Notes under the pieces: generated by a model
The model's input: only the letters and a program-made list of their open reading frames with translations
What the model was told of the DNA's origin: nothing
The model's database searches: none
Assembly (NCBI GenBank): GCA_026075535.2
Contig: AP026546.1
Span: 3,844,001-3,908,000 of the forward strand
Direction of reading: 5' to 3'
DNA length: 64,000 bases
Origin: Tricholoma matsutake
Taxonomy: Eukaryota; Basidiomycota; Agaricomycetes; Agaricales; Tricholomataceae
Part shown: positions 1 to 64,000 of the stretch, piece after piece
Numbering within the stretch: the stretch's first letter is position 1
Layout: every line of letters begins with the position of its first letter
Translations under genes and position numbers: made by a program

Positions 1-1245
1 CATTTTTTTTTTTATGCTCACTTCCCTGGAGCTGACTCTCTGGTACCACCCAGTCTCCACAACCAGGCCCCAAAATTCCCAGATGTGCTCATCACCAACA
101 GCACTACCCTCATCCAGAGCTACCAATTGGTCACCACCATTACATTACCAATGCTCTCATTTGCCATCGATGAGAGATGCTCCCTGTAGCAAACCTCCCC
201 GCAAACAGTATCGTTCATCACACTCTCCTACATCAGCTCACGCCTTTCATGCATCTCAACATGACCATCTCCCTCCATCTCCATATTCATCTTCAGTGAG
301 AAGTGACTCTGGGGACTATTCTCCTTGTTCTAGGGGTCGATGGCTATCGGTTCCCTGCTGTCTTCAAGACCAAGTCAAGCACTAAATGGGGATGAATCAT
401 GGAACAGGAGCATGTTACCCATTCATTTTTTTCTTGTCGGCTTTCCACTCTGTCCCCTGCTCCAAAATGGCCCCCAGCACCTCGCATACGGTGAGACTCA
501 CTGCTGAACCCACCTAGATCAGTCCATCCAACTCCCCAGCCCCCCATTTTCAACCCAAGACATGCCTATTCGCTCGCCACACCACCATCGCTGACAGCAA
601 TGCTGACCACTGCTAACACCTCCGAAACGATGACCTGGATGCTGCCTAGCACACAAGCGACTATCTACACCTCGGACACAGCTAAGCTGGCTGTAAACGA
701 CATACACAAACTGTCTATGGTAGGGACTGCCATGGATGGCCATGATCCAGATGACCATCCGTGGATACCATATATGGATGGATGGCAATGGATATGGATA
801 TCACATGGGTGGTATCCATGGGTTACTATAAATATATGAGTAAATATGGATAAGGAATGACACAGTGGGTAACACCAGATAATCCCATCATGGGTATGGG
901 TTTGGGATTGCTGAACACCATACCCTTACCCACAGTGTTACAGGTATCACAAGTACCAGCACCTGACCTTCCCACAATACAAGCCTAAGAATAGTGAGGC
1001 ATCCCATGTCTGCCTCACTATTTCTAGGCTTGATTCCATCAAAACCCTACCACCAGTTCTCATGCCAATCACCACCCAATCACCGTCTCCCATGGTTGAT
1101 CAACACATGCCACAGCCTTGGCTAGTGTCACACTCATCATCCCCAATGTTGAGCATGCTATTCCACTCATTCCTGGCCCTTTCCCTTCACTTTTTTTTGG
1201 TAGATAACACTTATGTATGTATATATAGTGTTAATAAACAGTGGT
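1..1245. other. Repeat-rich stretch without a supported gene
   Basis: No ORF here has recognisable domains. Around 725-830 the sequence is dense in ATGGATGG/CCATGG/GGTATCC motifs, and related motifs recur at 3199-3256. At 859-945 two roughly 13-nt motifs (CACAGTGGGTAAC and the reverse complement of CACTGTGGGTAAG) face each other about 70 nt apart, which resembles abutting transposon termini. This is inferred to be decayed transposon DNA; no family can be named. Confidence 0.5.
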
Positions 1246-2450
1246 TTATGAGTCCTTAATGGAGGTATTACAGACTCATTCTTCAAACCTGGAATCAATG
1301 AAAATTTCAGCGTTACCATTTTTCTGTGTCTGTTTTCCCCCATCATTTACTAACCATGTGAGTCAAAAATTTATAGTGATGTTATACATCAGTTTTTTGA
1401 GCTGAGTTTCAAAATGACATGTATGTAGTGATGGGACCATCCATATATGGAATATAGTCATGTTATATACCATTCTGATCAGTTTTTTGAGCTGAGTTCA
1501 AAAATGACATCAGGAGAGTCATGTGACCATGATATAAATAGTGATGTTATATACCATTCTGATCAATTTCTTGAGCTGAGTTCAAAAATGGCATTGGGAG
1601 AGTCATGTGACTTCATAAATCATATTATATATACCATTCTGATCGGTTTGAGCTGAGTTCAAAAATGATATTGGGAGAGTCATGTGACTTACCATAAATG
1701 GAATATAGTGATGTTATATACCATTCTAACCAGGATTTTGAGCTGAGTTTGAAAATGACATCTACATAGTGATGTGATTTACCATTCATGAAATATAGTC
1801 ATGTTATATACTTGGGGGTGAGGGCCAATTCTGGCAAGTACGAGTCCTTATGTTATTTTATTTTATTATATAGCATATCTGTTAAATCTAAATCTAATAG
1901 TGATTCTATATTTATGGGAAAGTATTATTGGCTAATAATTAGGACAGTATTTATATTTATATATTTAGCTTATTTGGACATATCCATTGAATCTAAATAT
2001 AGAATCACTATTAGATTTAGATTTAACAGATATGCTATATTCCATTTATGGTAAGTCACATGACTCTCCCAATGTCATTTTTGAACTCAGCTCAAGAAAC
2101 CAATCAGAATGGTATATAACATCACTATATTCCATTTATATCATGGTCACATGACTCTCCTGATGTCATTTTTGCACTCAGCTCAAAAACCATCACTATA
2201 TTCCATTTATGGTAAGTCACATGACTCTCCCAATATCATTTTTGAACTCAGCTCAAAAAAACAGGTTAGAATGATGTATGACATCACTATAAATTTTTGA
2301 CTCCCATGGGTAGTAAAAGTCAGTAATATATGTAATGGTTGCTGAAAATTACTGACCATGGGGAAAACAGACATGGAAAAATGGTCACACTGAATTTTTC
2401 ATCCATTCTGGGTTTGAAGAACGAGTCTTAACTTCATTAAGGACTCATAA
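1246..2450. repeat. Large palindromic (foldback/MITE-like) element
   Basis: The two arms are reverse complements of each other. The left arm starts TTATGAGTCCTTAAT (1246-1260) and the right arm ends ATTAAGGACTCATAA (2436-2450). The left arm contains about five degenerate direct repeats of roughly 85 bp, each with a GAGCTGAGTTCAAAAATGAC core (near 1395, 1485, 1570, 1650, 1737). The right arm has at least three inverted copies (near 2078, 2163, 2235). The centre holds a perfect 46-bp inverted repeat (1869-1914 with 1994-2039). No transposase is present, so the element is non-autonomous. No clear target-site duplication was found, so the exact ends are provisional. Confidence 0.75.
1869..2039. 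repeat. Perfect 46-bp inner inverted repeat with 79-bp loop
   Basis: 1869-1914 and 1994-2039 are exact reverse complements over 46 bp. They sit at the centre of the larger palindromic element. The arms are AT-rich (CTAAATCTAATAGTGATTCT core) and show no mismatch, unlike the degenerate outer arms. They are therefore younger, under gene conversion, or a second small element. Confidence 0.85.
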
Positions 2451-2556
2451 CATTGAGATATAGAAGTTCTATTGCCCATTGGCTCATGGCAAGTGGCGAA
2501 ATTAAAATTGCTTACCAATAACTGATGGGATCAACCAATGTTTGCAGAAGACCCTC

Positions 2557-2967
2557 TGTTAGGAAACAGCCCCATTACCTAATAAAATTTCATTTTCATT
2601 TTATTATGTCGAATTACACTACATTACACCAAATGACGCCAAATGACGCTACACTTTGATAGCGTGAGAATATTATTTCGCACGCATCACAATGTACGCG
2701 CCTGTACGTGCGCGTCAGTAACAACAATGTACAATATATGTAACATAGTATATAAACCCTAAATATATGCCTAGGGGACCCCAGTTGTGTTCTCTTAGGT
2801 ATTCCACCTACGTTTTCGGTGTGAAAGGCCTATCTCAACAAACTCACCTATTAATAACCCCTTGCATCAAACCATCAATTTCCCCATCACGCACACAGAT
2901 CCCGCCCCCTTCTTGTAGAGAGAACCCGCACGGTCTTAGCTAGCAGATAGTGGGTGTCGCCCTAACA
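2557..2967 (+). repeat. Solo LTR of the Ty3/gypsy family, with 5-bp TSD
   Basis: The LTR is 411 bp, begins TGTTAG and ends CCTAACA. It aligns over its length with the LTRs at 3877-4278 and (inverted) 16987-17387. It is bracketed by the direct repeat CCCTC (2552-2556 and 2968-2972), the 5-bp target duplication expected of a gypsy integrase. No internal region adjoins it, so it is a solo LTR left by LTR-LTR recombination. Its TATAAA (about 2750) and downstream AGTTGTGTTCT start region are preserved. Confidence 0.92.
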
Positions 2968-3597
2968 CCCTCCAGCTTTTGAGGTCCTCTACCATGTCAA
3001 ATATTTTGAGACATTTACCTATTTTATTTGTGATGCTATAGCCAGATTATTGAAAACAGATGGCTTAGGTAGTGGCAATACTATATGTGCCAACAAGGCA
3101 CTCCAACAGGTAATTGACCTTGCTAAACTATTTTAATAGACTATGGTACATATATTAGAGCATTTGGGAGCATAAAAAATAGTAATCATATGAATACCCA
3201 TGGATGATCCATGGATGCCATCCATATCCATGGACTTTAGTACATCATCCATGGTAGTCCCTAGTCTACAGCCAAGGAAACCAATTCAAAATGCATCGTC
3301 TCCTCAACAGACAACTCCTGCCAGCTCTACCGCCTCCAATGATGACCTGCACCACCTCTCATACCACCAACACCTCAGAAATGGAGGCACTCACTCCCGA
3401 ACCAATCTATAGCACCACAGCAACATCCCCAGCCCCTTCCCTCACGTCCTGAGCCTCCCACTGCAACCACCACATCACTATCAGCAAGGGCGCCCACAGC
3501 TACTGCAACCACCCCCAGCACTGCAGCCCAGACAACAACATTACGTGACCCAGCACTGCAGCCCAGACAACAACATTACGTGAGGACTGTTAGGGCG
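2968..3597. other. Intergenic or old repeat DNA with a 35-bp tandem duplication
   Basis: No supported gene is present. A 35-bp unit (CCCAGCACTGCAGCCCAGAC...) is repeated head-to-tail at 3514-3548 and 3549-3583, directly before the gypsy block. Palindromic CCATGG/ATGGAT motifs at 3199-3256 resemble those at 730-830. Confidence 0.6.
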
Positions 3598-3876
3598 ACA
3601 CCCACTATCTGCTAGCTAAGACCATGCAGGTTCTCTCTACAAGAAGGGGGTGGGATCTGTGCTTGTGATGGGGAACTGATGGTTTTGATGCGAGGGGTTA
3701 TTAATAGGTGAGTTTGTTGAGATAGGCCTTTCACACTGAAAACGTAGGTGGAATACCTAAGAGAACACAACTGGGGTCCCCTAGGCATATATTTAGGGTT
3801 TATATACTATGTTACACATATTGTACATTGTTGTTACCAATGCACTCATACATGCACGTACATTTTGATGTGTGCA
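3598..3876 (-). repeat. Minus-strand LTR fragment, left edge of the nested gypsy block
   Basis: This is the reverse complement of the LTR 3' two-thirds, starting TGTTAGGGCGACACC. It is cut at 3876 by the plus-strand LTR of E1. It is preceded by AGGAC (3593-3597), and the same pentamer follows the far LTR at 17388-17392. The fragment is therefore the outer end of the minus-strand element whose other LTR is 16987-17387. Confidence 0.85.
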
Positions 3877-4278
3877 TGTTAGAAAACCACCCCATTACCT
3901 AATAAACTTTCATTTTTATTTTATTATGTCGAATTACACTACATGACGCCAAATGACGCTACATTTTGATAGTGTGAGAATTTTATTTCGCACGCATCAC
4001 AATGTATGCGCATGTATGAGTGCGTCGGTAACAACAATGTACAATATATGTAACATAGTATATAAACCCTAAATATATGCCTAGGGGACCCCAGTTGTGT
4101 TCTCTTAGGTATTCCACCTATGTTTTTGGTGTGAAAGGCCTATCTCAACAAACTTACCTATTAATAACCCCTCACATCAAAACCATCAATTTCCCCATCA
4201 GGCGCACGGATCCTGCCCCCTTCTTGTAGAGAGAACCTGCATGGTCTTAGCTAGCAGATAGTGGGTGTCGCCCTAACA
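3877..4278 (+). repeat. 5' LTR of gypsy E1
   Basis: This 402-bp LTR has TG..CA ends (TGTTAGAAAACC...CGCCCTAACA). It is about 97 bp into U3 at ATTTCGCACGC, with a TATA box at 4059-4066. Compared with the solo LTR, most differences are CpG to TpG or CpA changes (for example CCCGCCCCC versus CCTGCCCCC near 4215). Confidence 0.93.
4059..4103 (+). promoter_or_regulatory. LTR promoter: TATA box and predicted transcript start
   Basis: TATATAAA at 4059-4066 lies 34 nt upstream of AGTTGTGTTCT (4093-4103). The latter is the sequence complementary to the primer-binding site and is the expected 5' end of a self-priming genomic RNA. The spacing is normal for TATA-directed initiation. The same arrangement exists in the other LTRs. 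The start site is inferred. Confidence 0.7.
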
Positions 4279-4280
4279 GA

Positions 4281-4291
4281 AGAACACAACT
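4281..4291 (+). other. Self-complementary primer-binding site
   Basis: AGAACACAACT lies 2 nt after the LTR end. It is the exact reverse complement of LTR positions 4093-4103, with the match ending at both sides (11 nt). There is no tRNA-type TGG at the LTR boundary. In Tf1 of fission yeast the first 11 nt of the mRNA fold back on the primer-binding site and prime reverse transcription; the geometry here is the same. The minus-strand copy conserves it (16974-16984 with its own LTR). Confidence 0.8.
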
Positions 4292-4764
4292 TCCCATATC
4301 AGTGCGCCTTCTCTTACTTGCGCATACGTCATTGTTTCACCGTGCCACATCCGATTACTCACCCTTTCGGCACGAGCCGGAAGTACTTGTATATATGTAA
4401 TCTACCTTTTCTTTCATAAGCTGATGCCAGGCCTTGCCTTACATTGCGACTGCCAGTGATCGAGAGGCAGCGCTCGTCATTAGGACAGCTGCAACCAGAC
4501 AACTGATCGGATCTGGTTTAGTTACGATTTACATCACTCTATTCAGACGACTATTTTAGTTACAAGCCGAATTCAGTGATATCTCTGAGATCAGGCACTG
4601 TTGGAAGGGTTGTTGATCCGAAGTGTCAAAATAGGCGCCCAATGAACGACAAACCATTGACGAACCTCGACGAACCTTATCACGTGACCCATAGACATTT
4701 GGAGAGGTCTCGAAGTAAAATTTTGAATTTGTCGAAGAAGTGATTCATCACAGATTCTACAATT

Positions 4765-5862
4765 ATGTCTGAACCTTCAACTTCTAATCCCAGTCCTAAT
4801 CCTGTTCCCATACCAGCACTAGAGGCAAAAATTGATGCGCTCACAGCACAAATGTTGCAATTAGTGTCAGTATTGGTAGCATCACAGCCCAGACAAGCAG
4901 AAGTATAGCCAGAGATGATAGGAGAAAGAGATGATGAGATGGAGGAGATGGTGGAGTGGATATCGCAGGAGGATGAGACAGTGGAGAAATCCAGAAATGG
5001 AAAAGTGCACTTACCTAAGTACATGCCCCCGCAAATCTTTGACAGTACCATGGAGAATACAAAATCCTTCATCAGCTCTATAGTATTGTACATCCATGGG
5101 AGGAAGCCCGAGTTTCGTACAGCCGAGTCTAGGATTATGTTTGCTCTCTCATACATTCAGGGGGGGAAAGCACAGTTCTGGAGAAACAAGGCTATTAATC
5201 AAATTGCCGCAGGAAATAAACCATTTGCAACCTTCAAGGAATTTCTGGAGAGATTGGAGGCACAGTTCGGAGACCCTAATCCAAAGGCAACAGCCAATGC
5301 TAAATTAAAGACCATGCGCCAAGGTTCCTTAATGGTGGATGAATTTATTTTGCAGTTCAAAGCAGAAGCTTCACAAACGGACATGGGAGAAGCCACGTTG
5401 GTAGAGTTTTTGAAAGCAGGATTAAATCCCTCTTTATTCAAGTCTATCTACTGACTACCTTCTATGCCAGAGAAGTTGGATGAGTGGTATAATTGGGCAA
5501 TGCGCCTTGACCAGCAATATTGGCGGGAACAGGCGGAGTCAAAGTTGATGTATGGAAGTAGTAAATTTGGAAAGTCATCAGGAGGAAAGTCCGAGAAAGG
5601 AAAGGTGCCTCAGGCACAAGCTCCGAGAGCACAGCCACCAGCCATGGCAGTGACACCTATAGTTACAGAGTCAGCAGCACCAGCAGAGGCAATGGAGGTT
5701 GATCAAGTGGGGAGACAAGCCCCACTTAAATGTTTTAACTGTGGGCAGTTAGGACACATTTCTAAGTATTGCAAGCAGAAGAGAAAGATCAGGGGAGCTA
5801 CAATCGAGGAAGTGAAGCAGGAGGAAGGCAAGCAGGAGAATTTTGTGGAAGAGTCCCAGTGA
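4765..5862 (+). pseudogene. E1 gag (capsid/nucleocapsid), interrupted
   Basis: The reading frame from ATG 4765 encodes a gypsy Gag: an N-terminal Ser/Pro/Asn-rich part, a retrotransposon-gag capsid domain (about residues 80-240, with QGGKAQFWRN and FATFKEFLERLEAQFGD), and one CCHC zinc knuckle CFNCGQLGHISKYC at about 5731-5772 (CX2CX4HX4C). It is broken by TAG near 4906 and TGA at 5452-5454. The minus-strand copy reads CAG and CAA respectively at these sites. The start is set by the matching ATG in both copies. The end overlaps pol, which lies in the -1 frame. Confidence 0.88.
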
Positions 5863-8800
5863 AGGTTTCCCCATTGGTGACCCAGAATTGTTACAATGTA
5901 TTAGTATCTGAGGAAACCCAGAGTAAATCAGAAAAGGAAATCAAGGAGGAGTACAACTGTTGCAAATCACACAACAAAGAAAATTGTCACATGTCATTTC
6001 CAAAAACCCCTAAATTCTTTATTTGCTCTGCGTGAATAGAACCCGAAATCACCTTGACTGTGGGACTGAAGACAGTGGACACGCATCCAGCTATTGATGT
6101 GGAAGCGTTGCTTGACAGTGGTGCTACAGGATTATTTATTAATTGATCCTTAATTACTGGAAACGGTATTAACACATGCAAGCTGGCGCAACCTATAATG
6201 GTGTACAATATTGATGGAACAGTCAATCGTGGAGGAACTATCAAGGAGGAGGTGACTATGGTACTAAAGTATCAGGAGCATCAGGAGCAAGCCATATTCG
6301 AAGTGTGCGATCTTGGGAAAACCAATCTAATAATAGGATGTCCGTGGTTATGGAAGCATAATCCCGAAATTGATTGGAAAACTGGGAAAGTACAAATGAC
6401 TCGTTGTCCTAAGGAATGTAATGTGTATGGGAGGAAGATGAAGAAAGAAGAAAGGAAAAAGAAAGAGAAAGAATGTCCGAGGAAGTATTCTGTTACAATG
6501 GAGGAAGTGGAGGATGAGGAAATGCCAAATGAGGAAGTTCCGATCCTGATCAAGAAAGAAGAGCAGAAGCAAACCTTTAGAGCAGTTCGTGGAGGACAGT
6601 CGTGGGACAAGAATATTGTGAAGGTGGAGAAGCCAGTGGAGGAATGGGTGCCAAAAGTGTATCATGAACATTTGTCAGTGTTCCAAAAGAAGGAGTCTGA
6701 GCGAATGCCAGTGCAGAAGCCATGGGATCATGCGATTGAGATGAAGCCAGGGTTTGTGCCAAAGAAGTCGAAGGTATATCCGTTATCTCCGATGGAACAA
6801 GAAGAAGTGGATGCATTCCTGAAGGAGCAATTGCGCAAAGGATACATATGACCTTCGAAATCACCGCAGACATCACCAATATTCTTCATGCCCAAAAAAG
6901 ACCAAAGGAAGAGGATGTGTACCAATTATAGGTATCTGAATGAGTGGACAGTGAAGAACGCATACCCCCTGCCATTGATCTCAGAAATAATTGATAAGGC
7001 GGGAAAAGCCAAGGTCTTTACAAAATTGGATTTATGATGGGGATACAACAATGTATGAATAAAGAAAGGAGATGAGTGGAAGGCTGCATTTGCCACGCGT
7101 CGAGGATCCTTCAAGCCACTTGTCATGTTTTTTGGGATGACTAATAGTCCCCCGACCTTTCAAAATATGATGAACAACATTTTCAAGGACATAATAGACA
7201 AAGGCGTGGTAATAATATTTATTGACGACATTCTGATATTCACAGAGGATGAAGAGAATCATGAGGCGATAGTGTAGGTGTTACGGAGGTTGGCGGAGAA
7301 TGATCTATTTTTGAAACCAGAGAAGTGTGTGTTTGGGGCAAGCGAGATTGAGTTCCTAGGATTATTGATTGGCCCTGATGGGATCAAAATGGATCTGATC
7401 AAGGTACAGGCAATCACAGATTGGCCTGCGCCCACCCATGTCAAGGAGGTTCAAGCCTTCTTGGGACTCACAAATTATTATCGTCGCTTTGTGCACAATT
7501 TTTCTAAAATTGCTGCACCCTTACATCACCTTATGCAAAAGGGAGTAGTGTGGAGGTGGGGAGAGCAGCAGCAGACAGTGTTTGAGGAGTTGAAGAGGAA
7601 GTTTGTGGAGGGACCAATATTAGCCCCAGTAGATTTCACATGCCCTTTGCGAGTGGAATCCAATGCATCTGATTTTGCTACTGGAGCAGTATTATCAATG
7701 CTGTGCAAAGATGACAAATGGCATCCTTGTGCATACTTGTCAAAAGGGTTGAATGATGTGGAGAGGAATTATGATGTGCATGACAAAGAGATGTTGGGGA
7801 TAATACGAGCATTGGAGGCATGGAGGCATTATTTGGAGGGATGTACGCATCAAATTGAGATCTGGACAGATCATCAAAATCTGCAATACTTCATGTCCAC
7901 TAAAAAGCTTAATCGCCGGCAAGCGCGTTGGGCACTATTCCTATTGCATTTCAACTTTCACTTGGTCCATAAAGTGGGAAGCTTAATGAGGAAAGCAGAT
8001 GCCTTATCCAGACGTATTGATCATAAAAGGGGGGTGGAGGAGGACAATAAAAATGTTACCTTACTCAAACCCGAATACTTTTGCATTTGCGCTATGCATC
8101 AAGGGCATCTATTAATAAATAGCTTGGAAACAGAAATGTTGTCTAAAATTAGACAATGTTCGGAAATGGACGATGAAGTAGTGGAAGCCGTGAAAGCTCT
8201 GAAGGGAGAGAAGAAAGGTAATATCAAAGGAGACGAATGGGCTGAGGAACAAGGGTTGGTGTTGTTTCGAGGAAAAGTGTATGTACCGAAGGATCAGGAT
8301 TTGCAAAGGGAGATTGTCCAGTTACATCACAATACGCCGATTGCCGGACACCCAGGAAGATGGAAGACGTTGGAATTAGTAATGAGAAATTATTGGTGGC
8401 CCGGAATTTCGAAGTATGTGTTGGGGTATGTGGATGGATGTGATACGTGCATGAGGGGGAAGAAATTTCCAGAGAAACCTGCAGGAAAATTAATGCTGAA
8501 CCCTATACCTAAAGCGCCATGGCAAGATATATCTGTGGATTTTATTACCAGATTACCTGAGGCTCAAGGGTACGATGCAATATTCATAGTATGCGACCGC
8601 TTTACAAAGGAGGTCCATATTATTCCTACTACTACAGAAACCTCATCATTAGGCTTGGCGCGCCTCTATCTAAATCAGGTATGGCGGTTACATGGGTTAC
8701 CAGATACCATTATCTCTGATCGTGGACCACAATTTGCTTCCGCATTTATGTGAGAACTAAACAACATATTGGGAATTCAAACTAAATTATCTATGGCATA

Positions 8801-9680
8801 TCACCCACAGACTGATGGGCAGACAGAGAGAATGAATCAGGAGTTGGAGCAGTACCTACGTATGTTTGTCAACTACCGACAAACCAACTGGCCCAAATGG
8901 TTGGCAATTGCCGAATTTTCCCACAATAACAAATTCCATTCAGCTACTCATATGTCACCCTTTTTCGCAAATTATGGATATCATCCTCGCATGGGAGTAG
9001 AACCCAGAAGGGAAGTCAAAGTACAGTCGGTAGAAGATTTTGTATCTAAGATGCAAAGGGTACAAGAGGAAGCAGAGGCAGCATTGAAGAAAGCACGTGA
9101 TGACATGATGCGACACGCGGATCATACTCGAGCACGTGCTCCAGAGTACAAAGTTGGTGACTTGGTATGGCTAAGTACCAAGGACCTGAATATTCCACGA
9201 CCTTCGAAGAAACTTACGGAGAAACAAGTTGGCCCATATGCGATCTCTAAAGTGATCTTGCCTAATGTGGTAGTGCTAAAATTACCCCGATCATTTAAGA
9301 TTGATCCTGAGATTAACGTATCCCACCTACGCCCTTACCGTCCGCCCACTATTCCTGGCCAACAAACTACTCCGCAACCTCCGATAATAGTAGAAGGTGC
9401 TCCAGAATACATAGTTGAAGAAATTCTAGACTCACGTCTTCGATGGAACAAATTGGAGTTCTTAATAAAGTGGAAAAACTATACCGACAAAAATAATTCG
9501 TGGGAACCCGAAGAGAATTGTAAGCGAGCGCATAACGTGATCACCCAATTCTTTAAACGTAATCTGAATGCTCCGCATCGCATTGCGAGAATGGTGTATG
9601 AGGGGATGAAATTCCGGCCTTACCAAAATTTCACAGAGGGGACAAACATAATATTTTCTCGCCTGGAAGTCGAGGCATAA
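5770..9680 (+). pseudogene. E1 pol: protease, RT, RNase H, integrase, chromodomain
   Basis: The domains follow in order. Protease has LLDSGAT near 6105. RT covers about 6650-7270, with TDYR-like and FGMTNSPPTFQ motifs and an intact FIDD catalytic box near 7218. RNase H covers about 7600-8000, where the first catalytic Asp appears as Asn in ESNASDF. The integrase has the HHCC region near 8320-8450 (LHHNTPIAGHPG, CDTC), the D,D,E core (VDFITRLP; YHPQTDGQTERMNQELE) and the C-terminal GDLVWLS. A chromodomain covers about 9400-9540 (EYIVEEILDSRLRW, FLIKWKNY, NSWEPEEN). Stops lie at 6033, 6143, 6849, 7035, 7056, 7274 and 8751, all TGA except 7274 (TAG). The copy cannot make a full polyprotein. Confidence 0.92.
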
Positions 9681-9690
9681 AAGGGGGGTA
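9678..9690 (+). other. Polypurine tract of E1
   Basis: ATAAAAGGGGGG directly precedes the 3' LTR start (TGTTAGG at 9692) and follows the pol stop. This is the expected plus-strand primer site of an LTR retrotransposon. Confidence 0.8.
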
Positions 9691-9691
9691 A

Positions 9692-9808
9692 TGTTAGGAA
9701 ACCACCCCATTACCTAATAAACTTTCATTTTTATTTTATTATGTCAAATTATGCTACATGACGCCAAATGATGCTACACTTTGATAGCATGAGAATTTTA
9801 TTTCGCAC
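9692..9808 (+). repeat. Truncated 3' LTR of E1
   Basis: This is the first 117 bp of U3, ending ATTTCGCAC. The intact LTR continues GCATCACAATG, but here it is replaced by the terminus of a minus-strand LTR (TGTTAGGGC at 9809). The pentamer CGCAC (9804-9808) would be the left target duplication of that insertion. No partner copy exists at the other end, consistent with a later deletion. Confidence 0.85.
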
Positions 9809-10055
9809 TGTTAGGGCAACACCCACTATCTGCTAGCTAAGACTGTGTGGGTTCTCTCTACAAGAAGGGGGCGGGATCCATGCGCGTGATGGGGAAATTG
9901 ATGGTTTTGATGCGAGGGGTTATTAATAGGTAAGTTTGTTGAGATAGGCCTTTCACACCGAAAACGTAGGTGGAATACCTAAGAGAACACAACTGGGGTC
10001 CCCTAGGCATATATTTAGGGTTTATATACTATGTTACATATATTGTACATTGTTG
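9809..10055 (-). repeat. Minus-strand 3' LTR fragment
   Basis: This is 247 bp of LTR starting at the intact terminus TGTTAGGGCAACACC and ending at GTACATTGTTG. There it joins directly to the reverse complement of the integrase C-terminal coding sequence (E1 equivalent near 9180). R and U5 are present and U3 is missing. Confidence 0.85.
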
Positions 10056-10438
10056 GTACTTAGCCATACCAAGTCACCAACTTTGTACTCTGGAGCGCAT
10101 GCTCGAGTACGATCCGTGTGTCACATCATGTCATCACATGCTTTCTTTAATGCCGCCTCTGCTTCCTCTTGTACCCTTTGCATCTTAGATACAAAATCTT
10201 CTACCGACTGTACTTTGACTTCCCTTCTGGGTTCTACTCCCATGCGAGGATGATATCCATAATTTGCGAAAAAGGGTGACATACGAGTAGCCGAATGGAA
10301 TTTGTTATTGTGGGAAAATTCGGCAATTGCCAACCATTTGGGCCAGTCGGTTTGTCAGTAGTTGACAAACATACATAGGTACTGCTCCAACTCCTGATTC
10401 ATTCACTCTGTCTGCCCATCAGTCTGCGGGTGATATGC

Positions 10439-12447
10439 GTAAACTTTGCACTCCCCCCCGTATTCCTATCGGAGTCCTAGGAGTCCGAGTTTTCCGATAA
10501 GAGTCCAATCAGAATCCGATAGGAGTCCTACTAGTCCAACACTAGTCCTAGGAGTCCGATAGGAATCCGATCAGAATGTATCTTGATGACCATGTACTTT
10601 TATTTCCAAGAAATTCTGAGTAAAGTCCTATGCAATTCCAACAGGTAGTAGTCGGAATACCACACCATTTCGGAAGACTTAACTTGATGAAAGTGCTTAC
10701 AAAATAAATGGGCAGAGCAGGAATTGAACTCTAGACCTTGGGATATAAGTGACATGACTACCAAAGAAGTGCTCAACCAGTTGAGCCACAGGAGCATTAA
10801 TAAATATGTAATATAAAGTCCATTTGAAGCACTTAAGATTAGTTCACTTATTTTTAACCTCTCTCACAAGAGCTCAAAAAAAAATTGTTGAGCCCTCGCA
10901 TCTTCGCGAGGGAGTTGATAAATATAGATTTTAAAAAAACCCCCCACGCAAATGCGAGGGGGACAATTAATTATACTATTTAATTATACTATTTTAAATT
11001 CTACAAAAAAAACCCACCCCCCCGCAAAATGGGGGGGAGGGGGTGGTGGTGCATCATGTTGGCTGTCTCGTCAGCCCTGTCCTGTTGTTTCCCCTCCCTC
11101 TTGTCTCCGTCGTGTCTCGCCTCCCTCACCTCACCTCCCCCGTGGCTTCCCTCCCCTCCCTTGTCTCCCCTCCCTCATTGTTCCACCCACTGTCCACCCC
11201 ACGAGCAGTTGCTTGCGAGGCTGGTGGTGGGTGGTGCGTTGTATGTTGGTGGCAGTGTTTGTCCATCGTCTCCCCTTCTGGTCATTGTTTCCCTTTCCCC
11301 TTGTCGTTTTGTCACCCTTGTCATTCATCCCCCTCATTGTCTGCACCCACGAACCACCCTACAGGCAGCTGCTTGTAGGCGTGTTATTTGGTGCCGTCGT
11401 TGTCCCTCCACGCTGTTCCCATGTTCTCGCACCCCATATACACCCCACGAGCAGTTGCTCACGGCGGTGATGAGGGGTGCTGGATGTCATTAGTGTCGTG
11501 GGGGTCCATGCACTCATGATCCACCCTACGAGCAGCAGCTCGTAGGCATGGGTGGGTGCATTGTCGGTTCATCAGTGACGTGGCTCGGGAGGGGTCGGGT
11601 GGTGCTTACCAGGTGGGTATTCCCCTTCTGGGGTCTCCTGGTGTTGCTCCCCATGCTCCTGACCATGATTGATACCCTCACATCCTGTTTTGATGGGGAG
11701 GAGGGGGGTTGCCAGGGGCATCATTGGGTGTGGGTTTGGCTCGCATCAGTCCATCGTTACTCATGTAGATTAGAACCTAGAAACAGAAAAAATGAATTAG
11801 TTAGTTTACAAAAGTAAAAAACGAATGAAAAAAACTTACTATGGCCCAAACAACGATTGTGTCATTTGGGCATCATTCAGTGTCAAAACCAGTCGTTTCC
11901 GGTCTTGGGGGCTCGTCTAGAGATGGGGGTGAAGTGGGAGTGGTGGGAGTTGCTGGGTTGAGATGGTTGAGGTGGGGGGGATGGAGGTGGCGTGCTTGTC
12001 ATCGTTGGTGGTGGTGGGAGGAGTTGATGAGCTGGCAGGTGTGATGATGCAGCTATGTGCTTTGTCATCACACCCGCGGGAATGGTATGTAGTGTAGTAT
12101 GATCACTTACCTGTAATGATTGTTTAGCCTAATGGTATTGTTGTCAGTTTACGCTTACATAATCTTCTGTAGTCAAGTGTTCAATTCTCGTCTGTGCGTT
12201 TAATTTTTCATACTATATTACTAAGTAAGGCTGCTTTCATTTTGGAATCCTATGTTGTCTGATGTCTTAGCATAACTTCGGACTAGTCCTATGTGATTTC
12301 TATGATCAGAAATTCCTAGGAAATTCTGATAGTCCGATCAGACTCTGATCGGACTACATCGGACTGGACTAGGACTAAATGTGCCATTTCATGTCAATTT
12401 GGCTGGTGAAAATGACATCAGAATATGGGGGGGAGTGTAAAGACCTC
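10439..12447. mobile_element. Non-autonomous hAT-like DNA transposon in the gypsy integrase
   Basis: The element is 2009 bp and flanked by the 8-bp duplication TGATATGC (10431-10438 and 12448-12455). Its removal restores the integrase sequence exactly as in E1. The termini are imperfect inverted repeats (GTAAACTTTGCACTCCCCCCC left; the right end reversed reads GAGGTCTTTACACTCCCCCCC). Both subterminal regions (10460-10575 and 12280-12378) are packed with GTCCGAT/GGAGTCCTA-type motifs, a typical transposase-binding layout. An 8-bp TSD indicates hAT. The interior has no transposase, only GC-skewed and low-complexity DNA and a tRNA-like block. Confidence 0.85.
10711..10797 (-). other. tRNA-like block (SINE head or tRNA relic)
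   Basis: On the minus strand the segment reads like a degenerate tRNA. An A-box-like TGGCTCAACTGG and a D-stem GCTC/GAGC are present, followed by a B-box-like GAGTTCAATTCC and a closing GCTCTGCCC. The anticodon and T stems do not pair properly, so it is not a functional tRNA gene. It may be the head of a SINE carried inside the hAT-like element. Confidence 0.45.
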
Positions 12448-15391
12448 TGATATGCCGTAGATAATTTAGTTTGAATTCCCAATATGTTGTTTAGTTCTTG
12501 CATAAACACGGAAGCAAATTGTGGTCCGTGATCAGAGATAACGGTATCAGGTAACCCATGTAACCACCATACCTGATTTAAATAGAGGCGCACCAAGCCC
12601 AATGATGAGGTTTCTGTAGTAGTAGGAATAATATGGACCTCCTTTGTAAAGCAGTCGCATACTACAAATATTGCATTGTACCCTTGAGCCTCGGGTAATC
12701 CAGTAATAAAATCCACAGATATATCTCTCCACGGCGCTTTAGGTATAGGGTTCGGCATCAATTTTCCTGCAGGTTTCTCTGGAAATTTCTTCCCCCTCAT
12801 GCACGTATCACATCCATCCACATACCCCAACACATACTTCAAAATTCTGGGCCACCAATAATTTCTCATTACTAATTCCAACGTCTTCCATCTTCCTGGG
12901 TGTCCGGCAATCGGCATATTGTGATGTAACCAGATGATCTCCCTTCACAAATCCTGATCCTTCAGTACATACACTTTTCCTCGAAACAACACCAACCCTT
13001 GTTCCTCAGCCCATTCATCTCCTTTGATATTACCTTTCTTCTCTCCCTTCAGAGCTTTCATGGCTTCCACTACTTCATCATCCATTTCCAAACATTGTCT
13101 AATTTTAGACAACATTTCTGTTTCCAAGCTATCTATTAATAGATGCCCTTGATGCATAGCGCAAATGCAAAAGTATTCGGGTTTGAGTAAGGTAACATTT
13201 TTATTGTCCTTCTCCACCCCCCTTTTATGATCAACACATCTGGATAATGCATCTGCTTTCCTCATTAAGCTTCCCGCTTTGTGGACCAAGTGAAAATTGA
13301 AATGCAATAGGAATAGTGCCCAATGTGCTTGCCAGCGATTAAGCTTTTTAGCAGACATGAAGTATTGCAGATTTTGATGATCTGTCCAGATCTCAATCTG
13401 ATGCGTACATCCTTCCAAATAATGCCTCCATGCCTCCAATGCTCGTATTATCCCCAACATCTCTTTGTCATGCACATCATAATTCCTCTCCACATCATTC
13501 AACCCTTTTGACAAGTATGCACAAGGATGCCATTTGTCATCTTTGCACAGCATTGATAATACTGCTCCAGTAGCAAAATCAGATGCATTGGATTCCACTC
13601 GCAAAGGGCATGTGAAATCTACTGGGGCTAATATTGGTCCCTCCACAAACTTCCTCTTCAACTCCTCAAACACTGTCTGCTGCTGCTCTCCCCACCTCCA
13701 TACTACTCCCTTTCGTGTAAGGTTATGTAAGGGTGTGGCAATTTTAGAAAAATTGTGCACAAAGCGACGATAATAATTTGCGAGTCCCAAGAAGGCTTGA
13801 ACCTCCTTGACACGGGTGGGTGCAGGCCAATCTGTGATCACCTGTACCTTGATTGGATCCATTTTGATCCTGTCAGGGCCAATCAATAATCCTAGGAACT
13901 CAATCTCGCTTGCCCCAAACACACACTTCTCTGGTTTCAAAAATAGATCATTCTCTGCCAACCTCCGTAACACCTCCTGTACTATCGCCTCATGATTTTC
14001 TTCATCCTCCGTGAATATCAGAATGTTGTCAATAAATATTATTACCACGCCTTTGTCTATTATGTCCTTGAAAATGTTGTTCATCATATTTTGAAAGGTT
14101 GGGGGACTATTAGTCATCCCAAAAAACATGACAAGCGGCTTGAAGGATCCTTGACGCGTGGCAAATGCAGCCTTCCACTCATCTCCTTTCTTTATTTGTA
14201 CATTGTTGTATCCCCATCATAAATTCAATTTTGTAAAGACCTTGGCTTTTCCCACCTTGTCAATTATTTCTGAGATCAACGGCAGGGGGTACGCGTTCTT
14301 CACTGTCCACTCATTCAAATACCTATAATCTGTACACATCCTCTTCCTTTGGTCTTTCTTTGGCACGAAGAATATTGGTGATGTCTGTGGTGATTTCAAA
14401 GGTCGTATATATCCTTTGCGCAATTGCTCCTTCAGGAACGCATCCACTTCTTCTTGTTCCATTGGAGATAACAGATATACCTTCAACTTCTTCAGCACAA
14501 ACTCTGGCTTCATCTCAATTGCATGATCCCATGGCTTCCACACCGGCATTCGCTCAGACTCCTTCTTCTGGAACACTGACAGATGTTCATGATACACTTT
14601 TGGCACCCATTCCTCCACTGGCTTCTCCACCTTCACAATATTCTTGTCCCATGACTGTCCTCCATGAATTGCTCGAAAGGTTTGCTTCTGCTCTTCTTTC
14701 TCGATCATGACTGGAACTTCCTCATTTGGCATTTCCTCATCCTCCACTTCCTCCATCATAACAGAATACTTTCTCGGATGTTCTTTCTCTTTCTTTTTCC
14801 TTTTTTCCTTCTTCATCTTCCTCCCATACACATTACATTCCTTAGGACAACAAGTCATTTGTACTTTCCCAGTTTTCCAATCAATTTCGGGATTATGCTT
14901 CTGTAACCATGGACATCCTATTATTAGATTGGTTTTCCCAAGATTGCACACCTCGAATATGGCTTGCTCCTGATGCTCCTGATACTTTAGTACCATAGTC
15001 ACCTCCTCCTTGATAGTTCCTCCACGATTGACTGTTCCGTCAATATTGTACACCATTATAGGTTGCGCCAGCTTGCATGTGTTAATACCGTTTCCGGTAA
15101 TTAAGGATCAATTAATAAATAATCCTGTAGCACCACTATCAAGCAACGCTTCCACATCAATAGCTGCATGCATGTCCACTGTCTTCAGTCCCACAGTCAA
15201 GGTGATTTCAGGTTCTATTCGCGCAGAGCGAATAAAGAATTTAGGGGTTTTTGGAAATAGTGCTCAGCAATTTTCTTGGTCACATGATTTGTAACAGTTG
15301 TACTCCTCCTCGATTTCCTTTTCTGATTTACTCTGGGTTTCCTCGGATACTAATACATTGTAACGATTCTGGGTCACCAATGGGGAAACCT

Positions 15392-16489
15392 TGACTGGGA
15401 CTCTTCCACAAAATTCTTCTGCCTGCCTTCCTCCGGCTTCACTTCCTTGATTGTAGCTTCCCTAATCTTCCTTTTCTGCCTACAATTCCTCGCGATGTGT
15501 CCTAACTGCCCACAGTTAAAACATTTAAGTGGGGCTCATCTCCCTGCTTGATCAATCTCCATTGCCTCTGCTGGTGCTGCTGACTCCGTAACTATAGGTG
15601 TCACTGCCATGGCCAGTGGCTGTGCCCTTGGAGCTTGCGCCTGAGCTGCCTTTCCTTTCTCGGACTTTCTTCCAGATGACTTTCCAAATTTACTACTTCC
15701 ATACATCAACTTTGACTCTGCCTGTTCCTGCCGATATTGCTGGTCAAGGCGCATTGCCCAATTATACCACTCATCCAACTTCTCTGGCATAGAAGGTAGT
15801 TGGTAGATAGACTTGAATAAGGAGGGATTTAATCCTGCTTTCAAAAACTCTACCAATGTGGCTTCTCCCATGTCCATTTGTGAAGCTTCTGCTTTGAACT
15901 GCAAAATAAATTCATCCACTGTTAGGGAACCTTGGCACATGGTCTTTAATTTAGCATTGGCTGTCGCCTTTGGATTAGGGTCTCCAAACTGTGCCTCTAA
16001 TCTCTCCAGAAATCCCTTGAAGGTTGCAAATGGTTTGTTTCCCACGGCAATTTGATTAATAGCCTCGTTTCTCCAGAACTGTGCTTTCCCCCCCTGAATG
16101 TATGAGAGAGCAAACATAATCCTAGACTCGGCTGTACGAAACTTGGGCTTCCTCCCATGGATGTACAATACTATAGAGCTAATGAAGGATTTTGTATTCT
16201 CCATGGTACCATCAAAGATTTGTGGGGGCGTGTACTTAGGTAAGCACACTTTTCCATTTCCAGATTTCTCCACCATCTCATCCTCCTGCAATATCCACTC
16301 CATCATCTCCTCCATCTCATCATCTCCTTCTCCTATCATCTCTGGCTGTACTTCCGCTTGTCTGGGCTGTGATGCTGCCAATACTGACACTAATTGCGAC
16401 ATTTGTGCTGTGAGCACACCAATTTTCACCTCTAGTGCTGGTATGGGAACAGGATTAGGACCGGGATTAGAAGTTGAAGGTTTGGACAT
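15392..16489 (-). pseudogene. E2 gag, interrupted before the zinc knuckle
   Basis: The start at 16489 matches E1's gag start. The frame is open through the capsid domain to TGA at 15536-15538, just upstream of the CCHC knuckle. E1 has CAA at that codon. The sequence beyond still encodes a knuckle (CFNCGQLGHIARNC). Conversely this copy is open (CAA, 15800-15802) at the codon where E1 has TGA. The end of the frame is approximate because the gag stop itself is altered. Confidence 0.85.
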
Positions 16490-16986
16490 AATTGTAGAAT
16501 CTGTGATGAATCACTTCTTCGACAAATTCAAAATTTTTTCTTTGAGACCTCTCCAAACATTTACGGGTCATGTGATGGTTCATCAATTGTTCATCAATTG
16601 TTCATCAATCGTTCGTCATTCGTCAGGCGCCTATTTTGACACTTCAGATCAATAACCCTTCCAACAGTGCCTGATCTTGGAGATAACACTGAATTCGGCT
16701 TGTAACTAAAATAGTCGTCCGAATAGAGTGATGTAAATCATAACTAAACCAGACCCGATCGGTTGTCTGGTTGCAGCTGTCCTAATGACGAGCGCTGCCT
16801 CTCGATCACTGGCAGTCGCAATGTAAGGCAAGGCCTGGCATCGGCTTATGAAAGAAAAGGTAGATTACATATATACAAGTACTTCCGGCTTGTGCCAAAA
16901 GGGTGAGTAATCGGATGTGGCACGGTGAAACAATGACGTATGCGCAAGTAAGAGAAGGTGCACAGATATGGGAAGTTGTGTTCTTC

Positions 16987-17387
16987 TGTTAGGGCGACAC
17001 CCACTATCTGCTAGCTAAGACCATGCAGGTTCTCTCTACAAGAAGGGGGTGGGATCCGCGCTTGTGATGGGGAACTGATGGTTTTGATGTGAGGGGTTAT
17101 TAATAGGTGAGTTTGTTGAGATAGGCCTTTCACACCAAAAATGTAGGTGGAATACCTAAGAGAACACAACTGGGGTCCCCTAGGCATATATTTAGGGTTT
17201 ATATACTATGTTACACATATTGTACATTGTTGTTACCAATGCACTCGTACATGTGCATACATTTTGATGCATGCGAAATAAAATTCTCATGCTATCAAAG
17301 TGTAGCGTCATTTGGCATCATGTAGCGTAATTTGACATACTAAAATAAAAATGAAATTTTATTAGGTAATGGGGTGGTTTCCTAACA
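16987..17387 (-). repeat. 5' LTR of the outer minus-strand gypsy element
   Basis: This 401-bp LTR with TG..CA ends is complete. The self-priming site lies just outside its left end (AGTTGTGTTCT at 16974-16984 on the plus strand). AGGAC at 17388-17392 duplicates 3593-3597 and so defines the outer insertion. Confidence 0.92.
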
Positions 17388-17514
17388 AGGACGAGAAGAC
17401 GCATTCGTCAAAATACACTGTCCCCTCCACAGAACGACTCTGGCTGCCCCAGGACTCTCGATGATGAACCAGGAACCCTCCTAGGCAACCTAGCTCCCCC
17501 CAGCTCATCTAAAG

Positions 17515-18883
17515 TGGAAGGAAGCTGGAGCTTCCAACACTCAAGGAGACAGAAACATGTTAGGAACTTAGTATATTCGAGGGGAGGAAACTAAGCTACA
17601 GCACAAGTACTCGAAGTGTAGACTATATACCAACAGAATAACATGTGATAATGCAATGCTGTAAGAGGCACTCTTACACTCTCTCATACTTCCAAAAATT
17701 TGACCAGGGGGGGGGGGGGTATCAACAAGTCCAAGGCACACTTTACATGTCGGTAAAAACATTGAGTTGCCTGGTAGTGGACTGATGATGAAAGTACATT
17801 GAACGTGGCAGGTGTTGATGAGGACTGGTGTTGACAAGGACATTGACAGGTGTTGACAAGGACATTGACAGGTGTTGACAAGGACATTGACAGGTGTTGA
17901 CAAGGACATTGACAGGTGTTGACAAGGACATTGACAGGTGTTGACAAGGATGTCACGAGGACATTGACAGGTGTTGACAAGGACATCATGAGGATGGGGA
18001 CAGGTGTTGCAAGGACGGAGACAGGTGTTGAAAAAATGACCGTTGCATTTGAGGGGAAGGTGTCGATGGCAAAAAATGGGGGTTGGGGTGTGTTATAAGG
18101 CCACATTTGCAAACAACGGGTGTTGGGTGTGAGTGGAGGGCATTGATGGTGAAAAACAGAGGGTTGGGGGCATGTACAAAGGCTCCTTGGCAATGGAATG
18201 GGGGCTGGGGCATGAGATGGGGAGGTGAACAGGGAGCGAGGGGGGCCAATGGCATCCTCAGTGATGCAAGATGGTCATCATTGTCAATACCCCCTGCCAC
18301 GTCATCATGAACACTGTCCACACCCTGGAACACTCATTGTAACACCCACCTTTGTCAATGCCAACCCACTGTCCTCGTCGATGCCCACTGTCCTCATCAA
18401 CACCCACTGTCCTTGTCGATGCCCACTGTCCTCGTCAACGTCCTCATCAACACCTGTCCCCATCCTCGTCAATGTCCTCATCAACACCTGTCCCCATCCT
18501 CATCAACGTCCTTGTCAACACCTGTCCCTGTCCTCATCAACACCAGTCCTTGTCAATGCCTGTCATGTTCAATGCCCACTTTCATCATCAGTCCACTACC
18601 AGGCAACTCAATGTTTTCACTGACATGTAAAGCATGCCTATGACTTGTTGATACAAGCCCCCCCCCCTGGTCATTTTTTTGGAGTATGAGAGAGTGTAAG
18701 AGTGCCTCTTACATCATCACTACATTATCACATGCCACTCCATTATCACATGTCATTCCATTAATATATAGTCTATACTTGAGTGCATGTACTGTATTCT
18801 AGAATCCCCCTTCGAATCATATTAAGTTCCTTATAGTTTTTGTGCCCTTGAGTCTTGAGTGTTGGAAGCCCTGGCTTCCTTCC
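17515..18883. repeat. Second large inverted-repeat (foldback-like) element
   Basis: The left end (TGGAAGGAAGC, CTTCCAACACTCAAG) and right end (CTTGAGTGTTGGAAG, GCTTCCTTCCA) are mutually inverted. Similarity continues inward through GTAGACTATAT, ATGTGATAATG, the TAAGAGGCACTCTTACACTC block, a G/C homopolymer and TGGTAGTGGACTGATGATGA to about 18040 and 18345. The arms are more than 500 bp each. The centre is G-rich low-complexity DNA. No transposase and no clear target duplication were seen. Confidence 0.75.
17833..18025 (+). repeat. 22-bp minisatellite
   Basis: Five perfect tandem copies of GACAAGGACATTGACAGGTGTT run from 17833 to 17942, followed by degenerate copies. The unit length is not a multiple of 3, so it is unlikely to encode a peptide repeat. 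Inverted, more divergent copies (CAACACCTGTCC, GTCAATGTCC) occupy about 18400-18560 in the opposite arm of the element. Confidence 0.9.
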
Positions 18884-20898
18884 ATCTTACTGTCTATCTC
18901 TTTTTACTGTTGAACACTGCCACAAACCAACTAGCCCTTGAAGAGCTGTTCAGGGACCCCAGCATCAAGAGAATTGCTGGGCATGCATCATCATTGTTTA
19001 AAACCTACTTCCCTTGGATGCATGCTTATTATCAGGAAACTCTGGAAGCCCTCCTCAAAGCACATCCCCATACATATCTATGTCCAGTTCATGGTTCGGA
19101 CCACTTGAGAACCAGAACCTGACCATTTTGAACTGAACCAACAGTCCAGTCCAAGGTTCGCTATAATCTATGGACCAAACCAATAGTCTGGTTCTGGGTT
19201 CTCCAAAATCCCTTAAAGAACTGGACTGAACCGAACCTTACCATCCCTAGATTCAACTGTGATCTTCTAGCTTCGCTACCATTTCCAGTTGAATCTTCAT
19301 AGTGAACTTCTCATCTTCTCATTGCCTTCATTATATTTATCATGAGCACATATCATAGAACTCTTTGCATGGCTCAGCTTCTTTTTTCATTGCCCTCCCT
19401 CTGCTCCCTTTGTATTATATAGATATCTACTCCTTGTCTTTCATAGTATCTCTCATCTAGCCTCTCCATTCCTTCGTTTATCCATTTTTTGGGGTCCATC
19501 AGGACCTCTGATTGCGCTACCTTGGTCCATCTTGAGCCACGCAGCAGAGCGCTACATCCTTGCCAGTGGAGGTTCCCTGGCACATGACCTTACCTGACTA
19601 ATCATTTTTACTGTGATGTGTCATGGTTTTCCGATCACTCTGCTGGGTATAAATAGATGCAAATATCGGAAAAAGAACTAAAAATTAAAAGAATTGCTGG
19701 CTCCTTCCACAAAAGTCTGCAGCCATTTTCTACTAATCAAAAAAACTGCAACTGGACTTAGGATTCTTCACAACTACTATTAATCCTTTTCAAAATGTCT
19801 TTTGGTGCTGTTGGTAGTGAATAAGCAAACAACAGGTATTTTTGCTAAACAAATGGACCAGGTCCTCATAGAATAATATGAGTATAATTGAAATCTACAG
19901 TACATGGACATGTGAAGTACCTGAGTCTAACCTTTTCATGTGTATTTAGCCCACAGCTGAGAATCTGAAATCTGGGGATGTGACAACTGCCTAGAAGGTC
20001 ACTGACTGCTGGGTATACTGCACTACAAGTTGCTTGAAACCTCCCTGATACCTGTGGAATATCTTCCAGTAGTTTAATAGTAGATTCATAGCAAAATATA
20101 GGTGTGCAGATTAATATTGAGGAGTGACCAAGAAAGACATGATCCTAAGCAAAGTCTTGTCTCATTTTTAAATTACAGCAGGGGATATTAAATGGAAGAC
20201 ATCTGAAATGAACTAAGAGTGCTTGTTTGGAAGATACAGCTGTGGATCCAGAGTGGAAACCAATAATATTGGGTGGATGGCTAATAACTGACCCCTATGG
20301 CAGATAACTTGTGGCAGTGCCACTGTCAGGCTAATAACAGCAGATCAATTTCCTCGGCCCATAGAAGCCCAAATAATTTTTTGAAAAGACAGAAACACCA
20401 TATTATTGTTGTACTATTTGCATGTAAAACAAGGTAGTATGACAAGCAGAAGTACAACCCAGAGAGACAAATGTTGTCGTGAGCACGGCAATTGCCGTGG
20501 CTAATAACGTTATTAGACACCCAGCACAGTGATCGGTAAGCCTGTGTCACTGTGCATGTGCGAGCCAGCAAAATTTGAATGTGTACATGTGTGCTCTTTG
20601 TGTCCATCAATCACAATCTTCTCATTCTTTCTCGGCACGGTCAGGTCCGATTCTGACTGGGTGCATGAGAGGCCTAGTCATGAAGGTTACGCTGTAACCT
20701 TCATCATTAGATTCTGTGCGTTGTTTTTACTGCTCGATTCTATGTCGCCATTTTTGGCGTCTTGTTCATTTCTTTCCACAAGATGGGAAATCTAACATAA
20801 GAACGCTGTGTTCTGCCGACATCCTTTTGTCACCCGGTTGAACATTATCGGCCGCAGCCGAGCGCTCGAACTTTCATCTCGTCAAAGTCGCATTGAAA
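18884..20898. other. Gene-poor stretch with hAT-type terminus and palindrome cluster
   Basis: No gene is supported. 19090-19250 is rich in GAACC/GGTTC repeats and ends CTTACCATCCCTAG, whose reverse complement CTAGGGATGGTAAG looks like a fungal hAT terminus; the other end was not found. Three dyad symmetries lie at 20484-20555. 20640-20890 resembles 23190-23415 and belongs to the tandem duplication of the MFS genes. Confidence 0.5.
20484..20555. repeat. Cluster of three dyad symmetries
   Basis: CACGGCAATTGCCGTG (20484-20499) and CTAATAACGTTATTAG (20501-20516) are perfect 16-bp palindromes separated by one base. GCACAGTGA (20524-20532) pairs with TCACTGTGC (20547-20555) across a 14-nt loop. 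GGCTAATAAC also occurs near 20275 and 20331. The role is unknown; operator sites or transposon ends are possible. Confidence 0.7.
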
Positions 20899-22965
20899 TT
20901 AATCTGCTCGCCGTGCCGAAGTAGGAACAAACGCCCACATCACCGTCATTACAGACATCATCGCTACCAACCTGCGCAGACGAGAATACCATGCAGTCAG
21001 CAATTACACACAAAAACATTGGTTGGTAAGAGAAAACGAGGCGAAGAATGAAAGAAGTGATCAGGTTACTCACAGGGGCTGCAAGCTCTTGATGCCAAAC
21101 CTCGACGATAATGCACCTGTCATGAATGGGAGCACTGCACTTCCCGCCTGACCGAACCCCGCGATCCACCCAACTGAGCCCGTGAGCATCCATTGAGGTA
21201 TGACATGACCCGCACGGTTCATGGTAATAGGATACATTGGCCCTAGAGCGATACCTACAAGGGAAACTGCCACAGCGTCGCCAACTACTGACGGCACGAA
21301 CCAGACGACAAATTCGAGCCTCACCAGGGCGATGCGCAGCCTGGTTAGAGAAGGTATGAACGACAGATAAAACACGTACCCAATCGCAAGGATAGCATAG
21401 ATGAATAGAACCCGATGTTCGCCCACCTGATTGAGATCACGATGTTAGGTTGGAAGCGTATAACTGGGATATGGTGCGTTACTGACTTTTTTGTTGACCC
21501 AGAGAAGCGCAACACGGCCCAACATAAGGCCTAGATACTTCAAGAAAACGTTTTATAAACGATCGGAAAAACAACGTACCACCAAAAAAGCCAGTAGAGA
21601 TGTAACCGGATGTTGCCCCGCCTCCTCGTGCACGGATGATGAAGGTTACAATCCATCCTGAAGTTCAACGCCGAAACTCAGGGCCGAATCGGTCAACAAA
21701 GTCAAAGCATTGCGAACCTCCAATAGTGACCTCAACCCCGATATAAATGAGAGTGAAGAAGGCGAGAAGATGTACAGTCTTCTGAGATAAAATCTGACGA
21801 AGCGCGCTGTGACTACTTGTTCCTCTTTCCGGGGCGGGTTGACCAATTTCAATCAAGCATTCTGGGATCCATAGGTGAGTGTCAAATATAAACCAGTGAA
21901 AGATACGTACCATTATACGTTTTGAATCGGAAAACAGTAATAAGAAAGATAGTGTTTGAAATCGCAATGCCGAGAGAGATAAGATAATGAAATGACCAGT
22001 GACGCGCTTGTGCGAATTGTGTCGCAACAATAGGAGCAAGTAGTGCACCGAGGCCTAATGGATAAATACGAACCCAGCGTCTATATCAGCAAGTGTCTAG
22101 AAATTCTTGACGCACCATAACCAGCAGCGAGGATGCCCATCCTGGTTTCGGCACGGTCTTTTATACTCGCGACATAGCCAATCGCTTGGGAATCCTTTGT
22201 GCAGGATCAAATGAGCCTGGGATGCGTAAACTTCGCGAGGAGGGGCTGACCTGGATTGCTATGCCGAAACTATTGAGGGCGAAGCAGATAAGATACACCG
22301 GGAAGGGTAGACCCGGAGATTGAATGGAGTAGGCTACAACTTGACAGAGAGAACCTGTAAATGGAGTCAGAATCCTTACTACCTGCGTTGAAAGTTTGAA
22401 GAATACCTATGATGAGAGCCTAGCGAGCTATTCGTCAGAAGAGACATTATTCATCGTTGTGAAAATACAGACCTTCCCCATTCCATATTTCTCGGATAGC
22501 GGTACATTTGTCACGGCTCCTAATAGATATCCCTGACAGATGTGAGTAATTGAATTGTAACTCTGCGAGAGTCACTTACTACGCAGGCGAGGACGAAAAC
22601 CAAAGATACCAAGAAATATCCCACCTACAAAGTTACAGGCCATCTAAGCCTTCCTTTCTAAAATTTTCGAAAAAAGTTACATTGTAAACTCTTTGGATCC
22701 TGGGTAGGAGTGGTCCTGTCGAGCCATCATTCCAGCCAGTGAGGAATAAGGTCCAACAAAGAGCGGTGAACTGAAGCTGAGTCCTGTTCATCTGCTTCCT
22801 CGTTGGTGCAGACGTGTCAGCCTTAGAGTCAACATTGGCATATATGGTCTTCTCGCTCCCTTCATCGACCCTCGTTTCCTCGGATGAAGCTGGTTTCTTA
22901 ACATCATCAACTTCAGCAGGCTTTTCGTGCGTAAAATCTTGATTCTGAGTTTGTGCCTGTGACAT
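20899..22965 (-). CDS. MFS transporter, BSC6/fucose-permease-like (copy 1)
   Basis: This multi-exon gene encodes a major facilitator superfamily membrane transporter; the substrate is unknown. It starts at MSQAQTQNQ (22963-22965) with a hydrophilic N-tail, then CWTLFLTGWNDGSTGPLLPR, the conserved signature after TM1 of the fungal BSC6-like family. Further exons encode ISLGIAISNT-like and GPMYPITMNRAG segments and the late helices WIAGFGQAGSAVLPFMTG. The last intron is 20972-21073 (donor CCCCT|GTGAGT). The final exon ends ...TSARRAD and TAA at 20899-20901. It is paired head-to-tail with a close paralogue at 23420-25436. Internal exon borders are not all resolved here. Confidence 0.85.
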
Positions 22966-23419
22966 TATGTCTGAGGAAGCGTCGGTGTGATTGGACGACT
23001 TCGAAGGTATTTATATTGCGAACTTGTGGGAACAACAGTTGGAGATTTCCTTGAGATTGACTCCAGATTGACATCGCCTATTTTGCGGTAATGCCCCTGA
23101 CAAAAATCAGACACGTGATGTTCGCAGTCCCCGGATCAATGATGGGAGAGAATACCGAGAAGGTTCCGCGTGGACCCAGGACTGCGTCGTGAGAGGGCAG
23201 GAGAGGCCTAGTCATAAGGCCAAGGTTACGTTGAAAGATTTTGCTTGGTTCAATGCTCGCTTCTATGTCGTCATTTTCGGTGGGTTGTTCCCTTTCCACG
23301 AGAACTTGGCTAATGACTAAAGAATTGACATGACATGAGAGCGTGGTGTTCTGCTGACGTCCTTTCGTCATCCGCACCGCTTCAGGCCGAGGCCGAGTGC
23401 ATGAACTCTCCTAAAGAAG
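22966..23419. other. Spacer between duplicated MFS genes
   Basis: It serves as the upstream region of copy 1 and the downstream region of copy 2. 23190-23415 resembles the sequence downstream of copy 1 (shared GAGAGGCCTAGTCAT, TTCTATGTCG, GTTCTGC..ACGTCC blocks), so the duplication unit includes 3' flank. Confidence 0.7.
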
Positions 23420-25436
23420 TTAATCTGTACGCCGTGGCACCCTCGGAACAAGCGCCCACATCACGGTCATTAAAGACATCATCACTACTAACCTGAACCG
23501 AGAGCGATGAGTAATCATACGCAACGGCGCATAAAAATAACGAGCAAAGTACTCACAAGGGCTGCAGACTCCTGATCCCAAACTTCGACGAGAATGCGCC
23601 AGTCATGAACGGGAGCACGGCACTGCCCGCCTGACCGAACCCTGCAATCCATCCAATCGAGCCCGTAAGCAGCCATCGAGGTAGGACACGTCCCGCATGG
23701 TTCATTGCAAGAGGATACATCGGTCCCAGGAGCATACCCACTAGAGAGACTGCCACAGCATCGCCAACTAGGGAGGGTACAAACCAGACGACCAGTTCGA
23801 GTCTTGGGGTGAAGTCGCCCAATTAGGTGAGGTGCGAACGGAAGGGAAAGGACTTACCCGATCGCGAGGAGGGCATAGATGAAAAGGACACGGCGTTCTC
23901 CCACCTGATCCGGGGATGATGTTAGCTTAGAAGCGTGGAATGTGGTGCATTGCTGACTGTTTTGTTAACCCAGAGAAGGGCAACACGACCGAACATGAGA
24001 CCTAAACCGTTTAGATATATAATATATTTATTGAATGATTAGGAACACGACATACCGCTGAAAAATCCAGTTGAGACGTAACCGGATGATGGTCCGCCCC
24101 CTCGTACGTTGATTATAAAGGTCACAATCCATCCTGACGTTCAACACCGAAACTCAGGGCCGAATCGGCGAACAAAAGTCAAAACATTGCGAACCTCCAA
24201 CAGTGACCTCAACCCCTACATAAACGAGAATGAAGAAAGCGAGAAGATGTACAGTCTTATGCGATAGAATTTGACGAAACGTGCTTTCGCTACTGGTTCC
24301 TTCTTCCGCGGCGGCTTGGCCTATTTCTACCAAACATTCTGCGATTTCGATCAGTGGCAGCTAGATACATACCCAGAGGGAGAGAAATATACCATCCTGC
24401 GTTTTGAATCGGAAGACAGCAATAAGCATGATGGTGTTTGAAATCGCGATGCCGAGAGAGACGAGGTAATGAAATGACCAGCGACGCGCTTGCGCAAATT
24501 GTGTCGCGACTATAGGGGCACATAGTGCACCAGCACCTGAATGCAAACACAGCGTCTACATCAGCACGCATCTGAAAGATTCTTGACGCACCATACGCGG
24601 CGTGGAGAATGCCCATTTTGGTTTCAGCGTTGTCTTTGAGACTTGCGACAAAGCCATTCGCTTGGGCATCCTTTATGAAAGCGTCATATGAACCTGACAT
24701 AGACTTCTTTGAGAGGAGAGACTGACCTGAACCGCTAAGCCGAAACCGTTGATGGCGAAACATATGACGAACATCGGAAACGGAAAAGCAGGGGCTTGTA
24801 AGGCGTAGGCTATGGCTTGGAATAGAGAACCTGCGCTTGCTCAAAATCGTTGCTACTGCGTTGAACGTTTGAAAAAAATACCTATAACGAGAGCCTAGCG
24901 AGGTGTTCGTCAGAAGATCTTCACTGTGAGAGAAACACGAACCTTGCCCAGGCCCAGTTTCTCGGATAGGGGTACATTCGCTAAGGCGCCTGATATGAAT
25001 CCCTGACACAAATTGCTCAACGCAAAAGTTACGACTTGAGACACAAACACACTGTGCATGCAACAACGAAAATCAAGGACACCACAGCAAATCCCACCTA
25101 CACAATTACAGACATACATCAATATTTTTCTGTTTAAGATATTCAAGGAAAACATACGTGGTAAACCTCTTGGATCCTTGGTAGAAGGGGTCCTGTGGAG
25201 GCGTCGTTCCAGCCAGCGAGGAACAAAGTCCAGCAAAGAGTGATGAACTGTATCCGAGCCTTTTTCACTTGCTTCCTGGATGGAGATACCGCAAATTCGT
25301 TAACCTGGGAGTCAGAATTGGGATCTCTGGTCACGGTCTTCTTGAGCGTTTGATCACCCTCCAATGCTACTAGTATCTCGAAATCATCAACAACAGGCTT
25401 TCTGTGGGTATAATCTTGTAGTTGAATTTCTGACAT
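23420..25436 (-). CDS. MFS transporter, BSC6/fucose-permease-like (copy 2)
   Basis: This is a tandem paralogue of the preceding gene with the same exon plan. The start is MSEIQLQDYTHRKP (25434-25436), followed by CWTLFLAGWNDASTGPLLPR. Exons encode GAGALCAPIVATQFAQARRW, YLVSLGIAISNTIM and GPMYPLAMNHAGRVLP, then the final WALVPRVPRRTD and TAA at 23420-23422. The last intron is 23493-23556. An upstream in-frame ATG at 25554 would add 40 residues without family support, so 25436 is preferred. Similarity to copy 1 is high in the membrane segments and weak in the N-tail. The gene could be intact, but every junction was not checked. It is divergent from the PPR gene. Confidence 0.82.
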
Positions 25437-25822
25437 TGCGTCTGAGGAAGCGGACGTCAGTGCGACTGGACTTGGACTAGACGCTGGCTGGACGACTTGA
25501 AAAGTGGTTATAATGTTAGTCCGGTGACCGGACCGTCGTAATATGGATATGTACATAAGTTATATAGCATCGGCGAGTTCTGTCAAGTTCTGTCTTTGCA
25601 AAAAAATCAGATCTTTTAGACACGAGGCGTTACACTTGTTTCCGGTATCGTTAGTTTATCAACCCAAAGGGGTTTTGTGTGGAAGAAATTGCAGGGTTCG
25701 TTGACCTGGACCAGCGTAATGATCTCGCCCTCGTGACTAGTACTGGTCATGTGTTGCTTCAAAGTTTTTCTGTTATACGACGTTGGCCTGTTCGTTTTGG
25801 CGAGAATTGGACTAGATATGAC
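25437..25822. other. Divergent upstream region of MFS copy 2 and PPR gene
   Basis: No motif is identified with confidence. In-frame ATGs upstream of both genes exist but the protein families do not support them. Confidence 0.5.
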
Positions 25823-27790
25823 ATGAGAGTGTTCAACGCACTATGCAGACGTTCTTTTTGTCTTTCGGTTCGACCGATCCTCCGACGAACTCTGGCGTCA
25901 CAGGCGTTTGCGAATGGCTCAGCCATTGAGCACCTTTCATCGGGGGCAGTTGCAACAGATTGGCTCTATGAAGATTTCACCATCCTTTTGGGGCCACAGG
26001 TAGAGAAGGCAAACTCGAATCTCGTGAACCTAGTCAATAACGCGAGGTATGGTGCCGCAAATCGTCTACTTTTCCACCTTCGGGACAGCGGAGTAGCAAT
26101 AGGACGACATCCTGTTTATGGGAAAGCTGCAATTGCAGCTCTACAGTGGGATGATCTGAATGGCAGCATGGATCTCTTCTCAGCGTGGTTCTCCCTCGTC
26201 CCATACATCCACGAATCAAAATCAGTCCCCAAGCTCCAGCCCGTCAGAGATATCCTCAACGTCATTTTACGATCCGGATCTCCGGCGGAGCATCGCGTGC
26301 TGGTAAAAGTGTTCGCCCTCATGTGTGCCTCCAAAGGTTATCTTCATCCCATTTACGATGAAGTGGTCAGCCTTATCGCTCGATTCGGGACTGCGAAGGA
26401 GGGTTCTACTTTCCTCATTGAGTACGAGCAGGCCGTGAAACAGTATTATCTAGATACCCGTCCAGGTTCAGTGAATGCAAAGGACCAACGGTACCGTATC
26501 ACTGCCATCGAAGTTTGCTGCCAGGCGGGATGGCTGGACGAAGCTCTGGAAATTATTCAACTGGAGCGGGATTTTGCTTTGCCACATAAGACGTATGCGC
26601 TTCTCCTGCAAGTTCTTCGTGATGGGCAACGATTAGAGGCCATAGCAATCGTGGAGCGTATAAAGTTGCGCGATGAATCACTTTATATCAAACAACGCAT
26701 TCGTTCGCATTCAGAGACTCGGAAATCTATACCTTCTGTGCCAAACGCATATGACAACCAATCCTCGCGGGTCTGGAGGCCGACCCAGTTACCGACATGG
26801 GCGCCAATGATAATCTCGCGCACGGCAGTCGCAGTAGAACTTCGACAAATCAGAACATATCTATCAGCTGCCGATTCACCGTCTCAAACTCCACTTCTCT
26901 CCTTCCTGAGACGGGCCACACGTGCTGGCATAACTCCTCGCACACTATCATTACTACGCAGAAAGGCCATGTCTGTTCGGGGGCGGCGTGCCACCAGCTG
27001 GCTTCATGCCGAGCTCAGATTCCACGCCTCTGAAATGAATCACCTCCAAATCATATCATTGTTCGCCGAACACATGCAAATTTCTTCTCTCCGTAATCCG
27101 GTGTTTGAGCAAACCCTCCGCCAAATCCTCCTTGAGAACAACCTGCCCTTCTCTACCACCGAAGTTTACCCCAAAGCCAAAATATCTAAGCACGACTACT
27201 GGATTATTTACAAAGCTATCATCATTCTCGCCATTCGCCTTCCCGAGCGGCTCGCTACCATCCAACCCCTATACGACGCATTCCTCCAAAGCACTGCCCT
27301 GCGCAAAGGATTCACTCGCGTATTGGCGACATTCATATATGCATTCGCCCGCTGCGGTAATCTGGAAGAAGCTGAGCGCGTGCCGCATGACTTGCGCTCC
27401 AAGGGAATAAGTCACAACATCCGAGAGGACACGATGCTCGCATGGGCTTATGCACGTGCGGGAGATGTGAACAAGGCCATGGCACTGCTGAAAATCACGG
27501 AGCGCGGCGTCAGGAAGAACAAGCTGGTGCTGCCCCAGCTTATGGTTTATGGACGGGTGATTGATGGTTTTTTGAAGGCGGGATTGTTCGTGCAGGCGCA
27601 GAATGTGGCAGAGAGAATGAAGCAAACGATCTCCTACCGCCCGGGATTGAATCACCATCTAGATGGAGTGTTGGATTCCCTCGAGTCTAAATTGGTAGGT
27701 TGTTCTGTTATTGGATTGATAATTCTGATCTCACATTAATTTGTTAAGCAACAGGAGGCATCTAAAGCTAACCCCCAGTGTGGATCGTAA
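25823..27790 (+). CDS. Mitochondrial pentatricopeptide-repeat protein
   Basis: The protein has 635 residues in two exons. The intron is 27695-27754 (phase 0, 60 bp), and the last exon encodes EASKANPQCGS and TAA. The start at 25823 (MRVFNALCRRSFCL...) gives an Arg/Ser-rich amphipathic presequence; the longer ORF from 25679 adds 48 residues before it and is less likely. The body is helical. Recognisable PPR-type repeats lie near the C-terminus (about 500-620: FIYAFARCGNLEEAERV, TMLAWAYARAGDVNKAMALL, VYGRVIDGFLKAGLFVQAQN). PPR proteins bind organellar RNA. A role in mitochondrial RNA maturation or translation is inferred, and the adjacent uS5m gene fits. The target is unknown. Confidence 0.82.
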
Positions 27791-27882
27791 TATTATCAAG
27801 CACTGCGATTCACTCTATTTCACTCTATCACCAAGTACAAGGCGCACAGACGTAAGCCTAGTCAAAACTCATGTCAACCCGT

Positions 27883-28750
27883 CTATCGCGCTGTTGTTCT
27901 CTGTCCGCCTGTCTTCTCCGAAACCTTGTCTACGAGGGGCGCATCCGCGGCGTTAGAGGCAGGAACCTCAAGTTTAGAATTCACATCCCTGCGTGGCGAT
28001 CGCATGTCCCCTTTGAAGCCGATATAATAGATCCTCGAAATCTCTTCACCCACGGATTCATTCTTAAAACCCCTTGTCAGTACAATTTATGATGTCACGA
28101 AGTGCGGACATACGAAGAACAAAGAGAGAGAAGTGATGCTGGCGAATGCCGCCACTCGTAACGGATACTCCACTACACCGGTCTCCCCTTCCAAAAGGCT
28201 GATATTGAGATGGGGCTTGGTCGCTTCTGCGTCCGTGAAATCGACAATGGTAGGGTGATTTGCGTATATTCGAAGATGACGCGGGGCCAACTCCCCTCTG
28301 CCTATCCAAGCAGTAGTAAAATATCCCTGCACAAGTAAAACAAGATTGTTTCACCTAGCTTTAATATCACTGATTTTATCCTAACGTTTTGTGTGAACGG
28401 TATATGAATGATAAGCTAGTAAACAACCACGTAAGACGTCGCGGGGTTAAACAATAAATGAGGACCAACTTGGTCGTCGACGCCAGAATCCGCAAACTTC
28501 GCAGTATCGTCTCTTTCATCCCAAGGTTTAATCACTGCCCTTGCATCTTCTGGCACCGCCAAATTGAGGCCATACACGCTTTCTCAAAGTAGGGTGAAAT
28601 GAGAGACCCTAGCCTCAACAAAGTCCGACGCGATTTTGAGGCTCACTTGTCTTTATCGATGACCCCGTAGAGATTAGCTATGTCCGGCCCAGCTAGACTT
28701 GAAGCTATTGAATCCGCAGTGAATTGTGAGTTGTCTTGAGATTCTGACAT
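27883..28750 (-). CDS. PITH-domain protein (PITHD1-like)
   Basis: Five exons were resolved by splice sites and family fit: 28750-28647, 28578-28470, 28415-28355, 28301-28114 and 28062-27883. They total 642 nt (213 residues plus TAG), and all introns are GT..AG. The single domain is PITH, the proteasome-interacting domain of thioredoxin-like proteins, with the family landmarks NLYGVIDKDNVYGLNL, IKPWDERDDTAKF, IHIPFTQNVRIKSV, LRIYANH, VDFTDAEATKP and SRIYYIGFKGD. No thioredoxin domain is present, so it resembles stand-alone PITHD1. It is convergent with PPR (92 bp apart) and divergent from uS5m (88 bp between ATGs). Confidence 0.92.
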
Positions 28751-28838
28751 ATGAAGGTCGGTGCAAAATGGTTGTGAGAAAATTGGACCAGAATTGATAC
28801 CCACAATTTTCCTTCGGCAATTTGAACTTTTTCCAGCT
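28751..28838. promoter_or_regulatory. 88-bp bidirectional promoter between PITH and uS5m genes
   Basis: The two start codons are only 88 bp apart on opposite strands. All 5' leader and core promoter sequence for both genes must lie here or overlap the coding regions. AATTTTCC/TTGAACTTT stretches are present, but there is no clear TATA box. Shared regulation is inferred from geometry. Confidence 0.6.
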
Positions 28839-30753
28839 ATGCTCCGGCTCTGTCGACAATTCAGCTGCACAAGCCGCTGTTCACGCGTGCAACGGGTTCA
28901 ACCACTTTCGAGGACGCGGCAGGCCCTCTCTACTTCACTGGGACGCAGATATACCAGCTCGGATGAGCCGGTTAAGCAATACGACAAATTCGACCGCCTA
29001 TTCGCATCCCTTCGCCATGGAATGGACGAGGACGAGTTAGCGAAGACAATAGCTGCGCTTGTTCTGTCTACTAGCAGTAAAACAAAACTGGACAAAATCG
29101 AAATGTCGGTGCCCCAATACACAAAAGAGTTCAACAGGAATTCACTGTTCACCAAAGTCAATCATTACCTCACACATCCACCGGAGGACAATTTCTATTC
29201 TTTAGCTGCCCAAACCCCGAGTGGTATGATTGTCTATCAAATTCTTCATTGCTGTGGCTTACATCAACACCAGATGCACTCGCGGCTTCATTGGAGGCCG
29301 ATCCACCAGTATCGTCCACCAAAGCGTACCTCGATCACAATCCGGAAACACTGCTGGCAGGGAACGCGATGGAAGTAGCGGAATGTATGTGCTGCCGTTC
29401 AACCATTTTAACGTACCGATATTAACGTGGTTCATAGACGACCCAACGCTACCAAGTCTTGTTGACCAACTCTTGACCCACATTCAGACAGAAGACACTC
29501 GGAAAGCACTCGAGAAACTAGAGCTCGATGACCAGGCGGAATTCCGGAGCTTACTATTGCAAGTGGTAGCTGATTCTGGGGAAGAAGACATGACGGTTCT
29601 AGATAGTATCGCTCGATTCCTTTCATATCATGGGGCCGCAATTCAATTTCGACGTCAGGCTAAGGACACTGAGGTGGATATCATGGAAGAGTTTCGAGCA
29701 TTAGAGGCCGCAAACCCTATCGAAGATGTAGAAGATGACGATGCCGGTAAGGGTCACTAATACAGATGGTTTCGTGTTTAGTTGATTTGATTATAGATAT
29801 GGACATGGAGATGCGTCCCTCTCGCAAACCTGATCCCATGGAACCACTGAAAATACGTCAAGAAGTCGGTAAGAGCTCTGCTAATCTTCGTCGTACACTG
29901 TATCAATCCCATATTTACAGACTCCTCCAGCGCACTGCAACAAGAAGACAAATATGACCCATTTCCTGACCTCATGACGCCCGATCCATTGCTGGACCCA
30001 CGTGATGTGTTAGACTTCCCTCCGGACAAAGACAGTCCTTTCCATAACCAAGTCACCGTCCGCAATCACACCTCCATCTTCACCGACGCTGCCATAAAAT
30101 CCGGCTTTGATTTCACGGACGAAAACTACGAACCAACTCGAACTGACGAGACGGAAGAATCCGACAGCTCTCGAGAGAACCTCCCACTCTCCGAAGCAGA
30201 GCTCCACAAGCTCTACCGCTTTCCCCTCATTCGGCGCCGAATCACACAACAGACAGGCAAGGGCAAGATTCACCGTCAATTCGTGCTGATGGTCGTTGGA
30301 AATGGCGACGGGCTGGTAGGATACGGGCAGGGCAAGGACGAGGACGCGCCCCGTGCAGAGAACAAGGCCTTCGCACAGGCCGTGCGCAACATGGACTGGG
30401 TCGAGCGGTTCGAGAAGCGGACGATTTGGACGGACCTGAACACCAAGCTTGGCGCAACACAGCTCATTATGCGGCCACGCCCCGTCGGATTCGGATTGCG
30501 GTGCAACCCAAATTTGCACCAGGTGTTGAAAGCTGCAGGGATTAAGGATATTAGCGCCAAGGTATGGGGCAGCCGTAATCCGATCAATGTGATCAAGGCG
30601 GCATTCCGTGTGTTGCAAGCTGGGCATGCACCATTGGCGATGGGTGATGGCGTTGGGGGCCCGGGTCGGAAGCTGAATAAGGGGACTGGGCTGAGGAGTA
30701 AGAGTGATGTCGAGCGGGAACGAGGTCGACAACTGATCAGCTTGAGGAAGTGA
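28839..30753 (+). CDS. MRPS5: Mitochondrial small-subunit ribosomal protein uS5m
   Basis: Five exons: 28839-29223, 29274-29384, 29438-29746, 29797-29868 and 29921-30753 (1710 nt, 569 residues). The reading frame holds across all four GT..AG introns. The N-terminus MLRLCRQFSCTSRCS is a mitochondrial presequence; the ATG at 28761 would precede it by 26 residues. The C-terminal part carries the S5 N-domain (about 388-455: LYRFPLIRRRITQQTGKG, VVGNGDGLVGYGQGK) and S5 C-domain (about 460-530: LIMRPRPVGFGLRCNP, AKVWGSRNPINVIKAAF). The long N-terminal extension is typical of fungal mitochondrial S5. It acts in the mitoribosomal small subunit at the mRNA entry/decoding side. Confidence 0.93.
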
Positions 30754-33700
30754 CAGTTGGTGCCTCGCTACCTAGATGGTTTGGTTATTCATGCATAATA
30801 AATTCACCTTTTCAAACGGGGTTTCCTTCACTAGGAATTGCTAGACGTTGTCAGAACGATGGGAATTCGGACCTACGCTATCAACGAACTCGGAAATAAA
30901 TTGCATAGCAACGGATTTTGACCTGCGTCGCAAGCTACAAAAATCACCAGTTGAGTATTGGAATTTCACACATTCTACGCACTACAAGATACTAGCAAAA
31001 TAAATTGACAAAATGTGTATTTTTGGCTAAAACATTTCCGCAAGCAGCTGGCCTTGACCTTCTAGTACGTACACCGAAATGTGACCTTATGAGCTAAGAT
31101 TGATGCATGATGGACAAGTCTTCAAGAGTTTCGAGTTTGGTAACAACGACCAACTATAGGCTTCTGTCTTCAGTACTTCAGTGTTCACTGCAGCGTTATT
31201 CTCAGATGCTGCCCGAATGGGGCTTACCGTAATCTTCGCTACCAACCCATCCAAGTCGTCAAAATAATATCCTCGAAGTTTTCCGTATGTCCTCTGTGAA
31301 TAAACGGCCGTACGATTAACGAGACCTTTGTTCGCAACCTCCTTTCGAGATACAGCCGGCCAGCACCTGTTCCTGGTTAGCTCTTGTGGCCATTACTTGA
31401 TACTTCGAGAATCGAGTGCAATTCTCAGAGGAAATCAGAATCCCTATACCGTCTCGGGGACTGAACATCAGAGTTGAACATTTTCTATGTAATCATTCCT
31501 TGTTTCCTACTGGTTCTCACATTCAGCACGACCATTACCCCAAGTCTCTTCATCACGGGAAATCCAAGGCATACTTCACTGGACTGAACATTGAACCTGC
31601 TTCATATCGGGCAATCGGCGGCCCAGTCTTCCCCGCTGCTTCTCCGTCGCATCCGGGACAATAAACAGAGCCAAAGAACTATACTTGCAAGTAATAGTAC
31701 GTAGTTGTATAAATGGCCTTGCGAGGACTCATCACTATACAACCTGCCCCAGTTGCAGTCCTCTGTCTACCTTCACTCTACTTCACCAATCGTCGATGAT
31801 CCTGACTCTTCCTTTCCCCCAAGCTCGTGGACCAGTGGCGTCCACCGTCTACCCAGCTGAAAGTATAAATCTTGCTTTATTACCACTTTCGACATTTCCT
31901 CATATCACATTCCGTATAGACGATGGAGCCGAGTTTCACTTCCCTGAAGTAATTCTTTAGCAGAATAAATGTCATCCGCGACGGCTGCAATAGTGCTTCG
32001 GAGGTGATCTAACTCATCCAGAGCCTCTTTGGGTGCTGGTGGTTCCTCAGGGCAGGCTATTAACCCAAATACCTATGGGGGTTGCAAGAAACCGAAGCAC
32101 CAAATTGAACACAAACATCGCCGCTACAGCCGCCTTTCAACAGCGTTTCCTCCGTGCCTTGCCGCAACTGGACTCTGTGCTAACAGCTTTCGCAGAGACC
32201 ATCATCTCTCTATGCGATCACTACGATATTCTTGTGGCCAATGCCACCCTTATCTCGATTTTCGATTTTGTCATCTCGAGTTGTATGGAGCCAACGATTG
32301 AACATTTATCTTTGATTCAAGATGCTGGACGTTTGAAACCCCTTGGTACCTGCGTGACTAGACAGGCGCTGAGAAAGCTTCATGTTTTAACTTTTTTAAG
32401 TCAAGCAAAATCGCTATCACAGACTACATCCAAGCAATTCCAGACATGAACTATTCGATCTGTGCCGTGGCCCGTTAACAATTTCATGTCATGCGTATCG
32501 TCCTCCGTATCGGCAATTGCGGGGGGAAGAAGTCAATTGCATCCATAACCGCGCGTATGTGGATGGCAAACCGCCAGTGCAGGTACTTGGCGACGTCGGG
32601 CGCGAGTTGCAAGAAGTTCGGGCCTCCATACTTACCATTTAAGCCAAGTCTCCTCGCGCCACGGAAATATGGCAGAACTAGGAACGTGGCTACATGTTTG
32701 TTTTCATCTGATATTAAGTACGAAGACAAAATCCATTTTTTTAATAGTGCGTGGCACTTGGTCCAGGACCGATTCGATCTGAAAGATCTAGGTTTGTGAA
32801 AATGAGGGGATGAATATATGGGGCAGGTGACTTGGTCTCGCTGTTTAGCTTGCTATACAGGCTCACAGCGCCTCCGGGGCTTATCGAAGACTAAAGTTCG
32901 CAGCAGCACCTTGACTCTGCTTGATTGCGATTTTTGAACATCGTATAGTTATGATTAAATCCATCGCATGCTGTTCTTTTGTAAGTATATACAGAAACAG
33001 TTTATAAATTACTGAATTGCCTGGCAGGTAAATTCCTACTGGCAGCAGCAAGGAACAATCCATTCAGATTTGGTATAGTACAAGTTCCCGATCCACCAAG
33101 GGGATGGCGGACTGGGAACTTTTCCATCGCCGACACACCTCGAGTTTTCAATGTGTATCTTCAGGAGTTCGTCAACCAAAACGTGTTGGCTGACGGACTG
33201 ACGCTCCAGCCTTGACGTTTGGCAGATTGGATTGCTTCTAGCCGATAATTTCTAGTATACCTGAAGAGTGGAAACGCAAACGCAGTCCTGTGGCGATGAA
33301 ATGGCACGAAGGGAGGCCAACAGCCAAACGTTTTTGAGTCTTGAAGAGGGACAGGTCCAAGGTTAGGATTGCAGCGGAGAACCACGCGGGCGACCATATT
33401 GGAAGATGTTGCTCAATGGTCCATAGTGCTATTCAAGAAAACCAGAAGATGCCAGACTAGGTCCAACGTGAGCAGCAGAGGCGAGAGTTGATTCACTTGA
33501 TATGCAGCGAAACACTGTTGAATAAGTTCAGCAAAAACAATGCGAGGATCATACTCACTTTCGCTTCCAACAAATAGTATACAAGACGTATATTGAGATG
33601 GACGTTTTCAAAAAGCGAGAACAAGTGAAAGCGATGATAAACAATGGTGGAATAAGGAATAAAAGGTTGAAAATCGTAGGCTCATTGTGATTGTACGATG

Positions 33701-34071
33701 CCGATGCTGATGCGGAATAGGAATAGGAATGAGAATGTAGATATATGCAGATAAACAAGACAAAGCTATATGTAGAAGAAAAGATGATGGATAAAATGGC
33801 GAGGAAAAAAAATGCTCGAGAGATGGCAGAAAGGGAAACATGAAAGGGGTTGAGCAGATGATGCAGATGCAGTAGTTGCAGATAGAATTTGCCATGTTCG
33901 TATGCGATGCGATAGATAGCAAGTGACAAGCGCATGATCTCCATTTATGACCGGATATGAAAAGGCCGATTGTGACCAGGACATCGACAGTCCTTGTGTG
34001 AAGCCTTATCGTGGTAGGGCATGTAACAAAGGGAGGGGAGGATAGAAGGCGCGCGCACAGGTCATGTTGTG
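30754..34071. other. 3.3-kb region without a confidently supported gene
   Basis: Several ORFs of 60-138 codons exist. The best-looking are 32033-32449 (+, 138 codons) and 32484-32729 (-, ATFLVLPYFRGARRLGLNG), neither with a recognised domain. CT-rich, promoter-like sequence occurs at 31730-31900. 33600-33900 is A/G- and T-rich low-complexity. Fragments of decayed genes are possible. Confidence 0.5.
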
Positions 34072-34943
34072 TTACACGAGTTCAAGACGTGGGACACTGC
34101 CTGCGCGTGTCGCTTTGTTGAAGCGTTCGCTTGTAGGGGAGGGCGAGGTAAATGTGAACGCCGCGTAGATTTGTTTGCGCTCAGGTGTGGAAAAGCGAGA
34201 AGGGGAAGAAGGTGGGTGGATTGATCCGGCCGGGAGCGATGAACCTTGAGGTGGCAAATAGTAGTCGCGGATCTCGGGTTCTACAGATAAGGCCTGCATT
34301 GGGAGTGAGGTTTGAGCGTGTATCCCACATGCCAGGGTACATAAAGCGAACGTACCTTGACAGGGCAAAATTTCAAATTCTCGTTGCACGAGGATGGAAT
34401 CTCGAACGAGGCACTTTGCTCGTAGGCTTGGGAGACGTCAGCGAGAGGCTTGACAGTCAACTCGTAACACCGCGAGTCGATGTCCGCTTGGGTGACATGA
34501 CGCTCCCGTTCAGTGTCCGCTTCCTCGTCAAGCTTGGGCATAGGAGACACCCTGCGCGACGGTGCCTTCTTCGCCTTTCTCGATTTCCCCTCCTTTCTTG
34601 AGGTTGTCTTGCCCTTGACAGACGATGTCGAGGAAGACGATTTACGCTTCTTCGCATCAGGCAGAGCATCCTTGGGCTCTTTCTGCTTTTTATCCTGGAC
34701 AGGTACATGAACCTTGGTAGCGAGGACGGATGTCTTGCGTTTCTTAGTGTTATTTGGTCCTGCACGTTCCCCGGTGACCGGGTGAACGTTCTCCTTTTCT
34801 GTGGTGGTTAGGGTGGCATGGTTTGGCGCTACCGAGTTGGCAGTCGATGTTAGAATAGCGGTGGGGGTATTATTGGTGTTCTTAGGTTTCTGTTGGTCGC
34901 TAGACGGAACGTCCTGGAAGACGGTGAAGGATCGAAGAGACAT
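34072..34943 (-). CDS. Basic, Lys/Ser-rich nuclear-type protein with KEN motif
   Basis: Two exons, 34943-34356 and 34293-34072 (phase 0; donor AAG|GTACGT, acceptor CAATGCAG|GCC), encode 269 residues. There is no recognised domain. Visible features are EKENVHP at residues 49-55 (a KEN box, as in APC/C substrates), bipartite-like basic clusters (about 67-70 KKRK, 97-135 rich in KKRK/SRKAKK) and a Pro/Ser/Thr-rich C-terminus with SPSRFSTPERK. These suggest a nuclear protein with cell-cycle-regulated turnover and CDK-type sites; this is inference only. It is transcribed away from the kinase gene. Confidence 0.7.
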
Positions 34944-36211
34944 GGATGTTTGATACCGTATAAGATATGAAGCTCTCTACGATTAATAGTGTTCGTTAAC
35001 AAGATTGAAGAAAGTACAAGGACAAGTCTTGCTCATGAACCAAACAAAGCTTAAATTTCTATACTAACAAATATAAACAACTAACAACGCGACTATACGG
35101 ACGAGACCACGTGTCGTTCAAACAAACGCGTCGTCAAAGCACGTGTTCCATTGTCTCCCTGACTACTATTATTATAGTAGTTTACCCGAACGTTTCAGTC
35201 TTTCAGATGGCAACGGGCCCGGGATTAGCGGGTCCCCGAGATGGTCAAGAAACTGCATTGCTTGGTGACTTACTAGCACGTCACGTAGGAAATCTGCCTG
35301 TGCGAACCCTATTGCGCTCATCACTATTGGTGACAAACTGTATATAGTGCACACACACCGAAACCGTCATTTGTTAATGAACAGCTCCGACAATTTGATC
35401 CGGCACTTCGAGCTGCTACACATAGTCCGAGCTTCGGGTTCCGCCAGGTCCAATTTCTCATGTCCATCTCACGCCACAAGGTCACAACCACAGTCGAATT
35501 ATAGACGATCGAAAGTGTTCTTTTCGTACGTTCTTTCCCTAACTTGGAACATGTGATTGTGATAGACGTACCCCGGCATGTCAGAATTGCAATAATAAGC
35601 TTTTGCAGGCTTGCTCAAGCTCTTGTGAGTGGTTTTTCACTCCAGAACTTTCATGCACAATGTTGTGGAGTTCGCTTCTTCTGAATGTGCCAATATAGTG
35701 GTCCGAGTGGGGACACCGGATTTCCATTTATTGTCGTCCGATCTTCTGGCTACGATCTTCCGTCCTTGTACGTAGGGATCGGAGGGCATGTACCCTCCTT
35801 CACATGCATATGCATTCTGAATTCCATCTCAACATATTCAACGTGTCGCCTAGCCATCTCGGCATGAGAAACTATTCTCTTCTGCCGCCCTCTAAATGAA
35901 CATTGCATGTTGACATAAGAAACGGAGGAATTCGTCTTCACTAATTTTGGACACGTTGAACACCCTTGAACACCCTCACCCGTGGCCTGTCGGGCAGTTG
36001 ACGCATCATCGCCTGTTCCGAATCTGGTGCGTAAATCTGTTTTGATACCTCATGTTTTACACGCACCAAAGGGCCGACAAGCACGTTCACCTTAGATTGC
36101 CGTAAGCACTTGACTTAAATTGCGCTGTCGTTCCCTTCTCGCTTCCCTACCTCGAAGTCCCTGTTCGCACTGGTGTGCTCTATTCCTCGGTCTATTGACC
36201 TCTTCATTCTC
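34944..36211. other. Divergent intergenic region (nuclear protein / kinase)
   Basis: No gene is supported. The last roughly 90 nt before the kinase ATG are CT-rich (TTCCCTTCTCGCTTCCC), a common core-promoter feature of highly expressed basidiomycete genes. Confidence 0.5.
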
Positions 36212-38422
36212 ATGTCTTCGAAGACTCCCGCTGTTGCATCTGGCATTCATCCTCCTGTTGGGACTCTCATTGATGGAGGTTCCCTTGAGCTCGTGGAAGT
36301 ATTGGGCGTAGGTGGCTACGGCGTAGTGTACCGTGCTGTCGACATTCGCTCTCCCAACCCCAGATCGTACGCCGTCAAATGCCTCGTGTCCCAGTCTCAT
36401 CAAACACACCGCCAGCGGCAAATCCATATACGCGAGATCGCCTTGCATCAAATTGCGTCATCTCACCCGGGTGTCATCACTCTCCACCGTATCGTGGAGG
36501 ACTACAACCGCACCTATATCGTCATGGACTACGCACCGGACCATGACTTGTTCACGCAGATATTGCATAGCTGCCGCTATCTTGGGGACGACACATTGAT
36601 TAAGGACGTCTTCCTCCAACTGCTTGACGCAGTTGAGTATTGTCATAGTCTCGGTATTTATCACCGTGACTTGAAGCCGGAGAATGTTCTCTGCTTCGAC
36701 GATGGCCTTCGTATTGCCATCACTGACTTTGGCCTCGCAACTACTGACAAGTTGAGTGAGGAATTTCGCACAGGCAGCGTCTACCATATGAGTCCAGGTC
36801 AGACACATTCCGGCCTCACTGACGCTTCGCTGATGTCTTCTCTTCTTATAGAATGCCAAGGCGGGCACTTTGCAATAACTGGGAACTATTCCCCTATGTT
36901 CAACGACATTTGGTCTTTGGGGATCATCCTCCTCAACCTGACCACTGGCCGGAACCCCTGGAAGTCCGCGACTCCAGATGACCAGACTTTCCAAGCCTAC
37001 CTCCGAGATCCTCTCGGATTTCTTCCTACTGTCCTCCCCATTTCCCTGGAGCTCAACGACATCCTTATTCGCATGCTAGAAGTTGACTGGAGAGAGAGGA
37101 TAACTTTGCCTGAATTGCGCCTCGCGATCGAGGATGTCAACAGTTTTTATTCTGAAGGTGTTGTCTTCGAGGGCAGCATGGCTCGCTGCCCCTGGGAATC
37201 CGGGATGGACATCGACAGCGACTCTTCCGAGGATACGAAGGGCAGCGAGCTGCCTGCGAACTCGGAGCAGGCAGACCCCGTTTCACGATGGAGTAAGGAG
37301 TCGTCTTCGGATATTGTTTTTGCTCGACACTCGAACGCAGGATCAGCGTCGTCATACGGCGTGCCATGGACGGAATATTCGTCCTGTGCAGCTACCTGGG
37401 CGTTTGAGTCACCCTCCTCATCGACGTCGGGCGATGAGACGTTGAAGAAGCCTGATCAATCCACGACGCCCGTTACACCCGTCTCTGGCGAGTCATCACC
37501 CCCCATCACGCCCAACAGCCTCGACATGGTTTTTGGGAGGAAAGCCAAGATGCCGCCCCGCAAGGCACTCACCATCGACACCAATTTCGCCCAACCTATG
37601 TTCTATAACCTCAATGCAAGTATGGCCTCGACGAAGACGTCCATTATGCAAACCGCGGTAGAGTACGACCCTTATTCCTCCTCGTTCTTCCTTGCCAGTC
37701 CTACCTCTAACTCGTACACCTCCATTAATATGCCCGTGTCTATGCTCCCAAGTGTTACTTCGCTAGACGACAAACAGATGGATTCTCCTACTATATGGGC
37801 GTCTTCGGCGACAGAGATGTCTTCTCCATCAGTATACTCATCTGGCAGTAGCTCCACTGATAGCATGAAATTCACAAGGTCGACAACGCCCTCCCCGGAC
37901 ACAGTTTGGTCCGGGTCTGGCTTCCGCGCAGAGGTAGAGTGCCTGCCACCATCTCCACCAAGTCAGACTTCCTCGCCCGTTTGTGATGTAATGACCAACG
38001 TTCTCTCCCCCTCAAGGGCTTCAGTATACCTGCCCAAAAGATCCTATGACAGCGGCGACGTCAGTCCCAGCGCCAGGATTGAGATCGGGACTGCGACAGC
38101 AAGCCCCAAACCCAAGGCAACTAGCATCTTCAATCCTATCAAATTTTTCCCTCGCGTATCATCACCGACACCTTCGGCGTCTCAACCGACGACAAACACG
38201 GGATCGCAACCGCGACATACTTCTGAACCCCCCACAACCCCTCCGTGTGATAAAACGCCTCATGCGCCACCTTTCCCGACTCCCTGGTCTGTTGTGTCGC
38301 CACAGGGGGAATCGTCTCGCGCGCGCCCGTCGGCCCAGCGTGATCGCCGGATTTCCACTTTTCGGTCGCCCAGGAATTGGTTTACGCCAGGAAAATTTTT
38401 CGCCTCGACTGGCGCACATTGA
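36212..38422 (+). CDS. Ser/Thr protein kinase, Ran1/Sks1/Vhs1-like
   Basis: The protein has 718 residues in two exons. The 54-bp intron 36798-36851 is stop-free and in frame, so it is easily mis-read as coding; splicing restores SVYHMSPECQGG. The kinase domain spans about 26-320: Gly loop GVGGYGVVY (32-40), Lys56 in YAVK, YHRDLKPEN with Asp153, DFG 172-174, an APE equivalent as SPEC, and FNDIWSLGIILLNLTTGRNPW. This matches the fungal nutrient/meiosis kinase group of S. pombe Ran1 and S. cerevisiae Sks1/Vhs1. The tail is long, Ser/Pro/Thr-rich and disordered. The start MSSKTP is preferred to the ATG at 36173. Confidence 0.9.
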   Translation: MSSKTPAVASGIHPPVGTLIDGGSLELVEVLGVGGYGVVYRAVDIRSPNPRSYAVKCLVSQSHQTHRQRQIHIREIALHQIASSHPGVITLHRIVEDYNRTYIVMDYAPDHDLFTQILHSCRYLGDDTLIKDVFLQLLDAVEYCHSLGIYHRDLKPENVLCFDDGLRIAITDFGLATTDKLSEEFRTGSVYHMSPGQTHSGLTDASLMSSLLIECQGGHFAITGNYSPMFNDIWSLGIILLNLTTGRNPWKSATPDDQTFQAYLRDPLGFLPTVLPISLELNDILIRMLEVDWRERITLPELRLAIEDVNSFYSEGVVFEGSMARCPWESGMDIDSDSSEDTKGSELPANSEQADPVSRWSKESSSDIVFARHSNAGSASSYGVPWTEYSSCAATWAFESPSSSTSGDETLKKPDQSTTPVTPVSGESSPPITPNSLDMVFGRKAKMPPRKALTIDTNFAQPMFYNLNASMASTKTSIMQTAVEYDPYSSSFFLASPTSNSYTSINMPVSMLPSVTSLDDKQMDSPTIWASSATEMSSPSVYSSGSSSTDSMKFTRSTTPSPDTVWSGSGFRAEVECLPPSPPSQTSSPVCDVMTNVLSPSRASVYLPKRSYDSGDVSPSARIEIGTATASPKPKATSIFNPIKFFPRVSSPTPSASQPTTNTGSQPRHTSEPPTTPPCDKTPHAPPFPTPWSVVSPQGESSRARPSAQRDRRISTFRSPRNWFTPGKFFASTGAH

Positions 38423-39284
38423 GTAGAGTTCTTGGACTCCTCTCACCTTCATTTGCATGTTTCGTTCTCGCATAACTTCCCACCCCCCTCCTTATTTAAT
38501 CATTTTCTCTTTCCATTTGGCAAAACATACTAGTTACCATCATCCACAGCATTAGCATCATCATTCATCTGCATTAGCATCGTCATACATCATCTGCATT
38601 ATCATTCACCCTGCATGCATTTTTATCGACCTCAGTGTTGCCTCAATGTTCCCCACTCCAACATATCACCTACAGTCAGCTCAGGACACCTGTTGTCATC
38701 CATTATATCTTCCTAGGGCTTGTAAGCTAGCATATTACTGCATCCATGTAGAGGTCACAATCACTGCGTGGGTTATAGAGCGTTATAACCGCAATACCTG
38801 GAAAATGATATCCCGGTAAATTAACTTACCGGTAAAATATTATTGCACGTGATTAGCACATGTGATTTTTAGCAGGCATTTTTTAGCTGTCAAAAAATTC
38901 CAGTGCTCGCATGAATCCAGATTCCAATTGCCTGACAGTGTATGCTTGCATTCTGGCTATCTACTATAATTCTCATAATCATGATTCGATCTGTGAGGAC
39001 GATGCATAATCAACTTACCAGGATGAAAGACTTTATCCCAGAACTATCATGTGACAGATGACCTTGCAGCCTGGTAAACTCTGGTAAATAAAGGCATATC
39101 GATCGAAACCTCTACCCTACAGGACTTATTCGTGCAAGGTGACAACTTATCTGCTAATTAATTGCCATTCGGGTTCAACATTCAACGTTGCAACCACGAA
39201 CCGAAATATTTCATGCAGATGAAGCGTGATACTGGCGCTCGGTTTCAAGATAGATCCAGTGTCAAACTAGGTCTTGACTAGGTC
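38423..39284. other. Intergenic, AT-rich, small inverted repeats
   Basis: No gene is supported. A GGTTATA/TATAACC dyad lies near 38772-38789, and a near-palindrome CCGGTAAATTAACTTACCGG near 38813-38833. Repeated CTGGTAAA/TTACCAGG motifs (to about 39090) suggest a short decayed transposon. Confidence 0.5.
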
Positions 39285-40620
39285 CTTGCTACATTTGAAA
39301 ACTATCCTCACAAGACTCACGACCAAGTCACCGTCGATGCTACCAACGCTATGTTGGAACACAATGTCAGCGACAAATGTGCTACGATGATGCCAGACGA
39401 GCTGAGGCCCACGTTCAATCTGAAGAGATGTGGAGAGGAGTCCGAACGGACGTACGTACCAATACATCCTTTTGCCCAAGGCTCGTCCATTGACTCCTGA
39501 TCGTATAGAGATCCGGAACATCCTTGGCGGAACCGTCTTCTGCAAGCCCATTGTGCTAGAGCGCATACGTAAGACGATTCCTGGTTGGGTGAATCTCATC
39601 GGACGACATGCGTTTGGTGATCAGGTACACGTACTCAGACCTAGCAGGCTGACAACCTGAGCGACATGTCCTCAGTCTCGATCGACAGATTTTGTGGTTC
39701 CAGGGCCAGGGAAGCTGCAACTGGTGTACAAAACGACTGATGGGTCGCCGGCGGCGATGATGGATGTTTGTGATTTCAAGGGCAGAAGCATGGCGATGAG
39801 CATGTATGTACAACACGGAGGTACGTTTCCCATTCGTCATTCCATCCATAACCTTTGTTCACACGTACTGCCTCTCACAGTCTATTACTGGTTTTGCCCA
39901 CTCCTTCTCAAGATGGCACTCACTAAGAAGATACCGCTGTTCATGTAGGTAGACCAAGAACACTATGAAGGAGTACGACGGGTGGTTCAGGGTCATCTTC
40001 CGGGAGATCTACGAGGCACAGTGCAAGGCGAAGTTCGAGACGGCCGAGATCTACTACGAGCATCGGTGATCGACAATATGGTCGCGCAGGTGCTCAAGTT
40101 CTCCACCGAGTTAGTGTGGGCGTGCAAGACCTACGACGGCGATGTCTAGAATGACATCCCTCGCGCATGGATTCAGGAGCCTCGGTATGATGAGTTTGTC
40201 ATGCCTGTTGGGAAGATCATCGAGAGTAATGCTGCACATGGTGCGTTATCAAAATCCCATCATACTCTGGGTTCTTCTTCACTGGAGGCTGATGGATTGC
40301 AGAAACGGTGACATTGCCAGTGGCGGAAGGGCAACGAAACGTCAACGAACCCCGTTGCATTGATCTTTGCGCGGACCCGCGGGCTCCTACGTCGTGCGAA
40401 GCTTGATGGGGATGACGAGCTCGGTGACTGATGCCGAGACAGGCTGCTTGCGTGGAGGTAATCAGCAACGATGGGGTCATGACGAAGGATCTGGCGATTG
40501 CGATATACGGTAAGGATTTGAAGTCGGGATGTCTTCTCACACTGATATGGTTTCCATTCCAGGCCCAGCTCCACGAGAAATTGGCTACTAGGGCGAACCT
40601 TTGGATTGTGTATATCTAAT
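39285..40620 (+). pseudogene. Decayed NADP-dependent isocitrate dehydrogenase copy
   Basis: Homology to eukaryotic NADP-IDH is collinear but spread over several frames. The segments are HDQVTVDATNAMLEHNVSDK and KCATMMPDE (about 39305-39400), [19 protein letters not shown] (about 39510), IGRHAFGDQ (about 39600), VVPGPGKLQLVYKTTDGSP and DFKGRSMAMSMY (about 39690-39810), LLKMALTKKIPLFM (about 39910), [22 protein letters not shown] (about 40110), ESNAAHG (about 40225), [15 protein letters not shown] (about 40380) and GVMTKDLAIAIYGK (about 40475). Stops and frameshifts lie between them, introns are degenerate, and N-terminal substrate and NADP residues are absent. It is a pseudogene, probably a truncated duplicate. 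Confidence 0.88.
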
Positions 40621-41855
40621 ATACCTAAGGTCCTAAATGTTTTAGAACATCGGGCATCGCATATTACACCTTCCTTTCCTTTCTGCTGTATTTCTTTCGC
40701 CTGGCTATATGGACATGCGCCATTCTCTTCGGTAGGGGCTGCTACATCTTTGCGAACTATTTGAGCTATTCATCTGACAGGTGTATTCGAAATTGCACAA
40801 CGATAGATTGCCTCGAACTGCCGATTTACCACAATCCACACCTTGGATTTACTGCCATGCAACATTAAATTTGAAATAAGACGTTCCTTTTAGTACGTAA
40901 TTTCTTCACTGCAAGATAAAGTGCTCTAGCAGCCTGTCTTTCGGAACAAAAGATTACCATGTAACATCTGGTGCATCATCACCTCATTGATACCTTGTGC
41001 AAATATATGATGAGGGCCTTTGTTCTTCAAATATAGGCTCAGGCGTCTCACTAATAGTAGATGCCCTCCAGATTTGGTTTTGCACAGCCTACTGATGCCT
41101 GTTGTAACTCTGAACACTTAACCCTCTACGTGAGCACCCTCGTTTTTGTGCGTCTAAATTACTGTTGGATTGACGAGAGAACATCGTTCAATTCGAGGTC
41201 AGGCCGCTGTTAATGGATTTATCTTGAAAATAGTAGCAAGGATTGATCAATGTTAATGATCACTCAGCCCGAGGCTCGCTACAGATCTGAAGTGCTCAGT
41301 TTCATCACTGGCAGCATTGGTCACTGGCATGAATTGGAGTTTTCAGGACGACAAGACCAACGGACGCGTAATTTCTGTTGCTGGCAGTAACAACACCTTT
41401 CCGCCTGTGTGGTCCTCCGTTGCAATCTTAATTTTATAAAATTTGGCCTCCGACCTCCTTTCGTGCCACTTCATTGTCGGATGAATACGTTTGCGTTCCC
41501 CATCTTCGGTACGTCACCTTTACGCCAGTAGAAAGGCCCATCTGTTAGGTAACATATGCCAAGCAAGGGGCGACAGTCTCAGGCTTACTCGTCGGCCAGG
41601 AGAAACGATTGTTCAAGCTTCAAAACTGAAGCATCGGTCCGCCAGCTAACACGTGTTTGAATGTCGAACTCTTGAAGATATACAAGATGTGTGTCGGCGA
41701 TGTCTGCCCTTGTAACAATCTTGCAGTCACTTATAACACCCAAAGGGTACACATTGGCACTATATGGGTCGACGGTAAAACCATGCGCATTCCATCCCCA
41801 CTGTGTTACATGGATGTCCGACGCATTGCGTGTTGTATTCTGGCAACTGCTGATT
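40621..41855. other. Intergenic region, no gene supported
   Basis: AT-rich sequence with only short ORFs and no motif recognised. It lies downstream of both the decayed IDH copy and the aldo/keto reductase. Confidence 0.5.
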
Positions 41856-43599
41856 TCATTCAAGCGGCCTCTGAGGCTGATACTTTTCTTCCAGGAATTG
41901 CAGCTCCTCGTCCGAAAGCTTCAAATTAATCGAGCCTGCAAGGAAACAGGACAACTCAGAAGAAACCAAGCTGAGAAAGGTAATCCCACTGTACCAATGG
42001 CATCGCCTAAACTGTTTAGCTGCGTTGTATTAACGATGGTACAACAGACACCTTCTCAGAAAACCCAGTCAGCGATTATAAGTCCACGAAGGATCTATAG
42101 ACGATATATACCTTCCTTGTGCAAAACCCACGCTATTGCGACCTGTTCCATAGTGATTTGTTTCTTTCTTGCTAATTGGTCGACCCTACGCAAAGGAAAG
42201 GCTGCATAGTAAGAATTCGGCTTTTAATAGCGTGAAATTGACGAGGACTCGCCGAATAACGATCTGGTGTGATCCTGGGCCGTGAAAAGGCAGGCTAAAG
42301 TGGTGAAAATATTAACCCTTGAGCATCAGATGGGTGGAAGGCTAGAAGACGTACTCTCTTTTCACAACTTCTGCTTGATTCCACGGAATGGATAGAATAT
42401 TAGCCGAAAGAGGTGACTTCGGTATCGCTCCAACTCCAAAATGCTATGTTGACAGCAAAGACGTCAGGCCCGAATCAACCGCACGAGGTTGAGATTACCT
42501 TGAGTGTTGGGAGGATATCGCGCTCATCTTCTCGATAGACTAGACTGTAGTGAGTTTGCATGGATATAAAGGGAGTGAGTTTGTTGTTGATCGCATAATC
42601 TAAGATCAGAGGTGACATCGAATTGCAAAATGTCAACATATCACAAACTCTGCATTATGTGGACTGTGGGGATAGAAGGATGGATTAGTATATAAATCTA
42701 GCTCGTAGGATACTAACATTGATAGGCCCAGCATGGCGACATGCCGATATACCTCACGTAACCCGCTTGCACTACATCATGAAGGGCTTGCATCTATGCA
42801 AGGGTCATTTAGACGAATGGCTGTATGGAGATCAGATATACCGTCTCAGAGATGGGCGTATCGTAATCAAATTTGTGACCTGGAGCGTGGTGAGAAAAAT
42901 CCACGAGGTTTGTTATTAAATACTCACATTGCAAGACATCGATATAGTTCAACTGCAGTCGTTCTAAACTTTGTTTCACGGAGTCAAATATATGCTGGGA
43001 GATAAGAAGCCCATAGTGGCGTGAGTTCCTTTTTGGAAATGGTATCATACTCTCTCTTTCTGCTCACCTTGCGACTCAGCCGGCATTTGTTAGGGCCTTC
43101 CTCCTTTCTGCGAAAGGTCAGATCTCCAACGTACATACCAACCTTGCACAGACAGATAAGCACAGAATGGTTATGAATTGAGCTAATACCTTCGTCATCA
43201 CCACGATCTCCTCACGCGGTAATTTAAGGTGTCTGATAGCTTTCCCAAGAACAATCTCCGAGTGGCCATTCGAATAGTTCTGCGCCTGACGGCGTTAATG
43301 AACAATGATTTAAGTTGGGAAGTGAACGCACGGGCGCAGTGTCGAAAGTGTTAATACCAGCCTCGTACCTGCGCTCATGAGCTGCTTGTGAAATGTCAAA
43401 ACGAATCTAGAGGGAATCCTCACGCTTCCTTAACGTGTTTTAACATCTCTTCGTAAGGCAGGGTCCATTCCTTCCAATGAGGACTACCGTAATTAATGCA
43501 GCCCAGTATGATCTTTGAAACCTCGAGGCCAGATGCACCTAGGCGAACTAAGACGGTGGTGATTAGTGAACGAAGAGATCTTGTGTTGATGATCACCAT
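41856..43599 (-). CDS. Aldo/keto reductase (aryl-alcohol-dehydrogenase-like)
   Basis: About nine short exons were assembled from family matches. The first is 43599-43424 (VRLGASGLEVSKIILGC); the second, 43368-43332, and third, 43279-43190, join in phase. The catalytic tetrad is present: Asp in INTFDTA, the Tyr five residues on (NYSNGHSE), Lys in VVMTKV, and His in VLQCH, the last split by an intron at 42880-42927. Later exons give QALHDVVQAGYVRYIGMS, MQTHYSLVYREDERDILP, HFGVGAIPKSPLS and MEQVAIAWVLHKEG, ending QRPLE and TGA 41856-41858. The product is a NADPH-dependent carbonyl reductase. One junction near 43045-43085 does not resolve in frame, so slight damage cannot be excluded. The N-terminal start is tentative. 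Confidence 0.75.
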
Positions 43600-43659
43600 A
43601 TGGCATGGTCCTCTTTCTCTCCGATATCATGATGTTATTAGTAAGAGTGAGCAATATGG

Positions 43660-44137
43660 CTAGGATGAAGGTAATAATCGCGCCCAGCCATCGTCCCGCC
43701 AGTCGATCATCCAGAATAGAGGAAAGTTATCATTAGGCTGGGTATCTCCGAGACTGATGCAGGGCCAAAGTCTAGAAATAAAGCTCCGCACGACCTGCTT
43801 GTAGACAATGTCACGATCGTAGGACTTGCTGGAATCATAGGCGTTGTGATTTGACGTTTTGGCCTTGATTTGGCGCTGCTGTGCAATACCATTAAAGTCC
43901 AACATCGTCAGTCGCCGTTCAATATTCGCTAGTTTAGGACCTAAAAACTCTGAAGCGTCCTGCGTGTAGGCAACGTGGCAAGTTTATATTACATACGGGG
44001 AACAGGAACAGAGATTGACATAACGTCGAAAGGGCCACCCACAATCGATGGCGATAAGGATTTGAGTCGGTGACGCTGAGATCGGTGGGATCTCCCATCA
44101 GAAATTGGATCCACACTTCGGTGGCAGAACTAAGCAT
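43660..44137 (-). CDS. Small two-exon hypothetical protein
   Basis: Exons 44137-43997 and 43959-43660 (intron GTATGT...ACGCAG, phase 0) give 146 residues ending LLPSS and TAG. The first exon encodes MLSSATEVWIQFLMGDPTDL. No family is recognised. In-frame splicing supports a gene, but it may be the 3' part of a longer one, since nothing coherent was found upstream. It ends 60 bp before the aldo/keto reductase start on the same strand. Confidence 0.4.
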
Positions 44138-45777
44138 GATGCATACTGTTTTGCTTGTATTGTCTGTTGTGCGTCATGCATTTGGCAAACTCAAACTGTT
44201 ACCAGAAGGTCACTTATGGGGCCCACGAATTCGAAGAGAGGTTGAAGAGAGGAATAGAATTGGAATAGAAGGAATCAACGCTGCCGCCGGAGAGGATGTA
44301 GTTGAAACTCCGACGTCAACGTTTCAAAATTTCAACCACCATCCCGAGCTTTCAATCCACTTGTTATTCCCAAGAATCTCGGGGACACTGAACAGCATTT
44401 GCCACACCGAAAACAAATATCATGTACAAGTATCAAGAGCTTATGATGATCTCAACAGCGGCATCATGAGTGCCTACTTTTTAGGTGGGTGTTGCGAGGC
44501 ATCGCAACAGCTCGGACGAAGTTTTTCTCCAGCTTGTCCAATAGCCCGTTCTGAAAATGTTCATGTTTTAGCCTTTGATCACTCACGTCTATACGCAGAT
44601 TATCGGCTTCAGAACATAATATAATTCACTTTATCGGATGGTCACCAATTCTAATTGTACTTGTCCCGGTCCTTTATTGAAGTTCCCAGGTCCCTTTCAG
44701 CGGTACAACAGAAACAATTGGTATGCCGTCCTTACTCATCCAGTGACTTCTGTCGCATTTACCACTCGTCTTGTTCGAACATCCGGAGTACTCGACATGC
44801 TATTTGTACGTTACAGTGTTCAAGCATGGGTACCCCGACCAAATCCTGTGCAATGTGGTTCATCGGCATACTACTGACGGGTCTCACTCGCAGAACGTGC
44901 GCTGTGTTTTGGTCGACTTCTCGGCCACGATGCAGAGCATTGAGAGAGAACACCAGAAGACAGACGATTTTGGATCTTGTTTGACCGTAATGATGAGAAA
45001 AGACGAGGCTGTTTGGCTTGAATCCTGAGATGGTATGGCGAGATTTTGGTGAAAGGGAATCCTGGGGCCTTATCACACTCTCTGTCATAGTCGGTGGCGA
45101 AGGAGGTTTTCAATCGCGGCGGATCCTTATGAGTTTGCGTGTACGCAAAGTAAGTATTGAGGTACATCGCACGATTACAGACTACACAGTCTAGGTAGCC
45201 AGAGGGCGCATCAGAACCCGAAGCCAAACCTACCGTTCAAAACAGCTGTAGTTAGCTGGGCCAGGGCCAGAGAGGGAGCAATTGCCACGGGCAAGCTGTC
45301 TCTGAAATCAGTCATTTCAAGGACACTCACTAGAGCTGGGTATTGGATCTGCTCTGGATAACCTCTTTCGGTCATGTGGGTGCCAATGGATATGGTAGCC
45401 GGGCGGTCAAGGTCTCTGTTCGGTATCTCCAGAAGATCTTTCCTTCCGAGGTAAGTATTATACGTTTTTAATTTTCAACTTTCAAAAAATTTCAATTCAA
45501 GTCACCAGACCCCGGTTGCGCACAGCAATCTTGACCCTCTTGGGAATCTCATTTACCTGCCATCGCGTAAGTTGGTTTTATTGCGCAGAGTGCTAGCCTG
45601 CTTGAGAAGTGTGTGGCGTCCCTTCCTGTAATTCAATGATCCGACTAGGCTTCTTCTCCTCTCCCCTCCCCTCCTCTCCCCAACAGCCTCAACAACCTTC
45701 CCCGACTGTTTCTTATCACGAGAAGCTTAACTGAATCCCAGTTTCACACATAACACCTTCGTTCACTTTCCACATCG
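44138..45777. other. Region with possible decayed gene
   Basis: A plus-strand segment (about 44771-45200) reads coherently across one TGA (45026-45028): HPEYSTCYLYVTVFKHGYPD, VRCVLVDFSATMQSIEREH, then a same-strand stretch encoding FGERESWGLITLSVIVGGEG. It looks like a remnant or poorly resolved multi-exon gene without a recognised domain. 45640-45700 is a CT-rich leader typical of promoters, preceding the methyltransferase. Confidence 0.35.
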
Positions 45778-46912
45778 ATGGCTTCGAACGTGAGCGATAC
45801 CAAATACATCCTCCCTCACACACTTGAAGAGCAGGCTCGGTGAGCAAGACCAATGCTATGAAAATAAGCAGTTGAGGGTTTGGCTTATCACAATACAGGC
45901 TTGCATCTCAACACCAATTTATTAAGCGAACAGTCATGCGTCGTCATGAACCACTTCCTCGAGAGATTGAACTTAGCAATGCATCAAAAGTCCTTGATGT
46001 TGGAGCGGGTACGCTGGTGTGGACGCTTGACGTTGCCAGCCTTCCGGAAATCAAGCATCGTCTAGTTCCGATGGTCTCCAATCCCATTCATCTATACGCT
46101 TGTGATATCACTAACGAGAAGTTTCCGCCATCACACGAGTTGGAGCCCTTAGGGATAACAACTTTTGTTCATGATGTTACGATACCATTTCCTGAAGACC
46201 TGAACGGAACTTTTGACCTTGTCCACATGAGGCTACTTTGTTCAGCTCTTAGCGAGGAAGGTTGGAAAAAGTCTTTGAAACATATTCACGCTATACTGAG
46301 TACATCTGCTTTCGTTATGCAATTGTGACATGCTCATCAACTTTCCAGAGCCTGGTGGCATCCTCCTTCTTTGGGATTGTGATAGTGTCTGGTTCCCGGG
46401 AACCATTCTGGCAGACAGATACAATTTTGATGACTGCAGGGAGGGCACTTCCTGGATACATAAGCTGAATTGTATTGTTTATGGTTACGCCCTACGAAAT
46501 CAACTGATACCTGAGTGAGTTTTTGTTTCTTTCTTAGTGGTCAACTGATGTTAGTATCACAAGTAGTCCTTCTCAACGTCTTCCCTCTCTTCTGAGTTCT
46601 TGCTCATTTTTTGTGAAGCACCTTCAGAGACAAATTGGGACCTTCGGAAAACTCTGCGAAATGGCGAATGGACCGCACAATGGGGCGTCATTGGAAGAAG
46701 ACAGACAATTTTCCATACATAATCTCGGGTCCGTAGTCGATGCATTTTCACGAGGGCTTCTGCACGACGGAGCATTAGAAGCACCGCGGGGTCACAAGGT
46801 AACAACAGAGGAGGAAAGAAAGACTTTGCTAGAAGAAATAATGAACGGATGCCGAGAAGACGGAACTTACACCCCTACTATTGAAGTAGTGGCGTATAAG
46901 ACTGAATACTGA
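45778..46912 (+). CDS. SAM-dependent methyltransferase
   Basis: Four exons, 45778-45839, 45899-46299, 46349-46514 and 46555-46912, total 987 nt (328 residues). All junctions are GT..AG and in phase, though the third intron is only 40 bp. It is a class I Rossmann methyltransferase. Motif I is VLDVGAGT (52-59), followed by LYACDITNEKFP, FDLVHMRLLCSALSEEGW and a motif-III-like KPGGILLLWD. The C-terminal helical part ends EIMNGCREDGTYTPTIEVVA, typical of fungal methyltransferases near secondary-metabolite genes. The substrate is unknown. The start MASNVSD is the only ATG in the first exon. Confidence 0.85.
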
Positions 46913-47109
46913 GGGCGTCAATTGGTCAGACATCGAGAAAATGGTATAGAAGGTCAGTGTGGTAAACGGCTATATCATAATGGTGTCGTGTGTCTACACT
47001 ACGTAATAAAATAAGCTATTTCTCTGGGCATGTCGTAAGTGTAGATTTGGCATGAGGGGAAAGTGCGATGACATACAATAATTTAAATATAACAAAGCAA
47101 CCACATAAG

Positions 47110-49463
47110 TTATAATTTTACTTTGCTGTTGAGTCGGATGCTTTCTCCCTTGTAATAAATCCAGACAGGAAAAGGAATGCCGAGAATAATAGCAAAACCA
47201 GCGAGCAACTATGAAGATGTTATATTGTAGCGAAGGGCATCATAGAACAGCACCTTACAGAGTTTCCACCACCATATCCCAGAGCATTGTACATTTGTGG
47301 ACCGAATAATGGGAATACGAATCCCATCAGAGATCGGATAACCTGGCAGCATGCTCAGCGCAGAAGCATGCAGGTATGTTGTTCAGGCGTAGGCTTACCG
47401 AAGCAGCAGCAGTGGCGCTCGCTGCAAACCGAAAGGCATCGACCAAATACAGCTGGATGGGTAAGCTATACGGAATATGAAGGTTAGGAGAACTCCTGTG
47501 GGACATTCACCGCCAAACGGTTGAACGAGGTATCATACAAGCATGTCATCATTCCTGCAGCGTACTAGCATCAAAGCTATAAAAAAAATGATACGAAGAT
47601 GGCTTGCCGAAACCGAAAATCCCCGAGCCGATGATGGGCATTATCCAGTGAATCTTTGCTTGTGCAGACCAGCCAAACCAGCTGTGCGTAACGGTTTATC
47701 TAAAGAACGAGAGCAGCTCATACCAAGACATACAAGAGTCCGATGGGGATGAAGAAAGACCCGACAAAGAGCGCGGGCATGCGCATCTCTGGCTTCCCGA
47801 CTCCTTTGCTTTTGTCTGCCAGCTGGAAAGGAAGAAATCGAAATTAAGATTGAGTGATGGAATGGAGCAACACACGTACGTATGTATAAATCTGATCCGC
47901 CCACTGTGCACCAAAGACGGTGGCCGTGAAGAAGCCTATTCCCAAGCCCAAGTATGCTAGCCCTCCAATTCCCGCGTTGAAACCATATGTCGTGCTGAAG
48001 AAATCTGGATAAAAAAATATGACCCATCGCGACATGACAACGACAGTGCTTAACCTACTACCGAAGGTGCAAAACATTAGGTAATAAATTCCTGCGCAGT
48101 CTTTCCTTAATTTCTGGACTGTACGACGATAAGTGTACTGAACAACTGACCGTATAGGCTGCGGATCAGAAATCAGTGTTTCACATTTAGAGCGAAGATG
48201 GTAGACTCGCAATGCCATGTAAATACTTAGAATGAAGCAAATAAAGCTTCGAACAAGCATTATGAGAGGACGAGTGAGGTTTGTCCACATGAACTGGAGC
48301 TTGGTCTCCTGCGCGTCAAAAGAGGGAGACGCCTTTCCTAGTTTCTCTGGATCATTTAACCGTCTAGCCAACCGGCGACGGATAACTGGAGCGTAGGTTT
48401 CTCTGAGAAGGGGGAGCCCGATCAAACTAGATACTGCGCCGATACCTGTATTGGTCAGAATTAGAGCGTGGATAGAACATATGATGGTATTCTCACCTGC
48501 GAGAGTGACGAAAACGAATTTAATTCCTGCTGCATCTGCAATAAATCCGCCAGCAATAGGACCGATAACCGGTCCTATTTATCATCCGGCTGATGAGAAA
48601 TTGATCGATATTGACACCGGAAACGTACCAACGAGAGGACCAAGAGTATATACCGCCATTGCTGATGCACGATCACGAGGTGCAAAGCAGTCGCTGATTG
48701 ATCCAGCACCGCAAGCAATTGGGGTGCTTCCAGAAAACCCCGCTGGATCAAAGTTAGCCGGTAAAACGATCCCTTGAAAGCGACCAACATACATAAGAAA
48801 CGGAATGCGACCAATGTCGGGGCATTCGGAGCAAATGCACATCCGAGACTAAACGCCACAGTGAAAATGTTGCCGATGTGAAGGACCTTCAAAGGTATCA
48901 AAATCAGGCTGAGCAGGCAGACAGTAACATACCCAAGTTCGACCATACATTTCCGATAGTGGCGCCAGAACTAACGGCTTCAGAGCATCATCAGCGAGTT
49001 AAGGTTATTGGGATATAACGTTGAGATATTGCTCACCCCAAGGGCGAAGGAAAGCAAAAATACACTTAACGTCAAGGCAACGTATGGTTCACTCGTGATT
49101 GCGTATTGTCTTGCGACCCCGTTGAGGCCAGGCGCCATCATCGAACTTGCCAGTGGTGGTACAAACGTATAGAGTGATACCTGCAATTCCTACCATTAAC
49201 ATTTCAAAGGGCCCGAGGAAGAAAAATGACCCAACAACTGCTACGGTTGTCCACTTCCTTCGAAATGGCCAATTGCGTGCATTGGCGGGGTGGTTTTCCC
49301 AGTCGTCCTCACCAGCATCATGTGTGCTTTCATGGAGAGCACCATTATCATGGCCATAGTCTAGATTCTTGATCACATTTGCCGCTGTGATCATTTCGGA
49401 TTGAACGTCAGTATTGGTGGAAGCAACAGAGCCACGTCGCTGGGCAGGTTCTTCTTGAGACAT
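47110..49463 (-). CDS. MFS drug:H+ antiporter (DHA1 type)
   Basis: This multi-exon gene starts at MSQEEPAQRRGS (49461-49463); the ATG 27 nt upstream is less likely. The acidic N-tail leads to WENHPANARNWPFRRKW, the standard fungal DHA1 entry motif. Next come TM1-TM2 (SSMMAPGLNGVARQYAI; EPYVALTLSVFLLSFALG), motif A as PLSEMYGR, FLCGFAGSAPIACGAGSISD (part assembled across an intron), DRASAMAVYTLGPLVGPVIG, a central loop with LPLLRETYAP, and late helices including YMPVQLYLVDAFRFAASATA. It ends IRLNSKVKL and TAA 47110-47112. It probably exports small organic molecules at the plasma membrane. The exon count was not fully resolved. Confidence 0.85.
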
Positions 49464-50310
49464 GATGGCCGAAGCAGCCAGACCCAGCAAAAGCGTTGGG
49501 TTTTTATATACGGCAGCGATGGATCACATAATGGGGGTTTCTTGAGGTTCGACATATGAGTGCCAACATCAGCTCCGGGCCGGAAAGAAAGCTAAACGAA
49601 AATTTCGGAACTTCGAGTAAACTTGCTTGCCTCAGGTGGGTGGTCCGACAGACGTTTGAGACCTGCGCTGTCAAATGACACATCGTCACATAATTAACCC
49701 TTCAAACTGTATAGCAGTAAGATACCGGGAACCACGAGAATTCAGCAATCGTTTAATATTTTCGCATGTTCAGGTTAAGAGACTTAAGGGACCAGAAGTC
49801 ATAATGGAAGGAGCCACATTGATATTAGATCGAAAGCTACCCAGAGGAGCTGAGTTTCGGGCTGGCATTTTATGATTAGCTATCGTTAACTGTCGTTTTG
49901 TCCTACCAAGTATGGTCCCTTAAGGTAAATTCCTCGGAAATGTAATGGAAAAGCATCATGCTGACAAGACGGAAATGCTGTTGTTCTAATTATAAGCATC
50001 ACATATTGACCTTGGTAATAATATCAGTTGACTCACCCAAGTCCTGAATATTTCACAGACTCTTATCACAAGACCATAGTCAGTGCCCGCCACGATGGAT
50101 GAAACAAACCATAATTTGGTGATCGTATGAACCTTGAAAAACCGATACGTGAAAGGGGAAGGAAAACGGGTGTTACTAATGAATATCAACGTAGCAGCTG
50201 GTACGAGATCTAAGTATAGTACTTATGCCAGATTATATACACTGTTTGAAAGGCCTACGACTGTGTCATTGAGGGTAAGATTAGAGAGGACATAAGATGT
50301 GGCAGTGGGA
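49464..50310. other. Intergenic region, nothing recognised
   Basis: It lies between two minus-strand genes and has only short ORFs with no motif. It contains the MFS promoter region. Confidence 0.5.
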
Positions 50311-52193
50311 TCAACGAGCGAACGATTGGTGGATAGCATTGACCACCGCTTTTGCATCGATTCGAACTTCTTCATCCTTCGGACGGACAACCGGTGGGAG
50401 ATCGTCCGATGTGAACTTTCTGTGAAAAGACATGTCCGGTGGTCAATACCCCGGTAAAGTAGAAAGGCAGAAAGATGAAACGGGAGATCATAAATCGGTC
50501 ACACTTACCGGTCATGCCACCATGCGAGATAATTTATCCCTCTGGAGTGGACGACAAGCTCTTCATCCCGTGTAAAGGTGCCAGTAGGGAAGAACTCCAT
50601 AAGCGTGGCGTGTGGCACCGGCTTCATGAACATGCTATCTAGAAGTTCACTCCCGTGAACACCAAGCACCATCTAATTGTTTATAGAACGTTAGACAACG
50701 AGGCAATATGAACCGTAACTACTCACAGAAGACTTCACGATCACTTCTAACTTTGCACTCCAAGCCGTCTCATCAGTCACGCTCGATACGATATGGACCT
50801 CATATCCACGAGCACGCTCCAAACTTTTTAATTCTTCTATTAGAGACTGATGGTCCTGATCGCGCAGCCGCAGGCCCGTTTTCTCGCCCTGCCTATGAAG
50901 ATACGTCACAACCTTCTTTCCCACCGTTTCGTCAATCTCGCCAAAATACTCCGCCAACGTTTTCCGCACTGGCTCCCACCAAAATTCAGAAGTTTCCAGC
51001 TCAAATGGAGGGGCATAGACCGGTTGGCCCAGATGCACCGCTGCCTCGGCCGCTTCCCTATCTGAGATCACAATGCGGTCAAGAACGAATGGGAATTGTA
51101 GTTTGTGGTAGTCTTCCCAGTCTTCCATGTACATGACCGTGAGATGGGGGAATGCCGCTTTTAAAAGGTACGGATGAAACCCAGTGTCGACCCGTCGACG
51201 TCTGATCCAATGGAAGTGCGGGAGCGGATTGGGATCCGTGAAGACGCGGGCCTGGGGAAAGAAGATACGGTGAGGAGGTGGGAGCGTAGTACGTCCTTGC
51301 CGGTCGATTGATGGATCAAGGGTGCTGTACATGCGCCACAGGGAGAAGAGTGTCGAATTGTCTGGCAGCTCCATGTGTTAGATGACACACTTACAAAAAA
51401 TAATCAGAACTCACGAGGAGTGGTGTCTGCTGACATCCAAGTCACTCCACGCAGGCTGAAATTACGTGGGTAAAACGCGGTCAAGAAGTTTAGTTGGATA
51501 GACTTACATTCCACCGTACTGACCGATCTTTGTTTTTGCTTCATTCACTGAGATGACTTCCCAGGAGTTCATGCCCGGACCCACGGCTGCAATGATCGAC
51601 GATAATGTGGGGACCGAATGCGGGTCGTCTGTGACGATATATACGGTCCCATTGAAGATAAAAACGTTATCCAGGATAGTGAAGCCTAAGGAGGGTCGAC
51701 TGAGCTCATTGACACAAATAACAATAGAGAACGCACCAGCAGCATGCCGCAGAACCTTCGACTGCGGGATATTGTCTCGCCACCAATAAAATCCTTCGTT
51801 CACAGTCGATTCCCCCAAAAACTTGTTTCTGACATCTCCCGTCTCCTTCTGGCCTGCCCAAAGCGCACCGTATTTCCCTGTACCCTTCAACTGACTTCTT
51901 TCTGCTCCGTCGCCAGCAACATGCCCCTCATCCCAACCCCATGGGCCAAAAATTTCGTTCTCCAATGAGTCTCTCCATCCTGCAAGTTTGCGTCCATCTT
52001 TACCGATGAATTTTGAGTTACCGTATCCCAGGGTGCTGGATACCACGCCATGTGCCGCTTCTGGATCAAAGCCCAGCAAACGTATCGAGTTGTCGATGTT
52101 GGAACAAAAGAAAAAAGTAGTCAGAGAAAAGAGGATAAGCATAAGCTCCCTCCTTTCTAGTGGTGCCATCCATCTCATGATGTACGCATGCAA
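50311..52193 (-). CDS. GT61 / DUF563 glycosyltransferase, type II membrane
   Basis: The start at 52193 (MHAYIMRWMAPLERRELM) is followed by a signal anchor LILFSLTTFFF (about 18-30), so it is a Golgi-type protein. The luminal part has ADTTPHN-like and YSTLDPSIDRQGR segments, then FPFVLDRIVISDREAA and the GT61 core. The diagnostic motif VLGVHGSELLDSMFM (about 50640) is followed by PHATLMEFFP, GINYLAWWHD and a C-terminus ending IHQSFAR (TGA 50311-50313). There are four or more exons. Family members transfer sugars (xylose, GlcNAc, arabinose) to glycans or glycoproteins; the specificity here is unknown. Confidence 0.82.
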
Positions 52194-53324
52194 GGGACCT
52201 CAAATTTACGTCCGTCCACGACCTGTCTTTGATCGGTCTGCATGGCTATGTAAATTGAAACAAAGGCAAACAAAGTCTTCAAAGCTTGAGCTTAGCATCA
52301 TAACATGTCTCCACTCAGTAATAGTTGCTGTAAAGACCCTGCTCCCCTTGTGGCATGTGCTAGCAGTACAGTAGCTCTCTGACCGACGTGAATCTCATAG
52401 GAAGACACGGTAAAGCGATAAGTCCACGTAAGTTATTGCATGACAGGTGCAAGACATGTGTCAGTGTGACACAGTGTGTCCGAGTCACTGACCGCAGACA
52501 ACCTTCTGTGTGGTAACGGCACGAATGGAGGCGAGTCGAAACTCTTGTGACCCATACTCCTCGGTGGACAGCCCAGGGTATGAGGGGTTGTGGCTTTAGG
52601 TACCCATGTAAAAAAGGATCCGAAAAATATTCTGAATTACATACGTAGTTATGTACGTATTCGTCGCAAAGGTCGGTTTGGACAAGGCTCGAGGGGATTG
52701 TCATTGTCGACATGTTCTGTATCTCGATTCTCCGTGGTGTTCTCCCGTGCGCCGATTGCATCGATAACCGCTAAGTTGATATATTTCGGTGTTGTTGTTT
52801 CCTGCCACCTTCGCTAAATCTCGGAGCTGCCTGTGTGGAAACCCAGAGTGGCCCACAGTCCCAATCTTGAATCTTAGCAGCTTGCCATTCCCAGTTTCCA
52901 TATCCCTACTCCCTCGGCTTCCTCACAATCACCGTTCTATTTTTACCAGCAACCAACCTCTTTCGTTGTCTGAGGCTGTCTTCAAACTTGTGCTACGAGG
53001 GCCGCTGCTTCGCACGGCATAGGGGTTCAGAAACGTCAATAGCCATAACGGCACCATCGTTGTGGACGGAGGTCACCGCTTGTGAATCGTAGAGTAAAGA
53101 ACTACTGTAAACGTACCATCGTGAAACCAGGTCTGACTGGAGCTCAACACGAGCAGTGAAATGCTCATTTGCATAGTAAATGACTCCTCAGAGATTGTAA
53201 GACCTTCTCTGCACTGTCTCTGGCAGGTTACATGTATCAAGCAATTAATAGCAAGGGTGGCGGGACGGGAATCCCGGACCAGACGTAACCCTTCCACACC
53301 ATATATCAACAACCATGTCTCGAC
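52194..53324. other. Intergenic; CT-rich stretch near 52880-52990
   Basis: No supported gene. It is the boundary between the gene-bearing part and the right-hand transposon part. The 53070-53300 segment may be older repeat DNA. Confidence 0.5.
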
Positions 53325-53790
53325 ATGTCTACTCAAACCTTTGCTGAAGTTCAGGTTGCAAAGATGAAGGACTGTCCCATGCTCACTGCTGGTAAAATCA
53401 CTCCCCTCATCATGCAATCTTGGATGCTGGCATGTAAACAGTACATGAAACATGCCAGTAAGGCCCCTGCAGAGATAGTGAGTTTCATCGCTGAAGGATG
53501 TTCGAACCCCCTGGGGACTATACAAATAGAATGTTATGAAGGTGGCTGCAATGCCCTGGCCACTCATCAACGCCAAATGACAGATGCTCTTAGAGAACAC
53601 ATAGGCAGGATCTGCCATGTGTACCTTGACAACATTATCATTTGGTCACAAACATTCTGGAAGCATTAAGAAATGCAAATATCTATTGCAATCCAGCCAA
53701 ATTGATCCTATTTGTCACTGAATTGTCCTTTCTGGGACATATTGTCTCTGGGACAGGTATTTTACCTGACCCTAAGAAGACTCAGATAGG
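53325..53790 (+). pseudogene. Gypsy fragment: gag N-terminus fused to RT
   Basis: A gag-like start (MKDCPMLTAGKITPLIMQSW, then KQYMKHASKAPAEIVSFIAEG) is joined directly to RT sequence (THQRQMTDALREHIGRICHV, YLDNIIIWS), then after a frameshift NANIYCNPAKLILFVTELSF and GHIVSGTGILPD. Everything between capsid and RT palm is deleted. The catalytic YLDD reads YLDN, a CpG-type GAC to AAC change. It is a different gypsy family from E1. Confidence 0.85.
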
Positions 53791-54561
53791 TAAGCTACAA
53801 TGTACCGAATAATACAGTCTATCAAACACATACAGTGTATCGAATGATACGGGTTTGGTGGATGCTGTCGAATGCTCTCATAGCATGTATAACATGTACT
53901 AGTATCAAATGAATACACTTTTACAATTCTTGCTTGTGATACACTATGAAGAATGTTAATATACAGATCAGAGATAGTGTTGGACATGGTACTCAGCAAC
54001 GGCAACAGCAACGGCATTGTCATTGGCATAGATATACGACATTGGTATCAGGCTAACGGTCTTGGTATAGATGTGCATAGGAGACTGTATGGCCTAGCTA
54101 TGGGCAATGATACAATGATTTTCTATGTAGTGCAGACCTACCAAACGGGATCAGCTTGCCAACCCGATTGGTGTTGGTCAATGCTGCTGATGCCACCTAA
54201 GGAAATTTCCTGATGCTGAAGATTATATAGTGACATGTATGATAAATGCCTCAATTAGCAATCATTCATTTGTTGTATGCAGACCTATGAAATGGGTCGG
54301 CACTGGCACTGGCAGAAATTAAAAATTTACCGACATCAGCAGCAGCAGACACATAATACAGACCTTCATGAAATCAGAGATTGGCATCAGAATTGAGCAT
54401 GGCACCAGCACCGGGATTAGATTGGGCAGAAAATGTTTGGTGTTCCAGAAGCACCAACAATTATTACTACATGTTCATGTATAGAATATGTAAATGAAAT
54501 AAATGAGCATCATCCATCATCCGTAGTGTCCATATCATCAGAGCCATGCAACCAAGTGTCA
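53791..54561. other. AT-rich repeat DNA at the left side of the KDZ locus
   Basis: Repeated GTATCGAATGATAC/GATACAC motifs (53800-53945) and GGCA(C/T)TGGCA repeats (54290-54420). It may include the end of the KDZ element, but no terminal inverted repeat was identified. Confidence 0.45.
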
Positions 54562-55606
54562 TCAAACATAATCAAAGTCTGCATGAGTATAGATGGGCAG
54601 CGTGATGTGAGAAGGAGTGGGGTGCTCTATCTGGGAGGTGCTGGGGGACTCATCGCTAAAATTGTGCTCTGAGTCAGAATTGGCACCAGCATTATTGGCA
54701 TCCGTATTGGATTCACCCCGAGGTCCAGTAGAATCTGTTTCTGATGATGAGAGAAAAACATCTGCTGCATCAGATGCGGTGGCAAAAGCTGATAGGGGAT
54801 TTGAGAGTGGAGATGAAGAGGTAGAATCATTGAGGTAGAAGTCAGTGGCATCAATGCTGGTTGGGGAACCCATAGGGGCAGATGATGAATCAGAACCATA
54901 TGCCATGGCTGCCTGAAGGGCAGTATGCTGATCAGCATCATTTGCTACATCATCTTCACCTTGCCAAACCATGAGTGCCTCGGCATCAGCAGTGGCAGCG
55001 GGGATGGGATTGGTAGTGGGAACAGGGATGGAATTGGAATTGGCATTGGCAGCAGAGAGAGGATTGGCACCGGCAATGGGGACTGAAGCAATGGGAGTGG
55101 GGACAGGAACAACAGGAGCAGTCCCAGCATTGGACACATCAGATTCAGCGTCTGAAAAATATAGGCCAGCATTGTGACCAGTAACCATGGGTGGTCGACT
55201 GTAGGCAGAGACAACTGTTGGGAGACTTGGTGCATCTGACCACTCCTTCTTTTGCTGTGCACCATCAGGTAGAGACCCTGGGTACCCAGAATGCTGTGCC
55301 TTTCCCTTGCCCTTGGTTGCCTGATTGATTGCTAAAACCTCATTCTCTGTAATATCAACGCCCCAGGTCCACTTGTAGGAGGTTGGGGGAAGGGCCTTCA
55401 GGTGCTCAAGTTCAGCCTGTGCATGTGCAGATACCAGTTCCGATTGTCTTCTTATGGCTGACTGTCTCCCAGCATGTCCATGGTTGTTTTTTGATGCCGA
55501 TGCCGCTGCTGGTGCCATTGTTAACTTACGTGGTTCGGACTGAAGCTCCTTGAGCAGGGCTAGCTCATGAAGCCATTGGAACCCTGCTGCTTGCCTGACA
55601 TTTGCA

Positions 55607-55630
55607 TTTTTTTTTTTTTTTTTTTTTTTT
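55607..55630 (-). other. LINE poly(A) tail (poly-T on plus strand)
   Basis: An uninterrupted T run joins the target duplication on one side and the LINE 3' UTR on the other. This marks target-primed reverse transcription. Confidence 0.9.
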
Positions 55631-55871
55631 AATCCAATTATTCTCTTTTGTGGCGGACCATATGTAAGAGATTAAAATACATGGTATGTGCAATGCGTGT
55701 CATCCCTCTTGTCCGATGTTTCTTTGTCAACTGCTTTGAGAGACCACGGAGTGGTCCTTGAAGCGCCGGTGGTGCTGTAATAAGTGGTGCTGAGACCTGG
55801 TGTAGGTTATTCGTAGTTTGTCGCGCATGAAAACCCTCCTCCATCCACTTCTCTTATCTCCAATTTCTCTC

Positions 55872-58800
55872 CTATCCTCTTTCCCTACGTCTTTGCTGTT
55901 CTTCTCTCAGTAATGGTATATCTCTGAAGCTGCTGTGGAATCGGCCTGTTGCAGCGATGTATCTAAATAGTGCCGGTAGCATTTTGGGCATGGTGAGGAG
56001 CTTCATGATATTGATATCTCTGCCTCCCATGCTGTTGCGCAGTGATTGTCTGGCTGCCTGGTGTGCCATGCAGTGTAGCATGTAGTGTTGTATAGTCTCT
56101 TCACTTTGTTGACAATCTGGGCAGATTGGTGAGTCGCTTTTCCCTATACAGTTTAGGTGCTTAGCTAGTGGCGTGTGTCCCATCCTCAACTGTGATATTA
56201 TGCTGGCTACCTTCCACGGTAGGCTCGTAATCAGGTCGATGTACTTGCGTGATGGGGTAGTGGGGTCGGTCTTCTTCATCCTCTCATATCGTGTAGATTT
56301 CTGCCATGCCTTCTGAGCGTTCCATTTTAGTTTCTCCCCGTATGCGCATTTCACCGCGGATTTGCTATGCGGTAGAGTTTTCTTAAGCAGCTTCGGTAGT
56401 TCTGATGTGGTGCTGCTCCCCTCCATTACTGCCTTTTTCGCCTGCTCATCCGCTAACTTGTTACCTTCAACCCCCTTGTGTCCTGGTATCCAGTGGATAG
56501 CAATTCGTATGCCGCTGTGTCTCTTTCTTAGTGATTCGATGTTGTCGTGGAGGGCATCGAAGATATGATGACCTGCATTGGGTTTTGTTAGTTGCGTAGC
56601 CATGATAGTAGCTTGGTTGTCAGTGTAGATAGTGGCCGACCATATTCCCCATTCTTTGGAGATTAACTTCACCCCCAGTATCACTCCCACTCCTTCCCCT
56701 TCATAAACCGTGTGGTGTCTTTGCGAGCCTAGTTGGTAGCGTAGCGTGGTTTTCGCTCTCCCATTTCTGTATAAAACTGCTGCTGCGCCAATCCTTTCTG
56801 CCATTCCTGAGCCATCGGTGAAGATTTTTACGTCCAAGTTGTTGCTGTTTTCGTCTTCTATCGCCTCGTCGGCACTAGTTGCGATCCTGGTTTTGATTTT
56901 TGGTTTCCACTCTGTGTCAAAACGTACCGCCTTGATGGTTTCAAGAGATTGGGGTCATATGTTGAATCTATGCATAAGATCATGCAACGGGGTTGCATGT
57001 TGTTTTACTAGCCTGCTTGCTGCATTTTTGGTGGGCCCGTGGAGGGGGTGCATTGGTGGTAATGTTGCAAGTCGGATAGCTGCCCATTGGCAATATTTGT
57101 CGACAAGCAGGTTGAACGGAATTAGGTTCGCCATGACTTCTACTATGTCAGCTGCTGTAGTTTTCATCGCGCCCATTATCATAATAGCCGCCCTCCTCTG
57201 GACTGATGCTAGTTTGTTCATGATGGCCTGCTTTGAGCGCCCATCCTTTGTCCTCTTGCCGATGTTCTGTTGTGGGGTCAAAAATATGTCAGTGGCATAA
57301 CATGCGGGGGACTGCGATAGATAGATATAGTTGCCATATGTAGCTTGCGTGTGTTCCTTGGGATGTCTGTGTCAGTCTGCCGAACTGGATCAACCAGTCC
57401 TGTCCTTTCATTAAAGCTGCAGCGCATTGCCTTTCCAGCACATCTTATTGTCGACTATCCCCCCTAAGAATCTTGCTGTGTCCTTCGATGGTATGTGTTT
57501 GTCTCCAAGTATCAAGTTTCGTCTTGGTGTTGGCACCCTTCTCCTGGGGTTTAAGGGGTGTGGGGCAAGTTTCCTCGTGATGTCGAGCAGTTGGAATTTT
57601 TCAATGCCAAATTCGCAGTTGTGTTCTCTGGCCCATTCAAAGATGCCTCCCATCCGGTTCATGATGTCGCGTAACTTCTCGTGAGTTTCGAAGAAGTCTT
57701 TTCCAGTGACAATTATTGCCGCATCATCTACAAACAGCAGTACCTGTTCACCTAGTCTCAAGATTGGTATTTTTGTCAGGTCAGCATTATAGATCAGATA
57801 ACAAATCCCTGAGAATGGGTCTCCCTGATCCAGACCGTTTACCACATTGAAAGTGGATGTTCGGTAGTCATCGAAGGATAGGGTTGTTTGTTGGTTTCCG
57901 AGCCTTCTCTCCATCCATTCCGTGTATTCTCGTGGTATTTCCCTCTTTCTCATGTTGTGAACAAGCCTGTTGATGTCTATGCTGGGAAAGGCACCTTTGA
58001 CATCTAGGAAGAGTGTTGATGCCACTTGCCCTTTACGCCATGCATCTTTCACCGTCTTTGTTAGCATGTGTATCGAATTGGTGGTGGTGCACCCTGGTCT
58101 TGCTCCGAAGTGGTTGGCTGGGAGTAAGTTGTGTTTCTTGCACATGGTGATGATGACGTCTGTCTGGCAACTGTTGAGCAGGCGTGCCATCCTGTCTGAT
58201 AGTACAATCGGGCACCATGCCATCGGTGAGGAGTAATCTGGTTTCCCCGGTTTCTTTAGGACTAATGTTTCTGTAATGGCCCATTCCTGTGGGTAATACT
58301 GTAGTGTATTAGTGGCTCAAAAAAGAGGGCCTAGGTGTGGAATGAGTTCTTCTCTGGCATGCATAAATATTGAGTTTGGTACGGTGCCAGTCCTGGTGGC
58401 TTTGTACGGCTTCATTTTCTTGATCGCATGGTGAATCTGTTCATCAGTAATGTTTGTGAAGGCCCACTGTGGCCTTGGATATCGAGAGTCCTGTGGTATC
58501 GCCGTTGTTTCTGGGTTCGGCAGTGGAAAGAATGTATCGTAGAAGAGCTGCCCCTTGCTTTTGTTGTCAGTTGCTTCCCTTACTACCTGCTTCATTATCG
58601 GGTCCTTGACTTGTAGCGTTGGGATTCTAGTTCTGCCTGCATCAGTTGCCGGTGACATTACTAGTTTACTTGCCTGCCAGATGCTCGATTCGTCGAGACC
58701 CTCCAGCCATTCTACCCAATGCTCCTCTTTTGCTGTTCTTATCATCTCAGCGTACCGGTTGCGTTGCCGCCAGTATTCTGCATGCACTGGGTGTTGTGCA

Positions 58801-59929
58801 TTTTGACGGTGGTATTTCGACCTTCCCCCGAGTTGTCACGTCTTTCTCTTCTCGTCTGCGAGTTCCTTCGTCCACCATCTCTTTGAGATGGGCTCGGTGT
58901 AGTTAGCTTGACATGCTTCTCGATGGCGGCTTGTATCTTTTCATTCAGGGTCTTGAGTCTGTGGTTGAATTCTTGTATGCTGTCTATTTCTGTGGGCAGT
59001 GGGATGTCAGTGAGGTCATCTTTTAGGGTCTTTACCAGTTCTGTCCAATCTGTTAGTCTGAAGTTCCGCCTCAGTTTCCATGTTGTCTTCGGTGCGTAAA
59101 TGTTGAGTTGTGTGACAATCGGGTAGTGGTCCGTCTTTACTGGTCGCGTTGTGTCTTCAGTGTTGCACTTTATAATCGCCTCCATGAGCCCTTCCATACA
59201 AAAAACATTGTCGATTCTCATGTGGTTGCCAGTGCTATGTGATTGTAGAGTTGGTATGAATGGGGGTAGTGCCATCTTCATGTTGTGTCACCCTAGCATG
59301 TTCAGTAAAGGTTGCGTTAGTTCGAGGTTCTCTTTTGTGAAGAGATGTGTGTTTTGGGGTTCATCCCACAGAGGGTGGTGGCGGTTGAAGTCGCCCATCC
59401 ATATGGTGTGCAGTGGGCCTGCTGCATGTCTCTGTCGTTCTCGGTCTCGCATGTAGGCAGATATGTGTGTCAGTGCATTGTTATTATCTCCATCATTGTA
59501 GACATTGATGATGCGTAACGTACCAAACTGGCCTTTTACTTCGACTGCGGTTAAGTCTGGATGGTTGAAGTTGATTTGTTTCCAAGCGTCTGTTAGGAGG
59601 TTAGCATTGATTAGGATGACTGACCTTGTACTGTCTGGGCATGTTTTATGTGTGTTGGGATAGATTGCGGTCCAGTTGTGGTTTGCTTGTGTATTACCTT
59701 GGAAGTCGATGTATGGCTCTTGTATTGCACATATGTCATATGTGTCTCATTTTAGGCTTTGTAGTAAGTCGAGTTGGCTTATCAGGGATTTGTTGACATT
59801 CTGCTGCCGTATTTGTATCGGTCGTTGGGTGTGTTCTTGTTCTTGATTTTCAGACATATTCGAGAGGCGTGTATTCTCTGTCTGCTGGTGGTCTAGCTGT
59901 ATTTGTTGGTGGCGCCCTGTTCTGTTCAT
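55872..59929 (-). pseudogene. LINE ORF2: endonuclease, reverse transcriptase, RNase H
   Basis: From ATG 59929, the AP endonuclease motifs are AIQEPYIDFQGN, MGDFNRHHPLWDE and KTDHYPIV. RT covers about 58300-57500, with FLDVKGAFPSID, GLDQGDPFSGICYL and the catalytic FVDDAAII. RNase H covers about 56837-56400, with DVKIFTDGSGM, a catalytic Glu in YEGEGVG, TIYTDNQA and HKGVEGNKLADEQA, and its catalytic set is intact. A C-terminal CPDC..H..C finger lies near 56130. Stops: TGA at 59747, 59288, 58317 and near 56952, plus frameshifts around 57280-57410. RNase H together with an APE endonuclease fits the Tad1 group. Confidence 0.9.
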
Positions 59930-61706
59930 TCATGATTTGGTCCACCCACGACACTTTCCGTTGAGGCCAGTTCTGCCAATCCACCTCGCTGGGTTGGCTG
60001 ATAGGGCGGGCACCGTCAATGTAGTTGTTGAGTGTCGTTTGTGCTGGTCTTACTGGCCATCCATTATCCGTCGGTCGGTTCTGCATGATGGGGGGTCTGC
60101 CACATTGCCGTCGGACTTCATGCCAGTCATCCATGAAGCCGTGTCAGTTTCTCAGGTCTACTGGGGCTATCTCCCAGTTTGCACCTGAGTTGCATTGGTG
60201 CTGTTGAAATTCTGTGTGTGTGTCTGTCTCATTCAGGAATTTCCATGTGTGTGGAACTTCAGTTGGGAAATACTTATACTTATTTTCTGGGATTCGTGCT
60301 TGTACCTTTTCTCTTTCCGCCTTGAACACTGAGCAGTTCCTGTCTGCTGCCCCATGTCCTTTGGCCTCCACACCTGTGCAGTTAGTACAACAGAAGAGAG
60401 TCTGATCCGTGGCAGTGCACTGTGATGTTCGGTGCTGTTCACCACAGCGTGCACAGATATCGTGCATTGCCTTACAATCTGGTACATAGTGCCCAAATTT
60501 CTGGCACTTCAAGCATCTTCGCAGTTCAGTTAGCATTTTATGTACGTCTATGTGTTTTCCCTCGATGAACATGCCTCCTTCAATTGCGAGGTTGGCTCCA
60601 TGTCGGTCGTTGAAGCCAAAAACTACGTGAGTGACCTTTTGATTGCTGGTACGGAGGTGTGCTGGCTTGATGTATTTTGAGTACGCTATGACGTTGGCAC
60701 TGAGCGCGCTGTCCTCCTCTACTTTTGCATGTACATAGCTGGATCCAGCTTCAAAGGTGGTGGGGACGAATTCTGCGATGACGTAGTATAACTTGTTGCG
60801 CATATTGGACGTGCCCCCATAGTTCACCATGAAAGACTGTCGTACTTCGTCCTGTTTTAGCCAGTTTGCAGCATCCCTGGTGCTCAGTCGATAGAGTACG
60901 CTCCCGTTTCGTAGTTTCTTGGCTCCCACAAAGGTTGTTCCCTGTGGCTTGTCCGCTGCTTCGATTCCCATAAGATCTAAGGCAGTGTTAGCCTTTACTA
61001 CCAAATCTTTCTCTGTAAGGGGTTCGAGCATGTTATCAGTGGCATTTTTGTCCTTCTGTATTAAAATTTGCTTATTGGCAATATCTCCCCTTGTTATTGC
61101 CAATGCATGCACCATGGGGACCTGTTGCTGAGCGACGGAGGCATATGTTGTCACTTGATGAGTGTGGTATGGCATTGCTGTTGCTAGGTTCTCTGTGGTT
61201 TTCTCAGTGAGTTCTTGCCTTGCTTGTGTTAACTGTTCCGCCGTTTCCTGGAAGCCGTCTTTGAGGTCGTCCATTTTACCAGTAACTTCTTTTGTGGCTT
61301 CCATTACATGTTCTACCGCATCACGCATCATCTCTACATTAGCCGTGAAGGTTTCCATGTATTCTTCTAGTTGGGTCTTGATCAACGCTGTGATCGCATC
61401 TGCTGTCTGTTGTCTGTTCACGTTGGCCAGTAGGAGCGCAACTGCCCTGATCGCATCCATAATCACTCTCGGACTTTTTATCGCCGCGCTCGCGATCTGT
61501 AGCAATACATAAGATAGGGTTGGGAGATCGACAGGGTTACTGTGTATTAGGTATTCTTTCACCATTAAGAAGGTGATTGCCTGCTCCTTTGTTCGTATGT
61601 CGGTAGCTACACCTTCTGTATTTTCAAGTTCTCTCTGCATTTTTCTGCCCGCTGTCGCATTCGTTTTAAGTCTTGTCTGGAGAGGTGTGTGTGCAGGTTG
61701 CGACAT
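59850..61706 (-). pseudogene. LINE ORF1: Gag-like protein with zinc knuckles
   Basis: Open from MSQPAHTPLQ (61706) to TGA 60144-60146, then continuing in the same frame to a natural stop at 59850. It is thus a protein of about 618 residues broken by one TGA. There is an amphipathic coiled-coil region around residues 120-180 (EEYMETFTANVEMMRDAVEH). An RRM-like middle segment is followed by CCHC-type knuckles CLKCQKFGHYVPDC and CARCGEQHRTSQC and a third Cys/His cluster (about residues 395-455). It is the nucleic-acid chaperone of the LINE ribonucleoprotein. Confidence 0.88.
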
Positions 61707-61858
61707 GTTGATATGTGGGTTTTTTAGGGTTCTGGGGGTGTATTACGACACTATTCTATCCCTCTGTTCTGCTTCCTTCTCTTCTCCTTCAGTTTTGTGA
61801 ACCGTGGGAATTGTTGAGATGGTGGCAGTATGAGATCAAGGGGCATCCGACATTTGCA

Positions 61859-64000
61859 TTCATCGCAGCCTCTGCTGATGATTCGCAGCCATCTATGAAG
61901 TCCCGCATCCTGCATGCTTCATTGAACAAATCCCCACTGAGAGCCTGCAGGTCAATGCAAGATCGGCAGTCGGCTCAGCCATCAGCAGCATTGTCTGCTG
62001 GCTGGCTGTTGGTGGGTGGTGAGCTGGTGATCACAGGGGCAGGGATATACTGCCAATAGCTATTGAGGCACTTATCCAGGGTGTCACTGGCAAAAATTTG
62101 CCCCAGTGCCAGTTCACTATTGTGGCTCCACCAATCACATACATATGAATCCACCAGATGGCTAGGACCATCGCTGGCAACACCATCATCCAATGAGGCC
62201 AAGAGAGATGGATGGAATCCAAGGGGTAGGTGGTCCAAATTCACATCGGTGAGACTGTCAGCCAAGGACCAAAGAAGGATCGGCACATCCATCATAAGGC
62301 TGATGGAGGTGCCGATGCCGATGCAAGACATGACATACATCTGTCATACTTGTCAGTGATGTATACTTACTTCCCTTAGGAAAGATCTCAACATACAAGC
62401 TTGGCATAGAGAATTTTTTGCATCCAACGTTGTTTTACAAAGTTTGCCTGGTCTAACTCCAACAAAACTTGATGGAATTGGGACTTCACATACCAAATGA
62501 TCTCTTGTGTCTGCATTTGGAGTTGCCCTTTCAGGCCCGATTGCAAAGAAAAAGGGTTGAAAATTGAGAGCCTTTTGTTTGACATGGTTGTGGTTGGTGA
62601 TCAAGATAATTGTGTTTACATCATGTTTACATAATACATGTGGCCCTTTTCAGTCACAGAGGGGAGATATAATCAGCATTTGTTGATCTAAATGCATTGT
62701 CAGCCCTCAATGCTAATTCATACCATGGAGCGTGCTGGCGATTAACATAGGCTAGCAGACCAGGAAGGGTATTCCCGGACTGTGAGGCTGACTGCCACCG
62801 TTGGCTGTGATAGATGAAATACCACACAGTCCACTGCATTTCATATGTGACCAGTAGAAATTCCTCCCTCCATCGATTTCTCTGAGCCCATGAACAAAGC
62901 CAATGTACTCGCCTGACTATGAAAATTGTTAGTACAATGAATACGGATGGCTACAAAATATATTTACATTCCCAGAATTGGCCAGCATTGGCATTGGCAT
63001 TGGCCATGAGACTAGTATGAATGTGGGAATTATGCCAAATCCAGGACAGATGAACAGAGGTGGAACCAGGTACATTCGGATTCAAAATAGCTGTGCTGGC
63101 ATTGAGGTCATCCTTGGATAACTGCTGAAACATACTCAATGTGTCATCATCACAATCCAGTGCCAGCATTCGGCTATGGCAATGGTTATACATTTGGGCA
63201 TGCAAGCTAATTTTGTTAACCAACTCGTGGACAACAGCTTGTGACTGGGTGCGAACTCCCTTTTGTGGCGCTGCTCGAATGATGTGTGAATATTGAAATG
63301 ATTTGTTGGCAATGAGCTCCCGCAGCTGGTGCAGCAGTTGGCTTGCCTGGATCTTGCAAAGGTTAATCTCTACATCTGCAAGATTGCCATTAGAGGGGAG
63401 GTATACTTGTTGCTCCTCAACTGGAATAGCATGTGTGTGGGCTGGGAGATCTGACAGGCCCGATGCCACAGCACTGTCATCATCCAGGTCAATGGGGGTA
63501 TCAAATTCGCCTTCATTATCATGGGTGATCCATGAGGGAGCAATGTCATGATCGGCAATGTCGGCAGCATTTTGTAACTCCATTAAGGTTACCATGTGAG
63601 ATGTGAGAGCTTCTCTCTCCCATTCAACAGCTTGTGTGTCAGAAATGTGAGGTGATTTACCAAGTCGATGGACTTTGTCTCGTAATTCAATCCTGGTGAC
63701 GATCAATGATGGGTTGTGATTGGTGGTAGGCAGTACAACTCACTGCATTTGTTCAAAAAGAATAGCAAAATCAATCCACTCCTTGACCATGGATTGAACC
63801 AGTGCTGATGCCAAAGTTAAGGCCAATCCCACTCCCACTGCCAATCCTGTCCCCACTGCTGATGCTGTTTCTGAAATGTGAATGGCATACATATCCATTA
63901 CCCTGACATCTGTGAGCCTTAAGGATTCTGCTGCCCTCACTTCATCCTTCCATCATTTGATTGCCAGTTGGCCGAATGCTGCTATTAGTTCACCATGGTA
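61859..64000 (-). mobile_element. KDZ-type DNA transposon, right part (continues past window)
   Basis: The minus-strand coding sequence entering from the right edge is the C-terminal portion of a KDZ (Kyakuja-Dileera-Zisupton) transposase as found in Agaricomycetes. The locus continues left with the LINE-split ORF. The left terminus is probably between 53,800 and 54,560. Terminal inverted repeats were not identified. Confidence 0.75.
62654..64000 (-). pseudogene. KDZ transposase, C-terminal part, interrupted
   Basis: Exons 64000-62968 and 62916-62654 (intron GTAAAT...TCATAG). Family landmarks in order: LRDKVHRLGKSPHISDTQAV, ALTSHMVTLMELQNAADIAD, FDTPIDLDDDSAVASGLSDL, NKSFQYSHIIRAAPQKGVRT, SKDDLNASTAILNPNVPGST, LSWIWHN, RRVHWLCSWAQRNRW and EEFLLVTYEMQWTVWYFIYH, ending YISPL. 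TGA stops at 63740-63742 and 63953-63955 lie in frame. The catalytic core, any CxC-type zinc cluster and the N-terminus are outside the window. The end at 62654 is the normal C-terminus. Confidence 0.8.

What the first reader, a model, noticed from the sequence alone, without database searches (positions are those of the whole stretch)
4765..15802. Reciprocal TGA/CAA codons between two gypsy copies reveal CpG decay of ancestral CGA
At five aligned codons one copy has TGA and the other CAA: 5452 (TGA) versus 15800 (CAA); 5716 (CAA) versus 15536 (TGA); 7056 (TGA) versus 14196 (CAA); 8304 (CAA) versus 12945 (TGA); 8751 (TGA) versus 12498 (CAA). TGA and CAA differ at two positions, but each is one C-to-T change (on opposite strands) from CGA. 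Arg is the conserved residue at the 7056 site in gypsy RT (NNVRI). LTR comparisons show the same CG/TG/CA triads.
Basis: partly seen in the sequence, partly recalled or inferred. Interest (0 to 1): 0.75.

Follow-up and report, generated by a model that had tools for sequence, protein, structure and literature searches.

The report
CpG decay in mushroom gypsy retrotransposons
Two dead copies of a mushroom jumping gene differ in a tell-tale way because most mutations since they landed hit C-G letter pairs, the scar expected from chemical tagging of mobile DNA; the effect is already known in this kind of fungus.

Summary
All five TGA/CAA codon pairs are there (copy-B coordinates one base off). 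Between the copies TG/CA mismatches number 40, against 2 for the GT/AC control. In 37 other copies the five sites pool to CGA 87, CAA 45, TGA 44, GGA 1, as predicted. Over 39 copies, 213 of 214 CpG columns show all three states, and TA is 6 of 7,970. CpG cytosines change about 36 times to 67 times as often as other cytosines, and at least 38 times in 25 within-element LTR pairs. Both strands are hit alike, without strand runs; the favoured 5' base is A, not T; at one edge CpG depletion ends within 500 bp. Best explanation: CpG methylation of transposons and independent deamination of single sites, rather than classical RIP. CpG-biased hypermutation of transposons in Tricholoma matsutake, which this genome very probably is, is already in print (PMC6980582). 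What is sharper here is the separation from RIP and a CpG/non-CpG ratio above the human one of about 18. No methylation data could be examined.

The parts
3877..4279 (+). Copy A, 5' LTR (403 bp)
   Evidence: Self-comparison; the same structure in 25 of 30 LTR pairs examined
4280..9690 (+). Copy A, internal region (gag, pol with RNase H, integrase and chromodomain), interrupted by in-frame stops
   Evidence: Frames; Pfam RT_RNaseH, Integrase_H2C2, weak rve, Chromo; CpG o/e 0.60
9691..9808 (+). Copy A, truncated 3' LTR (about the first 117 bases)
   Evidence: Match to 3876-3993
16986..17387 (-). Copy B, 5' LTR
   Evidence: Self-comparison
12448..16985 (-). Copy B, internal region up to its insert; aligned with copy A at 93.8%
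   Evidence: Pfam Retrotrans_gag in 15536-16510; Ty3 RT/RNase H match for 12948-14216; CpG o/e 0.49
10439..12447 (.). Sequence that splits copy B, not matched in copy A
   Evidence: Alignment gap between 12448 and 10438
10053..10438 (-). Copy B, further internal piece (matches 8796-9181 at 96.1%)
9808..10059 (-). Truncated LTR piece in copy B's orientation, probably the rest of its 3' LTR
   Evidence: Reverse match to 4028-4279; assignment to copy B is inference
5452..8753 (+). Span in copy A of the five codons that are TGA in one copy and CAA in the other
   Evidence: pooled states in 37 other copies
20501..52000 (.). Comparison region with host genes and near-normal CpG (o/e 0.95)
   Evidence: kinase, ribosomal S5 and PPR matches

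Best explanation
The two copies are independently decayed members of one chromodomain-bearing Ty3/gypsy family that spread in a near-star burst. After insertion their CpG sites were, by inference, methylated by the fungus's CpG methylation machinery (DNMT1/MASC2 class). Each methylated CpG then mutated on its own, on either strand, by deamination to TpG or CpA. One hit destroys the site, so a CpG ends as TG or CA and hardly ever as TA, and an Arg codon CGA ends as TGA in one copy and CAA in another. Shown here: CpG specificity, strand symmetry, single-hit behaviour, near-independence of neighbouring sites, depletion in the transposon parts of the window, CGA as the third state at the five sites. 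Inferred: methylation as the cause, and the enzyme class.
For: TG/CA 40 against GT/AC 2 and CG/TA 0 between A and B. Pooled states at the five sites in 37 other copies: CGA 87, CAA 45, TGA 44, GGA 1. C-to-T at CpG 1,659/7,395 against 352/57,101 elsewhere. 213 of 214 CpG columns have CG, TG and CA; TG 1,791 and CA 1,758 are balanced; TA 6 of 7,970. In-frame stops over 39 copies: TGA 169, TAG 7, TAA 7. LTR pairs, identical at insertion by the known replication of LTR elements: 25 of 30 pairs give p = 0.37 changed per CpG and lineage and a CpG/non-CpG ratio of at least 38, bootstrap 25-66. Neighbouring changed CpGs on the same strand 0.4959, shuffled 0.4921 +/- 0.0114. CpG o/e 0.46 (1-20 kb), 0.95 (20.5-52 kb), 0.52 (53-64 kb), with a step from 0.20 to 1.06 at 20.5 kb. 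DNMT1-RFD matches at two loci with BAH matches beside both. Published: two masc2 genes, rid and dim2 not found in T. matsutake (PMC6980582, passages).
Against: No methylation data were seen. The ratio of 36 to 67 is above the human 18, so plain spontaneous deamination needs weak T:G repair or help. Sites differ in mutability (variance 0.0152, binomial 0.0067). TG/CA exceeds the equal-rate expectation in LTR pairs (45 against 34.9). Same-direction double hits exceed reciprocal ones over copy pairs (16,122 to 13,753). TG:CA per copy is slightly overdispersed (chi-square 56.7, 38 df). CpG change does not track non-CpG change in the LTR pairs (Spearman -0.10, p 0.64), and regression over copies leaves an intercept of 0.45 +/- 0.02, though both tests are weak. 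Not every transposon bin is CpG-poor (0.93 at 16.5-17.0 kb) and the edge near 53 kb is gradual.
Confidence: 0.78

Rival explanations
1. An active RIP-like process of the sexual cycle recognises repeats and hypermutates their CpGs in bursts, through a MASC2-class enzyme.
For: High CpG/non-CpG ratio. Intercept above zero when CpG load is set against private non-CpG change (weak). Authors call CpG-biased change in T. matsutake and Ganoderma RIP (PMC6980582; PMC4457147; passages).
Against: No CpA preference (CpA 132/20,062). No TpCpG preference of the Pucciniomycotina kind. No strand runs; element-wide bursts of one strand would have to number about 19 or more per copy (worked by hand). No leakage at the 20.5 kb edge. 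A diverged duplicate in the gene region is unaffected (CA/TG 6, AC/GT 8), but at about 73% identity it may be too diverged to be a target.
Confidence: 0.17
2. The CG/TG/CA states are old diversity of several source elements and not decay in place.
For: A few copies belong to more divergent branches (median divergence up to 7.0%).
Against: LTR pairs within single insertions show the same states. 213 of 214 CpG columns are three-state, and shared inheritance would not yield reciprocal pairs at such a rate. Stops are mostly TGA (169 of 183), which active sources could not carry.
Confidence: 0.03
3. Sequencing or assembly error at methylated cytosines.
For: Some read types are known to err at modified bases (recalled).
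Against: The assembly that matches in size and contig number used PacBio HiFi reads (PMC10211490, passages). L004 and L005 share 51 identical decayed sites over one tract, which error would not give. Homologues carry Gln, Trp or Cys at the same Arg.
Confidence: 0.02

Closest known systems
CpG-biased C-to-T hypermutation of transposons in Tricholoma matsutake (Min et al. 2020, PMC6980582; passages read)
   Same: Very probably the same species; CpG bias in repeats; gypsy elements the main class; masc2 in two copies, rid and dim2 not found
   Different: Reported as genome-wide repeat statistics, with the mechanism left open; no reciprocal-state, LTR-pair or strand-run test in the passages read
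CpG-biased mutation and CpG methylation of transposons in Ganoderma sinense (PMC4457147; passages read)
   Same: CpG preference and methylated transposons in an agaricomycete
   Different: There bisulfite data exist and CpA is the second target; here CpA is at background
RIP-like TpCpG hypermutation in Microbotryum (PMC5381629, passages read; Horns et al. 2012 known only through citing papers)
   Same: Gypsy burst in a basidiomycete with C-to-T change at CpG
   Different: T before CpG is not favoured here
Neurospora RIP
   Same: Irreversible C-to-T change in repeats
   Different: CpA target (PMC4352252, passages) against CpG here
CpG depletion by 5mC deamination in humans
   Same: CpG to TpG/CpA on both strands, one site at a time
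   Different: Here limited to transposon parts of the window, with a ratio about two to four times the human 18
marY1, the gypsy element of T. matsutake
   Same: About 6 kb with a 426-bp LTR, spread over all 13 chromosomes in T. bakamatsutake (PMC10627285, passages); here 403-bp LTR and about 6 kb
   Different: The marY1 record was not available, so identity is not shown

Membership tests
Chromodomain Ty3/gypsy LTR retrotransposon | Gag, RT/RNase H, integrase in gypsy order, chromodomain | tested here: met
   Retrotrans_gag, RT_RNaseH, Integrase_H2C2, Chromo; rve below its cut-off; Ty3 RT/RNase H match E 1.5e-53
Chromodomain Ty3/gypsy LTR retrotransposon | Flanking LTRs | tested here: met
   25 of 30 examined copies have two near-whole LTRs; copies A and B have a whole 5' LTR and a truncated 3' one
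marY1 | High identity to the marY1 record | not testable with these tools
   Record not available; size and LTR length alone agree
Decay by CpG methylation and deamination | C-to-T confined to CpG, equal on both strands | tested here: met
   1,659/7,395 against 352/57,101; TG 1,791, CA 1,758
Decay by CpG methylation and deamination | Single-hit: CG to TG or CA, not TA | tested here: met
   TA 6 of 7,970; 0 in A/B; 1 in LTR pairs
Decay by CpG methylation and deamination | 5mC present at these CpGs | not testable with these tools
   No methylation data
Decay by CpG methylation and deamination | CpG methyltransferase genes in the genome | tested here: met
   DNMT1-RFD at two loci, BAH beside both, a further cytosine methylase domain on C13
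Neurospora-type RIP | CpA preference | tested here: not met
   CpA 132/20,062, like CpT 135/19,001
Neurospora-type RIP | RID gene | tested here: inconclusive
   PF00145 gave one match but the search reads exon by exon and cannot class it; absence of rid is reported in PMC6980582
Neurospora-type RIP | Leakage into flanking unique DNA | tested here: inconclusive
   Sharp at 20.5 kb, gradual near 53 kb; only two edges seen
Pucciniomycotina RIP-like process | TpCpG target | tested here: not met
   Share changed by 5' base: A 0.291, C 0.215, T 0.204, G 0.190; TCG lowest of four

The most novel reading that the evidence does not exclude
This fungus mutates transposon CpGs at two to four times the human methylated-CpG ratio to other sites, with no RIP signature. 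Either T:G repair at methylated CpG is exceptionally weak, or an enzyme (a MASC2-class methyltransferase, or an oxidation route through the many TET/JBP genes) speeds deamination one CpG at a time: a RIP-independent mutational defence of mushrooms.
Probability: 0.22. Interest if true: 0.7.

Novelty: already known. Interest (0 to 1): 0.35.

Why it matters
Whether mushrooms have RIP is left open in the matsutake genome paper (PMC6980582). Reciprocal TG/CA states, LTR pairs and the strand-run test separate a memoryless CpG process from classical RIP with one assembly and could be used on any fungus with young LTR elements. The high CpG ratio also means that ages of such elements taken from total LTR divergence are overestimated unless CpG is masked.

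Tried and rejected
Burst or clock: regression of CpG load on private non-CpG change gave an intercept above zero, but in the younger copies (35 of 39 with at most 20 private changes) the age measure is mostly counting noise, and in the older ones it is mixed with subfamily history; the same test on 25 LTR pairs had little power. Left open. The UDG family search (PF03167) gave no hit, but its first look had no candidates at all and a uracil glycosylase is expected in nearly any fungus (recalled), so this does not show that T:G repair is missing. PF20266 was a wrong accession that I guessed; it bears on nothing. The GpC control is inflated because GpC overlaps CpG (as in CGC), so the reciprocal class GT/AC served as control. 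The ratio of 67 sets all CpG changes against private non-CpG changes only and so leans high; the same-filter figure is 36. Horns et al. 2012 is not held.

Full report
Where it is. The window lies in a genome of 161,040,721 bases in 13 contigs, which matches the published telomere-to-telomere matsutake assembly of 13 sequences and 161.0 Mb (PMC10211490; start of abstract, passages). The species is an inference; no tool named it. The two elements are chromodomain-bearing Ty3/gypsy copies lying tail to tail: A from 3877 to about 9808 on +, B from 17387 down to about 9808 on -.

Observation. The five TGA/CAA pairs are aligned and in frame. Of 4,942 aligned columns 288 differ, 253 by transition. 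Dinucleotide pairs are CG/CG 57, CG/TG 52, CG/CA 58, TG/CA 40, CG/TA 0; the control GT/AC is 2. A CpG that has changed once is no longer a CpG, so reciprocal TG/CA pairs and the lack of TA are what single-hit decay predicts.

Other copies. A 1.5-kb probe gave 41 matches, a lower bound: copy A itself and 40 others, two of which lie in one locus, so 39 loci were taken. With A and B added and L040 and L004 dropped, 39 copies were counted. Apart from L004/L005 they form a near star: each copy's median divergence from the rest is 3.6-7.0% (40 copies). At the five sites the 37 other copies pool to CGA 87, CAA 45, TGA 44, GGA 1, with 8 of 185 unreadable. Over 39 copies in-frame stops are TGA 169, TAG 7, TAA 7; of 28 codon columns with any TGA, 21 also have both CGA and CAA. 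At the RT site, of 120 listed homologues (2,063 found) 118 cover the residue: Arg 110, Gln 5, Trp 2, Cys 1. All three exceptions can arise from an Arg codon by one CpG transition, but the DNA of those proteins was not seen; among the five most alike (65% or more) Arg is 1, Gln 2, not covered 2. Ty3 has Pro there.

Context. C-to-T by next base: CpG 1,659/7,395, CpA 132/20,062, CpC 85/18,038, CpT 135/19,001, a ratio of 36 for CpG to the rest; copy A alone has 47/198 against 4/1,536. In 214 CpG columns the states are CG 4,384, TG 1,791, CA 1,758, TA 6, others 31; 213 columns have all of CG, TG and CA. Share changed by 5' base: A 0.291, C 0.215, T 0.204, G 0.190. Adjacent changed CpGs are on the same strand in 0.4959 of cases, shuffled 0.4921 +/- 0.0114; joint hits at neighbours 0.2025, shuffled 0.1993 +/- 0.0027.

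Rate ratio. The median hazard per CpG cytosine is 0.293; private C:G-to-T:A change at sites that are CpG in no copy is 0.0044; the ratio is about 67 and leans high for the reason given under Tried and rejected. LTR pairs need no assumed ancestor: 25 of 30 pairs give CG/CG 196, CG/TG 127, CG/CA 107, TG/CA 45 (34.9 expected at equal rates), CG/TA 1, with 41 transitions and 28 transversions in 9,114 other columns. Counting every non-CpG transition as C-to-T, the ratio is at least 38, bootstrap 25-66. Human rates read in PMC5619689 are 1.12e-7 (CpG transitions) and 6.18e-9 (non-CpG transitions), a ratio of about 18.

Compartment. CpG o/e is 0.46 in 1-20 kb, 0.95 in 20.5-52 kb and 0.52 in 53-64 kb. 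It steps from 0.20 to 1.06 between adjacent 500-bp bins at 20.5 kb but falls more gradually over 52-53.5 kb, and one bin inside copy B is 0.93. A diverged duplicate in the gene region has no reciprocal excess: CA/TG 6, AC/GT 8.

Enzymes. DNMT1-RFD matches lie at two loci, on C4 and C3, with BAH matches beside both, in keeping with two masc2 genes reported for T. matsutake (PMC6980582). A further cytosine methylase domain is on C13, class not determined. In basidiomycetes DNMT1 and DNMT5 go with CG methylation (PMC7862722, passages).

Reading. Methylation followed by single-site deamination fits best. Against classical RIP: no CpA preference, no TpCpG preference, no strand runs, a sharp edge at 20.5 kb. 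Neurospora RIP can act on both strands (title of a reference seen), so the strand test is not decisive alone. Weighing the other way: the ratio is above the human one, sites differ in mutability, same-direction double hits exceed reciprocal ones (16,122 to 13,753), and CpG load does not track age in the small LTR data. An enzyme-assisted CpG process is therefore not excluded.

Continuing decay. L004 and L005, neighbours in opposite orientation, share 51 decayed CpG states over about 2.75 kb (bins 6000-8500) but look unrelated outside it; within the tract they differ at 6 CpGs and 2 other sites. This looks like gene conversion of already decayed DNA followed by a little more CpG decay.

Novelty. 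CpG-biased hypermutation of transposons is in print for T. matsutake (PMC6980582) and for Ganoderma (PMC4457147). In the listings I saw no reciprocal-state or LTR-pair test in a mushroom; those searches cover only the open-licence library, and I read only listings and the passages named.

Noticed in passing
L004 and L005 (C13, about 6.4 kb apart, opposite orientation): A tract of about 2.75 kb shares 51 decayed CpG states while both flanks look unrelated: a likely gene-conversion tract between inverted neighbours.
   Followed up: partly
window 9691-10059: Copies A and B meet tail to tail at about 9808, where two truncated LTR pieces of opposite orientation join without spacer.
   Followed up: partly
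window 2557-4279: LTR cluster: an LTR at 2557-2967 and an inverted LTR piece at 3587-3875 directly abutting copy A's 5' LTR.
   Followed up: no
window 10439-12447: About 2 kb of C-rich sequence splits copy B; it is not matched in copy A.
   Followed up: no
window 55872-61742: Minus-strand LINE-like element with reverse transcriptase, RNase H and zf-RVT matches, strong AT skew and low CpG.
   Followed up: no
window 20663-25471: A tandem duplicate about 71% alike in the gene region, without reciprocal TG/CA excess.
   Followed up: partly
G000, all contigs searched: 61 matches to Tet_JBP (PF12851), a large TET/JBP family, some with in-frame stops, that could act on 5mC.
   Followed up: no
L009 1387-2731: Cytosine methylase domain (PF00145, 52 bits) in a gene whose start resembles a PCNA-binding motif (recalled); class not determined.
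   Followed up: partly
G000: No match to the UDG superfamily (PF03167) at E 0.1; the search reads exon by exon, so absence is not shown.
   Followed up: partly
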